From NCBI GenBank assembly GCA_902764545.1, contig CACWWC010000011.1, positions 1 through 45,694 of the forward strand: 45,694 bases of DNA, in the 5' to 3' direction. This stretch comes from an uncultured Erysipelotrichaceae bacterium (GTDB lineage: Bacteria; Bacillota_I; Bacilli_A; RF39; UBA660). The translations under genes and the position numbers were made by a program. The notes under the pieces were generated by a model. It ran no database searches and was not told the DNA's origin. It saw nothing but the letters and a program-made list of their open reading frames with translations. This document shows, in pieces, positions 1 to 45,694 of the stretch. How positions within the stretch are numbered: position 1 is the stretch's first letter; the number at the start of each line of letters is the position of its first letter.

Positions 1-2
1 AG

Positions 3-71
3 CCTATGGAGAAGAAAGAGAACTTTCTCAATGAAGTAGGAATTTTGGGCGGTGACGACCAAAGCGAATAA
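3..71 (+). CDS. C-terminal tail of an unidentified protein (partial)
   Basis: An open frame enters from the left edge and ends with TAA at 69-71, giving 22 residues rich in Glu, Asp and Gly with the end ILGGDDQSE. The hydrophilic, acidic end resembles the last residues of a soluble protein, but there is too little to name a family. It is the only frame of the three that stays open to a plausible stop before the AT-rich intergenic region. Confidence 0.4.
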   Translation, partial: PMEKKENFLNEVGILGGDDQSE

Positions 72-80
72 TTTATTTGA

Positions 81-167
81 AAATTATTCTTTTGTTCTTT
101 ACATTTGATATAAATATTTTTTATATTAAATGTAAATAATATTAAATTTATTGACAAAAGAATTATT
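81..167. repeat. Nested inverted repeats downstream of the first gene
   Basis: An inner stem pairs 99-113 with 121-135 (15 bp, one G-U) around a 7-base AT loop. An outer pair, 81-94 against 154-167 (AAATTATTCTTTTG against CAAAAGAATTATTT), matches in all but one position. The outer right arm overlaps the -35 box of the following promoter. It could end transcription of the upstream gene or act as an operator, but there is no clear T-tract, so the role is unknown. Confidence 0.35.
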
Positions 168-178
168 TGTAGTAGAAT
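151..178 (+). promoter_or_regulatory. Promoter upstream of the sugar cluster
   Basis: A perfect -35 TTGACA (151-156) is followed after 16 bases by TAGAAT (173-178). It would start transcription near 185, just before a short ORF with a good ribosome binding site, and could drive the manC-led cluster. Confidence 0.6.
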
Positions 179-206
179 AAAATTCAAGTTTAAAGAGGTG
201 ATTTTG

Positions 207-308
207 ATGTTTAATTTATTTTTAATTGTTTCTTTTAACTGTTTTTTTGACTTTATATTATTTTATAGATTTGATAAATCTATTTTTAATAGATTTTTGT
301 GTGAGTAA
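207..308 (+). CDS. Possible 33-residue hydrophobic leader ORF
   Basis: ATG at 207 lies 6 bases after GAGGTG (195-200) and directly behind the promoter at 151-178. The product is 33 residues, dominated by Phe, Leu and Ile with one charged stretch near the end. Inside it a short hairpin (ATAGATTT/AAATCTAT at about 265-283) is followed by TTTTT. It could be a real small membrane peptide or a translated leader of the cluster. No family is recognised, and chance is not excluded in such AT-rich DNA. Confidence 0.3.
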   Translation: MFNLFLIVSFNCFFDFILFYRFDKSIFNRFLCE

Positions 309-365
309 AATGGTTAGAAGAACTTTTTAGTTTTTTGGCCATTTTTTTGTAGGAGGTTGATTTTT

Positions 366-1619
366 ATGAAGTGTGTTCTTTTGTCTGGTGGAAAGGGGAA
401 AAGGTTGTGGCCTATTTCTACTGATGATGCTCCAAAACAGTTTGTGCATTTATTTAATGATAATGAAAGTATGCTAAAGAGGACATATGATGCTATTTCT
501 AATATAATTGATAGCCGTGATATTTTTATAGCAACTGGTGAGGAGTATCGTAATGATGTCCTTTCTGAAATTAATGACTTTTCAAATTTTATTTTTGAAC
601 CTTCTTATATTGGGACTTTTGGTGCAATATTAAATATTGCTGTATACTTTAGAGAAAAATTAGCTATTCCTTTGGATGAAGTTATTTCTATTATTCCTAT
701 TGATCATGATGTGAGTATTGATTTTTATAAAGATGTTTTTAAAGCGGAGGATGTATTAAAAAATATTAATTCAGATATTTGTTTAGTTGGAGTTAAGCCG
801 ACTTTTCCTTCAACTCAATATGGTTATATTTCTCATGATTCTGGTTATGTTACATCATTTTTTGAAAAGCCTGATTTTGATAAGGCTTTGCTTCTTATGA
901 ATAATGGTGCTTTATGGAATAGTGGGGTGGTAAATTTTAGACTTAAAAGGATTATTGATTTATCAAAAAAGTATCTTAGTTTTAAGAATTATGATGATTT
1001 TTATAAACAATATGATAGTTTGGTCCATACAAGTTTTGATTATGAGGTTCTTGAAAAGGAAGAGAGTATTTCATTAATAGCTACTGATTATACATGGAAT
1101 GATATTGGTACTTGGGATATTCTTGCTTCTAAGCTTTCGGTTAGTGATAAATATAATACTAATATTATTAATTTTGATAAAAAGAAAATAGTTAATGATG
1201 GTGTTTGTGATTCTATTATTATTAATAGTAAAGAAGGCATAAGACTTATTAAGAAAGATATTGATGATATGGTTTTTCGACAGTGGGGGTATTATAAGGT
1301 CCTTAATGTTTTCAATTCACCTTTTCTTCATATTAAGGTTAAGGAGCTGACTTTACTACCTAATAAAAATATAAGTTATCAGTATCATAAATATCGGAAT
1401 GAAGAATGGTTTGTTCTATCCGGCAATGGAGAGATTGTCATTAATGGTAAACACCTTAATATTACTGCTGGTGATGTTGTGACAGTTGATAAAATGAAAA
1501 ATCACTCTATAAGAGCGATTGATACTTTGAAAATTATTGAAGTTCAATATAGTGATGTTATGGTTGAAGAGGATGATATTGTTAGACTTGAATATGATTG
1601 GGATAAGATTATTGGATAG
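366..1619 (+). CDS. manC: Mannose-1-phosphate guanylyltransferase, ManC/CpsB type with C-terminal cupin
   Basis: This 417-residue protein has the nucleotidyltransferase signature LSGGKGKRLWP at residues 6-16 and PKQF at 23-26. After a Rossmann-like domain comes a C-terminal cupin (about residues 330-400, including QYHKYRNEEWFVLSG and AGDVVTV), as in bifunctional type II phosphomannose isomerase/GDP-mannose pyrophosphorylases. By family it would make GDP-mannose from GTP and mannose-1-phosphate in the cytoplasm, supplying the glycosyltransferases downstream. I chose ATG 366, 9 bases after AGGAGG (351-356), over the in-frame TTG at 357, which abuts the Shine-Dalgarno. It is slightly short for the family (about 450-480), and the exact sugar or nucleotide cannot be read from the sequence. 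Its last 11 bases overlap the convergent HAD gene. Confidence 0.85.
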   Translation: MKCVLLSGGKGKRLWPISTDDAPKQFVHLFNDNESMLKRTYDAISNIIDSRDIFIATGEEYRNDVLSEINDFSNFIFEPSYIGTFGAILNIAVYFREKLAIPLDEVISIIPIDHDVSIDFYKDVFKAEDVLKNINSDICLVGVKPTFPSTQYGYISHDSGYVTSFFEKPDFDKALLLMNNGALWNSGVVNFRLKRIIDLSKKYLSFKNYDDFYKQYDSLVHTSFDYEVLEKEESISLIATDYTWNDIGTWDILASKLSVSDKYNTNIINFDKKKIVNDGVCDSIIINSKEGIRLIKKDIDDMVFRQWGYYKVLNVFNSPFLHIKVKELTLLPNKNISYQYHKYRNEEWFVLSGNGEIVINGKHLNITAGDVVTVDKMKNHSIRAIDTLKIIEVQYSDVMVEEDDIVRLEYDWDKIIG

Positions 1620-2238
1620 TTTTTATTAATTCAGTAATTTCCTCTATTTTATTGAGATAGTATTTTGCTTCTATATTAGAACCAAAGCCATATTTACTCC
1701 AGATGAATGTAATCTGATTTGCTTCGGCTGATTTTTTATCATCTTCTTTATCTCCTACATAGCAAGTTTCATCTAATAAGAGATTATTTCTTGATATTAC
1801 TAAATTAATGTTTTCTGGTTTTGATTTATTAGTGTTTCCGATACATTCTATATCTTTAAATAAATGTTTTAATTTATAATGTTGTAGAAAGCTTTCAATA
1901 TATCCTTTTTGACAATTACTTACTATATATAAATTATGAGTTTTATTTAGTTTAATAAGTGTATCGATTGTATTTGGATATAGTTTTGCTCCATGTTTAG
2001 CAAGATACTTTGTTTCTTCTTGTTCACATTTAATCATATTGTTTTTGGCAGTTTCCGGATTACAATCTGGGAACAGGTATTTCATAAAAGAATCACTTGA
2101 TTTACCCATAAGTGCTAGTAGTTTATCACTTGTTGCATTTATACTTGGGAAAACACTTTTCCAGGCTTTAATTATTTCTTCTCTTGAGTCCCATAGGGTT
2201 CCATCAAGGTCAAAAATAATATTTTTAATTTTAGTCAT
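1609..2238 (-). CDS. HAD-superfamily phosphatase (phosphoglycolate phosphatase-like)
   Basis: The product is a 209-residue HAD subfamily IA hydrolase. Motif I is IIFDLDGTLWDS with nucleophile D10 and D12, motif II is YIVSNCQ, a lysine lies in NKSKPEN, and motif IV is CYVGDKEDDKKSA. The cap lies between motifs I and II. The start is ATG at 2238, read 6 bases after GAGGTG; the in-frame GTG at 2247 is part of that Shine-Dalgarno. It is the only gene of the cluster on the minus strand, and its stop overlaps the end of manC tail-to-tail by 11 bases. The substrate is unknown. A sugar phosphate made by the cluster is a fair guess, but housekeeping phosphatase activity is equally possible. Confidence 0.85.
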   Translation of the reverse strand: MTKIKNIIFDLDGTLWDSREEIIKAWKSVFPSINATSDKLLALMGKSSDSFMKYLFPDCNPETAKNNMIKCEQEETKYLAKHGAKLYPNTIDTLIKLNKTHNLYIVSNCQKGYIESFLQHYKLKHLFKDIECIGNTNKSKPENINLVISRNNLLLDETCYVGDKEDDKKSAEANQITFIWSKYGFGSNIEAKYYLNKIEEITELIKTIQ

Positions 2239-2292
2239 TTTTTTCACCTCATATTTATACTAACATAAAAATAAATAAAAAAGGAGTTTTAT

Positions 2293-3330
2293 ATGAAAAT
2301 AGTTGATTTTAGTACAATTACTAAAAAGGTTAATGTTAATGAATTCATTAAAAATGATACTGAGAGGTCTTTAGTTATTTATTCTATTACTTCTGTCAAA
2401 AAAAATAATTTATTTATGGATAATCCTAATTATGATTATTATAGTACTTTAGAAGTTACTAAAAAAAAGGTTAATATTGATAATTTATTTTCCAGTTTAG
2501 ATAATTATAAGAAGATTATTTCTATTGGTGGTGGAACAGCCACTGATATTGGTAAATATTTATCTTTTAAATTTAATATTAGGTTAATTTCAATTCCTAC
2601 AATGTTATCTACTAATGCTTATGCTACTTGTAAAGTTGCTTTAATAAATAATGGTAGAGTTGAATCTCTTGATGCTGTTACTCCTAGTGAAATATATATC
2701 GATAGTAAAATTTTAGTTAATTCTACTGAGAACAATTTGTATGGGTTAGTAGATATTTTTTCAATCTATACTGCTCTTAGGGATTGGGATTTAGCAATTA
2801 ATAATAATGGTGAAGATAAAAATTCCGAATATGATTCAGCTATGGATTTATTGAATTCTACTATTGAATATACTTTTACAAAAAGCTGTACTGAAATAGT
2901 AAATGATGTTGATTTTATTTATAAAATAATAGGTACTTCTGGTTTAATAACAAATAGATATGGAAGTGGAAAGCCGGAGAGCGGTTCTGAACACATTTTT
3001 GCAAAGGCTTTGGAGAAAGAGGTTAGTATTCCACATGCTGTTTCTGTTACAAATGGAATTATTTTAATGATTTTATCTCAAAATATTATAAATAATTCTG
3101 AAGAATTGTCAGATTCTGATTTAAAGGTTATATCTATTTTGAAAAAACTAAATATGTTTGATTTAAATTTAAAATATAACATTTCTTTTGAATTAATCAG
3201 CCAGGTTTATCTTAATCTTACTCCTAGAATAGACAGGTATTCTATTGTTGATTTAATTTATAACAATCAGGATATTAAAATGCAGGTTTTATCAAAGTAT
3301 AAGGAAATAATGAAAGGATTTTTAAAATAA
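2293..3330 (+). CDS. Glycerol-1-phosphate dehydrogenase-like (iron-containing ADH/AraM-type) enzyme
   Basis: The 345-residue protein has a dinucleotide-binding GGGTATDIGKY segment, SIPTMLSTNAYA, a GLVDIFSIYTALRDWDLA helix, SGKPESGSEHIFAKAL and IPHAVSVTNGI. The Asp of GLVD, the His of GSEH and the His of IPHA match the metal ligands of the glycerol-1-phosphate dehydrogenase/dehydroquinate synthase fold. By family it would reduce dihydroxyacetone phosphate to sn-glycerol-1-phosphate with NAD(P)H, but a related sugar-phosphate dehydrogenase is possible. ATG 2293 follows AAGGAG. The next gene starts one base after its stop, so the two are probably co-translated. A sugar-phosphate cyclase such as 2-deoxy-scyllo-inosose synthase fits less well. 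Confidence 0.7.
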   Translation: MKIVDFSTITKKVNVNEFIKNDTERSLVIYSITSVKKNNLFMDNPNYDYYSTLEVTKKKVNIDNLFSSLDNYKKIISIGGGTATDIGKYLSFKFNIRLISIPTMLSTNAYATCKVALINNGRVESLDAVTPSEIYIDSKILVNSTENNLYGLVDIFSIYTALRDWDLAINNNGEDKNSEYDSAMDLLNSTIEYTFTKSCTEIVNDVDFIYKIIGTSGLITNRYGSGKPESGSEHIFAKALEKEVSIPHAVSVTNGIILMILSQNIINNSEELSDSDLKVISILKKLNMFDLNLKYNISFELISQVYLNLTPRIDRYSIVDLIYNNQDIKMQVLSKYKEIMKGFLK

Positions 3331-3331
3331 T

Positions 3332-4219
3332 ATGGTTGAATATAATGGAAAAAAGTTAACTATTATGGCTTGCTCTAAATGTAATACTTCTTGTAAACAC
3401 TGTTATATTTCTTATAAAGGAAATAGGACTCCTGATGAGCTTATGAATTTAGTTATGAAGTTTAGGTACAAATATAAAATCGAAATTAATGGAGCGGAGA
3501 TACTAACAGATTTGGGTTATATAGAGAGTTATCCTTTAATTGGACAGGATTTTATTATGACTAATGGTATTGAAATTTATAAAAAACCTGAAGTATTAGA
3601 TTTTTTGATTTCTAGGGGTATAAAGCAGATCTTTATGTCATTTCATTTTGGTATTCATGATGATATTTCTAGTGTTGAAGTTGCTATGCTTGAGAGTAAT
3701 ATTAAAAATATTTTAAAAAGAAATTTAAAATTAAAACTTTATGTTACAGTTACTCAAAAGAATTACCAATATGTTCATGAAATTGTAGAAAAAGCTAGGA
3801 AATATGGTGCTGTTTCTGTTAGATTTACAAACTTTATTAAACAAGGTAATGCCATAGATTTAAGTGATAATAATATTCTTACCAAAAGTCAAATTAATGA
3901 TTTTTTAGATAGCGTTTCAAAAGAAAGAAAATTATATGATCAAGATGTTATGGACATTGAGAGATGTGGTAGTTTTGGTAAGGGTAACTCCTCAAAGTTT
4001 AATTGCTATGCAATTAATAATAATGTAATTCTTACACCAGATAATAACATTTATCCTTGCTTGTTTTTAGCAAAACCTGGGTATGAGATTGGTTATTATG
4101 ATGGTGATACATTGAATTTATATAATGAATATAACAATGATGGCAATGATTGCTTTGTTAGAGATTATTGCAATTATGGGGATGTTAAACAACTTAGGAA
4201 AAAATTGGAGGTGAAATAA
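3332..4219 (+). CDS. Radical SAM enzyme with C-terminal cysteine cluster
   Basis: The 295-residue protein has the radical SAM [4Fe-4S] motif C17-x3-C21-x2-C24 followed by Tyr-Ile. The C-terminal part holds further cysteines (NCYAIN, IYPCLFL, DCFVRDYCNYGD), suggesting a SPASM/twitch-like auxiliary cluster site. Such enzymes oxidise or rearrange small molecules or modify peptides; BtrN, an aminocyclitol dehydrogenase, is one small example. No precursor peptide was seen nearby, so a sugar or lipid substrate is more likely here. ATG 3332 lies just after the upstream stop with only a weak AAAGGA about 14 bases away, so it may depend on coupling. Its stop overlaps the next ATG by one base. Confidence 0.8.
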   Translation: MVEYNGKKLTIMACSKCNTSCKHCYISYKGNRTPDELMNLVMKFRYKYKIEINGAEILTDLGYIESYPLIGQDFIMTNGIEIYKKPEVLDFLISRGIKQIFMSFHFGIHDDISSVEVAMLESNIKNILKRNLKLKLYVTVTQKNYQYVHEIVEKARKYGAVSVRFTNFIKQGNAIDLSDNNILTKSQINDFLDSVSKERKLYDQDVMDIERCGSFGKGNSSKFNCYAINNNVILTPDNNIYPCLFLAKPGYEIGYYDGDTLNLYNEYNNDGNDCFVRDYCNYGDVKQLRKKLEVK

Positions 4220-5364
4220 TGAAGATAGCAATTTTAAGTCCTTGGACTGTGAGGTCTAACTCCGTTGGAGGAACTGAGAGATTTGTAATTGATCTTGCTG
4301 AAAGCTTTAATAACTCTGGTCATGAAGTTGATGTATATATGCTTTCTGGAAATAATTATTGCAAAAATAATATCAATTATATAAGTATTAATTTATTTGG
4401 AGAGAATAGAATTGTTGATGAATATTTTTTGAAACAAGAATTTAATGAATTTAATTCTTATGAGTCTTTTAAAGATTTAGCTTTAAGAATAGATAAGAGC
4501 ATTCCATTTGAAAAATATGATTTAGTTCATCTAAATTCTCAACTATTTTTAGAAGCTGGTAAAAATAATAAAAGAATCTTTACAATTCATACTAATCCGT
4601 TTGAATATAAACTTGATTGGGGAGAAAAATCTTTTTCTATTATGCTAGATATTATGAAGGATAATTATATTAGTACTGATACTCATTTTGTTGCTCCATC
4701 TATGTATTATGCAAATATTTATCATGAATTGGCGGGGATTAACATTGATTTTATTCCGCATGCAATTGATATTGAAAGACTTAATTCATTAAAGAGCAAA
4801 GAGTCTATTTATCGTGAAATGGGTATTGATCTTGATAAAAAGTTGATATTGCTTCCTAGTAGATTGGAGCCAATCCAAAAACAACCTATGTTATTCTTGA
4901 AAAGTTTTGCCTTACAAAGTGATGGTGTTAAAAATAAGTTTAAAATTATTTGTACTGGTGCTGACAAACAGTATGAGAAATTTAAAAATGAAATTATTGA
5001 TTTTTGCAGTATCAACAATATAGATATTTCTATTTGTAGGTTTGATCAAATGGCAGATGGATATAAGGCTTGTGATATTGTTGTTTTACCATCTAAGTCT
5101 GAAAGTTTTGGTTATTCTGCTTTGGAAGCTATTTCGTTGGGTATTGTTACAATTATTAATAATATACCAACTTATATGGAGATTGCTGAAGGTGCTAAAA
5201 ATTGTTATTCTTTTGATAATAATGTTGAATCTCTTGATTATTTGTTAAGAAATATTCTGGGTAATAGTTTTGATAGAGTTATACAAGAAAAAAAATGGAA
5301 GGATAGATATTCTATGAAGTTATTTTGCAGGAAGTATCTTGACTTGTACGATAAAAATGGTTAA
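4219..5364 (+). CDS. Glycosyltransferase family 4-type (GT-B fold)
   Basis: The 381-residue protein has the N-terminal loop WTVRSNSVGGTERFVIDLA, typical of GT4 acceptor domains. The C-terminal donor site is LPSKSESFGYSALEAISLG, an E-x7-E motif holding the sugar nucleotide. It would transfer a nucleotide-activated sugar, possibly GDP-mannose from ManC, to an unknown acceptor. The start ATG overlaps the preceding TAA by one base and lies after GGAGGTG. The downstream acetyltransferase begins inside its last codons. No membrane segment is seen, so it acts in the cytoplasm or at the inner membrane face. Confidence 0.85.
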   Translation: MKIAILSPWTVRSNSVGGTERFVIDLAESFNNSGHEVDVYMLSGNNYCKNNINYISINLFGENRIVDEYFLKQEFNEFNSYESFKDLALRIDKSIPFEKYDLVHLNSQLFLEAGKNNKRIFTIHTNPFEYKLDWGEKSFSIMLDIMKDNYISTDTHFVAPSMYYANIYHELAGINIDFIPHAIDIERLNSLKSKESIYREMGIDLDKKLILLPSRLEPIQKQPMLFLKSFALQSDGVKNKFKIICTGADKQYEKFKNEIIDFCSINNIDISICRFDQMADGYKACDIVVLPSKSESFGYSALEAISLGIVTIINNIPTYMEIAEGAKNCYSFDNNVESLDYLLRNILGNSFDRVIQEKKWKDRYSMKLFCRKYLDLYDKNG

Positions 5365-5833
5365 TGATATTTGGTTTACTAATTTAGAAAAAAATCCGGA
5401 ATATATAAATGAATATGTTAGATTTTGTAAAGAGGAGTGGAGTTCATATAGTGGTGAACTCTTAGAAAAGAAGATTAATGATCAGGTTAGAAGAATTATT
5501 AATGGTGAAGATGGAATTATTTATGTTGTTTTAATGTTATTAAAAAAGGAATTAATTGGTTTTATTTCATTGTTTGAATCAGATGGAGATTATTATAAGG
5601 AGTTGAGTCCTTGGTTTGCTACTTTCTATGTTAAAGAAAAATATAGAAATATGGGATATTCTACTTTGCTATTTCAAGAGTTAATTAATGAATCAATTAA
5701 TTTAGGGTATGATGAAGTTTTCTTTAGATCTTATATTGAAAATTATTATGATAGATTATATGGTGCGGAAGTAATTGATGAACTTGATAATGGTCAAAAA
5801 ATGTATAAAATTTCTCTATCAAAAAGAAAGTAG
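5357..5833 (+). CDS. GNAT-family N-acetyltransferase
   Basis: The 158-residue protein has the GNAT core: a beta strand with ELIGFISLFE, then FATFYVKEKYRNMGYSTLLFQELI. This corresponds to the acetyl-CoA pyrophosphate loop (usual form R/Q-x-x-G-x-G/A) with K-Y-R-N-M-G-Y-S here. A late strand EVFFRSYIENYYDRLYGAEVI follows. It probably acetylates an amino sugar of the product or provides self-protection. ATG 5357 overlaps the end of the glycosyltransferase by 8 bases. An alternative TTG at 5339 sits only 4 bases after AGGAAG, so the start is uncertain. Confidence 0.75.
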   Translation: MVNDIWFTNLEKNPEYINEYVRFCKEEWSSYSGELLEKKINDQVRRIINGEDGIIYVVLMLLKKELIGFISLFESDGDYYKELSPWFATFYVKEKYRNMGYSTLLFQELINESINLGYDEVFFRSYIENYYDRLYGAEVIDELDNGQKMYKISLSKRK

Positions 5834-5842
5834 GTGAAGTTT

Positions 5843-7117
5843 ATGAATGATAAAATAGGAATTATTGGGTTAGGATATGTTGGCGCTCCTCTTGCTTATT
5901 TAGCTGCGGCAAAAGGTTATAATGTTGTTGGTATTGATACTGATCAGTCTAAAATTGATTATATTAACAAACGTTTAAATGTTCCGAAGCAGTTAGTTAA
6001 TGACTATTCTTTAAATAAATATTCTTTAAAAGCTTTTTCTAATTATAGTAATATTAGGGATTCAAGCATTATAATAATTTGTGTTCCAACTCCTACACTT
6101 GATAATAAACCAGACTTATCTATATTAAATAGTGTTGTAAAGAGTATTTCAAATTATTTGAGAAATGGATGCCTATTAATTGTTGAGAGTACTATTGCAC
6201 CTGGGATGACTAAAAAATATGTTGAGGATAGTTTAAGCAAATTTAATTTAATACTTGGCACGGATTATCTACTTGCATATTGTCCTGAAAGAATTGATCC
6301 TGGAAACAGTCACTATTGGGTTGGAAATATTAATCGCGTTTGTGGTGCTACTTCTACTGATGCTTTAAATAAAGCCATTAATTTTTATAGTTCGATAATC
6401 GATGCTAAGATTATCTCAATGAATTCTATTGAGGAGGCTGAACTTGTTAAAGTTTGGGAAAACTCTATTAGAAATGTGGCTATTGCGCAGTCAAATTTAC
6501 TTGCTATGGTTTGTGATAAGAATAATCTTTCAGTAAAAAGTGTTATTAATGGGTTAAGGTCTAAGACTGAACAGTTTGTTCCCAATATTACATATCCTGG
6601 TATTGGCCCTGGAGGGCATTGTATTCCTGAAGATATTCACTATTTGATAGATGCAATTGATATGGATGTGGATGCAAGTTTGTTTTCTGAGTCTGTTAAA
6701 ATAAATGAATATATGCCTTTTTATGCAATGAATAAACTGAATACCTGTATTATTGATAATGGTGATAGTTTAACAGATTTAAAAATATTAGTTTTGGGAA
6801 TTAGTTATAAACCTAATTCTAAGGATACTAGAAAATCTCAAGCGAAAGTCTTGTATGATTTGCTTAACAATAGTAATAATTTAGTTTCATATTTTGATCC
6901 TATTGTAGATGGGATGGATGAATCTTTATCTGTGAATGTTTTAGATAATGAATTGTCTAAAAATGATGTTATTGTTATTGCTTGTTGTCATGATATATTT
7001 CTAAATATTGATTTTTCTAAATATAAGAATATTAAATATGTACTAGATTGTTGGAATAAGTACGATAAAAGCTTGCTTATTAAGAACAATATAAAATATA
7101 TTGGCATTGGTGAATAA
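5843..7117 (+). CDS. UDP-sugar (UDP-glucose/UDP-ManNAc-type) 6-dehydrogenase
   Basis: The 424-residue protein begins with the Rossmann motif GIIGLGYVGAPLA (G9-x-G11-x-x-G14). It continues with CVPTPT, VESTIAPGMT, YCPERIDPG, the KVWENSIRNVAIAQSN helix and the catalytic GPGGHCIPED with Cys260. This is the full UDP-glucose/GDP-mannose dehydrogenase layout (NAD-binding, central dimerisation, UDP-binding domains), and the CPERI..PG form resembles the UDP-N-acetyl-mannosamine dehydrogenase branch. It would oxidise C6 of a nucleotide sugar to a uronic acid with two NAD+. ATG 5843 follows TAGGTG (5831-5836) by 6 bases; an upstream GTG at 5834 is part of that ribosome binding site. Confidence 0.9.
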   Translation: MNDKIGIIGLGYVGAPLAYLAAAKGYNVVGIDTDQSKIDYINKRLNVPKQLVNDYSLNKYSLKAFSNYSNIRDSSIIIICVPTPTLDNKPDLSILNSVVKSISNYLRNGCLLIVESTIAPGMTKKYVEDSLSKFNLILGTDYLLAYCPERIDPGNSHYWVGNINRVCGATSTDALNKAINFYSSIIDAKIISMNSIEEAELVKVWENSIRNVAIAQSNLLAMVCDKNNLSVKSVINGLRSKTEQFVPNITYPGIGPGGHCIPEDIHYLIDAIDMDVDASLFSESVKINEYMPFYAMNKLNTCIIDNGDSLTDLKILVLGISYKPNSKDTRKSQAKVLYDLLNNSNNLVSYFDPIVDGMDESLSVNVLDNELSKNDVIVIACCHDIFLNIDFSKYKNIKYVLDCWNKYDKSLLIKNNIKYIGIGE

Positions 7118-7127
7118 GGGGGATTAT

Positions 7128-7910
7128 ATGATTGATTATCATGTTCATTCTAATATAAGTTATGACGGTAAGTCCTCTCCTCAAGAATATATTGATATAG
7201 CTCATTTAAAAGGAATTAAGGAGTTTACTTTTACTGAACATTTTGATTACTTAAATGGAGTTTCTAATATTAATTTAGATAATTATTATTCTTCTTTTAA
7301 GAATTTGACTATTCCTGATGATTTAAGTGTTAATTTTGGGGTGGAGGTTGGTTTTAATAAGCATTATAAGACTACTATTGAAAGTGCGATTAGTAAATAT
7401 CCTTTTGATTTTATAATTGGGTCTTCTCATTCAATTGGTGGGTTTGAAATTAATGATGAGTTATTTGACTCTAGATGTAGAAGTGATGTTTATTTAATGT
7501 ATTTTAATGAAATAATAAACAATATTAAATTATTTACAAACTATGATGTGTATGGTCATTTAGATCATATAGTAAGATATGGTAATTTTGATGATAATAT
7601 TTTTGATTATATAAACTATATAAATATTATTGATGAGATTCTTAAAGTAATTATCTCTAATGGGAAAGGGTTGGAAGTCAATTCTTCTGGATACAGGTTT
7701 AATAGTAATAATCCATATCCGTGCGTTGATATTTTAAAAAGATATAAAGAATTAGGTGGAGAGATTATTACTGTTGGTTCTGATGCTCATAAATATTGGG
7801 AGCTAGGACGTGATTTAGATATTGTTTATGAATTATTATTAAAATGTGGATTTGATTATATTAATATATTTCATAATAGAAATGTTTCATATGTAAAGAT
7901 AAAGAAGTAA
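7128..7910 (+). CDS. PHP-domain phosphatase, histidinol-phosphatase (HisK/HisJ)-like
   Basis: The 260-residue PHP-family phosphoesterase has metal-binding motif DYHVHSN at the start (H5, H7), TFTEHFD, IIGSSHSIGG, VYGHLDHIVRYG and the terminal TVGSDAHK. Together these supply the usual trinuclear metal site. The relatives dephosphorylate L-histidinol phosphate, but no other histidine gene is present. In this cluster a sugar or polyol phosphate is the likelier substrate. ATG 7128 follows AAGGGGGA; an upstream in-frame TTG at 7101 lies inside the previous gene and lacks a ribosome binding site. It is 9 bases ahead of the deacetylase. Confidence 0.8.
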   Translation: MIDYHVHSNISYDGKSSPQEYIDIAHLKGIKEFTFTEHFDYLNGVSNINLDNYYSSFKNLTIPDDLSVNFGVEVGFNKHYKTTIESAISKYPFDFIIGSSHSIGGFEINDELFDSRCRSDVYLMYFNEIINNIKLFTNYDVYGHLDHIVRYGNFDDNIFDYINYINIIDEILKVIISNGKGLEVNSSGYRFNSNNPYPCVDILKRYKELGGEIITVGSDAHKYWELGRDLDIVYELLLKCGFDYINIFHNRNVSYVKIKK

Positions 7911-7919
7911 GGAGTTTAT

Positions 7920-8810
7920 ATGAAAAACAATAAAATAATGTCACCTTTTTTTAAAATTAATTCATCAAATGAGTTAATATACTTAAATAGTTACAAGTTA
8001 TGTGATTTATCTCTATCATCTAGTGTTAATGATTACATTTTGGAGGCTGAGGGGGTTGTTTTCCCGGATATTAAAAAAGTTAAAAAGCCTAATACTGCAT
8101 TGATTTTAGAGCCGCATTCTGATGATTTTGCTTTATCTGCTCTTGCTTATACTTTGAATAATTGTAATTCTTTAGTTTTAAATGTTTTTTCAAAAACTAG
8201 TCTTGATTTCTTTACCTGGAAGGATTTAATTGATATAAATGCTTTTGAGTATGAAAAGTTAAGGCTTAGTGAGTCTTCTTTTGCGATAGAAAAACTTTTA
8301 AAAGAACGTTTTAAATCTCTTAGATATCAATCTATGCGTATTACTAAGGATAAAATACAAGATGTAAAAAAAAATATTTGTGATGCGATTATCAGTGCGT
8401 TAAAAAAAGATAAAACTATTGATAGAATACTAGTTCCGATGGGTGTTGGACTTCACCCTGATCATAAGATTGTTTTTGATGCTATTTTTGATAATTATTA
8501 TTTATTTTCTAATTACAAAATTATTCTATATCCTGAGTATCCTTATTCAAGATGTAAAAAGGCTTATAATGATAGGCTATCCTATATTAAAAATTTATTT
8601 TGTATTAAACCTATTATTGTAGATACCTCTAATAATTTAGAGACTATTGTTGATGTTATTTCGGTATTTAGATCACAGTTTGATGATATTAACAGAAGTC
8701 AAATGCTTGCAATCGTTAGAGAAGACTACAGAGCAATTGCTAGTGAATATAATGTTGATAATCTTTGTTGTGTTTATTATGAGATTGGTGGTGTTTTGAA
8801 TGAAAATTAG
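7920..8810 (+). CDS. PIG-L/LmbE-family N-acetylglucosaminyl deacetylase-like
   Basis: The 296-residue protein has the PIG-L zinc motif variant PHSDDF (residues 65-70; family PHPDD) and the distal GLHPDHK (H179-P-D-H182). These supply Asp and His ligands and the catalytic Asp. Members remove N-acetyl groups from GlcNAc-containing lipids or pseudodisaccharides, as in mycothiol, bacillithiol, teicoplanin and aminoglycoside pathways. About 55 residues precede the core, a longer N-terminus than usual. GAGTTTATATG gives a modest ribosome binding site. It overlaps the next glycosyltransferase by 11 bases. An acetyltransferase and a deacetylase in one cluster suggest control of an amino sugar's free amine. 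Confidence 0.8.
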   Translation: MKNNKIMSPFFKINSSNELIYLNSYKLCDLSLSSSVNDYILEAEGVVFPDIKKVKKPNTALILEPHSDDFALSALAYTLNNCNSLVLNVFSKTSLDFFTWKDLIDINAFEYEKLRLSESSFAIEKLLKERFKSLRYQSMRITKDKIQDVKKNICDAIISALKKDKTIDRILVPMGVGLHPDHKIVFDAIFDNYYLFSNYKIILYPEYPYSRCKKAYNDRLSYIKNLFCIKPIIVDTSNNLETIVDVISVFRSQFDDINRSQMLAIVREDYRAIASEYNVDNLCCVYYEIGGVLNEN

Positions 8811-9876
8811 CTTTTTTGATGATGAGCCTGAACTATATCCTCTTCAATATGGTGGAAAAGCTAGAACAATTATCAATTTGGCAAATGAATTTATGAAACA
8901 TCCAGATGTTGAAAGCGTAACTGTTTTAAGTAGAAGTATTTTTACTGATAAAGATGAATTTGAATTAAATGGCGTTAGATATGTTAAATTAGATGATTCT
9001 AATACAATTGAAAAAATTGTTTCAGAGGCTAATAATACTGATATATTAAATATTCATTGTTGTTCTTTTACTTTTCCTTTTTTGAAATGCAAAGCTAAAA
9101 AAATATATTTTATGCATGATGTTTTAATTGCAACTGCTGATAAGGGTAGCCATTTAGATAAATCTCTCGGTGGATATTTTGATTATGTTATGGCTCCTTC
9201 TCTGTTTGCTAAAAGTATATATGAAAAATATAGAAAAATTATTAATGGGGTTGTTCCTTGTGAGGTGATACCAAGGCATATTAATACAGATTTGTTTTTT
9301 ATTCCCAATGATTCATGCCCAATTGATTTTTTAAATACTATTAAAAAAAAGTATGATGAGGTATTCTTTTTTCCATCTAGACCTATTGCTGAAAAGGGTA
9401 GAAAATATTTGATTGAGTTTGCAAATTCTATATTAAATAAGAATATTTGTATAATTGGTCCTTTTGGGGACATGTCTGATTTACCTCTTAATTGTTTTGA
9501 CACGGGCTGGATTGAAAGTGAAAATCTAAAATATTATTATTCTATTTCTTCTGTCACACTTAATTTTTCTACTTTACCTGAGAGTTTTTCTCAAGTATGT
9601 ATTGAGTCTGTGTGTTGTGGGTGCCCTGTTGTTGCTTTTGCGGTTGGTAATGTTACAGATTTAGGTAAAATTACAAATGCTATTAAATTGTGTGATAGAA
9701 ACTTAGAGTCAATAAAAAAAACTGTTGATGAGGCACTTATTTTAAAACGAAATAATAATCAATTTTCTTTGGAAGCAAAAAAACTATTAGATTTATTTAG
9801 TAAGGACGTAATAATTGATCAATATATCAATTTTTATAAAAAAATATTGAAGGATGGTGAAAACTATGAAAAATAA
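8800..9876 (+). CDS. Second GT4-type glycosyltransferase
   Basis: The 358-residue GT-B protein has an N-terminal YPLQYGGKARTIINLANEF loop. The donor domain contains FPSRPIAEKGRKYLIEF and the terminal E-x7-E region STLPESFSQVCIESVCCGCPVVAF. It is only distantly similar to the first glycosyltransferase at 4219, so the two probably add different sugars. ATG 8800 lies 11 bases inside the deacetylase gene, with GGTGGTG upstream as ribosome binding site. Its own end is overlapped by the next radical SAM gene, continuing the coupled arrangement. Confidence 0.85.
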   Translation: MKISFFDDEPELYPLQYGGKARTIINLANEFMKHPDVESVTVLSRSIFTDKDEFELNGVRYVKLDDSNTIEKIVSEANNTDILNIHCCSFTFPFLKCKAKKIYFMHDVLIATADKGSHLDKSLGGYFDYVMAPSLFAKSIYEKYRKIINGVVPCEVIPRHINTDLFFIPNDSCPIDFLNTIKKKYDEVFFFPSRPIAEKGRKYLIEFANSILNKNICIIGPFGDMSDLPLNCFDTGWIESENLKYYYSISSVTLNFSTLPESFSQVCIESVCCGCPVVAFAVGNVTDLGKITNAIKLCDRNLESIKKTVDEALILKRNNNQFSLEAKKLLDLFSKDVIIDQYINFYKKILKDGENYEK

Positions 9877-11041
9877 ACCTAAAGCAATTTACCAGGATCA
9901 AAGAATTGCTGAGGAATGGTGTAATTTTAAGTGTGAGTATTGTGAGGGCTTTTGTCCTACTGAGTATTCTCTTAAACAGGATAAAGATGGGAATTTACAT
10001 GTTGCTGATGAGTGGTATGACATGGTCAATTCTTTTGATAATAATTTAAAAAAATATTTTGCCCATGGAAGAGGTTTTAAACAGTTTTATGAATTAGCTG
10101 ATAGTATTATGTCTTTATCTATGAAAGTTATGGATACTGATATTTTAAAAATATCTGGTGGAGAATTAACTGTTAATCCCAGACTATGTGATTTTGTTGA
10201 GTCCATTCATAATAATTATCCATCAATTCAAATATTAAGTAATGGCTCTAATATTAAGGATGAAGATATTGAAAGATATAAAAATATGGGAAATATTTCC
10301 TTTCAGATTTCTTTAGATGGTGTCAGCCCTGAGGCTAATTATTCTAAATCTCATAGCAGTTATATGACTAATAAGGTTGTAAGTACTATTGATAAATTGT
10401 TGGAAAATGGTATAGAGGTTGAGATTAATTGTGTATTAACAAAGTATAATACTGATAAGTTTTACGAATTTCTAGAGCACTTTTCAAATGCACGTAATTT
10501 AATGATTTTTCCAAGACCTATTAGAGGTGGTGCTAGAAAATTAATTGATTTTAATTCAGAGCATGTTGAAAAGTTTAGTAAATGTATAGATGAAAATTAT
10601 GATAAGTATAAAAACATTTTACCTTCTAAAGAATATTTTGATAGATTAATTGATATTATGAAAAATAATAAAAGAAATTATAAATGTTATGTTCCATTTT
10701 TTGTTCAAAGTATTGATGGGTATGGTAATTTTGAGATGTGTCCTATAGGATTGCAATATGATAATAAACCAAATATAGTTATTGGTGATGTTTCAGGGAA
10801 TTCAATTTTATGTAATTCTTCTTATGATGTTGAAAAAAAATATTCTTTATGTGAGTATTGTATTAATCAATATGAAATGTTAAATTTGTATGTAGATGGT
10901 ATAATTTCTTTAGATGAATTGAGGCGTGTCCCTTCTCTAAATAATGATACTGTTCTTTTACATATTAATGATATAAAAAGGGAGATTTGTCGTAATGAAG
11001 TTAAAAGAAGTAATAATAAAAAAGTATTGTCTAAGAGTTAA
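9866..11041 (+). CDS. Second radical SAM enzyme with SPASM-like C-terminal cysteines
   Basis: The 391-residue protein has C19-x3-C23-x2-C26 in EEWCNFKCEYCEGFCP, then KISGGELTVNP, matching the GGE SAM-contact motif. Later cysteines in YKCYVPFFVQ, FEMCPIGLQ and SLCEYCINQYE suggest an auxiliary iron-sulphur cluster. It is longer and clearly different from the enzyme at 3332. No small precursor peptide is visible beside it, so I infer a sugar or lipid intermediate as substrate. ATG 9866 follows GGTGA by 5 bases; an in-frame ATG at 9854 is possible. The kinase gene begins 47 bases before its stop. Confidence 0.8.
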   Translation: MKNKPKAIYQDQRIAEEWCNFKCEYCEGFCPTEYSLKQDKDGNLHVADEWYDMVNSFDNNLKKYFAHGRGFKQFYELADSIMSLSMKVMDTDILKISGGELTVNPRLCDFVESIHNNYPSIQILSNGSNIKDEDIERYKNMGNISFQISLDGVSPEANYSKSHSSYMTNKVVSTIDKLLENGIEVEINCVLTKYNTDKFYEFLEHFSNARNLMIFPRPIRGGARKLIDFNSEHVEKFSKCIDENYDKYKNILPSKEYFDRLIDIMKNNKRNYKCYVPFFVQSIDGYGNFEMCPIGLQYDNKPNIVIGDVSGNSILCNSSYDVEKKYSLCEYCINQYEMLNLYVDGIISLDELRRVPSLNNDTVLLHINDIKREICRNEVKRSNNKKVLSKS

Positions 11042-11780
11042 TAAAATTGAAATTAATGATGAGTCTACTGATGGGAATGTTTATATTGTTCATTCTAATG
11101 ATAATAAGTATGTATTAAAAGTTTATGATAGTTTTGAGCATGCTATTTCCATGGTTGATATTCATAATTATTTGAGCAATAATGATATTTCTGTTCCTAA
11201 AATATTAAAAAATTCTGATGATAAATTTATAACAAATTTTGATAAAAAATATCTTGTTTTATATTCTTTTTTACCTGGTGTTCAGTTACGTGATTATGTT
11301 TCTGATAATGATATTTATAAAAATATCGCGAAAAGTGTTAAAAGGATGCATGATGTAACTTCAGGTTTTAATAAGTTTGGTTTAGATTCAATTCCTTTTT
11401 TGGTAGATGATGATTTTGATAATTTTTCTCTTATACATTTTGATTTAACTAATTGTAATATATTTTATGATACTTCATTTTATAATTATATTGGTTTTAT
11501 TGATTTTGATGATGCGAAATATGGTCCATGTATTATTGATGTTGCTATTATTATTTCTTTGTTATTCTTTTCTAAAACAAGGGGAGTTAATAAAGAAGGA
11601 TTAAATATTTTTTTAAGAGAGTATTATAATCCTTTGGAGTTAGACAAAAATCTCCCTTTTGTAAAAAAGTATGCTTTACGATGGATTGATTATGTTATTG
11701 ATAATAATAATTTTGATTCTTCTACACAAGATAGTTTTATTATTAGAAGAAATTTAATCGATGAATTTTTTGAAGAATAA
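10995..11780 (+). CDS. APH/choline-kinase-family phosphotransferase
   Basis: The 261-residue kinase-like protein has a lysine in YVLKVYD (K42), the catalytic loop LIHFDLTNCNIF (H148, D150, N155) and GFIDFDDAKYGP with the metal-binding D170 and D172. It belongs to the aminoglycoside phosphotransferase/choline kinase/homoserine kinase group, so it phosphorylates a small hydroxylated molecule with ATP. In a cluster with two glycosyltransferases, a deacetylase and an acetyltransferase it could phosphorylate the product or an intermediate, or confer self-resistance. The start overlaps the radical SAM gene by 47 bases and follows GGGAGA. No terminator directly follows; the next element is a new promoter. 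Confidence 0.8.
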   Translation: MKLKEVIIKKYCLRVNKIEINDESTDGNVYIVHSNDNKYVLKVYDSFEHAISMVDIHNYLSNNDISVPKILKNSDDKFITNFDKKYLVLYSFLPGVQLRDYVSDNDIYKNIAKSVKRMHDVTSGFNKFGLDSIPFLVDDDFDNFSLIHFDLTNCNIFYDTSFYNYIGFIDFDDAKYGPCIIDVAIIISLLFFSKTRGVNKEGLNIFLREYYNPLELDKNLPFVKKYALRWIDYVIDNNNFDSSTQDSFIIRRNLIDEFFEE

Positions 11781-11781
11781 C

Positions 11782-11810
11782 TTGAAAAAATACGAAAAAT
11801 GTGGTATAAT
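11782..11810 (+). promoter_or_regulatory. Extended -10 promoter of the SPFH operon
   Basis: TTGAAA (11782-11787), a 17-base spacer and TATAAT (11805-11810) preceded by TGG form an extended -10 promoter. Transcription would begin at about 11817, exactly at the 5' edge of the structured leader. Confidence 0.8.
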
Positions 11811-11817
11811 TATATCG

Positions 11818-11914
11818 TTGAAAGGGAGTAGTTCCATCATATTGATGAAGTAACTCAACAGAACCGATAATAGGGTAAAATTATCTGGGTTATTTATAGA
11901 GGACAAGACTTTTA
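11818..11914 (+). promoter_or_regulatory. Candidate yybP-ykoY (Mn2+) riboswitch
   Basis: The leader begins AAAGGGAGTAG (11821-11831) and ends GACAAGACTTTT (11902-11913). Known yybP-ykoY aptamers carry AAAGG-GGAGUAG and CAAGA-CCUUU, the outer bases pairing as P1. Here both sides have lost one G:C pair in step (AAAG/CTTT), while GGAGTAG and CAAGA are intact. Between them are a CATCA/TGATG hairpin and an AACCGATAAT/ATTATCtGGGTT hairpin, consistent with a multi-helix junction. The 3' strand of P1 is also the 5' strand of the following terminator, so ligand binding should turn expression on. Identification is by recalled consensus, not by a covariance search. Confidence 0.65.
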
Positions 11915-11940
11915 TAGAAATATAGGAGTCTTGTTTTTTT
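11904..11940 (+). terminator. Riboswitch expression-platform terminator
   Basis: CAAGACTTTTATA (11904-11916) pairs with TATAGGAGTCTTG (11921-11933) over a GAAA loop and is followed by seven T. It is an intrinsic terminator in the leader, sharing its left arm with the aptamer P1 helix, so the two structures are mutually exclusive. Confidence 0.85.
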
Positions 11941-11962
11941 GATGGACTTTTAAGGAGGTATT

Positions 11963-12751
11963 ATGAAAGGTTTATTTAATAATGAAAAAATAAGAATATA
12001 TGGAGTTTGTGTTATTGCTGTTATTTGTTTAATAGCATTAAGCTTTACTACTGTAAGAAGTGGAGAGGTTGGTATTAGAGTTAGATTTGGTAAAGTTGTA
12101 AGTCACGAAGTTAAAGCTGGTATTAATATGAAGATACCTTTGATTGAAAAAATAGAAAAGATGAATGTTCGTGTACAGAAAACTGAAGTTAAAACAAACA
12201 GTTCTAGTAAGGATTTACAAGAAGTTGAGATGAGTTTAGCTGTTAACTATCAAATTGAAAGAGATAAGGCTACTAAACTTTATAAGAATGTTGGTATGAG
12301 TTATGATGATGTTGTACTTGAACCTGCTATTCAGGAAAGCATTAAGGCTGTTACTTCTAAATATACTGCTGAGGAATTAATTACTAATCGTAGTGAGGTT
12401 AGTGTTAAGTGCCAAGAGGAATTAAATAGAAAAGTTAATAAATATGGTATTAAGGTTAATGATTTTAATATAACAAACTTTAACTTTAGTAAGGAATTTA
12501 ATAAGGCTATTGAAGAAAAACAGGTTGCTGAACAAAAGGTTTTAACTGCTAAACAAGAACTTGAAAAAGAGCGTATTGAAGCTGAGAAGAAGATTGTTAA
12601 AGCTGAGGCTGAAAAACAAGCTAATGAATTGAAACAACAAAGTCTTACTGATAATATTATTAGGGAAAAGTTTATTGAAAAATGGAATGGTGAATTACCT
12701 AAAGTATCAGGAAGTAATAATATAATGGATGTATCTAGTATATTAGGTTAA
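11963..12751 (+). CDS. SPFH/prohibitin-family membrane protein
   Basis: The 262-residue protein has a single N-terminal membrane helix (about residues 12-28), then an SPFH/band-7 domain starting SGEVGIRVRFGKVV and running to about residue 180. A charged coiled coil rich in Glu, Lys and Ala (about 185-230) and a short polar tail follow. The layout resembles prohibitin/HflC proteins, which oligomerise at the membrane and organise proteases or membrane domains. It is the first gene after the riboswitch-like leader, with ATG after AAGGAGG, and is followed 23 bases later by a gene of unknown function. Neither FtsH nor NfeD is nearby. Confidence 0.85.
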   Translation: MKGLFNNEKIRIYGVCVIAVICLIALSFTTVRSGEVGIRVRFGKVVSHEVKAGINMKIPLIEKIEKMNVRVQKTEVKTNSSSKDLQEVEMSLAVNYQIERDKATKLYKNVGMSYDDVVLEPAIQESIKAVTSKYTAEELITNRSEVSVKCQEELNRKVNKYGIKVNDFNITNFNFSKEFNKAIEEKQVAEQKVLTAKQELEKERIEAEKKIVKAEAEKQANELKQQSLTDNIIREKFIEKWNGELPKVSGSNNIMDVSSILG

Positions 12752-12774
12752 TTAAAAGGAGAGGTTGAATATTT

Positions 12775-13398
12775 ATGTTTTATACAAAAAACTTAGATAA
12801 AGTTGCGGATCAGCTACATTATACACATAAGATTAGAAATATGAGATTATCTGATAGAATGAGATATTTTGAAAGTGAGAATAACTGCTATACTTGGGCT
12901 GAGGGATTAACTGAGACTACTTTCAATGATGTATTGTATAAGAAGTTACTTGGTTTATTACCTAGAAATGTAAGAAAAACATTAAAAAAATTAGATAAAG
13001 AAATTAAAAAGCTTGAGAATGATATTAAGTCAACTACAGGATGGGAACTTTATGATAGAAATGTTATGTATTCTTATCATAGAAATTTTAAACCTACATT
13101 ATCTGAACCTGCAGTTTATAGAAACGAACAAGGCTTTTATGTTGAAGAATCAAGTTTATATTCTGAAATATATAAACGTATATATGAAGTATCTAAGAAA
13201 TTTTTTGATGCGAATAAAAGTAAGCTTGAAAAATTACATGAGTTATTATCTATGAAGGAAGAGCTTATGAATAGAGCGATTCACTTAGTTGATGTAAGTG
13301 ATATGAAACTTGCTAGAGAGATAGTATTATTCTTAGGATATAATCCGTATGATGGTGAAGAAAAAGGCGCAACTTATTATAATAGAAGTTTTAGATAG
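12775..13398 (+). CDS. Unknown helical protein in the SPFH operon
   Basis: The 207-residue soluble protein has no family I recognise. It is predicted mainly helical, with a Lys/Glu-rich stretch (LKKLDKEIKKLENDIKS, about residues 66-82), many Tyr and Arg, and no signal peptide or membrane segment. AGGAGAGG precedes ATG 12775. It is 23 bases after the SPFH gene and ends in the terminator at 13393, so the two form a transcription unit under the leader element. A functional link with the SPFH protein is inferred from context only. Confidence 0.7.
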   Translation: MFYTKNLDKVADQLHYTHKIRNMRLSDRMRYFESENNCYTWAEGLTETTFNDVLYKKLLGLLPRNVRKTLKKLDKEIKKLENDIKSTTGWELYDRNVMYSYHRNFKPTLSEPAVYRNEQGFYVEESSLYSEIYKRIYEVSKKFFDANKSKLEKLHELLSMKEELMNRAIHLVDVSDMKLAREIVLFLGYNPYDGEEKGATYYNRSFR

Positions 13399-13416
13399 GG
13401 TTACCTATCTTTTTTT
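13393..13416 (+). terminator. Terminator of the SPFH operon
   Basis: AGATAGG and CCTATCT pair over a GTTA loop and are followed by a T-run to 13416. The left arm includes the TAG stop of the preceding gene. Confidence 0.9.
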
Positions 13417-13437
13417 GTCAAAAAAAGCAAGTGAAAT

Positions 13438-13638
13438 TTGACATCGGAGGGGGGTAGTTTACAATGTATATATAATAGTAGAATAAAGCAATATGATAAC
13501 TCAAATAGCTGGTGGTGGCTACGTAATGCTCCAATTTTTGCTGCAGATACATTTCGTTGCTTCAATCATGATGGTACTTTGCATTATGCTAATGCTACCT
13601 ATTTTTGGGGGATATCTCCAGCTTTCCGAATTGCATAA
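13438..13638 (+). pseudogene. C-terminal remnant of a DUF6273-like surface protein
   Basis: The frame gives 66 residues whose second half (SWWWLRNAP, DTFRCFNHDGTLHYANATYF, GISPAFRI) matches the typical end of DUF6273-like proteins. Those end with WWLRSP, a G-rich strand and GVRPAFRI, and are often the C-terminal part of long prepilin-like or surface proteins. Here the N-terminal portion is absent. The only starts are TTG or internal codons, and the preceding 40 bases hold a terminator and an aGGAGGGGGG purine run. I infer a decayed gene end or a recombination remnant. A large intact prepilin-like gene exists at 27585, but it ends in another domain. Confidence 0.6.
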
Positions 13639-13667
13639 TTAATTTAAAATTATATAAACTTTAATAT

Positions 13668-13707
13668 AAAAAGTTATAAATACTTGTAAGTGTTTATGAC
13701 TTTTTTT
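13668..13707 (+). terminator. Terminator after the DUF6273-like remnant
   Basis: A long AT-rich stem pairs AAGTtATAAATAC (from 13671) with GTGTTTATgACTT (ending 13702), with short A and T runs on either side. It ends in seven T at 13701-13707. It isolates the remnant from the DNA-repair operon. Confidence 0.7.
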
Positions 13708-13761
13708 ATGTTTCTTTTTTTAGACTTTTTACTTTTTACCCAAAAAAGCAAACAAAAGTTC

Positions 13762-13790
13762 GTGACAAATATATCGAACAGATGTATAAT
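13762..13790 (+). promoter_or_regulatory. Promoter with a possible LexA-type half site
   Basis: GTGACA (13762-13767), 17 bases and TATAAT (13785-13790) form a promoter for the DNA-repair operon. Between the boxes lies CGAAC-AGAT-GTATA (13775-13788), with the left half of the Bacillus SOS box (CGAAC-N4-GTTCG) and part of the right. A mirror GTTCG lies at 13758-13762. SOS control is plausible but not shown. Confidence 0.5.
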
Positions 13791-13807
13791 TAAATTGGTG
13801 ATTTAAA

Positions 13808-15022
13808 ATGACTATAAAAGAGAAACTTATTATATTATCTGATAGTGCAAAATATGATGCATCGTGTTCATCTAGTGGTAGTAATAGATCTAATACAAAG
13901 GGTGGAATTGGTAATGCTGCAAGTTGTGGGATATGTCATTCTTTTACAAGTGATGGTAGATGTGTTTCACTTCTTAAAATATTAATGACTAACTGTTGTA
14001 TATTTGATTGCAAGTATTGTATTAATAGACGCAGTAATAATATTACTAGGGCTATATTTACACCAGAAGAGGTTTGCAGTATAACTATAAACTTTTATAG
14101 AAGGAATTATATTGAGGGATTGTTTTTAAGTTCTGGTATTATAAAAAATCCTGATTATACTATGGAGTTGTTAATTAAGACTATATATCTACTTAGAAAT
14201 AAATATAAATTTAATGGATATATTCATGCTAAGGCTATTCCTGGTGCAAGTAATTTTCTCCTTAAAAAACTAGGTAGTTTAGTAGATAGATTAAGTGCAA
14301 ATATTGAGTTACCTTCTAATAATAGTTTAAAGTTACTTGCACCTGATAAAAATACTAATAAAATTAATAACATTATGAGAACTATAAAAAATAATAGGAG
14401 TAGAAGCTTTACTCCAGCTGGTCAGAGTACTCAAATGATTATTGGTGGGAGTCCTGAGACTGATTTAGATATTTTAGGTAAAAGTGAATTTTTATATAAT
14501 AATTACGATTTAAAGAGAGTTTTTTATTCTGCATATATACCTATTAATAAGGATAAGTTATTACCAACTATAAATGTGCCTCCTTTAGTTCGAGAAAATA
14601 GACTATATCAAGCTGACTGGTTACTTAGATTTTATGGATACAAGGTTGATAATTTGCTTGATAAGAATAATCCTAATTTTAATATATTACTTGATCCTAA
14701 GGCAGATTGGGCTCTTAGACATATGAATGAATATCCTAAGGAAATAAATAAAGCTAGTTATTATGATTTGTTAAAGATTCCTGGAATTGGTCCTAAATCT
14801 GCTAAAAAGATAATTTCTTCTAGAAAATATTATAATCTTGAATTGAATGATTTAAAAAAAATGGGTATTTCTTTAAAAAGAGCAAAGTATTTTATTACTT
14901 GTAATGGCAAGTATTTTACTAGTATGAATATTTTTAATAAAAGCATTATTCAAAGTAATTTAGTTTTGGAAGATAAAACATTCACATCAAGTGGCGTTCA
15001 ATTAAGCTTGTTTAATGAATAG
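13808..15022 (+). CDS. Putative DNA modification/repair radical SAM protein (TIGR03916-like)
   Basis: The 404-residue protein begins KLIILSDSAKYDASCSSSG and carries the radical SAM cysteines C-x3-C-x2-C in NCCIFDCKYCINRRS. It continues with IEGLFLSSGI, HAKAIPGAS, RLSANIELPS, GQSTQMIIGG and a helix-hairpin-helix segment INKASYYDLLKIPGIGPKSAKKII near the end. This is the layout of the rSAM_link_UDG family, whose members sit beside or are fused with a uracil-DNA-glycosylase-like partner. The DNA-binding HhH supports a nucleic acid substrate; the chemistry is unknown. ATG 13808 follows GGTGAT. It overlaps the next gene by 8 bases. Confidence 0.88.
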   Translation: MTIKEKLIILSDSAKYDASCSSSGSNRSNTKGGIGNAASCGICHSFTSDGRCVSLLKILMTNCCIFDCKYCINRRSNNITRAIFTPEEVCSITINFYRRNYIEGLFLSSGIIKNPDYTMELLIKTIYLLRNKYKFNGYIHAKAIPGASNFLLKKLGSLVDRLSANIELPSNNSLKLLAPDKNTNKINNIMRTIKNNRSRSFTPAGQSTQMIIGGSPETDLDILGKSEFLYNNYDLKRVFYSAYIPINKDKLLPTINVPPLVRENRLYQADWLLRFYGYKVDNLLDKNNPNFNILLDPKADWALRHMNEYPKEINKASYYDLLKIPGIGPKSAKKIISSRKYYNLELNDLKKMGISLKRAKYFITCNGKYFTSMNIFNKSIIQSNLVLEDKTFTSSGVQLSLFNE

Positions 15023-15764
15023 TATTTATTTATACGATGGAGATTTTTCTTCATTAGTCAGTTTAATTGTTGAGTTAATAAATAAAGATATTGTTCCTGA
15101 TGGAATAAGGGTTATTAATAATGATCAGAAAGGTTTATTTGATTGTGAATTTAAGCTAGATACAAGGAATAAAAATAAGAATATTCAGTTTATAAAGAGT
15201 AAGTTATCTAAAAGGATTATTGGAAGTATATATTATGCTTTTTTATCAGAAGATGAAAATATTGGAAATACTATTTATTGGTTTATTAAATATGCGCTTA
15301 TACATAAAGATAAAATCTATTATATGAGGAGACTTGACTGTGTTAATAGAGTTATTAAATTATCCAGTTATGTTTCTAGAGAAACTCATAAATTAAAGGG
15401 ATTTTTAAGATTTAAACAGATGAAGAATGATTTTTTATATGCTGTTATAGCACCTACTAATAATGTATTAGGTCTACTTGGCAATCATTTTAAGAAGAGG
15501 TTAAGTGGGGAAAACTTTGTTATTTATGATCAAATGAGAAGAATTTACTTGATATATAATCAGATTAATATTATTTATGTTCGTGATGATGATTTAGTAA
15601 AAAAAGATATTATTATAAGTAGAGATGAAGAGTTTGTTGAAGATTTATGGAAGAGTTTCTTTAAGAGTGTTTCTATTGATGAAAGAGAAAATTTGAAATG
15701 TCAGATGAAGTTTATGCCTAAAAAGTATTGGGCTAATATGATTGAAATGGAGGATAAATTATGA
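15015..15764 (+). CDS. TIGR03915/DUF4130 putative DNA repair protein
   Basis: The 249-residue protein begins NSIYLYDGDFSSLVSLI and includes SYVSRETHKLKGFLRFKQM, LYAVIAPTNNVLGLLGNHFKKRL and a final CQMKFMPKKYWANMIEM. These are hallmarks of the DUF4130 family, the regular partner of the radical SAM protein just upstream. In many bacteria this domain is fused to a family of uracil-DNA glycosylases; here it stands alone, with no glycosylase domain. ATG 15015 lies within the previous gene, and the TGA overlaps the next ATG (ATGA), so all three genes are translationally coupled. Confidence 0.85.
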   Translation: MNSIYLYDGDFSSLVSLIVELINKDIVPDGIRVINNDQKGLFDCEFKLDTRNKNKNIQFIKSKLSKRIIGSIYYAFLSEDENIGNTIYWFIKYALIHKDKIYYMRRLDCVNRVIKLSSYVSRETHKLKGFLRFKQMKNDFLYAVIAPTNNVLGLLGNHFKKRLSGENFVIYDQMRRIYLIYNQINIIYVRDDDLVKKDIIISRDEEFVEDLWKSFFKSVSIDERENLKCQMKFMPKKYWANMIEMEDKL

Positions 15765-17278
15765 AAAAAGTTGTTAGTTCGAGTGAGTTAAAGAATAAAA
15801 TGGTGGATTGTGTCAATATGTTATGTGATGCTGTTTCATCTACTTTAGGGCCTACAGGTAATAATGTTTTAATTAGTAATAGTGATTCTTCTTCTTTTAT
15901 TACAAATGATGGTGTTACTATTGCATCTAATATTGAAAGTGATGATAGTTGTTCTAATGCAATACTTGATATTATTAAGGAAGCAGCATTAAAGACCAAT
16001 GAACTTGTGGGTGATGGAACAACAACTACATTGGTTTTATTACAATCTATTTTTAATCAGGGTGTTGATATGATTAATAATGGTTATAATGCTATTACAT
16101 TAAAATATGAATTGTATGATTCTCTTGATAATGTTTTAAAAATACTTAGTAGTCTAAAAAGAAAACCTACTAATAGTGATTTATTATCTATTGCGTCAGT
16201 ATCTACTAATGATTTAGAAATGGGTAAATATATTTATGATTTATATATTAAAATGAAAAATAGGTATGCTATTAAAATCATGGAGGGATATAGTGAAGAT
16301 ACTTATTATAATATCAAAAAGGGGTATATTATAGATATTAATGGTATTTCCAGTTTATTCTTTAATAATAAAAAGAGTATTGAATTAAATTATTGTGATG
16401 TGTTTGTTGTAAAGGGATTTATTTCTTCAATGGAACAAATTAGTGAGATTATAAATGAGGGTGTTATTAATAATAAAAATATAATTATATTTGCTGAAGA
16501 TTATGAAAGACATATTGAGGAAGAATTGCTGGCTTATTATTTGACTGAGAATATTAGAATAATAATTATTTCTATTTCAGAATATGGTTCTCACAGAGAT
16601 ATGATATTTAATGACTTATCTATACTTAGTGGTTGTGCTATTAAAAATATTGAATATGAAAAAGTCTATTATTCTGATTGTGGTGTTTTTTCTAATATTC
16701 TAATAAATAATGGTGATTTGATTATTTCTTTTGATAAGGATAGGGCGGTTAAACTTAGAAACTTAATTACTAAGGAGCTTTCTTGCGTCAATAGTGAGTA
16801 TGATAAAGAATTTATTATGAAAAGACTTTGCATGATAAATAAAGGTATTGCTTATTTATATGTTGGTGGGATAACAAAAACTGAAATTAAAGAAAAAATA
16901 ATGAGATTTGAAGATGGCCTTTGTGCATTAGCATCAGCTGAGAGTGGAGTATGTTTGGGTGAAGGGGTTACCTTAATGAATGTTAGTAATCTTATAGGTG
17001 ATGTTAGTTGTGGGGATAAAATTATAAAAAACGCATTATGTATTCCATTTAATAAAATTATAGAAAATATAGGACTTGATCCTAGTAAAATAAAAAAAGA
17101 AATTGTAAATCACAATTATAAAAAAGTTTATAATTACATTAATAATACATATGAAGAATCATCTTCAATACTTGATCCTTTCTTAGTTCTTTCTACTTGT
17201 TGTAAGAATGCTGTTAGTATCGCAAGTATCTTATTGACGACTAATTATCTTGTGGTATGTGAAAACATTAGTATTTAA
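15761..17278 (+). CDS. Divergent GroEL-like (group I chaperonin) protein
   Basis: The 505-residue chaperonin keeps the equatorial ATPase motifs: STLGPTG, TNDGVT (D50 aligned with GroEL D52), VGDGTTTT (D85 aligned with D87) and MRFEDGL (aligned with D398). It also keeps a late LDPFLVLSTCCKNAVSIASILLTT helix. The apical segment GISSLFFNN retains part of the substrate-binding strand. It is shorter than GroEL (about 540), lacks the GGM tail and is much diverged elsewhere. No groES lies nearby. ATG overlaps the DUF4130 stop, so it is expressed with the DNA-repair pair and not from a CIRCE promoter. It may be a specialised folding factor for the repair proteins, or the only GroEL of a reduced genome. 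Confidence 0.8.
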   Translation: MKKVVSSSELKNKMVDCVNMLCDAVSSTLGPTGNNVLISNSDSSSFITNDGVTIASNIESDDSCSNAILDIIKEAALKTNELVGDGTTTTLVLLQSIFNQGVDMINNGYNAITLKYELYDSLDNVLKILSSLKRKPTNSDLLSIASVSTNDLEMGKYIYDLYIKMKNRYAIKIMEGYSEDTYYNIKKGYIIDINGISSLFFNNKKSIELNYCDVFVVKGFISSMEQISEIINEGVINNKNIIIFAEDYERHIEEELLAYYLTENIRIIIISISEYGSHRDMIFNDLSILSGCAIKNIEYEKVYYSDCGVFSNILINNGDLIISFDKDRAVKLRNLITKELSCVNSEYDKEFIMKRLCMINKGIAYLYVGGITKTEIKEKIMRFEDGLCALASAESGVCLGEGVTLMNVSNLIGDVSCGDKIIKNALCIPFNKIIENIGLDPSKIKKEIVNHNYKKVYNYINNTYEESSSILDPFLVLSTCCKNAVSIASILLTTNYLVVCENISI

Positions 17279-17383
17279 ATATTTTAATTAATTTATTGTA
17301 TATATAAAAAATTACTATAAGTTAGTTTTTTTGTTCGATTGATTTTTATAGTTCTAAATATTAATATATCTATAGGTGGTAGT

Positions 17384-18163
17384 ATGAGAATATCTATATT
17401 TAATTTAAATAATAAGACTAGTTATAAGAGTGAATATTTAAAAATTATTAAGGTTCTAAATAGTAAATGTCTTTCTTTTAAAAAGAATGATTATAATTAT
17501 TTTGATTTTGTTAATACTTATTTATTTAATAATTGGAAGTATCGTGGTACTTATTTAGACTTGTATGAATATTTAGAATTTATTGGTATTAATGTTAAAA
17601 GTCATAAGATTAATCAAGATAGTTTTGTTAATTTTTTGGAATTTTTACTTAATATTCAAATTCTTATTGAGTCTATTAAATACTACAATGATAATATTGT
17701 TTTTAATACTAAAGCTAGAAGTGTGTTGTTTCATAATATTCCTATTATTCTTGATGAATTAGGATATCAGGCATATGATTTTGATGATAAGGTTATATTA
17801 TGTAAGAAGGATATTACATATACTGATTTACTTGATTTGGTTGATGATGATATTTCAGATTTATTACTTTCTTATAATAACATTAATAATAGTGGTATTA
17901 AGATGAAGAGAATTGTTCTAAATAAGATTTATAATTATTTATGTTTAGATATTGATAAGTATAAGTCTTTTAATACTTCTATATTTAATTCTATTAAATT
18001 AATTATTACTAAGATGGGTGTTAGTTCTGAGATTGATAAAAAATATATTTCTTTATCTAATTATAAACTAAGAAAATATTATGATTATTGTTTTAGATTA
18101 ATGTGTTATCTAATAAATAGTGAGTATGTTTATAAGATGAGGGATGAGATAAGAAATTTATGA
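17384..18163 (+). CDS. Unknown protein, Asp/Asn/Tyr-rich
   Basis: The 259-residue protein is not one I recognise. It is rich in Asn, Tyr, Ile and Lys, without a signal peptide, membrane helix or cysteine motif, and is probably helical throughout. ATG 17384 follows AGGTGGT; an in-frame start at 17339 has no ribosome binding site and adds a hydrophobic stretch that is probably untranslated. About 105 bases separate it from the chaperonin; that gap is AT-only and shows no clear terminator. It may be last in the repair operon or a separate unit. Confidence 0.55.
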   Translation: MRISIFNLNNKTSYKSEYLKIIKVLNSKCLSFKKNDYNYFDFVNTYLFNNWKYRGTYLDLYEYLEFIGINVKSHKINQDSFVNFLEFLLNIQILIESIKYYNDNIVFNTKARSVLFHNIPIILDELGYQAYDFDDKVILCKKDITYTDLLDLVDDDISDLLLSYNNINNSGIKMKRIVLNKIYNYLCLDIDKYKSFNTSIFNSIKLIITKMGVSSEIDKKYISLSNYKLRKYYDYCFRLMCYLINSEYVYKMRDEIRNL

Positions 18164-18169
18164 TATAAT
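18161..18169 (+). promoter_or_regulatory. Extended -10 element before paralogue A
   Basis: TGATATAAT (18161-18169) is a perfect extended -10 overlapping the end of the preceding gene. No -35 box is seen at the usual distance. Transcription would start at about 18176, leaving a leader of about 17 bases to the GTG start. Confidence 0.55.
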
Positions 18170-18192
18170 AGTTTGTTGTGAGGAGTGATTAT

Positions 18193-18699
18193 GTGTTAGA
18201 TGATACTTATGAAGCATCAGGATATCATTATGGAGTTTTGGCATCTAATAATGAAATTGTAAATACAATTATTAGTTGTGGATGTCAGGATATTTATTCA
18301 CCAGAGGATTTTGGTAAGTTTTTAGATAATTTGAGGCGACATGGAACTTTCAATATAATTGAGTTTGAATCAATAGATGGGTTAACTATTGGTGATTTGA
18401 AGAAATTTAAATGTTTTAATGATGATTTCTTATTATTCTGTATGTATGATATGGTTGATTGTTATAATGATTCTTGTGGAAGACACCTTAGTTTAAGTGA
18501 AAATTTAATATTTCATTTAAATACGTATAGTGATGATACTATGATAGATAATTTGATTGCAGATTCTTTAATTCAATCTATAAATAGTGGTAGCAAAGGT
18601 GCTAATTTCGATAGAAGAGCAAAATGTTTTTTGCAAAGATATAAATATGGGACAAAGCAAAAAACTGATGATAAAATAAAGTCTATGAAAAATCAATAA
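18193..18699 (+). CDS. Paralogue A of a new three-member family (unknown function)
   Basis: The 168-residue protein shares blocks with the products at 22499 and 22991: an N-terminal LDDTYEASGYHYG, a central IIEFESIDGLTIGDLKKF, CMYD, and the C-terminal RRAKCFLQRYKYG. There is no signal peptide, membrane helix or familiar catalytic motif. I chose GTG 18193, 7 bases after AGGAG (18181-18185); the upstream GTG at 18178 would place the Shine-Dalgarno inside the gene and adds five residues absent from the paralogues. It ends in its own terminator and stands alone, about 4 kb from the other copies. Confidence 0.7.
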   Translation: MLDDTYEASGYHYGVLASNNEIVNTIISCGCQDIYSPEDFGKFLDNLRRHGTFNIIEFESIDGLTIGDLKKFKCFNDDFLLFCMYDMVDCYNDSCGRHLSLSENLIFHLNTYSDDTMIDNLIADSLIQSINSGSKGANFDRRAKCFLQRYKYGTKQKTDDKIKSMKNQ

Positions 18700-18722
18700 A
18701 GAGTTATTTATAACTCTTTTTT
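18698..18722 (+). terminator. Terminator after paralogue A
   Basis: AAAGAGTTA and TAACTCTTT pair over a TTTA loop and run into six T. The T-run also supplies the first bases of the next -35 box. Confidence 0.9.
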
Positions 18723-18749
18723 GACTTCATAAAATAATTATGTTATTAT
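18721..18749 (+). promoter_or_regulatory. Promoter of the methyltransferase-like gene
   Basis: TTGACT (18721-18726), 17 bases and TATTAT (18744-18749) form a good promoter placed directly behind the terminator of the preceding gene. Confidence 0.7.
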
Positions 18750-18771
18750 ATGGCATTATTTAGGGGGATTT

Positions 18772-19614
18772 ATGACTAGTTTAGATATGGATTTATATTA
18801 TACTTGGAAAATTATTAATGGTGAGGATGTTCCAATAAATTATGGAAAAATTTATATGTCTACTAATGATTCAATGAATCTTATTGATCGATTTGTAGAT
18901 GTTTATGACAAGGATGTTTTGACTGTGTTAGGATCAGGTGACCAAGCATTTCATTTTATGAATGGTGGTGCTAGAAGTGTTGACTTATTTGATATTAATA
19001 AGCTTAGTATTTATTACTACTATTTAAGAGTATGGCAGATATTATATCTTGATAGTTTTCATCCTAGAAATGGTCAAAATCCAGTTTCTCCTCAATATAT
19101 TGATAAAATACTTTCATCTGTTACAGAATTGTCTTCTTCATTAGAGTGTGATGCATATAATTATTGGAAAACAATTCTTAGTAAATATAATAATCCTGAT
19201 TATTTGAATTCTAAATTATTTTATTGTGATTATTCTTTACTTGGTAATAAAATTACGAGTTTATCTATATTAAAGAGTAAATTAAAGAGTGGTGTTAATA
19301 ATTTTTATAATGTTGATATGACTAAAACTGTTGACATAAATAAGCAATATGATATTATTTTTGTTTCTAATATATTGGAGTGGATTAAAAGTAAGAGATG
19401 GGATATTAATACTTTTAATGATAATTTGTATAATTTATTAAATGATAATGGTATGGTTATTTGCACTAAATTTAATTTAAGTGAAGCAAGTGATTATGAA
19501 AAACGTATTTTTAGTAGTAATTTTGATTATTCAATTTTAAATAGATATGGAGATGATTATGTTACTTCTTGGACTCCTGGATACATTTATACTAAAAAGC
19601 CAGTGAAGACTTAG
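18772..19614 (+). CDS. SAM-dependent methyltransferase-like protein (DUF3419-like)
   Basis: The 280-residue protein has a class I methyltransferase nucleotide-binding segment VLTVLGSGDQAFHFMNGGARSVDLFDIN. The first strand and glycine loop lead to an acidic end of strand 2, and the late strand is QYDIIFVSNILEWIKS, followed by NDNGMVICTKF. The arrangement resembles DUF3419/BtaA-type proteins, which use SAM for aminoalkyl or methyl transfer to lipids, but the assignment is tentative. ATG 18772 follows AGGGGGA. It appears to be monocistronic. Other possibilities are a methyltransferase for RNA or a small molecule. Confidence 0.6.
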   Translation: MTSLDMDLYYTWKIINGEDVPINYGKIYMSTNDSMNLIDRFVDVYDKDVLTVLGSGDQAFHFMNGGARSVDLFDINKLSIYYYYLRVWQILYLDSFHPRNGQNPVSPQYIDKILSSVTELSSSLECDAYNYWKTILSKYNNPDYLNSKLFYCDYSLLGNKITSLSILKSKLKSGVNNFYNVDMTKTVDINKQYDIIFVSNILEWIKSKRWDINTFNDNLYNLLNDNGMVICTKFNLSEASDYEKRIFSSNFDYSILNRYGDDYVTSWTPGYIYTKKPVKT

Positions 19615-19633
19615 TTGATTATTTATTTTTTTC

Positions 19634-19662
19634 TTGCATTATCTTTTGTTTAAGTTTAAAAT
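19634..19662 (+). promoter_or_regulatory. Promoter of the membrane protein gene
   Basis: TTGCAT (19634-19639), 17 bases and TAAAAT (19657-19662) lie just upstream of an AAAGAGGTG ribosome binding site. Confidence 0.6.
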
Positions 19663-19685
19663 AGATGACTAAAAGAGGTGTTTTT

Positions 19686-20450
19686 ATGAAGTGGAAGGTA
19701 AACAGAAAGAATAAAGCTAGTGGGGATGACTATAGCGTTGAGATTAAGGAAGAGTTAATGAATAATAGTATAGTGTTGTCATTTGCTTTGTGTATTATTA
19801 TCATTGGTATTTTTTCTTGTTTTTATAAGGCTAATGATGCATTACTTATTGGTATTGCTTTATCATCACTTTTACTTACTTTAATACAATGTTTTAGTAA
19901 TGGTAATACAATGTTAAATATTTTACCTATTTTTACAATGCTTGTATTTGGTTTTTTTCAAGGTTCTATAGAAAAAATTCCTGGACTTAATGTTTTACTT
20001 TATGATAATATTCGTAATTTAATAATTTTTATTTCATTTAGTTTAACTTTCTTTACACAAGCTTATAAAAATATTAAATTTAAACATGATTTGAAAAAAC
20101 AATTAATTGATTTTAACTCTGATAAGAATAAACTTATTAATAATCAATTATCTGTTATTAAGAATGTTGATGATAGGGTTGCTAATCTTAAAGGTATTCT
20201 TAAGAAAAGCAATATTAATGATCATGAGTTTGAATCAAACTTAGTTGAATTAAAAAAATATGTTGATGCTGAATCTTTTGTTAGTAACGTTAAGTCTAGT
20301 TTAATTATTAAGGGTAGTGAAGAACAAAAAAGTTCATTTGATATAGAGGAAGTTGAGGAGTCTATTATTCTTAATTGTAAGATGGGAAGGGCTAGAAAGA
20401 TTAATGCATCAGATTTAGATGATGATGAATATATAGAAGATAAAGAATAA
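19686..20450 (+). CDS. Membrane protein with C-terminal coiled region, unknown
   Basis: The 254-residue protein has a charged N-terminus, about four closely spaced hydrophobic segments (roughly residues 26-45, 50-70, 72-92 and 100-120), then a cytoplasmic Lys/Asn/Asp-rich part with coiled-coil character and a strongly acidic tail (DLDDDEYIEDKE). ATG 19686 lies 5 bases after AAAGAGGTG; the ATG at 19665 is upstream of that site. No family is recognised. It is flanked by promoters on both sides, so it is probably monocistronic. Confidence 0.65.
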   Translation: MKWKVNRKNKASGDDYSVEIKEELMNNSIVLSFALCIIIIGIFSCFYKANDALLIGIALSSLLLTLIQCFSNGNTMLNILPIFTMLVFGFFQGSIEKIPGLNVLLYDNIRNLIIFISFSLTFFTQAYKNIKFKHDLKKQLIDFNSDKNKLINNQLSVIKNVDDRVANLKGILKKSNINDHEFESNLVELKKYVDAESFVSNVKSSLIIKGSEEQKSSFDIEEVEESIILNCKMGRARKINASDLDDDEYIEDKE

Positions 20451-20507
20451 TATTTATTGTTTATCTTTTTTCTTTCTATTTATTATGTAAAATCTAGTAA
20501 ACTATGT

Positions 20508-20536
20508 TTGAAAAAAATGACTTCTTTAGTTATAAT
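20508..20536 (+). promoter_or_regulatory. Promoter of parE
   Basis: TTGAAA (20508-20513), 17 bases and TATAAT (20531-20536) lie 32 bases ahead of the parE start. Confidence 0.8.
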
Positions 20537-20568
20537 AAAATATAGTGATTAATAGGAGTGATAAAAGT

Positions 20569-22473
20569 ATGGCTAATAATTATGATGCGAAGTCGATAAA
20601 AATACTTGAGGGTTTAGAGGCTGTTAGAAAAAGACCTGGTATGTATATTGGTTCTACTGATAAGAGAGGACTTCATCATTTAGTATGGGAAATAGTTGAT
20701 AATTCTGTTGATGAAGCTATTAATGGTTATGGAGACTATATTAAAATAGTTTTACATCGTGATGGCTCAATAAGTATTGAAGATCATGGACGTGGTGTTC
20801 CTACTGGTAAGCATGATTCTGGTAAGAGTACACCTGAGGTCATATTTACTATTTTGCATGCTGGTGGTAAGTTTGAGTCTGATGGTTATAAAGTCTCTGG
20901 AGGACTTCATGGTGTTGGTTCTTCTGTTGTTAATGCTTTATCTAAATGGATGGAAGTTACTATTAAGAGGGATAAGGAAGAACATTACATAAGATTTGAG
21001 AACGGTGGGCATGTTGCTGTACCTTTGAAAAAGGTTGGTTCAACTAATAAAACTGGTACGACTGTTAGATTTATGCCTGATAATGAGATTTTTTCAACTA
21101 CTAAATTTTCTTATACAACAATATGTGAAAGAATGCAGGAATCTGCTTATTTACTTAAAGGAATAACTATTGAAGTTGTTGATGAGGAAGATGAAAGAGA
21201 TGCTAAGTTCCATTATGAAAGAGGAATTGAGGAATATGTTCTTGATTTAAATAAAAATAAAAATACACTTCATAAGGTTTTGAGTTTTGATGGAGTTAAA
21301 GATAAAATTGAGGTTGAAATATCTTTGCAATATACTGATACTTATGATGAGAAGATTGTAAGTTTTGTTAATAATGTTAAAACTATTGATGGTGGTAGTC
21401 ATGAAGTTGGATTTAAGACCGCGTTAACTCGAGTTTTCAATGATTATGCCAAGAGCAATGGTTTCGTTAAAGGTAATGCTAAGGCTTTTGAGGGTAGCGA
21501 TGTTCGTGAGGGTTTAACTGCTATTATTAGTTTGAAGGTACCTGAGGGTATACTTCAATTTGAAGGACAAACAAAAGGAAAACTTGGTACTCCTCAAGCT
21601 AAAAGTGCTGTTGAGGGAATCGTTACTGAACAACTAAGAGTTTATTTAGAAGAAAATAAAGCTATTGCGACTGAAATAATTAATAAAAGTTTACGTAGTA
21701 AAATTGCGAGAGAGGCTGCTCGTAAGGCAAGAGAGGATGCTAGGAAAGGAACTAGCAAGAAAAAAGAGGAAAGAAGCCTTTCTGGTAAACTTGCTCCTGC
21801 CCAAAGTAAAGATAAAACACGTAAAGAATTATTCTTAGTCGAGGGAGATTCTGCAGGTGGTTCTGCAAAAGGAGGAAGAGATAGACGCTATCAAGCGATA
21901 CTTCCTCTTCGTGGAAAGGTATTAAATACTGAAAAGACTAAGGAAGAAGATATTCTACGTAATGAAGAAATTAATACAATGATTTATACAATAGGCGCTG
22001 GATATGGTTCAACATTTGATATTAATGATTGTGAATATAGTAAAGTTATTATTATGAGCGATGCTGATGAAGACGGTGGACATATTCAATGTCTTTTGCT
22101 AACTTTCTTTTATCGTTATATGAAACCTTTAATTGAAGATGGAAGACTTTTTGTTGCGCTACCTCCTTTATTTAAAATTCAAAGCGGTAAAGAAATTCAG
22201 TATGCATATACGGTAGATGAGATGAAAGAGATGAGTAAAGGTAAAAAGTGTGAGATTCAAAGATATAAAGGACTTGGTGAAATGAATGCTGATCAGTTGT
22301 GTGAAACAACAATGAAACCTGGATCTAGAACACTAATCAGAGTAAATATTGAAGATGCTCAGTTAGCTGAAAAACGTGTTTCTATTCTTATGGGTGATGA
22401 TGTTCCCCCTCGTAAAGAGTGGATTGAAGAAAATGTTGAGTTTTCGCTTGAAGATGATTATCAAATAGCATAA
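20569..22473 (+). CDS. parE: DNA topoisomerase IV subunit B
   Basis: The 634-residue type IIA topoisomerase ATPase subunit has the GHKL ATP-binding site (EIVDNSVDEA, DHGRGVPTG, GGLHGVGSSVVNALS), a transducer domain and the TOPRIM ELFLVEGDSAGGSAKGGRDRRYQAILPLRGKVLNTEK with DADEDGGH as the metal-binding acidic triad. The KVLNTEK and SDADEDGGHIQ forms, and the partner parC downstream, indicate ParE rather than GyrB. The usual DADxDGAH alanine is Gly here. ATG 20569 follows AGGAG; the longer frame from 20545 has no ribosome binding site. With ParC it decatenates chromosomes. Two genes of an unknown family separate it from parC. Confidence 0.95.
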   Translation: MANNYDAKSIKILEGLEAVRKRPGMYIGSTDKRGLHHLVWEIVDNSVDEAINGYGDYIKIVLHRDGSISIEDHGRGVPTGKHDSGKSTPEVIFTILHAGGKFESDGYKVSGGLHGVGSSVVNALSKWMEVTIKRDKEEHYIRFENGGHVAVPLKKVGSTNKTGTTVRFMPDNEIFSTTKFSYTTICERMQESAYLLKGITIEVVDEEDERDAKFHYERGIEEYVLDLNKNKNTLHKVLSFDGVKDKIEVEISLQYTDTYDEKIVSFVNNVKTIDGGSHEVGFKTALTRVFNDYAKSNGFVKGNAKAFEGSDVREGLTAIISLKVPEGILQFEGQTKGKLGTPQAKSAVEGIVTEQLRVYLEENKAIATEIINKSLRSKIAREAARKAREDARKGTSKKKEERSLSGKLAPAQSKDKTRKELFLVEGDSAGGSAKGGRDRRYQAILPLRGKVLNTEKTKEEDILRNEEINTMIYTIGAGYGSTFDINDCEYSKVIIMSDADEDGGHIQCLLLTFFYRYMKPLIEDGRLFVALPPLFKIQSGKEIQYAYTVDEMKEMSKGKKCEIQRYKGLGEMNADQLCETTMKPGSRTLIRVNIEDAQLAEKRVSILMGDDVPPRKEWIEENVEFSLEDDYQIA

Positions 22474-22498
22474 AATGGTTGAGGGGGGGAGGTTTACA

Positions 22499-22994
22499 TT
22501 GATAGATAAGAGTTATGATATTGGAGCTAATAGATTTGGATCGTTTTAATAGGGCAGTTAATTCGATAATAGAAGGCACAAGACCTGCTATTGATTTAAC
22601 TACGCTTGTTGGGATGTATGTGAAAAGTGGAGGTGCAATTGTTGACTTTGATCAGGTTGATGGTTTAAAGTTGAAAGATTTACAAAGATTTGATCAGGTC
22701 AATAATAATTGTTTAGTTTTTACTTTATATGATAGAGTATTAGGATTAAATTATTCAATGGACACGACTTCATTTGTGACTATAAAGAATTGTACTATGT
22801 TTTTATACGGAAGTGCTGATTTAGATAAATCAGTCGATGAATTTATTGCAAACTTTTTTGTAAGTGATTTTGATATATTGCCTATTGAGGAACAGGAAAG
22901 TGCTAAATGTTTTTTACAACGATATATGTATGGTACAAAAGCAGCAACAGATAAGGCGATTCAAAAGAAAAAAAATGGATGGTGTTTGAAATGA
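22499..22994 (+). pseudogene. Paralogue B of the new family, with a +1 frameshift
   Basis: TTG 22499 follows a strong GGGGGGGAGG by 6 bases and encodes IDKSYDIGANRFGSF, resembling the starts of paralogues A (LDDTYEASGYHYG) and C (KDNTFDVSGYHFA). That frame stops at TAA 22547. The family body (VDFDQVDGLKLKDLQRF, LYDRV, AKCFLQRYMYG) continues in the frame that is open from 22515. The frames join by skipping one T in the TTTT run at 22544-22547. The internal ATG at 22515 has only a poor ribosome binding site. Either a one-base insertion broke the gene, it is a sequencing error, or TTT-TAA is a programmed +1 shift site. It ends in ATGA overlapping paralogue C. Confidence 0.65.
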
Positions 22995-23521
22995 AGGATA
23001 ATACGTTTGATGTTTCAGGATATCATTTTGCAATTATGCTTAGAGATGATTATGGATTTAATAATTTGGTAGATATGTATGCAGAAAAGAATGATTCTGA
23101 ATCGATAATACAGCTATATCTTAACAGGGGAGCAGATGGCAATTTATTGATAGTTGATTTTGATCAAATTGATGGATTGACTTTAGATGAGTTTAGTAGA
23201 TTTAAAAATGTCAATCTTAAGGCTATCTTTTTTGCTATGTATGATAAAATGTCAGCTTTAAGAATGAGTTATGAGCCATATACATGTAATAGTTTTTATT
23301 GTACTGATTTTTTTAATTTAGATAAGTATGATAAGGATATGACTGTTGACAGAGCAGTGGAAGAAGAACTTAAGAAAATATATTTAAAGTCAAGTGAGGC
23401 TACTAAAAGAAGAATCAGATGTTTTCTTCAGAGATATAGATATGATTCAATTGATGAGGTTAAGGAAATATTGGGTGATTACTCTAAAGATGAATCTTTA
23501 GATAAGCATCCTTTAAAATAA
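22991..23521 (+). CDS. Paralogue C of the new family (unknown function)
   Basis: The 176-residue protein has N-terminal KDNTFDVSGYHFAIM, a central IVDFDQIDGLTLDEFSRF, FAMYDKM and C-terminal RRIRCFLQRYRY, shared with paralogues A and B. A hydrophilic Asp/Lys-rich tail follows. ATG 22991 overlaps the stop of paralogue B as ATGA, so B and C are translated together. An in-frame ATG at 22979 is less likely. No catalytic motif, signal or membrane segment is seen. It lies between parE and parC; parC has its own promoter and a 58-base gap. Confidence 0.7.
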   Translation: MKDNTFDVSGYHFAIMLRDDYGFNNLVDMYAEKNDSESIIQLYLNRGADGNLLIVDFDQIDGLTLDEFSRFKNVNLKAIFFAMYDKMSALRMSYEPYTCNSFYCTDFFNLDKYDKDMTVDRAVEEELKKIYLKSSEATKRRIRCFLQRYRYDSIDEVKEILGDYSKDESLDKHPLK

Positions 23522-23550
23522 TTGATTTTTTTAGAAATTATACTTATAAA
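23522..23550 (+). promoter_or_regulatory. Possible promoter of parC
   Basis: TTGATT (23522-23527), 17 bases and TATAAA (23545-23550) precede parC. An own promoter would keep parC expressed regardless of the two inserted genes. Confidence 0.5.
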
Positions 23551-23579
23551 TTTTAAACTGAATAGAAAGTAGTGGTAAA

Positions 23580-26147
23580 ATGCCAAGAAAAAAAACTGAA
23601 ACTGAAGAAGTAATTGAAAAGATTTTTGATTATACTCTTGAAGACTTAATGGGAGAAAGATTTGGAAGTTATTCTAAGTATATAATTCAAGATCGTGCAA
23701 TTCCTGATGCGAGAGATGGATTAAAACCTGTTCAAAGACGTATTTTATATTCTATGCATAAGGAACATAATACTTATGATAAGGGATATAGAAAGAGTGC
23801 TAAGACTGTTGGGGATGTTATAGGTAATTATCATCCTCATGGTGATACATCTATTTATGATGCGATGGTACGTATGTCTCAAGGATGGAAAACTAGAATT
23901 CCGTATATTGATATGCATGGTAATAATGGTTCAATTGATGGAGATTCTCCTGCTGCTTATCGTTATACTGAGGCTAGGCTTTCTAAAATTTCGAATGAAC
24001 TACTTCGTGATATCGATAAGGATACTGTTGAGTTTGCTCCTAACTTTGATGATACTACTGTTGAACCTACAGTTTTACCTGCAAGATTCCCAGCTCTTCT
24101 TGTATATGGTGCCCAAGGTATATCGGCTGGATATGCAACGAATATACCTCCACATAATTTAGGAGAAGTTATTGATGCAACTATTCATAGAATCGATTAT
24201 CCTAATTGTGAGTTAGATACTTTAATGAAATATGTTAAGGGGCCTGATTTTCCAACTGGTGGTATAGTTGAGGGACGCAATGGAATACTTGATGCTTATA
24301 AAACTGGTCGTGGTAGAATTGTTGTTAAGAGTAGGTATACTATTGAACAGTCTAAGAATGGTGCTCAAATAGTTATTACGGAGATACCATTTGAAGTAAA
24401 TAAAGCTTTAATGGTTAAAAAAATGGATGATATCAGGCTTGATAAAAAAGTTGATGGTATAGTTGAAGTCAGAGATGAATCTGCAGCTGATGTTCGTGTT
24501 GTTATTGATTTAAAGAAAAATGCTAATGTTGATTTGATAGTTAATTATTTACTTAAAAATACTGATATGCAAATTAGTTACAATTTTAATATGGTTTCTA
24601 TCGTTAATAGGAGACCAAAGCTATTAGGCTTAAAGGAGGCTCTTGATGCATTTATTTCTCATCAAAGGGAAGTTGTTAGACGTAGAACAGAATTTGATCT
24701 TAGACATGCTGAAGCTAGATATCATATAGTCGAAGGTTTAATTAAATGTATTTCTATACTTGATGAAGTTATTGCTTTAATTCGTGGAAGTAAAAACAAA
24801 AGTGATGCTAAGGCTAATTTGATTAAAGAATTTGAATTTAGTGAAGCTCAAGCTGAAGCAATTGTTACTTTACAGTTGTATAGATTAACTAATACTGATG
24901 TTGTTGCTTTGCAAAATGAGATGGCTGATCTTGAGAAGATTATTAATGGTCTTAATGCAATTCTTGGTAGTGAAGAAGTTATGAAATCTGTTATGAAAAA
25001 GGATCTTCGTGCTGTAAGAGATGGATATCCTGCACCTAGACTTACTGATATTGTGGATGAAATTACTGAAATAAAGATTGATGAGACTGCGATGATTCCT
25101 AAGGAAGATGTTGTAGTGTTGGTTACCAAAGATGGTTATGTTAAACGTACTTCATTTAGAAGTTATACTGCATCTAACCAAGAAGATTTAACACTTAAAG
25201 ATAATGATTATATAATTGGTTTATATGAGATGAATACGACAGATACTTTGCTTGTATTCACCAGTGGAGGAAATTACCTACATATACCTGTTCATATTAT
25301 TCCTGATCTTAAGTGGAAAGATATGCCTAAGCATGTAAGTAATATAATTGAAGTTCCCGGAGAAGAAAGTATAGTTGGATGTATTCCTGCATATGATTTC
25401 TCAAGCAATAAAAATGTAATTATTACATCACGTAATAGTATGATTAAACGTAGTAAATTAAAAGATTTTAAATTACAAAGATATAATAAAGCTAGTTGTT
25501 GTATGAAGTTAAAAGATGGTGACTGTGTTGTGTCTGTAATATTAGAAGATTATGACTCTGTTTTTATGACTACTAATACAGGATATGGTTTAAGCTTTTC
25601 TACATCAGATATTCCGGTTGTTGGTGTTAAAGCTAGTGGAGTTAAAGGAATGAAGTTAAAGGATGATTATATAGTATCAGTTAATAATTTTTCATATAAT
25701 AACTTTGAATATATATCTGTACTTACTACTAAGGGTACTGCTAAGAGAGTTCGTTTATCAGAATTTGAATTATCTACTCGTACAAGAAGAGGTATTCAAG
25801 TTATAAGAGAAGTAAAATCAAATCCTTATGTTATTTTAAAAACATTTATTAGTGATTCTAAAAACTATATAGGTATTAAAAATGGTGAAATTACTTCTCT
25901 TAAGTTAACTGAGTTACCTATAAATGATCGTTATAGTATAGGAACAAGTATATCTAAAAATGAGTTAAATGATGCCTTTATTATGGCAACTTTAGTTAGA
26001 CCTAATCAGGTACAAGAAAAGATTATCTCAGAAGAGAATGTTAAGGGTCCTGATATACAACCAGAAAAAACAATTCCTAAAAAGGAGAAAATATCATTAG
26101 ATGAGATTGATGACAGACTAATGACTATAGATGACTTTCTAAATTAG
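23580..26147 (+). CDS. parC: DNA topoisomerase IV subunit A
   Basis: The 855-residue protein has the breakage-reunion domain with DGLKPVQRRILYSM, the quinolone region GNYHPHGDTSIYDAMVRMSQGW, the catalytic tyrosine in AYRYTEARLS, and GISAGYATNIPPHN. A C-terminal beta-pinwheel starts near VVLVTKDGYVKRTSFRSY, with repeats such as LTTKGTAKRVRLSEF and a charged tail. The residue equal to Streptococcus ParC Ser79 is Thr in HGDTS, a natural variant whose effect on drugs is unknown. With ParE it forms topoisomerase IV. The ribosome binding site is weak (GTGGT), and a terminator follows directly. Confidence 0.95.
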   Translation: MPRKKTETEEVIEKIFDYTLEDLMGERFGSYSKYIIQDRAIPDARDGLKPVQRRILYSMHKEHNTYDKGYRKSAKTVGDVIGNYHPHGDTSIYDAMVRMSQGWKTRIPYIDMHGNNGSIDGDSPAAYRYTEARLSKISNELLRDIDKDTVEFAPNFDDTTVEPTVLPARFPALLVYGAQGISAGYATNIPPHNLGEVIDATIHRIDYPNCELDTLMKYVKGPDFPTGGIVEGRNGILDAYKTGRGRIVVKSRYTIEQSKNGAQIVITEIPFEVNKALMVKKMDDIRLDKKVDGIVEVRDESAADVRVVIDLKKNANVDLIVNYLLKNTDMQISYNFNMVSIVNRRPKLLGLKEALDAFISHQREVVRRRTEFDLRHAEARYHIVEGLIKCISILDEVIALIRGSKNKSDAKANLIKEFEFSEAQAEAIVTLQLYRLTNTDVVALQNEMADLEKIINGLNAILGSEEVMKSVMKKDLRAVRDGYPAPRLTDIVDEITEIKIDETAMIPKEDVVVLVTKDGYVKRTSFRSYTASNQEDLTLKDNDYIIGLYEMNTTDTLLVFTSGGNYLHIPVHIIPDLKWKDMPKHVSNIIEVPGEESIVGCIPAYDFSSNKNVIITSRNSMIKRSKLKDFKLQRYNKASCCMKLKDGDCVVSVILEDYDSVFMTTNTGYGLSFSTSDIPVVGVKASGVKGMKLKDDYIVSVNNFSYNNFEYISVLTTKGTAKRVRLSEFELSTRTRRGIQVIREVKSNPYVILKTFISDSKNYIGIKNGEITSLKLTELPINDRYSIGTSISKNELNDAFIMATLVRPNQVQEKIISEENVKGPDIQPEKTIPKKEKISLDEIDDRLMTIDDFLN

Positions 26148-26150
26148 TAA

Positions 26151-26175
26151 AGATAGACGTAAAGTCTATTTTTTT
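26151..26175 (+). terminator. Terminator after parC
   Basis: ATAGAC and GTCTAT pair over GTAAA and run into seven T (26169-26175). Confidence 0.88.
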
Positions 26176-26208
26176 ACTTATATGCATAAAATATATAAGG
26201 TGAATAAT

Positions 26209-26490
26209 ATGAGTAAAGAAAGTTTTATATTATATGCAAGGCGTCATCCAGAGTTTGCAACACAGGTATTGAGTGGTAAAGTGACTTGGCAACAATTATA
26301 TGAAATTTATGAAATATATGGCGAAAATAATAATATCATTGAAAATTACAGTAAAAGTAATATTGATTTGAATTCTTTTAAAGAAGTTTTCAAGGCTATA
26401 AAAAGTGTTGACTTAGAAAGTATACAAAGTGGTATTAATGGACTTCAAAAGACGATAGGATTAATACAGGATATAGGGAGTAAGAAATGA
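26209..26490 (+). CDS. ylbD: YlbD-like protein
   Basis: The 93-residue protein contains FILYARRHPEFATQVLSGKVTWQQLYEIYEIYGE, matching Bacillus YlbD (a putative coat protein family; xxxHPxLvxxVrxGkxTWQxLYExwyllGE). The C-terminal half is Ser/Lys-rich and helical. ATG 26209 follows AAGGTG; an upstream in-frame ATG at 26182 overlaps the terminator and is unlikely. Its order ahead of ylbE, ylbF and rsmD copies the Bacillus chromosome. In Bacillus the family is linked to spores, but no spore gene is seen in this window. Confidence 0.78.
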   Translation: MSKESFILYARRHPEFATQVLSGKVTWQQLYEIYEIYGENNNIIENYSKSNIDLNSFKEVFKAIKSVDLESIQSGINGLQKTIGLIQDIGSKK

Positions 26491-26708
26491 GTAGAGAGTT
26501 AGTTAATTATATTAGAAGTCATGAATATATTTATAATTTTTTAAGAGATGAATCTCATCATTATATATATTTATATAGAGATAATAATTATATAAAAGTT
26601 ATAAAAAGATTAGCAAAAGAAAAATACCATTTAAGATATGTTGATAAAATGGAGTATTTAAAGAATAAAATGAATCTTTTATCTACTTTAATTGATGTAT
26701 TTAAATAG
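26487..26708 (+). CDS. ylbE: YlbE-like small protein
   Basis: The 73-residue basic protein begins SRELVNYIRSHEYIYNFLRDESHHYIYLYRD and ends KMNLLSTLIDVFK, matching the YlbE family (EvqeYLRsnPeLlrFIRe...M...LLDml). Its function is unknown in Bacillus. Its ATG overlaps the TGA of ylbD as ATGA and follows GGGAG, so it is translationally coupled. Confidence 0.75.
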   Translation: MSRELVNYIRSHEYIYNFLRDESHHYIYLYRDNNYIKVIKRLAKEKYHLRYVDKMEYLKNKMNLLSTLIDVFK

Positions 26709-26729
26709 ATTATATGATAGAATGTTTAT

Positions 26730-27014
26730 ATGGAAGAGTTAATGGAATTAGTGGACAATTTAATTAAAAAGATTGATAGCTTAGAACTAGTAAGCGATAT
26801 AAGAAAATTAAATTCTATGATTAGAAATGATTCTAATTTAATGAAATTACTTGATGAGTATAAATATAATAAAAGTGATGATTTAAAAGAGAAAATTATT
26901 TCTAATGATTTATTTTCGAAATATAAGGATAAAGAGTGTGAGGTTAATCTTTTAATTATGGGAATTAATCAAAAGTTAAGTTCTATTAATAATAGGAGAA
27001 GTTGTATAAAATGA
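26730..27014 (+). CDS. ylbF: YlbF/YmcA-family regulator
   Basis: The 94-residue helical protein (NLIKKIDSLELVSDIRKLNSMIRNDSNLMKLLDEYK and a long C-terminal helix) fits the Com_YlbF family. In Bacillus, YlbF with YmcA and YaaT modulates RNase Y and hence mRNA processing, competence and sporulation. The gene has no clear ribosome binding site in front of ATG 26730. A cysteine is present near each of the two possible cluster-ligand regions (KECEV and the C-terminal SCIK), but this is not diagnostic. It overlaps rsmD by 4 bases (ATGA). Confidence 0.75.
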   Translation: MEELMELVDNLIKKIDSLELVSDIRKLNSMIRNDSNLMKLLDEYKYNKSDDLKEKIISNDLFSKYKDKECEVNLLIMGINQKLSSINNRRSCIK

Positions 27015-27556
27015 TTATAATTAGTGGTAAATATAAGGGAAGACGATTAGAGGGGTTTTATATTGATGGAACTCGACCTACAATGGATAGAGTTAAAGAG
27101 AGTTTGTTTGGTATGATTCAAAACTGCATTAACAATAGTTATGTTTTGGATCTTTTTTCTGGTAGTGGGAATTTAGCTATAGAGGCTTTGAGTGAAGGAG
27201 CTAGTAGTGCATATTTAGTTGATTTAAATAAAAAGGCATGTGCTGTTATAAAAAGAAATATTAAGAATATTGGGGTTAGTAATAGTAATGTCTTATGTAT
27301 GGATTATAAGATGGCTTTAAAATATTTTTATGATAAGAGTATTAAATTTAATATTATTTTTCTTGATCCTCCCTATAAGACTTCTTATATAGAAGATGCT
27401 TTAAAATTAATTAGCAGGTATGATTTGTTATTAGATAGTGGTATTGTGGTATGTGAGAGTGATAGTATTGATAAAATAGTTTATGATGATATGTTTATTT
27501 CATACAAGGAAAAAAAATATGGAGATAAATTTGTGGTTTTACTAAAAAAAGTATGA
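27011..27556 (+). CDS. rsmD: 16S rRNA (guanine966-N2)-methyltransferase
   Basis: The 181-residue methyltransferase starts MIIISGKYKGRRLEGF and contains TRPTMDRVKESLFGMI, the SAM site VLDLFSGSGNLAIEALSEGAS and the catalytic IIFLDPPYK (DPPY). Together these identify RsmD, which methylates G966 of 16S rRNA during 30S assembly. ATG 27011 overlaps the stop of ylbF (ATGA) and lies 10 bases after AGGAGA; the TTG at 27002 is too near the Shine-Dalgarno. In Bacillus coaD normally follows; here a surface-protein gene does. Confidence 0.92.
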   Translation: MIIISGKYKGRRLEGFYIDGTRPTMDRVKESLFGMIQNCINNSYVLDLFSGSGNLAIEALSEGASSAYLVDLNKKACAVIKRNIKNIGVSNSNVLCMDYKMALKYFYDKSIKFNIIFLDPPYKTSYIEDALKLISRYDLLLDSGIVVCESDSIDKIVYDDMFISYKEKKYGDKFVVLLKKV

Positions 27557-27584
27557 TATCATATATATGATAGGGTGTGGTTAT

Positions 27585-29084
27585 GTGAATAATAAGGGCT
27601 TTGCGATTACATCGTTAATATATGGGTTAGCTATTATGGGTTTTTTGCTTATTGTTACTATTATGGCTACTTTATCTTCTACAAGAAGAAGTATTAAAGA
27701 AATTTCTAATTCTGTTGAACAGGATTTACTTAATGCCGGTAAGAGTTCTTTTGTTTATACCAGTAGTTCAATTGATCAGGCTAATGAGTTTATTATTCCT
27801 TCTGGAGAAGGAGGACTTTATAGGGTTGAACTATGGGGTGCTGGTGGAGGAGATCCGGTTGAAAATTCATGTAGTGGGAAACCTGGCTCATATGTTACAG
27901 GTGTAATATATCTTAATGATGGTGATAAACTTTATTCGTGGGTAGGTCCTTGTGGTAATACCTCTAGAATTACTTTTTCTAATGACGGTGGGAATACAAA
28001 TTTAGATCCTAACAAAATTATTATGCAGGCTGGCAGAGGTGGAACTGAATATAGTGGTGGAACAGTTTGTTTTAATAAACCAGATGAAGATTATAAGACT
28101 ATAACTGGTATTAACAAATGTGCTGAAAAGAATGTACTTAATTCTTCGCTTGCTCGGGAAGAGCGTGTTGGGACCAATTCTTTTATATCAGGTAATCCTG
28201 TGATACGTGGTTCTACTGTAGGGGCAGAGGATAGATATTTTGTTGATGGTTATATGATGTCTGGTGCAAATAAAGGTCCTGGAAAGGTTGCGATTCAGAA
28301 AATAAATTCTGGGAATGATTTGAATTCATTTAGATCTTCAGTTTGGAATAATGTGGGTCGTGTAAATTTAACTGTTGAAGGTAATAATGAGAGTAAATGT
28401 TCAGTTACTTATTCTAGTGCAGGAAATATTTCATCTACTGTGAATTCAAACTTATCTATTATTAATGTTGATGATTTGACTTTAATATGTGATGAGAGTA
28501 TAGTTGGTAAAAATGTTAAGATTGAATTTGGTAGTAATGTAATTTTTGATGGTAAGTACTATAATAATGGTCTTGCGGGTATTAAATTATCTGCCTATCA
28601 AACTTTTTCTAGGTCTTCTTTTCCTGAACATGGCAATTATTATATTATTCCTGTTAATTCAAATGGAAAAGTATTTACTGCGGCAAATGATCCAGATGTC
28701 CTACTTAAATTAAATTCATTGCTGGGACAAAATAGGCAAAAGTTTTCAATTGACTCACTAGACGATAGTAAATATAGGCTTATAGAATCTTCTAAATTTA
28801 GGGCCATGGATATTTTTAATGATGAAAATATTATTGGTAATGATATTTCTACAAAAGGTTATTATAATACTGTTTCAGATATAGGTGAGCAGAAGTGGAA
28901 TATACAAAAAAATTATGATGGAACTTTTTCAATTAAAACTCCACTACCTCCAATGAATCATGATAATAAGAATTCTGGTTATATTACTGCTAGTGGAAAT
29001 GATTTAAAAATTGGTGAAATTTCTGCTAGTGGTCCTACAACAGCTCAAAAATATTTTATATACTCCATAGATTATGGAAGATAG
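27585..29084 (+). CDS. Prepilin-like secreted protein with glycine-rich and ricin-type lectin domains
   Basis: The roughly 499-residue product starts MNNKGFAITSLIYGLAIMGFLLIVTIMATLSS, a type IV prepilin-style leader with cleavage expected between Gly and Phe and one hydrophobic helix. Next is a glycine-rich sheet domain (LYRVELWGAGGG, GKPGSYVTGVIYLNDGDKLYSWVG). The C-terminal part carries three QxW-like motifs (RQKFSI, EQKWNI, AQKYFI) of a ricin-type beta-trefoil. It is probably exported and anchored or assembled through its N-terminus, with a carbohydrate-binding head. GTG 27585 lies 7 bases after AGGGTG and gives a short leader; ATG 27567 has no ribosome binding site. No prepilin peptidase or pilus ATPase is in the window. 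Confidence 0.75.
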   Translation: MNNKGFAITSLIYGLAIMGFLLIVTIMATLSSTRRSIKEISNSVEQDLLNAGKSSFVYTSSSIDQANEFIIPSGEGGLYRVELWGAGGGDPVENSCSGKPGSYVTGVIYLNDGDKLYSWVGPCGNTSRITFSNDGGNTNLDPNKIIMQAGRGGTEYSGGTVCFNKPDEDYKTITGINKCAEKNVLNSSLAREERVGTNSFISGNPVIRGSTVGAEDRYFVDGYMMSGANKGPGKVAIQKINSGNDLNSFRSSVWNNVGRVNLTVEGNNESKCSVTYSSAGNISSTVNSNLSIINVDDLTLICDESIVGKNVKIEFGSNVIFDGKYYNNGLAGIKLSAYQTFSRSSFPEHGNYYIIPVNSNGKVFTAANDPDVLLKLNSLLGQNRQKFSIDSLDDSKYRLIESSKFRAMDIFNDENIIGNDISTKGYYNTVSDIGEQKWNIQKNYDGTFSIKTPLPPMNHDNKNSGYITASGNDLKIGEISASGPTTAQKYFIYSIDYGR

Positions 29085-29112
29085 TAGTATTTTATATACT
29101 ACTTTTATTTTT

Positions 29113-29139
29113 TTAGCACTTTTTATTGACAAGTGCTAA
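29113..29139. promoter_or_regulatory. CIRCE operator 1
   Basis: TTAGCACTT-N9-AAGTGCTAA is a perfect 9-9-9 CIRCE palindrome, the binding site of HrcA. It contains the -35 box of the chaperone promoter, so HrcA binding would block RNA polymerase. Confidence 0.95.
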
Positions 29140-29154
29140 AATGAAGAGTATATT
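29126..29154 (+). promoter_or_regulatory. HrcA-controlled promoter of the dnaK operon
   Basis: TTGACA (29126-29131) inside CIRCE 1, a 17-base spacer and TATATT (29149-29154) form a vegetative promoter with start near 29161, inside CIRCE 2. Confidence 0.9.
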
Positions 29155-29158
29155 ATTA

Positions 29159-29185
29159 TTAGCACTAAGAATTTAATAGTGCTAG
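29159..29185. promoter_or_regulatory. CIRCE operator 2
   Basis: TTAGCACTA-N9-TAGTGCTAG matches CIRCE with one mismatch in the last base. It covers the transcription start and touches the AGGAGG of hrcA. Two operators in tandem bracket the promoter. Confidence 0.92.
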
Positions 29186-29197
29186 GAGGTTGATGTT

Positions 29198-30187
29198 ATG
29201 CTCTCTGAAAGACAAAACAAAATCTTAAAATTAATAGTCGAAAGATATATCAAGGAACCAATTCCCGTTGGCTCTAAGGCAGTTTCTAAAATTTTAAAAT
29301 GTTCTAGTGCTACGGTTAGAAATGACATGGGTGAACTTGAGAATCAGGGTCTATTAGAAAAGACACATACATCTTCAGGTAGAATTCCAAGTGAAGCTGG
29401 ATACAGATATTATGTAGATAATTTAATGGAATTAAAAAAGATGAATGCTGAGGATATGTTAAAGTTACAGATTGTTTTTAAGAATCAGCAACTTGCCTTA
29501 TCTGATGTAATAACAAAGTCGTTGCAAGTTATATCAGATATGACTAATTATACAGCAGTAGTGCTTGGTAGCACTTCTCATGAGAATCTTCTTAAACAAA
29601 TAGAAGTAGTTCCGATTGATGATGTTAGTATGATAGTAATTATAGTTACTGATAAAGGTCATGTAGAACATAAAAATATTAAATTAAATGACGTTTCTAT
29701 TGATGAAGTCAAGAAAACGGTTGGTTTAATTAATAATTTAATCTCTGGAACTCCAATTGATGAAGTTAGTAGAAAATTGGAATTTGAAGTAAAACCTATT
29801 ATTGGTAAATATGTTAAACAACATGAGCAAATATATAATGCTTTCTATCATGTATTTAGTGATTTTACTAACCAGGAAGTCAATATTATGGGTCGTAGTA
29901 AAATGCTAGAACAACCTGAGTTTTCTTCTAATATAGAAAAAATTAAAACTGTTTTCAATAAATTAGATAGTCCGGAATTAATTAATAATATTGTTGAAGA
30001 CGATGATAATAATATTAAGGTTTATATTGGAAATGAAAATAATATTGATAGCGATGTTACTGTTATTCAAACTAAGTATAAAAACGGTGGTGAAGAAGGT
30101 ACTATTGCAATCATAGGACCAAAGAGAATGGAATATGATAGAGTTGTTAGTATGCTTGAATACATTAAAGATAATATTGAAAGGTAG
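29198..30187 (+). CDS. hrcA: Heat-inducible transcription repressor HrcA
   Basis: The 329-residue repressor has an N-terminal winged helix (LSERQNKILKLIVERYIKEPIPVGSKAVS, SATVRNDMGELENQGLLEKTHTSSGRIPSEAGYRYYVD), followed by the GAF-like HrcA domain and the C-terminal IIGPKRMEYDRVVSMLEYI. It binds the two CIRCE sites upstream and represses this operon; by family knowledge its activity depends on GroEL. ATG 29198 follows AGGAGG. It is first in hrcA-grpE-dnaK-dnaJ. Confidence 0.97.
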   Translation: MLSERQNKILKLIVERYIKEPIPVGSKAVSKILKCSSATVRNDMGELENQGLLEKTHTSSGRIPSEAGYRYYVDNLMELKKMNAEDMLKLQIVFKNQQLALSDVITKSLQVISDMTNYTAVVLGSTSHENLLKQIEVVPIDDVSMIVIIVTDKGHVEHKNIKLNDVSIDEVKKTVGLINNLISGTPIDEVSRKLEFEVKPIIGKYVKQHEQIYNAFYHVFSDFTNQEVNIMGRSKMLEQPEFSSNIEKIKTVFNKLDSPELINNIVEDDDNNIKVYIGNENNIDSDVTVIQTKYKNGGEEGTIAIIGPKRMEYDRVVSMLEYIKDNIER

Positions 30188-30193
30188 GTATAT

Positions 30194-30769
30194 ATGAGCA
30201 AAAAAAAATCTAACGAAAATGTAAAAGATAAAAAAGAAGAAACTGAAATTCTTGAAGAGACAAAAGAATTAGAAAATGATACTAAACTTAATAATGAGAT
30301 GTTGAAGTTAGAAGAAGAAATTTCTACTTTGACTGAAGATAATAAAAACTTACTAGCTCAAGTAAAGCTTGCTCAAGCAGAACTTGTTAATTATCGTAAA
30401 AGAAAAGATGAAGAAACTGTTAATTTGATGAAGTATGCTAATCAAGATTTAATTAGTGAGTTAATTACTATTGTTGACAATTTTGAAAGAGCAATTAAGC
30501 AAGCTAGTGGTAGTACTAATTCTGAGGTTAGTAAATACTTAACAGGATTTCAAATGATGTATACAAATTTAGTGAGTATTTTAGAAAAGTTTGGAGTTAG
30601 TGAAATAAATAGAGTTGGAGAAGTATTTGATGCTAATTTAGAACAGGCTATGGTGGCTGAGTCTAATCCAGAAATGGAAGATGAAATTGTCATAGAAGTA
30701 CTTCAAAAAGGATATAAATTAAAGGACAGGGTTATTAGACCGGCTTCTGTAAAGATTAATCAATTATAG
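30194..30769 (+). CDS. grpE: Nucleotide exchange factor GrpE
   Basis: The 191-residue protein has a charged N-terminal tail, a long coiled coil (about residues 20-85 with LLAQVKLAQAELVNYRKRKDEE) and the beta-wing domain with FGVSEINRVGEVFDANLEQAM and VLQKGYKLKDRVIRPASVKI. It releases ADP from DnaK. It starts 6 bases after hrcA and is 54 bases ahead of dnaK. Confidence 0.96.
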   Translation: MSKKKSNENVKDKKEETEILEETKELENDTKLNNEMLKLEEEISTLTEDNKNLLAQVKLAQAELVNYRKRKDEETVNLMKYANQDLISELITIVDNFERAIKQASGSTNSEVSKYLTGFQMMYTNLVSILEKFGVSEINRVGEVFDANLEQAMVAESNPEMEDEIVIEVLQKGYKLKDRVIRPASVKINQL

Positions 30770-30823
30770 AAGAAGTAAAACCCTAAAAAAATAATAAATA
30801 TAAAATAAAGGAGATATAGAAAT

Positions 30824-32659
30824 ATGGGAAAAGTTATTGGAATAGATTTAGGAACTACAAATTCATGTGTTGCAGTTTTGGAAGCTGGAGCACCAAAGGT
30901 TATACCAAATCCAGAAGGAGGAAGAACAACTCCATCTGTTGTAGCATTTAAGAAAGGTGAAAGAATTGTTGGTGAGGCTGCTAAAAGACAAGCTCTTACT
31001 AATCCTAACACAGTAAGCTCTATTAAGAGAAAAATGGGAACTAGTGAGAAAGTTGAACTTGACGGTAAGAAATATACACCTGAGGAGATTTCAGCAATGA
31101 TTCTATCATATATTAAAGATTATGCTGAAGCTTATTTAGGAGAGAAAGTTGATAAAGCAGTTATTACTGTTCCTGCTTATTTCTCTGATAGTCAAAGACA
31201 AGCTACTAAGAATGCAGGTAAGATTGCTGGACTTGAAGTTGAAAGAATTATTAATGAACCAACTGCGGCAGCATTATCATATGGTCTTGAAAAAGATGAA
31301 GGACAAACTATTTTGGTTTATGATTTAGGTGGAGGTACTTTTGATGTATCTATACTTGAACTTGGTGATGGTGTTTTTGAAGTTAAATCTACAAATGGTA
31401 ATAACCATTTAGGTGGAGACGATTTTGATCAAAGAATAATAGATTATTTAGTTAAAGAATTTAAGAAGGAAAATGGAATTGATCTTACTGAGGATTCTAT
31501 GGCTATGCAACGTCTTAAAGAAGTTAGTGAAAAGGCTAAGAAGGATTTATCAGGAATGGTATCTACTCAAGTTTCTGCACCATTCATTGCTAAGGGTGAA
31601 GATGGAGAACCAGTTCACTTAGATATGACATTAACTCGTGCTAAGTTTGAAGATTTAATTTCTGATTTAGTAGAATCTACTCTTGATCCAGTTAAGAAAG
31701 CTCTTAAGGATGCTAAGATGTCTAAGAAGGATATTGATAAGGTTATTTTAGTTGGTGGTTCTACTCGTGTTCCACTTGTTTATGAAACAATTACTAAGGA
31801 ACTTGGTAAAGAACCTTCAAGAGAAGTTAATCCAGATGAAGTTGTTGCTATGGGTGCTGCTATCCAAGGTGGTGTCTTAGCTGGTGATGTTAATGGTATC
31901 GTACTTTTAGATGTTACTCCATTGTCATTAGGCCTTGAAACTTTAGGTGGAGTTATGACAACATTAATTCCAAGAAATACCACAATTCCAACATCTAAGA
32001 GTGAGGTGTTCTCAACTGCTGCTGATAATCAACCTGCTGTTGATATACATATCCTACAAGGTGAAAGAAGTATGGCAAGCGATAATAAGACTTTAGGAAG
32101 ATTCCAATTAGGTAATATTCCACCTGCACCAAGAGGTGTTCCTCAAATAGAAGTTACATTTGATATTGATGCTAATGGTATCGTAAATGTTAAAGCTAAA
32201 GATTTAGGTACAAATAAAGAACAGTCTATTACAATCACATCTTCTACTAACTTAAGTGATGAAGAAGTTGAAAAGATGAGAAAAGAAGCTGAAGAAAACA
32301 AGGAAGCTGATGATAAACGTAAGGAAGAAGCTGAAACTCGTAATGAGGCTGAACAGATGGTATTCCAAACTGAAAAAGCTATTAAAGATTTAGGAGATAA
32401 AGCTGATAAGAAAGAAGTTGAAGAAGCTGAAGATCTAATTAAAGATCTTAAGAAGGCTCTTGAAGGTGATGATATCGAAAAAATCAAGAAGGAGAAAGAA
32501 AAACTTCAAGAAAAAGCAATGGCTTTAGCTGCTAAAGTATATGAACAAGCTGCAAAAGACAGACAAGCAGATGATAATACAGAAAGCGATGCAAAAGCAG
32601 ATAAAAAGTCTAGTAAAAAAGATGATGATGTAGAAGAAGCTGATATCGAAGAAGATTAA
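30824..32659 (+). CDS. dnaK: Chaperone protein DnaK (Hsp70)
   Basis: The 611-residue Hsp70 begins [19 protein letters not shown] and has the phosphate-2 motif [15 protein letters not shown], the [11 protein letters not shown] adenosine motif, the [14 protein letters not shown] linker and substrate domain, and a helical lid ending in an acidic Lys/Asp-rich tail (EEADIEED). The N-terminus lacks the extra loop of proteobacterial DnaK, as usual in Gram-positives. It is preceded by AAGGAG. Codon use is closer to a highly expressed gene (more GAA, CCA and GGA) than in the accessory genes. Confidence 0.98.
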
Positions 32660-32665
32660 TTTAGT

Positions 32666-32693
32666 AAAAGTTCTAGTTTTTACTAGAACTTTT
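32666..32693 (+). terminator. Hairpin between dnaK and dnaJ
   Basis: AAAAGTTCTAGT and ACTAGAACTTTT form a perfect 12-bp stem with a TTTT loop. The T-tract lies within the stem, so it probably acts as a partial terminator or mRNA stabiliser that sets the DnaK to DnaJ ratio. Confidence 0.7.
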
Positions 32694-32722
32694 CACTAGT
32701 ATATTAGAATAGAGGTGATTTT

Positions 32723-33880
32723 GTGGCAGATAAAAGAGACTATTATGATGTCCTTGGAGTTTCTAAAAGCGCAACTGATGCTGAAATTAAGAGTGCTTTT
32801 AGAAAAAAAGCAAAGGAATTCCATCCGGACTTAAATAAAGATAATCCTGACGCTGCTGAAAAGTTTAAAGAAGCACAAGAGGCTTATTCTGTTTTGTCTG
32901 ATGAAAATAAAAGAAAAATGTATGATCAGTATGGACATGCTGGTGTAGGAGCTGGTGGAGCTGGTGGAGCTGGATTCGGTGGCTTTTCCGACTTTAGTGG
33001 TTCAGGTTTTGATTTTGGAGATATTTTTGAATCCATTTTTGGTGGTGCTGGCGGAACAGGTTTTGGCGGATTTTCAGACTTTGGTGGACGTAGGTCAAGC
33101 GGAGCAAGAGCAAGTCGCGGAAGTGATATCTTGATGAGAATGGATCTTTCTTTTGAAGAAGCAGTATATGGCTGTGAAAAGAAGTTTGATATAGATGTTG
33201 TTGAGGACTGTGATGAATGTCATGGACATGGTGGATTTGATAGAGAAGAGTGTTCAACTTGTCATGGACGTGGTACTATTACTTCACAACAACAAACTAT
33301 TTTAGGTGCGTTTATGTCTACTACAACTTGTCCTGATTGTCATGGAAACGGACATACATATAAAAGGAAATGTAGTGAGTGTGGTGGCAAAGGAAAGGTT
33401 AAAGTCAATAAGAAACTTACTATTAATATTAGTGAAGGTATTAATACAGGTGATAGACAAAGAGTAAGTGGAAAAGGTAATCCTGGTACCAATGGTGGTT
33501 CTAATGGTGACCTATATATTGAATTTGTTGTTGCTGAACATGATTATTTTGTGAGGGAAGATGATGATATTTATCTTGAAGTTCCAATTACGTTAACTGA
33601 GGCTATACTTGGCTGTAAGAAGGAAATACCTACGTTATATGGTAATGTTAAATTAAATATTGCTGCTGGTACTAATAGTGGAGATAGAGAACGTATAAGA
33701 GGAAAGGGAGTTAACAATAAATATAGACGGCATAAGGGAGATATGTATGTTGTGTTTAAAGTATATACTCCTAAGAAGTTATCACGTGAGCAGAAGAGTT
33801 TGATTGAGAAACTTAATAAAACCGATCTTTCTTCTGATGAAATTAAGAAGTTTGATAAATTTACTAAGAAGAATGCATAA
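32723..33880 (+). CDS. dnaJ: Chaperone protein DnaJ (Hsp40)
   Basis: The 385-residue protein has a J domain with H34-P35-D36, a Gly/Phe-rich linker (about residues 74-128), and four CxxCxGxG-type zinc motifs (CDECHGHG, CSTCHGRG, CPDCHGNG, CSECGGKG). Two beta-barrel substrate domains follow. It stimulates DnaK ATPase. The start is GTG 32723, 5 bases after GAGGTG. It is longer than E. coli DnaJ mainly through its glycine-rich linker. Confidence 0.97.
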   Translation: MADKRDYYDVLGVSKSATDAEIKSAFRKKAKEFHPDLNKDNPDAAEKFKEAQEAYSVLSDENKRKMYDQYGHAGVGAGGAGGAGFGGFSDFSGSGFDFGDIFESIFGGAGGTGFGGFSDFGGRRSSGARASRGSDILMRMDLSFEEAVYGCEKKFDIDVVEDCDECHGHGGFDREECSTCHGRGTITSQQQTILGAFMSTTTCPDCHGNGHTYKRKCSECGGKGKVKVNKKLTINISEGINTGDRQRVSGKGNPGTNGGSNGDLYIEFVVAEHDYFVREDDDIYLEVPITLTEAILGCKKEIPTLYGNVKLNIAAGTNSGDRERIRGKGVNNKYRRHKGDMYVVFKVYTPKKLSREQKSLIEKLNKTDLSSDEIKKFDKFTKKNA

Positions 33881-33891
33881 TTCTTCTTTTT
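33866..33891 (+). terminator. Terminator of the chaperone operon
   Basis: AAGAAGAAT and ATTCTTCTT pair around a 5-base loop and run into T. The left arm lies in the last codons of dnaJ and the stop is within the stem-loop. Confidence 0.8.
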
Positions 33892-33896
33892 AATTA

Positions 33897-33926
33897 TTTA
33901 CAAACAAAAATAATATACGATACAAT
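33897..33926 (+). promoter_or_regulatory. Promoter of the unknown gene at 33947
   Basis: TTTACA (33897-33902), 18 bases and TACAAT (33921-33926) precede a GGAGG ribosome binding site. Confidence 0.5.
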
Positions 33927-33946
33927 AACGTCATGGAGGTTATATT

Positions 33947-34543
33947 ATGTCAAATACAAATTATTTTAAATTGTATAAAGATAGAGTCGAAATGGCACAA
34001 CAGTTAAATGATGAAATTATTTGCCAGAAATATGATTACATACAAGATGCATATTATAATTTTTTTATAAAAGGTATTTTAAAATCACTTATAGAGTCTT
34101 GTATCAAAAAAATTGACTTAGACAATTATTCTTTTGTTACTAATCAACTTGACTTTAAAATGAAAATTAGAGAGGAAAAAAAATGTGACATGTTATCTAA
34201 TGGCCAATTAGATGAGCATTGGGAATTAAGAGGTTCAGTTGATGACAAGCTACTTTTTTATCCTGATCCTAAATTAAAATTTGACGATGCACAGGATGTA
34301 TTGTTTCAATATATTTTGGATTCATTATATCAATATGGATTAAATGATGTAGAGCTTTCTTTATGGCATATGATAAATTCTTCGTCAATGGATGATCCTA
34401 AGTATGGTAACTATATTGATTACTCTAAGAGAGATAGGTATATTACTTTTTCAGGTATGCTTAAACAATTGATTGAGATGTACTATATGGAACTGCAGAA
34501 ATATGAATATGAAAATCAATCTTTAGTAAAAGTAAAAAAGTAA
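33947..34543 (+). CDS. Unknown cytoplasmic protein
   Basis: The 198-residue soluble protein has no family I recognise. It is predicted helical, rich in Tyr, Asp and Lys, with CDMLSNGQLDEHWELRG in the middle and DSLYQYGLNDVELSLWHM later. There is no signal peptide or membrane helix. ATG 33947 follows GGAGG. It has its own promoter and terminator, so it is a single-gene unit. Confidence 0.65.
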   Translation: MSNTNYFKLYKDRVEMAQQLNDEIICQKYDYIQDAYYNFFIKGILKSLIESCIKKIDLDNYSFVTNQLDFKMKIREEKKCDMLSNGQLDEHWELRGSVDDKLLFYPDPKLKFDDAQDVLFQYILDSLYQYGLNDVELSLWHMINSSSMDDPKYGNYIDYSKRDRYITFSGMLKQLIEMYYMELQKYEYENQSLVKVKK

Positions 34544-34562
34544 TTTTTTATCTAATATGCTT

Positions 34563-34587
34563 AACTAAGGTTATTCCTTAGTTTTTT
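34563..34587 (+). terminator. Terminator after the gene at 33947
   Basis: AACTAAGG and CCTTAGTT pair over TTATT and run into T (to 34587). Confidence 0.9.
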
Positions 34588-34640
34588 CTTGCATTTTTAA
34601 ATTATATATGATATATATTTATTGACGTTTTTGCAATTAA

Positions 34641-34683
34641 GCTAGATATTTATGCCCCTGTCGCATAAATATGTGGCTTTTTT
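34641..34683 (+). terminator. Leader terminator (attenuator) of the ABC exporter operon
   Basis: GCTA-g-ATATTTATGC (34641-34655) pairs with GCATAAATAT-g-TGGC (34663-34677), a 14-bp stem with a single mismatch and loop CCCCTGT(C), followed by six T. The preceding gene already has a terminator at 34563-34587. This one lies after a possible promoter (TTGCAT 34589, TATATA 34612) and only 9 bases before the AAGGAG of the exporter, so it looks like an attenuator. TTTTTGC copies at 34627 and 34679 can pair with GCAAAAA at 34704-34710. Confidence 0.6.
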
Positions 34684-34709
34684 GCGTTGGAAAGGAGTGT
34701 GATGCAAAA

Positions 34710-35690
34710 ATGTCATTCATCGAGGTTAAGCAGATATCTAAAACCTTTAAACTTGCTAAAAAGAAGAGCGGTTTATTGGAGGCTTTCAAATCTTTTTTTA
34801 AGAGAGAATATTTTTATGTGAAGGCTGTAAGCGATGTTTCGTTCTCTATTGAGAAGGGTGAAATTGTTGGTTATATTGGTCCTAATGGAGCTGGGAAGTC
34901 AACAACTATTAAAATTCTAAGTGGTATTTTAAATCCTGATAGTGGAGAATGCATAATTGATGGTCTAGTTCCATGGCAAAACAGGCGTGAATTTGTTCGA
35001 AAGATTGGTGTTGTTTTTGGGCAAAGAAGTCAGTTATGGTGGGATATTCCTACAGAGGATACATTCTTATTATTAAAAGATATTTATGATATTCCTGATT
35101 TTGAATATCAAAAAAACAAAGAAGATTTGATTGACAAATTAAATCTTAAAGATATCATAAACATTCCTGTCAGACAGTTAAGTCTTGGACAAAGAATGCG
35201 CTGTGAGATTGCGGCAAGTTTGTTGCATAATCCTGAAATTTTATTTTTGGATGAGCCGACTATTGGACTTGATGCCGTATCAAAACAATTAGTGCGTGAT
35301 TTTATAAAGAGACTTAATAAAGAGAAGAAAACGACGATTATATTAACTAGTCATGATATGTCGGATATTACTAGTTTATCAAAACGCATCATTTTAATTG
35401 GCAAAGGTAGAGTTTTATATGATGGTAATTTAAAAAAATTAAAGAATAAATATGAGGATGAAAAGTATATTTCAATTAAAACTAAAGAAAAATTAGATTT
35501 AAAATGTACGGGGCTTAAGAGTAAAAAGAAAAGTGTTGATGGTTATGATCTAGTCATAGATACAAAAGTTATTAGTATTTCTGATATACTTAATAAAATA
35601 TCTAAAAGAGTTAAAATAGATGATGTTGATATTGAAAATGAAAGTATAGATAATCTAATTGTTAAATTATATGAGGATTATAAGATATGA
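34710..35690 (+). CDS. ABC-2-type transporter ATP-binding protein
   Basis: The 326-residue ATPase has Walker A GPNGAGKST, Q-loop VVFGQRSQLWWD, signature LSLGQRMR, Walker B EILFLDEPT and the switch SHD. A basic N-terminal segment with FKSFFKREYFYVKAV is typical of the NatA/polysaccharide-lipid-drug exporter branch. A C-terminal domain of about 90 residues follows. ATG 34710 lies 12 bases after AAGGAG; an out-of-frame ATG is at 34702. It is coupled to two permeases and energises export of an unknown substrate. Confidence 0.9.
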   Translation: MSFIEVKQISKTFKLAKKKSGLLEAFKSFFKREYFYVKAVSDVSFSIEKGEIVGYIGPNGAGKSTTIKILSGILNPDSGECIIDGLVPWQNRREFVRKIGVVFGQRSQLWWDIPTEDTFLLLKDIYDIPDFEYQKNKEDLIDKLNLKDIINIPVRQLSLGQRMRCEIAASLLHNPEILFLDEPTIGLDAVSKQLVRDFIKRLNKEKKTTIILTSHDMSDITSLSKRIILIGKGRVLYDGNLKKLKNKYEDEKYISIKTKEKLDLKCTGLKSKKKSVDGYDLVIDTKVISISDILNKISKRVKIDDVDIENESIDNLIVKLYEDYKI

Positions 35691-36490
35691 GAGCTTATTA
35701 TACTTATTTTAAACTTAAGTTTATTACTGGTCTTCAATATCGTGCTGCGGCATGGGCTGGTATTGCGACTCAATTCTTTTTTGGATTTGTTTATATTATG
35801 GTTTTTTATGCTTTCTATAAATCAGGTAGTGGTAATCTTCCAATGGAAATTAGTAAATTATGTACTTATTTGTGGCTTAATCAAGCTTTATTATCTTTAG
35901 TTACCCAGTTTTATCGTGATCGTGAACTCTTTAATTTGATTAGGTCAGGTAACTTGTGTTATGAGTTTGCTAGACCGAAAAATTTATATTTTATGTGGTA
36001 TTTCAAATTATTGGGACAAAGGTATGCTAATGTTGTATTAAGATTTCTTCCTTTACTTTTAGTAACGTCGTTCTTACCTAAACCTCTTAATTTTACTTTT
36101 CCAGTGTCTTTTAATGCATTTATATTATTTTTAATAGCACTTTTAATTGGATCATTTTTGGTGGTTGCATTATCGGTTTTATATCCTATAATTTCATTAC
36201 TTACAATGAATGAGAAGGGTATTGTTAATATATTTGTTGTTGTTGCAGACCTATTATCTGGAATAGTTATTCCAATACCTTTTTTTCCTTCGTTTTTAAA
36301 AAATATTTCTAAGTTTTTACCATTTCAGTATATTAGTGATTTATCGTTTAGAATATATGTTGGTGATATAGGTATTTATAATGGTTTGATTGGCATTTTG
36401 ATACAAATTTTTTGGCTTATTTTAGTTATCATAATTGGTTATTTTTTGATGAAACATAATATGAAAAGAGTAGTTGTTCAAGGAGGATAA
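35687..36490 (+). CDS. ABC-2 family permease 1 (PF06182-like)
   Basis: The 267-residue integral membrane protein has about six hydrophobic helices, beginning YYTYFKLKFITGLQYRAAAWAGIATQFFFGFVYIMV, with the loop LIRSGNLCYEFARPKN typical of the family. A late helix reads GIVIPIPFFPSFLKNISKFLPFQYISDL. The ATG overlaps the ATPase stop as ATGA. It forms a heterodimer with the next gene product. PF06182 permeases export drugs such as viologens or complex lipids; the substrate here is unknown. Confidence 0.85.
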   Translation: MRAYYTYFKLKFITGLQYRAAAWAGIATQFFFGFVYIMVFYAFYKSGSGNLPMEISKLCTYLWLNQALLSLVTQFYRDRELFNLIRSGNLCYEFARPKNLYFMWYFKLLGQRYANVVLRFLPLLLVTSFLPKPLNFTFPVSFNAFILFLIALLIGSFLVVALSVLYPIISLLTMNEKGIVNIFVVVADLLSGIVIPIPFFPSFLKNISKFLPFQYISDLSFRIYVGDIGIYNGLIGILIQIFWLILVIIIGYFLMKHNMKRVVVQGG

Positions 36491-37267
36491 ATGAAATATT
36501 ATTTTAGAGCTTTAAGTCTTCACTTAAAAAGTGAATTGGAATATAGGACCTCTTTTATCTTCTCTTTTTTATCTCAAATACTTGTTTTTTTCTCATACTA
36601 TTTCGTAATTATTTCTTTATTTTTAAGATTCAATAATATAAAGGGTTTTACTATGTATGAGGTGTTATTTTGCTTTTCAATTATACAGTTTGGCTTTGCT
36701 TTTAATGAAGTTTTTGCAAGAGGACTTGATAAATTTGATGATTTAATTATTGAGGGTGGTTTTGATAGAATTTTACTTAGACCTAAAAATATTATTATTC
36801 AAATTTTATATAATGAGAGTGATTTTGTTAAGGCTAGTAGACTTATTCAGGCAATAATTATTTTAATAATTTCTCTTATTAAGTTAAATATCAAATGGAA
36901 TATATTTAAAATTGTTTGTATATTTTTAATGCTTTTATCTGGAATATTGGTATTTTTTAGTTTATTTTTACTTGCAGCTAGTTATTGTTTTATTACTGTG
37001 CAGGGTTTGGAAGTTAGAAATGTTTTTACTGATGGTGGTAAACATATGGCTCAATATCCAATTGGTATATTTAGTAAGGGTTTTGTATATTTCTTTACGT
37101 TTATTATTCCTTATGCTTTTGTAAATTATTATCCTTTACTTTTTGTAATTGGAAAAAGTGATAATATATATTATGCTTTTTCACCATTAATTTTATTTAT
37201 TTATATAATACCATGTATAATTGTATTTTATTTGGGAGTTAAGAGATATAGTAGTGTTGGTTCTTAA
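36491..37267 (+). CDS. ABC-2 family permease 2 (PF06182-like)
   Basis: The 258-residue membrane protein has about six helices and the same ELEYRTSFIFSFLSQILVFF start, with a DLIIEGGFDRILLRPKN loop, paralogous to the upstream permease (RPKN in both). It begins directly after the preceding TAA, following AAGGAGG. With the ATPase it completes an exporter operon closed by the next terminator. Confidence 0.85.
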   Translation: MKYYFRALSLHLKSELEYRTSFIFSFLSQILVFFSYYFVIISLFLRFNNIKGFTMYEVLFCFSIIQFGFAFNEVFARGLDKFDDLIIEGGFDRILLRPKNIIIQILYNESDFVKASRLIQAIIILIISLIKLNIKWNIFKIVCIFLMLLSGILVFFSLFLLAASYCFITVQGLEVRNVFTDGGKHMAQYPIGIFSKGFVYFFTFIIPYAFVNYYPLLFVIGKSDNIYYAFSPLILFIYIIPCIIVFYLGVKRYSSVGS

Positions 37268-37290
37268 AGACAAGAAAACTTGTCTTTTTT
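37266..37290 (+). terminator. Terminator of the exporter operon
   Basis: AAAGACAAG and CTTGTCTTT pair over AAAA and run into T to 37290; the stop codon is at the base of the stem. Confidence 0.92.
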
Positions 37291-37291
37291 C

Positions 37292-37320
37292 TTTTCATTT
37301 ATTTCTTTTTGTTTTATAAT
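37292..37320 (+). promoter_or_regulatory. Promoter of thyA-folA
   Basis: A perfect TATAAT (37315-37320) has a weak TTTTCA 17 bases upstream; an AGGAGGG ribosome binding site follows. Confidence 0.5.
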
Positions 37321-37339
37321 TTTTATAGGAGGGTAGGAA

Positions 37340-38518
37340 ATGAAGAAGTTTAATATTGATAGATTTAATTTAGAAAAGGTAAGGCTAGGGGAGGCTCCTG
37401 TTTCTTTAAAGAGAGTTGACTATAGAGATTGTATTATTAAGGATGGATTACTTGTTGATCAAGATGGTCATGCTTGTGGGACTAAGGGGGATATGTATAC
37501 TAAGTATATAATGGATAAAATATTACAAGAGGGGTGTCTTGATCATAATCCTAGACCACATTATGAAGATTTTTATGAGAATGCTAAATATGATCAAAAA
37601 AGTCATAAAATAGTTTTTGATGATGGTAGAGAAGTTTTTCTTGGTAGTTCAGAGAGAGCTTTTCAGATGGGTAATGTTTGTAAAGTTTGGGTTCCTGCAC
37701 ATACTTTGAGTTTGAATAGTGGTATTGAATGTACTTATGATTTATCTAAAGGAGAGTCACCATTAATTACTTTAAGACCGATTGCGATAAAATCAAGTGT
37801 TGCGGAGATTTTATGGATTTACCAAAAGGAGAGTAATGATTTAGTTCTGTTTGATGAACTTTTGGAAAAAAATACTTGGGATAGTAATCATAAAATTAAT
37901 AATTGGTGGAATAGTTGGGCAATAAAAGATAAAGATGGTAACTATGTTTTAAATGAAGAAGGGCATCCTACAATAGGTGCTTGTTATGGGGAGAGTGTTA
38001 GAAGACGTCATATGCTTAAGGAAGAGGTTATAGATTCTATTAAAAAGGATCCTGATGGAAGACGAAAAATTACTAGTTTATGGCAGATTGATGACTTTTT
38101 AGAGCCTCATGGATTAAAACCTTGTGCTTTTTTAACTGTGTGGAATGTTAGACACGATTATGATGGATGTGATTATTTGGATTTAACTTTGGTTCAAAGA
38201 TCTAGTGATTTTGCGACTGCTGGATGTATTAACCAAGTTCAGTATGTTGCTTTACAAAAGATGGTTGCGAAGGAGCTTGGACTGTTACCGGGTACTTTTA
38301 CATGGAAACCAATTAATATTCAATTGTATGATAGGCATGTTGAACAAGCTATCGAAATGTTAAATAGAGATCCTGTAAATTGTCGTGCTGAGATTGAGGT
38401 TTCTTCTTCTGTTTCTAATTTTGATGATTTTAAGCCAAATGATATTAGTATTAGTGATTATCCACGCGAGTTAATAAAGAAGAAAAATCCTCAGTTAAAG
38501 TTTCAACTAGGTATATAG
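37340..38518 (+). CDS. thyA: Divergent thymidylate synthase with N-terminal extension
   Basis: The 392-residue ThyA-like enzyme has ACYGESVRRR (family GxxYGxQWR), DPDGRRKI (R241, R242), the catalytic cysteine in LKPCAFLTVW (C262), QRSSDF (family QRSxD), N298, and IQLYDRHVEQ (family HIYxNHxEQ, His replaced by Gln). The first about 100 residues have no counterpart in ordinary 264-316-residue ThyA. It should methylate dUMP with methylenetetrahydrofolate, and the adjacent DHFR regenerates the cofactor. Because several usual residues differ, a related nucleotide such as dCMP is possible. AGGAGGG precedes the ATG; folA follows after 8 bases. Confidence 0.8.
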   Translation: MKKFNIDRFNLEKVRLGEAPVSLKRVDYRDCIIKDGLLVDQDGHACGTKGDMYTKYIMDKILQEGCLDHNPRPHYEDFYENAKYDQKSHKIVFDDGREVFLGSSERAFQMGNVCKVWVPAHTLSLNSGIECTYDLSKGESPLITLRPIAIKSSVAEILWIYQKESNDLVLFDELLEKNTWDSNHKINNWWNSWAIKDKDGNYVLNEEGHPTIGACYGESVRRRHMLKEEVIDSIKKDPDGRRKITSLWQIDDFLEPHGLKPCAFLTVWNVRHDYDGCDYLDLTLVQRSSDFATAGCINQVQYVALQKMVAKELGLLPGTFTWKPINIQLYDRHVEQAIEMLNRDPVNCRAEIEVSSSVSNFDDFKPNDISISDYPRELIKKKNPQLKFQLGI

Positions 38519-38526
38519 GAGGATGT

Positions 38527-39012
38527 ATGAAAAATATTTCAATGATTGCGGCTGTAGGTAAAAATTTGGAATTAGGTCGTGGAAATGATTTAATATGGCA
38601 TTTTAAAGAAGATATGAAATTTTTTAGAGAACAAACTATGGGTAAACCTATTGTTATGGGTTATAATACCTTGATTTCTCTTCCTAAACTTCTTCCTGGA
38701 AGACTTCATATTGTACTTTCTTCTAAAAATTTAAATCTTGGTGATGGGGTTGTCGTTGTACATTCCATGGATGAACTTTTGGAAGAAGTGATGAAGTACC
38801 CTGAAGTAATGGTTATTGGAGGTGCATCTATTTATAAGCAGATGATTGATTACAGTGATAAAATGTATTTAACTGAAATTGATGATGAAGCTTTTGCTGA
38901 TGTTTATTTTCCTTCTTTTAATAAAAATGAATGGGATTGTTCTTTAATTTCTGAACATATTGATAATGATATTAAATTTAATCATGTTCTTTATAAAAGA
39001 AAGGGTAGCTAG
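38527..39012 (+). CDS. folA: Dihydrofolate reductase
   Basis: The 161-residue enzyme starts ISMIAAVGKNLELGRGNDLIWHFKEDMKFF (the family A-x-N/D-x-x-IG..LPW...D region). It then has VMGYNTLISLPKLLPGRLHIVLSS and VMVIGGASIYKQMI for NADPH and folate. The usual MG(R)xTxxS is MGYNTLIS, and LPWH is LIWH, both mild variants. It regenerates tetrahydrofolate consumed by the upstream thymidylate synthase and shares its transcript. The start follows AGGAGG closely. A terminator overlaps its stop. Confidence 0.9.
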   Translation: MKNISMIAAVGKNLELGRGNDLIWHFKEDMKFFREQTMGKPIVMGYNTLISLPKLLPGRLHIVLSSKNLNLGDGVVVVHSMDELLEEVMKYPEVMVIGGASIYKQMIDYSDKMYLTEIDDEAFADVYFPSFNKNEWDCSLISEHIDNDIKFNHVLYKRKGS

Positions 39013-39024
39013 ATACTCTTTTTT
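39001..39024 (+). terminator. Terminator after folA
   Basis: AAGGGTA and TACTCTT pair (one G-U) over GCTAGA with a T-run to 39024; the stem includes the last codons of folA. Confidence 0.7.
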
Positions 39025-39025
39025 A

Positions 39026-39054
39026 TTGACTTTTGTTTTTTAGATATTTAAAAT
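39026..39054 (+). promoter_or_regulatory. Promoter of the L,D-transpeptidase gene
   Basis: TTGACT (39026-39031), 17 bases and TAAAAT (39049-39054) lie directly behind the folA terminator. Confidence 0.7.
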
Positions 39055-39080
39055 ATTAGTGAAATGGATGGTGATTTAAT

Positions 39081-39971
39081 TTGCGTAAAGTATTATTTTT
39101 TATTTTTATTATTTCTTTTTGTTTTTATAATTGTTATGCTTTGGATTTAGACTGCTCTATAAGTTTGTCAGCTGGTAGTAGTGGAAGTGATGTTGAGAAA
39201 GTACAGACACTTTTAAATATGCGTAATAAATGTGGTCTTATGGTTGATGGTGTATTTGGGTCTCGGACTTTTGAGTGCGTAAAAGATTTTCAAAAGAAAA
39301 ATAATATAGAAGCTGATGGGGTTGTAGGACCTATCACATGTAATTATTTAATTGGTAATACTCCTGTTGTTACATATAAGAATACACGCTTTATATATGG
39401 CATTGTCTTGGGTGATAAGGTAAATATAAGAAGTGGAGCAAATATTAATTCAAAAGTTATTAATACTACTTCTTTTGGAAAAATATTAACTGTTAGCTCT
39501 AAAAGCGGAAATTGGTATAAAATTAAATATGATAATGGTAAAATAGGATATATAAATGATGATTTTTTTTCTACAAGTTTTATTTTGGTTGATAAGAGTG
39601 CTCAAAAACTATATTATTTTTCTGATGGAATTAGAAAATGGTCTACTAATGTTGTGACTGGTATGAAAAATTCTCATGATACTCCGACTGGTTTTTATAC
39701 ACTTAACAAAGATAATTTTGTATCTAAGACATATTTATCAGGTTATAATGATGATTTTACTAGATATAATTCTTATGTTGATTACTGGATGCCTTTTATA
39801 CTATCTTCAGGAATTGGTTTTCATGATGCTACTTGGAGAGATTATAACCAATTTAATAAAGATGAATATATTAATAATGGTAGTCACGGATGCGTTAATA
39901 TGCATCATGAAGCTGCTCAGAAGTTATTTAATGAATCTTTTTCAACCATTGATGTTGTTGTGAGAGACTAA
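39081..39971 (+). CDS. Secreted L,D-transpeptidase with peptidoglycan-binding and SH3b domains
   Basis: The 296-residue protein has a signal peptide (about residues 1-20). A PG_binding_1 domain follows (LSAGSSGSDVEKVQTLL, VDGVFGSRTFECVKDFQKKNNIEADGVVGPIT), then an SH3b domain (KVNIRSGANINSKVI, GNWYKIKY) and a C-terminal YkuD domain with GFHDATW and the catalytic GSHGCVNM. It cross-links peptidoglycan stem peptides in the cell wall. The start is TTG 39081, about 8 bases after GGTGA. The ability to build a wall argues against a true Mollicute. Confidence 0.9.
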   Translation: MRKVLFFIFIISFCFYNCYALDLDCSISLSAGSSGSDVEKVQTLLNMRNKCGLMVDGVFGSRTFECVKDFQKKNNIEADGVVGPITCNYLIGNTPVVTYKNTRFIYGIVLGDKVNIRSGANINSKVINTTSFGKILTVSSKSGNWYKIKYDNGKIGYINDDFFSTSFILVDKSAQKLYYFSDGIRKWSTNVVTGMKNSHDTPTGFYTLNKDNFVSKTYLSGYNDDFTRYNSYVDYWMPFILSSGIGFHDATWRDYNQFNKDEYINNGSHGCVNMHHEAAQKLFNESFSTIDVVVRD

Positions 39972-39995
39972 TCTGTATATTTTTTATTTTATATA

Positions 39996-40024
39996 TTGTG
40001 AAATGATATTTTTAATGATAGAAT
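39996..40024 (+). promoter_or_regulatory. Promoter of the DUF975 gene
   Basis: TTGTGA (39996-40001), 17 bases and TAGAAT (40019-40024) precede an AAAGGTGG ribosome binding site. Confidence 0.6.
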
Positions 40025-40055
40025 TAAGATAGATTCAAAGAAAGGTGGTAGAAGT

Positions 40056-40640
40056 ATGAATCGTACTGAGTTAAAGAATTGGGCAAAGGAGAAAGTAAGT
40101 GGTAAGAGATGGCCAATATTAATTGCTGCTATTATTACTGGAATAATATGTAATATCGCTATTCCTATGAGAAATGGATCAATTCCAATTGGATGGGTAT
40201 TATATTTTGTAGAAGTAGGTTTCACATATTATATGATTTGTTTCATTAATGATCAACCTAATAAGATTGAAGATTTATTCAAATTCTCAAAAGATTTTGT
40301 TAGAGATTTACTTACAAGTTTAGTTTCTGGTATCTTTGTTACTTTATGGTCATTATTATTAATAGTTCCTGGAATTATTAAAAAGTATGCTTATTCATTA
40401 GTTCCATTCTTATTAGCTGATGAAAAATTTACTGATTTAGATGTTATGTCAGTTCTTAAGAAGAGTGAAGAGTTAATGAATGGTCATAAAATGGATTTCT
40501 TTGTTCTTCAACTAAGTTTCATTGGATGGCATATATTAGCAGTCTTTACTTTAGGTTTATTAGAAATCTGGATTGTTCCATATCAAAAGACTGCTGAGAC
40601 TAAATTCTTATATGATATAATGAATGGAAGTAATGCTTAA
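40056..40640 (+). CDS. DUF975-family membrane protein
   Basis: The 194-residue protein begins NRTELKNWAKEKVSGKRWPILIAAIITGIICNI, the DUF975 signature start. It has about four membrane segments, the loop NKIEDLFKFSKDFVRDLL and a VPGIIKKYAYSLVPFLLADE motif. Family members are of unknown function in Bacillota membranes. It is monocistronic, with its own promoter and a shared bidirectional terminator. Confidence 0.85.
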   Translation: MNRTELKNWAKEKVSGKRWPILIAAIITGIICNIAIPMRNGSIPIGWVLYFVEVGFTYYMICFINDQPNKIEDLFKFSKDFVRDLLTSLVSGIFVTLWSLLLIVPGIIKKYAYSLVPFLLADEKFTDLDVMSVLKKSEELMNGHKMDFFVLQLSFIGWHILAVFTLGLLEIWIVPYQKTAETKFLYDIMNGSNA

Positions 40641-40641
40641 T

Positions 40642-40669
40642 AAAAAAGAGTTTTCAAAAACTCTTTTTT
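40642..40669. terminator. Bidirectional terminator between DUF975 and rnhC
   Basis: An A-rich arm plus GAGTTT pairs with AAACTC and a T-rich arm. On both strands the stem ends in T, so it can stop the DUF975 transcript and the convergent mTERF-rnhC operon. The rnhC stop codon touches its edge. Confidence 0.9.
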
Positions 40670-41580
40670 TAATATATCATTGTATGGAGTATTCTGTCTG
40701 TATTTTTAAAATTTATTTTGGCAATATCTTTTAGTTTATCTTCTCCATATTTATCGACTACTTCTTCACCAATAGTATCTACATCTTTTCCTGCACCTTT
40801 TGGAAGAGGTATATGTATTTCATCACATATTTTATCAAATTCTTTTAGGAATATATATCTACTAATTATTGATGCTGCTGCTACAGCATTATTCTTATCT
40901 TCTGCTTTTGTTAGAAAAGTGATATCTTTTTGGATATTTGTTTGATCTTTTATATATTCGTAATATCTTGCTTCTCTTGCAAATTCATCTACTATAATAT
41001 AATTGTATTTTGGTTTTTCTTCTTCAATTAATTGAAATAATACTTTATTGTGAAGTATGGCTTTTATTTTATTCATATTGATGTCTCTTGTATATTTTTC
41101 ATTATATTCTTTGTTTGTTAAAATTACACTTCTATATTTGATTTTCTTTGCTATTTGAGGTGCAATTTTTAATATTTTACTATCATCTATTTTTTTTGAG
41201 TCCCCTACACCTAAACTTTCTAAATATTCTATATCATCTTTTGATACGTAACAAGCAGTAACTACTATTGGACCGAAGTAGTCTCCGGTACCAACTTCAT
41301 CTGATCCTACAGCACTACAGTCATAATATTTTAAATCTTGCTTTTTTCTTTCTTCTTTTTTTTCTTTTGTGTTTTCCAATGCAACACCCCACATAGCTGC
41401 ATCTACATCTGCACTTGTTCCTTGAAACATTACTTTTCCTGATTCATACATCGTTATTACTGTATCTTCCTCTTGTGCTTGAAAGACTACATATGGAATG
41501 ACTTTATCTCTTCTTTTATCTTTATAGTATTCAATCATTTTTTCTTTTATTTCATCGTTTACTTTGATTACTACGTTCAT
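40669..41580 (-). CDS. rnhC: Ribonuclease HIII
   Basis: The 303-residue protein has an N-terminal TBP-like domain (about residues 1-85, with VMFQGTSADVDAAMWG), then the RNase H catalytic domain with GSDEVGTGDYFGPIVV, the VDEF strand and KAEDKNNAVAAASIISRY. It cleaves RNA in RNA-DNA hybrids, removing R-loops and primers. The ATG follows AAGGAGGA on the minus strand. It is the last gene of an operon with two mTERF-like repeat proteins, starting 10 bases after the stop of the shorter one. Confidence 0.95.
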   Translation of the reverse strand: MNVVIKVNDEIKEKMIEYYKDKRRDKVIPYVVFQAQEEDTVITMYESGKVMFQGTSADVDAAMWGVALENTKEKKEERKKQDLKYYDCSAVGSDEVGTGDYFGPIVVTACYVSKDDIEYLESLGVGDSKKIDDSKILKIAPQIAKKIKYRSVILTNKEYNEKYTRDINMNKIKAILHNKVLFQLIEEEKPKYNYIIVDEFAREARYYEYIKDQTNIQKDITFLTKAEDKNNAVAAASIISRYIFLKEFDKICDEIHIPLPKGAGKDVDTIGEEVVDKYGEDKLKDIAKINFKNTDRILHTMIY

Positions 41581-41590
41581 AATTCCTCCT

Positions 41591-41980
41591 TTATATTAAT
41601 TCAACTGATTCATAAAAAAAGTATTCAGTTATTTTTTCTTTTGAAAAACCTTCTTTTTTTAATTCTAAATATTTTTTATTAATTGTTTCATAACTAATAT
41701 TTAATATATATGGGTTTATATCAAGCAATAAATTAATATTATCAAGTTCCAATTCTTTGAACTTTTTTATTAGTTTTTCTATGTCGTTTAAATTTTTACT
41801 GATACAAAAAGGATTTGTTATAAAAATGTTTTTAATATTATTACTTAGACATCCAACACTTCCTAAAAGATCAATTAAACTATATATATCATTGTCACTT
41901 ATGTTTCCTATTTCTTCGTTTGAATCCATCATATTTTTTATCTCTTCAATACTAAATCCATATCTTATTAGTACATCCAT
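41591..41980 (-). CDS. Short mTERF-like repeat protein
   Basis: The 129-residue helical protein has repeat units like those of its upstream neighbour: IFITNPFCISKN and LLLDINPYILNIS, with conserved Pro at residues 57 and 90. Each is followed by an I-x-x-K-x-x-x-L helix (IEKLIKKFKELEL, INKKYLELKKEGFSKEKI). It probably holds three to four repeats. The start overlaps the TAA of the longer gene by one base after AAGGGGGAA, so the two are coupled and may have arisen by splitting of one gene. Its role is unknown; mTERF folds bind nucleic acid. Confidence 0.65.
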   Translation of the reverse strand: MDVLIRYGFSIEEIKNMMDSNEEIGNISDNDIYSLIDLLGSVGCLSNNIKNIFITNPFCISKNLNDIEKLIKKFKELELDNINLLLDINPYILNISYETINKKYLELKKEGFSKEKITEYFFYESVELI

Positions 41981-43155
41981 TAATAATTCCCCCTTATTAA
42001 TTCATCTATCTTGATATTATACTTATTATAAAAATATGTATCTTTTTCAAATAAATCATTTTTTATTATATCAAAGCTAATATTATTATATTTTAAAAAC
42101 TTGTATCTATTTCGAATTAACATTAAACTATATGTCAGATATTTTGGATTCTCTTTAATAATATTTAGTAGGTCATTTTTCTTGTAGAAATCTACCTTGT
42201 CTTTTATTTCATTTTTATTATAACCAATTATAATTGGTTGATTTAGAATTGCTTTTTTTATTTCATTTTCATTAAAATTCAATGATACTAAATTATTATA
42301 ATTTTCATTTATCAATTCAATAGAATATAGAAGTATATATGGATTTTTTATTGTGATTTCTACAATTTCATTATTGTCAAAATGCTTTTTTAGGTTATCT
42401 AGTTTAGCTTCTATTTGATTTAGATAATTATGTTTGAGTATGATAGGTATTTTTTTTATGATATTTATAATATCCTCTTTTCTATATCCATATTTTTCTA
42501 GTGTAATTATTTTGTTTTCTATTTTGTTGTTTTCATATATATATAATTCAGGTAAATATGAAGTAATGTTAATAAAGTCTTTTTTACTTAAACCCAGTTT
42601 CATTGAGTCATTAATTTTTTTGTTTATTTTGGAGATTGATATTTCAATTAAATCAGGGACTGTTGTGATTATGTTAATTATATCTTTACTTTTATATCCT
42701 ATTTCTTTAAAATCATTAATTCTTTTTTTTATGTATGAATTATCTAGATTTATGATCTCCGGTTTTGTTTTAATTATTTTAATTATTTTATCAGTCTTTA
42801 GATTAATTGAAGCAAAAAACAAAAATTTATTTTTTATTTTGCCTTTTGATATATCTATTATATATGGATAGTCTTTGATTATATTGAATGTATCTATTTT
42901 GTTGATTCCAAATTCATTTAGTTCTTTTATTTTTTGTTTTATGGTATCTGTACTTGTATATGTTATCTTTGGAAATATTAGAGTTATTTTTTTAATATCT
43001 TTGTTATTAAAACCACTTTTATGGAAATAATTTACGAGACTTTTAAAATTATAGAGTATATCTGAATTTTTATAGCTTGTCATTCTATATGTTTTCTTGA
43101 GCATTTCTTTTTCTTCTTCTGTATATCCAATGTTTGACATATATTCATCTAACAT
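41980..43155 (-). CDS. mTERF-like helical repeat protein (nine 35-residue units)
   Basis: The 391-residue protein is made of repeated helix pairs. A proline recurs at residues 62, 97, 132, 167, 202, 237, 272 and 307, exactly 35 apart, and once more at 337. Each unit reads roughly P-x-I-I, then a helix I-x-x-K-I-x-x-L/F-x-x-x-G-Y/I/L, then K-x-D-I-I-N-I-I. This matches the mTERF repeat of mitochondrial and chloroplast nucleic-acid-binding proteins (PxL...LxxxGl..i). The repeats are Lys/Asn/Ile-rich, with no membrane segment. ATG 43155 follows GAGGTG. It leads an operon with a short homologue and RNase HIII. Confidence 0.75.
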   Translation of the reverse strand: MLDEYMSNIGYTEEEKEMLKKTYRMTSYKNSDILYNFKSLVNYFHKSGFNNKDIKKITLIFPKITYTSTDTIKQKIKELNEFGINKIDTFNIIKDYPYIIDISKGKIKNKFLFFASINLKTDKIIKIIKTKPEIINLDNSYIKKRINDFKEIGYKSKDIINIITTVPDLIEISISKINKKINDSMKLGLSKKDFINITSYLPELYIYENNKIENKIITLEKYGYRKEDIINIIKKIPIILKHNYLNQIEAKLDNLKKHFDNNEIVEITIKNPYILLYSIELINENYNNLVSLNFNENEIKKAILNQPIIIGYNKNEIKDKVDFYKKNDLLNIIKENPKYLTYSLMLIRNRYKFLKYNNISFDIIKNDLFEKDTYFYNKYNIKIDELIRGNY

Positions 43156-43236
43156 ATAGTATTCACCTCGAATTTATTATAGCATAATTTTATTAAATAG
43201 TTTATAATGAATGTAGAGATAGTAGAGGTGATTTGT
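43156..43236. promoter_or_regulatory. Divergent promoter region
   Basis: On the minus strand TATAAT lies near 43175-43180, ahead of the GAGGTG of the mTERF-like gene. On the plus strand TATAAT is at 43203-43208, ahead of the GAGGTG of the CvpA gene. -35 boxes are poor in both directions. Confidence 0.55.
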
Positions 43237-43962
43237 GTGCTTAATATATTTGATATAGGAATTATTCTAATTCTTATTATGTTTGTGGTTGTGGGATTTA
43301 AAAAAGGGGTTATAAAAGAAAGCGTCTCTTTAATTGCTTTTATCATTGTCTTTGTTTTATCTTGGTTATTAAAAGGGGTAATTGGTAATTTTTTGTGTAT
43401 ATATTTTCCTTTTTTTAAATTTAGCGGGGTAATTAGTGGACTTAGTAGTTTAAATATTTTAATATATCAATTAATTGCTTTTATAATAGTTTTTGGATTT
43501 TTACTTGGATTCTATTCTTTGGTTTTAAAGATTTCAAAGGTTTTTCAAAAGATTGTTAATATGACTTTGGTTTTATGGATACCATCTAAAATATTGGGTG
43601 CTTTGGTTTCATTTATAAAAGGATATTTATGTGTATTTATTTGTTTAGTATTTCTTATAATTCCTTTGGGAGGTTCCAATATCTTTCAAGATAGCAATAT
43701 GATTAATTATATTTTATATAAAACCCCAATATTATCTAATTTTACGGGCTCTTTTGTTAATCCTATTAATGAAATATATTCATTAAGTGAAGATGTTTCA
43801 AATAATAAGATTAGTGTTAATGATGTGAATATAAGAGCAATCAGTATTATGCTTAAGTATAAAGTTGTAAATTATAAGACTTTAGATATTATTTATAATA
43901 GGAATAAACTTGAAAATGTTGATGGACTTGATAGTATTTTACATAAAGAGGAGGATTTATGA
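43237..43962 (+). CDS. CvpA-family membrane protein
   Basis: The roughly 241-residue protein has four to five membrane helices. The first begins NIFDIGIILILIMFVVVGFKKGVIKESVSLIAFIIVFVLSWLLK, the CvpA/YshB start (D..i......G...G........). A hydrophilic C-terminal part follows. CvpA proteins are linked to envelope stress and colicin V export in E. coli; the molecular role is unclear. GTG 43237 lies 6 bases after GAGGTG (43225-43230); the ATG at 43207 is upstream of that site. It is coupled to trx by an ATGA overlap. Confidence 0.8.
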   Translation: MLNIFDIGIILILIMFVVVGFKKGVIKESVSLIAFIIVFVLSWLLKGVIGNFLCIYFPFFKFSGVISGLSSLNILIYQLIAFIIVFGFLLGFYSLVLKISKVFQKIVNMTLVLWIPSKILGALVSFIKGYLCVFICLVFLIIPLGGSNIFQDSNMINYILYKTPILSNFTGSFVNPINEIYSLSEDVSNNKISVNDVNIRAISIMLKYKVVNYKTLDIIYNRNKLENVDGLDSILHKEEDL

Positions 43963-44249
43963 TATTAGTAAAAAGTGAAAGTGAATTTAGAGAATATATA
44001 AAGAAAGATAGAGTTTTAGTTGATTTTTATGCTGATTGGTGTAATCCATGTAAGATGATGGATATGATATTTGAAGATTTTCATGATATTGAAATTGTAA
44101 AGGTTGATATAGATAGGTTTAGGGGGATTGCTAAGGAATATAAAGTTATGTCTATTCCTAATTTGAAGATATTTAGTAATGGAGATGTTATAAAAGAGGC
44201 GGTTGGTTTTATGAGCCGCGATGAATTTAGCAAGTTTATAAATGATTAG
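43959..44249 (+). CDS. trxA: Thioredoxin
   Basis: The 96-residue thioredoxin has VLVDFYADWCNPCKMM with the redox pair C-N-P-C (Asn in place of the usual Gly), the cis-Pro region VMSIPNLKIFSNG and the C-terminal helix. It reduces disulphides in the cytoplasm. Its ATG overlaps the TGA of the CvpA gene, so the two are coupled. Confidence 0.92.
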   Translation: MILVKSESEFREYIKKDRVLVDFYADWCNPCKMMDMIFEDFHDIEIVKVDIDRFRGIAKEYKVMSIPNLKIFSNGDVIKEAVGFMSRDEFSKFIND

Positions 44250-44304
44250 GTGAATATGATAAATATATTTTTTAACAATTTTTATTTGAAAGGGGTTGTG
44301 CTAG

Positions 44305-44541
44305 TTGCGTTGTGAAAAGTGTGGTTCATTAGTTGATGATGATGCTAATTATTGTGATGTTTGTGGTAAACAATTGACGAGAAATAAAAAGGGAGAAATA
44401 AAAAAGTTTTTATTTGTTAGTGATGATTTAGATAATACACAAATTAAAAAAGATAAAGACCGAGATTTAAAAATTTTAACTATCATTTTTTTCCTTATAA
44501 TTTTGTTGTTGGGAGTTTTGTTTGTCTTTTATCCTTTCTAA
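44305..44541 (+). CDS. Zinc-ribbon protein with C-terminal membrane helix
   Basis: The 78-residue protein starts RCEKCGSLVDDDANYCDVCGKQL, a CxxC-x10-CxxC zinc ribbon. A basic/acidic linker and a C-terminal hydrophobic helix (about residues 56-76) make it tail-anchored with the ribbon in the cytoplasm. The start is TTG 44305, about 9 bases after AAAGGGG. Its function is unknown; such proteins are common in Bacillota. Confidence 0.8.
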   Translation: MRCEKCGSLVDDDANYCDVCGKQLTRNKKGEIKKFLFVSDDLDNTQIKKDKDRDLKILTIIFFLIILLLGVLFVFYPF

Positions 44542-44561
44542 ACTTCTGTTTGATTTTTTTA

Positions 44562-44589
44562 TTGATTTTTAGTTTTGATGTGATATAAT
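44562..44589 (+). promoter_or_regulatory. Promoter with extended -10
   Basis: TTGATT (44562-44567), 16 bases and TGA-TATAAT (44581-44589) precede the membrane protein at 44612. Confidence 0.75.
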
Positions 44590-44611
44590 ATGTCTTGTTA
44601 GGTGACGGATT

Positions 44612-45379
44612 ATGAGGACTAGAGATTATATTAATAACAAAAAGATTAGTAATAACAAAAAAATTGAAAAGTTAAAGAAGAAAAGTAAGCTGTTTGACTT
44701 TATAAGTTTTGGAGGAGCGGTTTTGGGCTTTTCACTAGCAGGTTGCTTACTTTTATATAGTATTGTTCCAAGTGTTGTATGTTTAGGGCTAGGAGCTGGT
44801 TTTTTATCTTCTAATATAAAAAACAGAAAAGTTACGGATTCTAAAGTTAGAGAGATAAATAATCAAAACGACTTTCTAGATAAAACTTTAGAGGGTAATA
44901 TTGATGCTAGTTTGGAGAAGAATAAACAACGTAAAGGTTTATTAAAACAATATAGTGGTGAACTTAAAGATGAGGAAGACAATGTAAATAAATCTAATAT
45001 TAGAGATTATATTATAGCTGGTGCGTTAGGAGTTTTAGCTGGGGTTGGTTTTATGTTTGGAGGATTTACATGTTTATTTAGCCCCCTTGTTGCAGGATTA
45101 AAGTTTATTGCAAATTCTGCTACTTCTCATGATATTGATGAATGTGAAAAAGTTAAATCTAAAGCTAACAATGTAAAAAACGAACTTGATATCATTGATA
45201 ATGCATCAAATAATGTTAGTGGTAGAAGGCCTTCTAGGGCTAGAGCGCTTACATCAAAAAGAGAAAATGAAAGACATTATTCTAAGGCGGATATTGAAGC
45301 TGTAGATGATTATGTAGAAAGTTTAGCTAATGAGGGTTCTATTTCAAATGGTAATTCTAAGATGATAGTAAAGAAATAA
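44612..45379 (+). CDS. Unknown membrane protein with two hydrophobic hairpins
   Basis: The 255-residue protein has a basic N-terminus and two glycine-rich hydrophobic regions: residues about 30-62 (FISFGGAVLGFSLAGCLLLYSIVPSVVC...) and about 132-165 (YIIAGALGVLAGVGFMFGGF...). A Lys/Glu/Asn-rich coiled segment lies between them, and the C-terminus is hydrophilic with RRPSRARALTSKR. The two halves look like an internal duplication of one hairpin-plus-coil unit. ATG 44612 follows AGGTGA. No family is recognised. Confidence 0.65.
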   Translation: MRTRDYINNKKISNNKKIEKLKKKSKLFDFISFGGAVLGFSLAGCLLLYSIVPSVVCLGLGAGFLSSNIKNRKVTDSKVREINNQNDFLDKTLEGNIDASLEKNKQRKGLLKQYSGELKDEEDNVNKSNIRDYIIAGALGVLAGVGFMFGGFTCLFSPLVAGLKFIANSATSHDIDECEKVKSKANNVKNELDIIDNASNNVSGRRPSRARALTSKRENERHYSKADIEAVDDYVESLANEGSISNGNSKMIVKK

Positions 45380-45394
45380 TTCTTTACTTTTTTT
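45367..45394 (+). terminator. Terminator after the membrane protein
   Basis: AGTAAAGAA and TTCTTTACT form a perfect 9-bp stem over ATAA, followed by T to 45394; the TAA stop is in the loop region. Confidence 0.92.
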
Positions 45395-45471
45395 ATTTAT
45401 AAGGAAAGTGTGTTGAAAATAAGTGCTCGGCAAACAAATGTATTATATATTGGATTTGAGAGGTTTGTTAT

Positions 45472-45694
45472 ATGTATAAAACATTTAGATTTCGTATCTA
45501 TCCTAATCATAATCAAATTGTTTTGATTAATAAAACATTTGGCTGCTATAGGTTTATTTATAATTTTTTTTTAAGTATTTGTAAAGACAATGTTTATTGT
45601 AGGAATAGATTTAGGGGTAAAAGATTTAATAGTAACATCGAGTGGAGAAAAATATAAAAATCCAAAAGAAATTAAAAGGTATGAAAAAAGAATA
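45472..45694 (+). pseudogene. tnpB: IS605/IS1341-type TnpB remnant with internal deletion and frameshift
   Basis: ATG 45472 after a GAGAGG-like site opens YKTFRFRIYPNHNQIVLINKTFGCYRFIYNFFLS, the usual TnpB N-terminus. After about 40 residues the sequence switches frame and continues FIVGIDLGVKDLIVTSSGEKY (45593 onward), the RuvC-I catalytic segment. In intact TnpB that segment lies around residue 190. Roughly 140 residues, including most of the nucleic-acid recognition domain, are therefore missing. The frame is still open at the window edge. No tnpA and no clear element end is visible in the 75 bases upstream. Confidence 0.75.

Follow-up and report, generated by a model that had tools for sequence, protein, structure and literature searches.

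A cassette of nine genes, collinear in two bacteria, may direct the synthesis of a small, soluble, sugar-derived metabolite. In our leading reading, which we hold tentatively and at slightly less than even confidence, the likeliest product is a short glycoside, built from one or two sugars, that combines a hexosamine, unmasked by a PIG-L deacetylase, with a uronic acid supplied by a UDP-sugar dehydrogenase. The hosts are small-genome bacteria, so far uncultured, and are not known as producers. If the reading is correct, the conserved pair of radical SAM (rSAM) enzymes within a sugar cassette would offer a tractable system for new radical carbohydrate chemistry.

A nine-gene core shared by two bacteria

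The first copy lies in the window, which is the entire 45,694-nt contig analysed here (CACWWC010000011.1; contig C11 of genome G000) from an uncultured Erysipelotrichaceae bacterium. The cluster begins with manC about 365 bases from the left contig end, and further cluster genes may lie beyond that end. All 12 open reading frames (ORFs) were confirmed, 11 on the forward strand and the HAD gene on the reverse strand, with gaps between neighbours of −47 to +45 bases. The dense packing described in the initial annotation is thus borne out, and Pfam and NCBIfam scans support the gene content it listed.

Genes of the cluster in the window and their conservation in the second locus, L020.
Predicted product	Coordinates	Strand	Status
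ManC-like sugar-1-phosphate nucleotidyltransferase, cupin/PMI-like C-terminus	366..1619	+	accessory, absent from L020
HAD-IA phosphatase	1609..2247	-	accessory, absent from L020
AraM/G1PDH-like dehydrogenase, altered substrate site	2293..3330	+	core; 58% to L020:7917-8957
rSAM1, SPASM/twitch-type radical SAM enzyme	3332..4219	+	core; 65% to L020
GT4-A glycosyltransferase	4219..5364	+	core; fused to GNAT in L020
GNAT acyltransferase	5357..5833	+	core
UDP-HexNAc-type nucleotide-sugar 6-dehydrogenase	5834..7117	+	core
HisJ-type PHP phosphatase	7128..7910	+	accessory, absent from L020
PIG-L sugar N-deacetylase	7920..8810	+	core
GT4-B glycosyltransferase	8800..9876	+	core
rSAM2, twitch/SPASM-like radical SAM enzyme	9866..11041	+	core
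APH-like small-molecule kinase	10995..11780	+	core

The nine core genes recur in the same order in L020 (SVAH01000019.1), a locus of a second bacterium (genome G655), at 43–65% identity. There they overlap or lie at most 3 bases apart, and GT4-A and GNAT form a single fused ORF. Because the core recurs without ManC, HAD and PHP, which were not found in the L020 cassette, we describe the cluster as a nine-gene core with variable sugar-supply genes; these three, previously counted into one unit with the rest, fall outside the conserved part. Both flanks of the L020 cassette are covered: uvrA-Ham1 adjoins it on one side, and on the other lies a gene that matches no Pfam family. The 593-base gap downstream of the core holds GNAT and Nudix gene fragments and only short, random-looking ORFs. 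Relatives of rSAM1 at 40% identity belong to another conserved operon, of ATP-grasp/APH type, whose remnants adjoin the L020 cassette.

The cassette is very rare, with two copies known here, one of them at a contig end. Among 395 genomes of the class, 392 of the phylum and 39 of the genus, rSAM2 occurs only in the window's own genome, leaving 38 of the 39 genus genomes without it. No cassette relatives were found in the viral contigs searched, nor in the phages and plasmids searched with rSAM2. The AraM-like query matched three phage and five plasmid records (23–31% identity over 46–58% of the query length), and the cassette was absent from the four of these eight that were examined, by eye, through their ORFs or annotation. 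Two weak rSAM1 matches elsewhere (L018, L019) reflect generic radical SAM resemblance only. A literature search with limited coverage of subscription papers turned up no account of a cluster of this kind, which is weak evidence for novelty.

The two hosts share 56% identity in ParC, the sole gauge of their kinship used here, as against 78% between the window genome and its congeners. Cassette proteins are as similar as ParC or more so, as with rSAM1 (65%) and rSAM2 (61%). Together with the different flanks and the 38 genus genomes lacking rSAM2, these values point to transfer of the core nine as a unit, that is, to a horizontally exchanged cassette. The cassette does not stand out from the remaining window in GC or GC3, so that base composition offers no hint of a recent transfer. 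In two congeners (L035, L036), SPFH neighbours mark the right-hand flank as native, with differing genes upstream; no clean empty insertion site was found in either.

Predicted enzymes and a possible pathway

The nucleotide-sugar dehydrogenase exceeds the cut-off of its family model (TIGR03026, 310.8 bits) and is nearest to UDP-ManNAc-type 6-dehydrogenases (224 bits, against 104 for TuaD), with PDB matches to 4r16 (E = 2.5e-54) and Cap5O (1.7e-45). The ManC-like protein combines an NTP_transferase domain (PF00483, E = 1.9e-27) with a cupin (PF01050, 4.4e-17) and scores 174.5 bits against GMP-PMI (TIGR01479), below the equivalog cut-off of 372.95. The HAD and PHP genes match HAD_2 (3.2e-28) and HisJ-type PHP (3.7e-28), respectively.

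Both glycosyltransferases match GT4 (1.3e-16 for GT4-A and 2.3e-9 for GT4-B). The best NCBIfam model for GT4-A is BshA, at 46.5 bits in the window and 59.1 bits in L020 against a cut-off of 273.7, and MshA gives 38.8 and 43.3 bits against 462.5. A BshB1 match in the cluster is likewise weak and far below its equivalog cut-off. With BshA and MshA scores so far below their cut-offs, bacillithiol and mycothiol equivalogs were rejected. GNAT and the APH-like kinase match their families at 7.9e-8 and 3.7e-15.

The PIG-L protein of the window falls below the Pfam threshold (6.2e-5), whereas its L020 orthologue passes the gathering score, and the motifs EPH[SP]DD and HPDH are present in both. A Foldseek search with a model of low confidence (mean pLDDT 54), which can speak for family assignment only, placed the teicoplanin/A40926 deacetylases Orf2 and Dbv21 nearest (E = 1.6e-5 to 6.4e-5), followed by diacetylchitobiose deacetylases. 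Motifs and model support a predicted sugar N-deacetylase. Searching the PDB by sequence with the PIG-L and APH proteins yielded no usable match.

The Pfam match of rSAM1 is also sub-threshold (E = 0.003); its CX3CX2C motif (C17/C21/C24) is invariant in 12 aligned sequences. Comparison of the predicted structure confirmed a SPASM/twitch fold with a partial TIM barrel, near SkfB (Z 16.6, rmsd 3.5, 250 aligned residues), with SuiB, PqqE, anSME, viperin and BlsE among further neighbours. These neighbours do not tell the substrate, the SPASM/twitch fold being common to peptide-modifying enzymes; most SPASM/twitch enzymes known act on peptides, and few on sugars. rSAM2 has a radical SAM match (E = 1.3e-13), and by sequence both enzymes lie near SkfB. 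An anti-phage defence role was rejected: PADLOC, run on ten of the twelve proteins (all except GNAT and PHP), gave only prokaryotic-viperin cross-matches to rSAM2 (57.6 and 37.3 bits). By the NCBIfam viperin cut-off of 180 bits, rSAM2, which scores 46.9, is not a viperin.

From these assignments we infer an order of reactions, together with every substrate and the product. UDP-HexNAc would be partly oxidised to UDP-HexNAc-uronate, and the two retaining GT4 enzymes would transfer the sugars to a small acceptor in the manner of BshA and MshA; the AraM-like dehydrogenase may supply this acceptor. PIG-L would then remove an N-acetyl group, and GNAT, tied to GT4-A by the fusion, could re-acylate an amine. 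Pfam scans found no aminotransferase and no DOI-synthase-type enzyme among the twelve proteins; the amine would therefore arise from N-deacetylation alone, and a classical aminoglycoside pathway, as first suggested, does not fit. The two SPASM/twitch enzymes would oxidise, epimerise or rearrange sugar carbons, and the APH-like kinase would phosphorylate an intermediate or mask the product for self-protection. In the window, ManC, HAD and PHP could add a further sugar nucleotide and phosphate removal.

Surface polymer, glycolipid or peptide product

The main alternative, possible but less probable than a soluble glycoside, is that the cassette builds an unusual sugar or side chain for a capsule or teichoic-type polymer made by a separate capsule locus. 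Each genome carries one PF02397 initiating transferase, on a contig other than that of the cassette, and in G655 a capsule-type locus lies on contig C25. ManC, HisJ-type PHP and UDP-HexNAc dehydrogenases are common in surface-polysaccharide loci, and the window contig breaks just left of manC. Against this role, the 19.8-kb L020 stretch, in which the cassette sits between its uvrA-Ham1 and Pfam-less neighbours, contains no ORF for a flippase, a polymerase or any other capsule gene. Pfam scans of the twelve proteins likewise revealed no initiating transferase, flippase, polymerase or carrier-lipid enzyme. None has a transmembrane stretch (the 19-residue Kyte-Doolittle mean peaks at 1.91, whereas a permease used as control reaches 3.02), and the cluster includes no transporter. 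The lack of an exporter or resistance pump in the cassette, on the other hand, speaks against the soluble metabolite.

Within the cluster as sequenced, the initial annotation was thus right that these capsule genes are missing, and its notion of a stand-alone sugar-product cluster gains support. In the only relative found, the nine core genes lie outside any wzx/wzy locus and apart from the capsule-type locus of that genome, so that the refutation foreseen in the initial annotation failed; a capsule locus as the frame of the core was rejected on this ground. Should the cassette prove to decorate a surface polymer after all, an unusual sugar would be indicated all the same.

A pathway in which the AraM-like enzyme makes sn-glycerol-1-phosphate (G1P) for glycosylation into a membrane glycolipid is improbable. 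The dehydrogenase belongs to the Fe-ADH_2/G1PDH-like family (E = 6.5e-16, with a weak DHQ_synthase cross-match at E = 0.009), and G1P dehydrogenases are among its best solved relatives. Its D154, H234 and H248 are invariant with four AraM-family sequences and are, we assume, the Asp/His/His metal triad of the G1PDH family, the second His being offset by two positions in the pairwise-profile alignment. GT4-A also shows weak matches to lipid glycosyltransferases such as IagA/BgsA. However, the enzyme scores only 94.4 bits against the G1PDH model (NF002022), whose equivalog cut-off is 413. Both copies have Asn108 where all eight family rows compared have the Asp of an S-x-D-G motif, presumably a residue of the substrate motif; these rows comprise four AraM-family loci and the four PDB rows listed (six chains matched), two of the latter being nearly the same protein. 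This score and substitution make G1P a doubtful product, as they do the glycerol-1-phosphate glycolipid first envisaged, and Pfam scans of the twelve proteins showed no lipid prenyl- or acyltransferase.

A glycosylated RiPP-like product, in which the SPASM/twitch pair would modify a peptide, would suit the kinship of both enzymes to SkfB and of the rSAM1 fold to SuiB and PqqE, but is similarly improbable, as positions 1-12000 of the window hold no plausible precursor ORF of at least 20 residues and neither the tight L020 core nor its downstream gap offers one.

Relation to known systems

Returning to the soluble glycoside, we consider it possible, if doubtful, that the cassette represents a new class: an amino-uronic pseudo-oligosaccharide pathway of uncultured Bacilli in which two different SPASM/twitch enzymes act on sugar and not on peptide, the AraM-like dehydrogenase has a new specificity, and the mobile cassette has recombined with a second rSAM/ATP-grasp/APH operon, likewise undescribed. 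Compared with AraM and sn-glycerol-1-phosphate dehydrogenase, the cassette enzyme retains the fold family and the metal-ligand triad, whereas its N-terminus is divergent, the S-x-D-G Asp is replaced by Asn, and HxxSVxNG stands in place of HGxxVG.

With Wzx/Wzy capsule and O-antigen loci the cluster shares a ManC-like enzyme, a UDP-HexNAc dehydrogenase and GT4 enzymes, but the cassette lacks the initiating transferase, flippase, polymerase and chain-length genes and has two rSAM enzymes and a kinase. In mycothiol and bacillithiol synthesis (MshA-MshB-MshD, BshA-BshB), a small acceptor is linked to GlcNAc, and the resulting glycoside is deacetylated and then re-acylated. The cassette has GT4, PIG-L and GNAT in common with these pathways, whereas no cysteine ligase (MshC/BshC) occurs among the twelve proteins, and the cassette adds two rSAM enzymes, a UDP-sugar dehydrogenase, a second glycosyltransferase and a kinase. 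Clusters for 2-deoxystreptamine aminoglycosides such as butirosin and neomycin encode a GT4 enzyme, a PIG-L deacetylase, radical SAM tailoring and an APH-like kinase. The cassette, too, contains N-deacetylase, GT4 and radical SAM enzymes, a resemblance in class that need not extend to substrates; unlike them, it has no DOI synthase-type enzyme or aminotransferase among the twelve proteins and carries a UDP-uronate supply.

The sugar cassette and its second copy

The window comprises contig C11 in its entirety, from a genome of 1.57 Mb in 45 contigs that is 93.5% complete. The twelve genes of the cassette are present as the initial annotation described them, with gaps of -47 to +45 bases between neighbours. 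Pfam and NCBIfam concur with the enzyme classes it proposed, while the ManC and G1P dehydrogenase assignments fall well under the equivalog cut-offs. Scanned singly against Pfam, rSAM1 (one of the cassette's two radical SAM enzymes) and PIG-L score under the threshold, and their relatives and folds support both assignments. Membrane proteins, carrier-lipid enzymes and peptide genes are all absent from the cassette unit.

In the 84,980 species of the genome_contigs collection, a profile built from rSAM1 and two 40% relatives matched 97 stretches, 11 of which encode a relative of the query. One of these, L020 (SVAH01000019.1, 'Bacillota bacterium isolate SIG197'), carries nine of the twelve genes with order and orientation kept, spaced by at most 3 bases or overlapping. 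Identities between window and L020 are 58% for the AraM-like protein, 65% for rSAM1, 59% for GT4-A, 43% for GNAT, 57% for the UDP-sugar dehydrogenase, 54% for PIG-L, 56% for GT4-B, 61% for rSAM2 and 44% for the APH-like kinase. The L020 copy, which lacks ManC, HAD and PHP, defines the extent of the unit. GT4-A and GNAT form a single 536-residue ORF in L020, a fusion that is a direct functional link between the two.

The cassette is rare in overlapping genome samples: the AraM-like protein occurs in 1/145 family genomes, and rSAM2 in 1/395 class, 1/392 phylum and 1/39 genus genomes, the sole match each time being the window's own genome. Likewise, in the family to which G655 (the source genome of L020) belongs, rSAM2 occurs in 1/243 genomes, with G655 itself as the match. 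Among 392 phylum genomes rSAM1 has five matches: the window's own, two generic radical SAM proteins, and two of 40-41% identity whose gene context differs. ParC from the window's genome shares 56% identity with the G655 protein and 78% with those of congeners, and for several cassette proteins window-G655 similarity equals or exceeds that of this housekeeping protein. The flanks also differ, with uvrA and Ham1 on the left in L020 and an SPFH gene on the right in the window. Taken with the near-absence of the cassette from relatives, these sequence comparisons favour its transfer as one unit; its base composition is unremarkable.

Surface glycans and a second rSAM1 operon

The main rival to a soluble product is that the cassette is a decoration module for a surface glycan. 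The window's genome and G655 each encode one initiating transferase, on a contig other than that of the cassette. In G655, as read by eye, it lies in a locus with chain-length-regulator and tyrosine-kinase-type proteins, one flippase-like and one polymerase-like membrane protein, and glycosyltransferases. Asked whether a relative holds the same genes inside a capsule locus, L020 places its core outside, and a link is excluded within the 19.8 kb read. In the window's genome the transferase lies on the capsule-type contig C22, where a glycosyltransferase runs off the contig end. Both C22 and C11 end at these genes, making a physical link possible there.

The remaining ten rSAM1 relatives (L021-L030) all lie within another conserved operon. 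All ten encode a class I/II aminotransferase, two ATP-grasp ligases, an amino-acid-type ABC transporter, an APH-like kinase and rSAM1; a second APH-like kinase, a Nudix hydrolase and a Cof-type HAD follow in 9/10, L025 stopping at a contig end. For L017, judged by length to be the same contig as L028, Pfam supports the labels aminotransferase, ATP-grasp and phosphorylase-like; the other labels were assigned by eye. This operon appears to be an undescribed cluster for a metabolite derived from amino acids. An APH-like kinase in the company of rSAM1 is thus common to both contexts; close kinship of the window's kinase to those of the operon was not detected. Immediately downstream of the L020 cassette are remnants of two genes of this operon: a GNAT fragment (46% over 39 aa) and a Nudix fragment that shares 64% identity with the operon's Nudix across 69 residues. 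These remnants suggest that the sugar cassette was swapped into the site of such an operon, or into a position beside it.

Other features of the window

The leader before the SPFH gene aligns with two copies in L035 and one in L036, and the RNAalifold consensus of the four sequences has 3 pairs with two-sided changes. Rfam gave no match beyond one at chance level on the opposite strand, and the leader is a riboswitch candidate. mTERF-like proteins occur in 22/40 relatives, nearly all of this genus, and in 0/14 control genomes; prokaryotic members have been published as pTERF in PMC11417379. Small ORF 18178-18696 has no Pfam or NCBIfam match, and 22979-23518 no Pfam match.

Coordinates of the cassette, related loci and other features
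Feature	Coordinates	Strand	Remarks
Twelve-gene cassette	357-11780		
Contig end, C11	1-71		adjoins sugar genes
Contig end, C22	L044:1-1043		adjoins sugar genes
GNAT and Nudix fragments	L020:16644-16978		
L021-L030 operon (example)	L028:3232-14500		also L016 and L017; uncultured Bacilli
Leader	11805-11960	+	conserved; terminator-like hairpin
Radical SAM-HHH / DUF4130 pair	13808-15764		
Divergent Cpn60/GroEL-like protein	15761-17278	+	505 aa; directly after the pair
Three related small ORFs	18178-18699, 22515-22994, 22979-23521		CFLQRYxYG-like end; scattered around parE/parC-like genes
Two mTERF-like ORFs	41591-43155	-	PF02536, E 1e-44 for the longer

Enzyme features and proposed product

The UDP-sugar dehydrogenase resembles UDP-ManNAc/HexNAc 6-dehydrogenases more closely than it does UDP-glucose dehydrogenases. 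PIG-L keeps its His/Asp motifs in both copies, and its low-confidence model first matches glycopeptide and chitobiose N-deacetylases. Both GT4s retain the E-x7-E motif, and the kinase retains the motifs HxDxxxxN and, later on, D-x-D. In rSAM1, CX3CX2C together with C225 and C243 of the C-terminal auxiliary site is kept in 12/12 aligned sequences, among which C274 is nearly invariant; its model (pLDDT 70) aligns best with SkfB (Z 16.6), SuiB, PqqE, viperin and anSME. rSAM2 scores 57.6 of 170 bits against the twitch subfamily model, under the cut-off. In the AraM-like protein the D/H/H metal triad is intact, but both copies carry S-T-N-A in place of the family S-x-D-G and HxxSVxNG in place of HGxxVG. 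With these motifs altered, dihydroxyacetone phosphate is probably not its substrate.

We commit to a small soluble glycoside as the cassette product, with every substrate inferred. The two GT4s would place hexosamine and uronic units onto a small acceptor, and the glycoside would then be N-deacetylated. GNAT may re-acylate it, the two radical SAM enzymes may oxidise or epimerise it, and the kinase may phosphorylate it. No comparable cluster was found in the open literature, which is weak evidence of novelty. The cassette combines known kinds of enzyme in an arrangement for which we have no match.

Follow-up and report, generated by a model that had tools for sequence, protein, structure and literature searches.

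What is a protein of the mTERF family doing on a bacterial chromosome? Published accounts call mTERF proteins modular proteins of eukaryotes (PMC7909791) and state that prokaryotes lack them (PMC3414458), and in the partial collection of literature that we searched we found no work on bacterial mTERF proteins. The question is raised by a 45,694-nucleotide stretch of DNA from an uncultured Erysipelotrichaceae bacterium (hereafter the window, which means the whole stretch that was analysed), in which an earlier note, made from the sequence alone, had pointed to an open reading frame for an mTERF-like repeat protein with a period of 35 residues. That note had the reading frame, its prolines and its family right; absent from it were the strand on which the gene lies (minus), the second mTERF gene that adjoins it and the operon with an RNase HIII gene.

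A bacterial mTERF-family protein built from 35-residue repeats

The gene, here called mTERF-L (41980..43155, minus strand), has an ATG start and encodes a 391-aa mTERF-family protein with nine three-helix repeats of period 35. On the evidence of an AlphaFold2 model and the proline register, the repeat array spans approximately residues 51–356 (42088..43005, minus strand). All nine of the prolines that had been listed, at residues 62, 97, 132, 167, 202, 237, 272, 307 and 337, are present in the 391-aa ORF, and the distances between them are seven of 35 residues and then one of 30, the ninth repeat being shortened to 30 residues. A run of eight prolines spaced by 35 occurred in none of 100,000 residue shuffles of mTERF-L, among which the longest run was four, and the self-identity of the protein is maximal at a lag of 35 (0.219, compared with at most 0.128 at other lags from 28 to 42). 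The 31 aligned mTERF-L sequences, which apart from the window protein itself share 27–48% identity with it, all carry prolines 62, 97 and 237, and conservation is 90% or higher at prolines 202, 272 and 307; because the register is kept among members of such low identity to the window protein, it reflects more than chance. The AlphaFold2 model, which was built from 37 sequences and has a mean pLDDT of 92.6, contains nine three-helix repeats, each made up of a 10-residue helix, the proline, a helix of 4–5 residues and a helix of ~13 residues, and the helix-turn-helix pattern that had been claimed for each repeat is borne out by it. The repeats also share a conserved basic site at P+13 and a conserved acidic site at P−9, which may be structural or may point towards nucleic acid.

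In a Pfam search mTERF-L matched mTERF (PF02536) at 153 bits (E = 1.2e-44), the curated cut-off for this family being 23.1 bits. Placement by profile in an unrelated repeat family, which the earlier note had named as the outcome that would count against it, was not seen: mTERF was the sole Pfam family matched, and PPR, TALE and HEAT profiles gave no Pfam match in mTERF-L (for PPR, none at E values up to 0.001). When a profile of mTERF-L relatives was compared with all PDB sequences, human MTERF3 (PDB 3m66) was the best match among solved structures (E = 1.4e-20), followed by MTERF1 (8e-18), the Tetrahymena mitoribosomal protein mS93 (3e-15) and MTERF4 (~1e-12). The comparison of an AlphaFold model with solved structures, proposed as a check, gave a superhelix of three-helix repeats, and among PDB entries it is matched best by human MTERF1 and MTERF3. 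In particular, Foldseek placed MTERF1–DNA complexes on top (3n6s, E = 3.7e-9), and VIA-align superposed mTERF-L on MTERF1 with a Z of ~20 over 305–310 residues and an rmsd of ~6, a value that probably indicates the same fold with a different superhelical pitch; for MTERF3 (3m66) the rmsd was 3.2 over 250 residues.

The mterf motif of MTERF1 consists of three helices with a proline-capped S-loop (PMC4705650), and mTERF-L conforms to the definition given there in having repeats of a length within the stated ~30–35 residues, with three short helices and a conserved proline that caps the loop. Like human MTERF1 (PDB 3n6s, 3mva) it has three-helix, proline-capped repeats, and its fold matches that of MTERF1 over the whole length (Z 20, 20% identity). 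MTERF1, with eight 33-residue motifs (PMC4705650), is organellar, nuclear-encoded and without an operon partner, whereas mTERF-L is bacterial, has nine stricter 35-residue repeats, is acidic in some species and is joined to a small mTERF protein and RNase HIII. Rather than being encoded in a nucleus and targeted to an organelle, mTERF-L is carried on a bacterial chromosome, in an operon with rnhC, in 32 species; location in an organelle was a feature of the earlier members and does not belong to the structural definition of the mTERF sequence family. We therefore regard it as close to certain that 41980..43155 encodes a true mTERF-family protein. That mTERF-L binds nucleic acid is likely, judging from its family and its modelled fold. 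Conservation at the positions that correspond to DNA contacts in MTERF1 (P−2, P+1 and P+4) does not significantly exceed that at other exposed positions (p = 0.24), and the net charge of mTERF-L ranges from −14 to +17 across species (mean −1.7), so that the protein is not consistently basic.

A small mTERF protein and RNase HIII share a predicted operon with mTERF-L

The gene next downstream of mTERF-L (41591..41980, minus strand), whose ATG overlaps the mTERF-L stop codon by one base, encodes an acidic 129-aa mTERF protein with three repeats, here called mTERF-S. It matches Pfam mTERF at 33.7 bits (E = 2e-8; cut-off 23.1) and is related to mTERF-L by profile comparison (E = 4e-14); its predicted model (pLDDT 93.2) has three repeats, and its PDB matches are human MTERF3 and MTERF1. 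In a 33-sequence alignment the strongly conserved signatures of mTERF-S are NP[FY], D-x-NPYLLN and an invariant Cys44, and the protein is acidic in every species (net charge −2 to −17). The third gene of the operon, rnhC (40669..41580, minus strand), encodes a product with matches to RNase_HII (145 bits) and to DUF3378, the N-terminal domain of RNase HIII (76 bits), which identifies it as RNase HIII. RnhC is ~80–87% identical in nearly all members of the genus. An RNase HII-type gene is also present, apart from rnhC, on a different contig (C28).

The order mTERF-L, mTERF-S, rnhC is found in all 31 other species of the genus that carry these genes with rnhC, counting a few loci in which the contig stops inside one operon gene, and the intergenic distances at these loci range from overlaps to at most ~17 bases. 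Upstream, an extended −10 promoter, TATGCTATAAT (43176..43186, minus strand), lies 20 bases before the mTERF-L start codon, and TATGCTATAAT is present in 30 of 30 leaders from the genus. It stands back-to-back with the divergent −10 of cvpA, GTTTATAATG (43200..43209, plus strand), and the spacing of 14 bases between the cvpA TATAAT box and the extended −10 of the operon is fixed in 28 of the 30 leaders; a search with the back-to-back pattern gave one match in the window and zero in shuffles. At the other end, a bidirectional, A/T-rich terminator hairpin (40642..40670), read directly from the DNA, ends the operon and folds at −10.2 kcal/mol (z −3.5). A consensus terminator scan did not list this hairpin, probably because its stem is A/U-rich. 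A single predicted promoter and terminator would thus serve mTERF-L, mTERF-S and rnhC. Eukaryotic contamination as the origin of the mTERF genes is ruled out by the same operon in 32 separately assembled species, by the bacterial promoter and by the gene overlaps.

Two observations concern the flanking genes. The start listed for cvpA (43207) overlaps that gene's own −10 box, TATAATG (window 43200–43240), and the true start therefore probably lies downstream, after AGGTGA at ~43225. A 255-aa ORF at 44612–45379 of the window has no Pfam match and is poorly conserved downstream of trxA across the genus.

The mTERF pair was inserted between rnhC and its promoter

Among the other genera of the family that we inspected, most have rnhC adjoining cvpA with no mTERF gene in between. 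Within the same genus, one genome (G015) has the same back-to-back promoter leading directly into rnhC and no mTERF gene, and in another genus a genome (G054) has the same extended −10 directly before rnhC, again with no mTERF gene. These arrangements place the insertion of the mTERF pair between rnhC and its promoter. The rnhC-linked mTERF-L sequences form one clade (support 100/100), as do the rnhC-linked mTERF-S sequences (99/98), which fits a single insertion. In the rnhC tree G015 falls among the carriers, with a placement that is not resolved, and G054 falls inside the carriers on a longer branch; the tree suggests that both genomes are clean losses of the pair.

The two mTERF proteins change together and fast. 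The distances of mTERF-L and mTERF-S are correlated at 0.81 (Mantel), compared with only 0.53 between mTERF-L and RnhC and 0.41 between mTERF-S and RnhC, and both mTERF proteins evolve several times faster than RnhC, the median identity of mTERF-L being 38%. dN is nevertheless lower than dS for both genes in all close pairs tested, with ratios of ~0.08–0.5, and mTERF-L and mTERF-S are therefore both selected proteins. The operon of mTERF-L, mTERF-S and rnhC is thus shown to be conserved throughout a genus of Bacilli, uncultured and from the gut, and to be maintained by purifying selection.

Six further genomes of the genus (G014, G016, G017, G025, G034 and G038) are without cvpA, rnhC and both mTERF genes together; RNase HII is still present in five of the six. 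With a completeness of 94% or more in two of them, a true loss of the region is possible there. The joint loss of rnhC and the mTERF genes is weak evidence, because several of these genomes are incomplete and the whole region is gone.

mTERF pairs occur at other loci in the same family

Of 291 genomes sampled from the family, 22 encode an mTERF protein above the Pfam cut-off, and in two overlapping samples, one of 395 genomes from the class and one of 392 from the phylum, such proteins were confined to this one family; the 14 control genomes that were our sole sample of other phyla gave no mTERF match. The named carriers are metagenome-assembled uncultured Bacilli, many of them from rumen or gut, and include Candidatus Aphodocola excrementigallinarum. 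A phage or plasmid origin of the pair was rejected, there being no relatives in the plasmids, phages and viral contigs searched.

Outside the genus the pairing of mTERF-L with mTERF-S persists at other loci, in the order L-S or S-L or with mTERF-S between two mTERF-L genes, and no linkage to rnhC was seen there. At the loci inspected in other genera the neighbours are mostly nucleic-acid genes. Those confirmed by Pfam are SSB, RecO, the large and small subunits of exonuclease VII (XseA/XseB) with NusB, a DinB-type polymerase, Era, a SpoU/MRM3-like rRNA methylase with RimM, RelA/SpoT and a YgjP-like metallopeptidase; TrmD, beside a pair in another genus, was judged by its start sequence.

Several loci stand apart. 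Clusters of three to four mTERF genes, including one mTERF-S, are present at L173 (G137), L111 and L174–L175 (G140) and represent local expansions of the family. At L171 (G229) an mTERF-L gene lies close to an apparent C5 DNA methylase, recognized by its start, and to a gene whose product combines PIN and sigma-70 region 4 domains; this could be a defence island. An ORF of ~100 aa with a weak mTERF-like match recurs in several genera (L133, L136, L137, L139, L141 and L211–L215), where inspected behind conserved ORFs of ~360–390 aa and ~185–350 aa, and at L186 and L187 near an apparent UvrD/PcrA-type helicase; it is possibly a short mTERF relative or a chance resemblance. A divergent mTERF-like protein of ~150 aa is encoded at L182, L185 and L068–L070, and at L069, L182 and L185 it adjoins a protein of 550–880 aa with at best weak Pfam matches (HNH_4, DUF7947).

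Possible functions of the mTERF pair

In organelles, mTERF proteins act on duplex DNA, where they halt polymerases or make them pause, or on structured RNA, to which they bind. The best of several readings of the bacterial proteins, which we offer tentatively and with somewhat less than even confidence, is that the mTERF-L superhelix binds nucleic acid and, together with RNase HIII, deals with RNA:DNA hybrids or transcription roadblocks. mTERF-L would bind along the inner face of its superhelix, and mTERF-S, since it is acidic and coevolves with mTERF-L, would dock on mTERF-L or regulate it, itself not binding nucleic acid. Encoded on the same mRNA as RNase HIII, the two proteins would act where RNA:DNA hybrids form, and would either mark or block the hybrid sites or limit transcription there, RNase HIII then clearing the hybrid, in a division of labour of the kind proposed for MTERF-type proteins and RNase H1 at mitochondrial replication pause sites. 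The grounds for this reading are the constancy of the operon, the roles of organellar mTERF proteins and two precedents: in fly mtDNA, RNase H1 affects replication pausing at MTERF-type binding sites (PMC6433063), and in B. subtilis, RnhC clears RNA:DNA hybrids and protects replication (PMC10371020). The fly system resembles the bacterial one in that an RNase H and an mTERF, in this case RNase H1 and the MTERF-related mTTF, work at the same sites at mtDNA replication pauses (PMC6433063), but it differs in having separate nuclear genes, RNase H1 rather than RNase HIII, and no operon. In favour of a role at hybrids, mTERF pairs at other loci also adjoin SSB, RecO, XseA/XseB/NusB and DinB. Against it, insertion into the rnhC leader may just have borrowed a good promoter, mTERF pairs beyond the genus were not seen beside rnhC, the net charge of mTERF-L is variable and the DNA-contact positions are not preferentially conserved. 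RNase HIII does not need the mTERF pair, because G015 and most other genera have rnhC without it.

The main rival takes up the borrowed promoter and makes the mTERF pair a ribosome-assembly or rRNA-binding factor, like MTERF3 or MTERF4–NSUN4 in mitoribosomes, with mTERF-L gripping an rRNA segment; we consider it rather unlikely. The neighbours of mTERF genes in other genera include Era and RimM, a SpoU rRNA methylase that has an MRM3-like domain, and TrmD, judged by its start; both MTERF4 and Tetrahymena mitoribosomal mS93 are among the structure matches. Human MTERF4–NSUN4 is a case of an mTERF with a partner protein on nucleic acid (MTERF4 fold match, Z ~15), but its partner is a methyltransferase, whereas the constant bacterial partners are a small mTERF and RNase HIII; MTERF3, for its part, is mitochondrial, and what is known of its roles at mtDNA and ribosomes comes solely from organelles. 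That RNase HIII is the constant partner at 31 of 31 loci of the genus, that DNA genes (SSB, RecO, XseA/B and DinB) lie at other loci and that DNA-binding MTERF1 structures head the whole-fold matches all speak against a ribosomal role.

Human MTERF1 is a sequence-specific terminator, and the very conserved back-to-back promoter, with its extended −10 in every one of 30 leaders, could be read as the target of a sequence-specific repressor or transcription roadblock, whose sites would be this 50-bp divergent promoter of its own or a handful of places in the genome, with no relation to RNase HIII activity. We think this improbable. The same promoter in G015, and its extended −10 in G054, stand before rnhC with no mTERF gene at all, so the conservation of the promoter predates mTERF or does not need it, and a fixed target poorly fits the fast divergence of mTERF-L.

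Slightly less probable again is a fast-evolving mobile or defence module, made up of a repeat protein and an immunity-like small partner that use host promoters. The pair does occur at many loci, sometimes in tandem copies, it evolves quickly, and in G229 the mTERF gene lies near the PIN/sigma-4 gene and the apparent DNA methylase; but relatives are absent from phages, plasmids and viral contigs, a single insertion was followed by vertical inheritance in the genus, and the neighbours are mostly housekeeping genes. Finally, an unrelated helical solenoid (PPR, TALE-like/BurrH or HEAT) that merely resembles mTERF is already disfavoured and highly improbable, for although PPR shares the 35-residue period and TALE-type solenoids align with mTERF-L in VIA-align, the latter do so at a Z of 8–10 only, with mTERF structures far ahead at ~20, mTERF alone matches in Pfam, and each repeat has three helices and a capping proline. 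BurrH (PDB 4cja), a TALE-like protein, is likewise a bacterial modular alpha-solenoid, and proteins of its type wrap DNA, but its repeats are of 33 residues and two helices, it has no sequence match to mTERF-L and its Z is ~10 as against 20; for TALE-type proteins in general, mTERF-L gave no profile match, and its modelled repeats have three helices.

Implications for the mTERF family

The mTERF family itself is known, and some bacterial entries may already stand under PF02536 in sequence databases; its bacterial home, its two-protein form and its operon with RNase HIII look new. The preferred reading, action with RNase HIII on RNA:DNA hybrids or roadblocks, can be extended to a bacterial mTERF system in which mTERF-L and mTERF-S jointly recognise hybrids or stalled transcription and work with RNase HIII, as the counterpart of mitochondrial MTERF and RNase H1, the genes having been captured from a gut eukaryote or standing near the source of the organellar family; this fuller picture is speculative and, in our estimation, doubtful. 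A regular bacterial array with a constant enzyme partner makes the origin of the organellar mTERF family testable, and with it the basic activity of mTERF proteins stripped of the organelle context. For protein engineering, its compact, regular repeats could offer a scaffold superior to that of the degenerate human mTERF proteins and, if the link to RNase HIII is functional, these Bacilli would have a new bacterial route for handling RNA:DNA hybrids.
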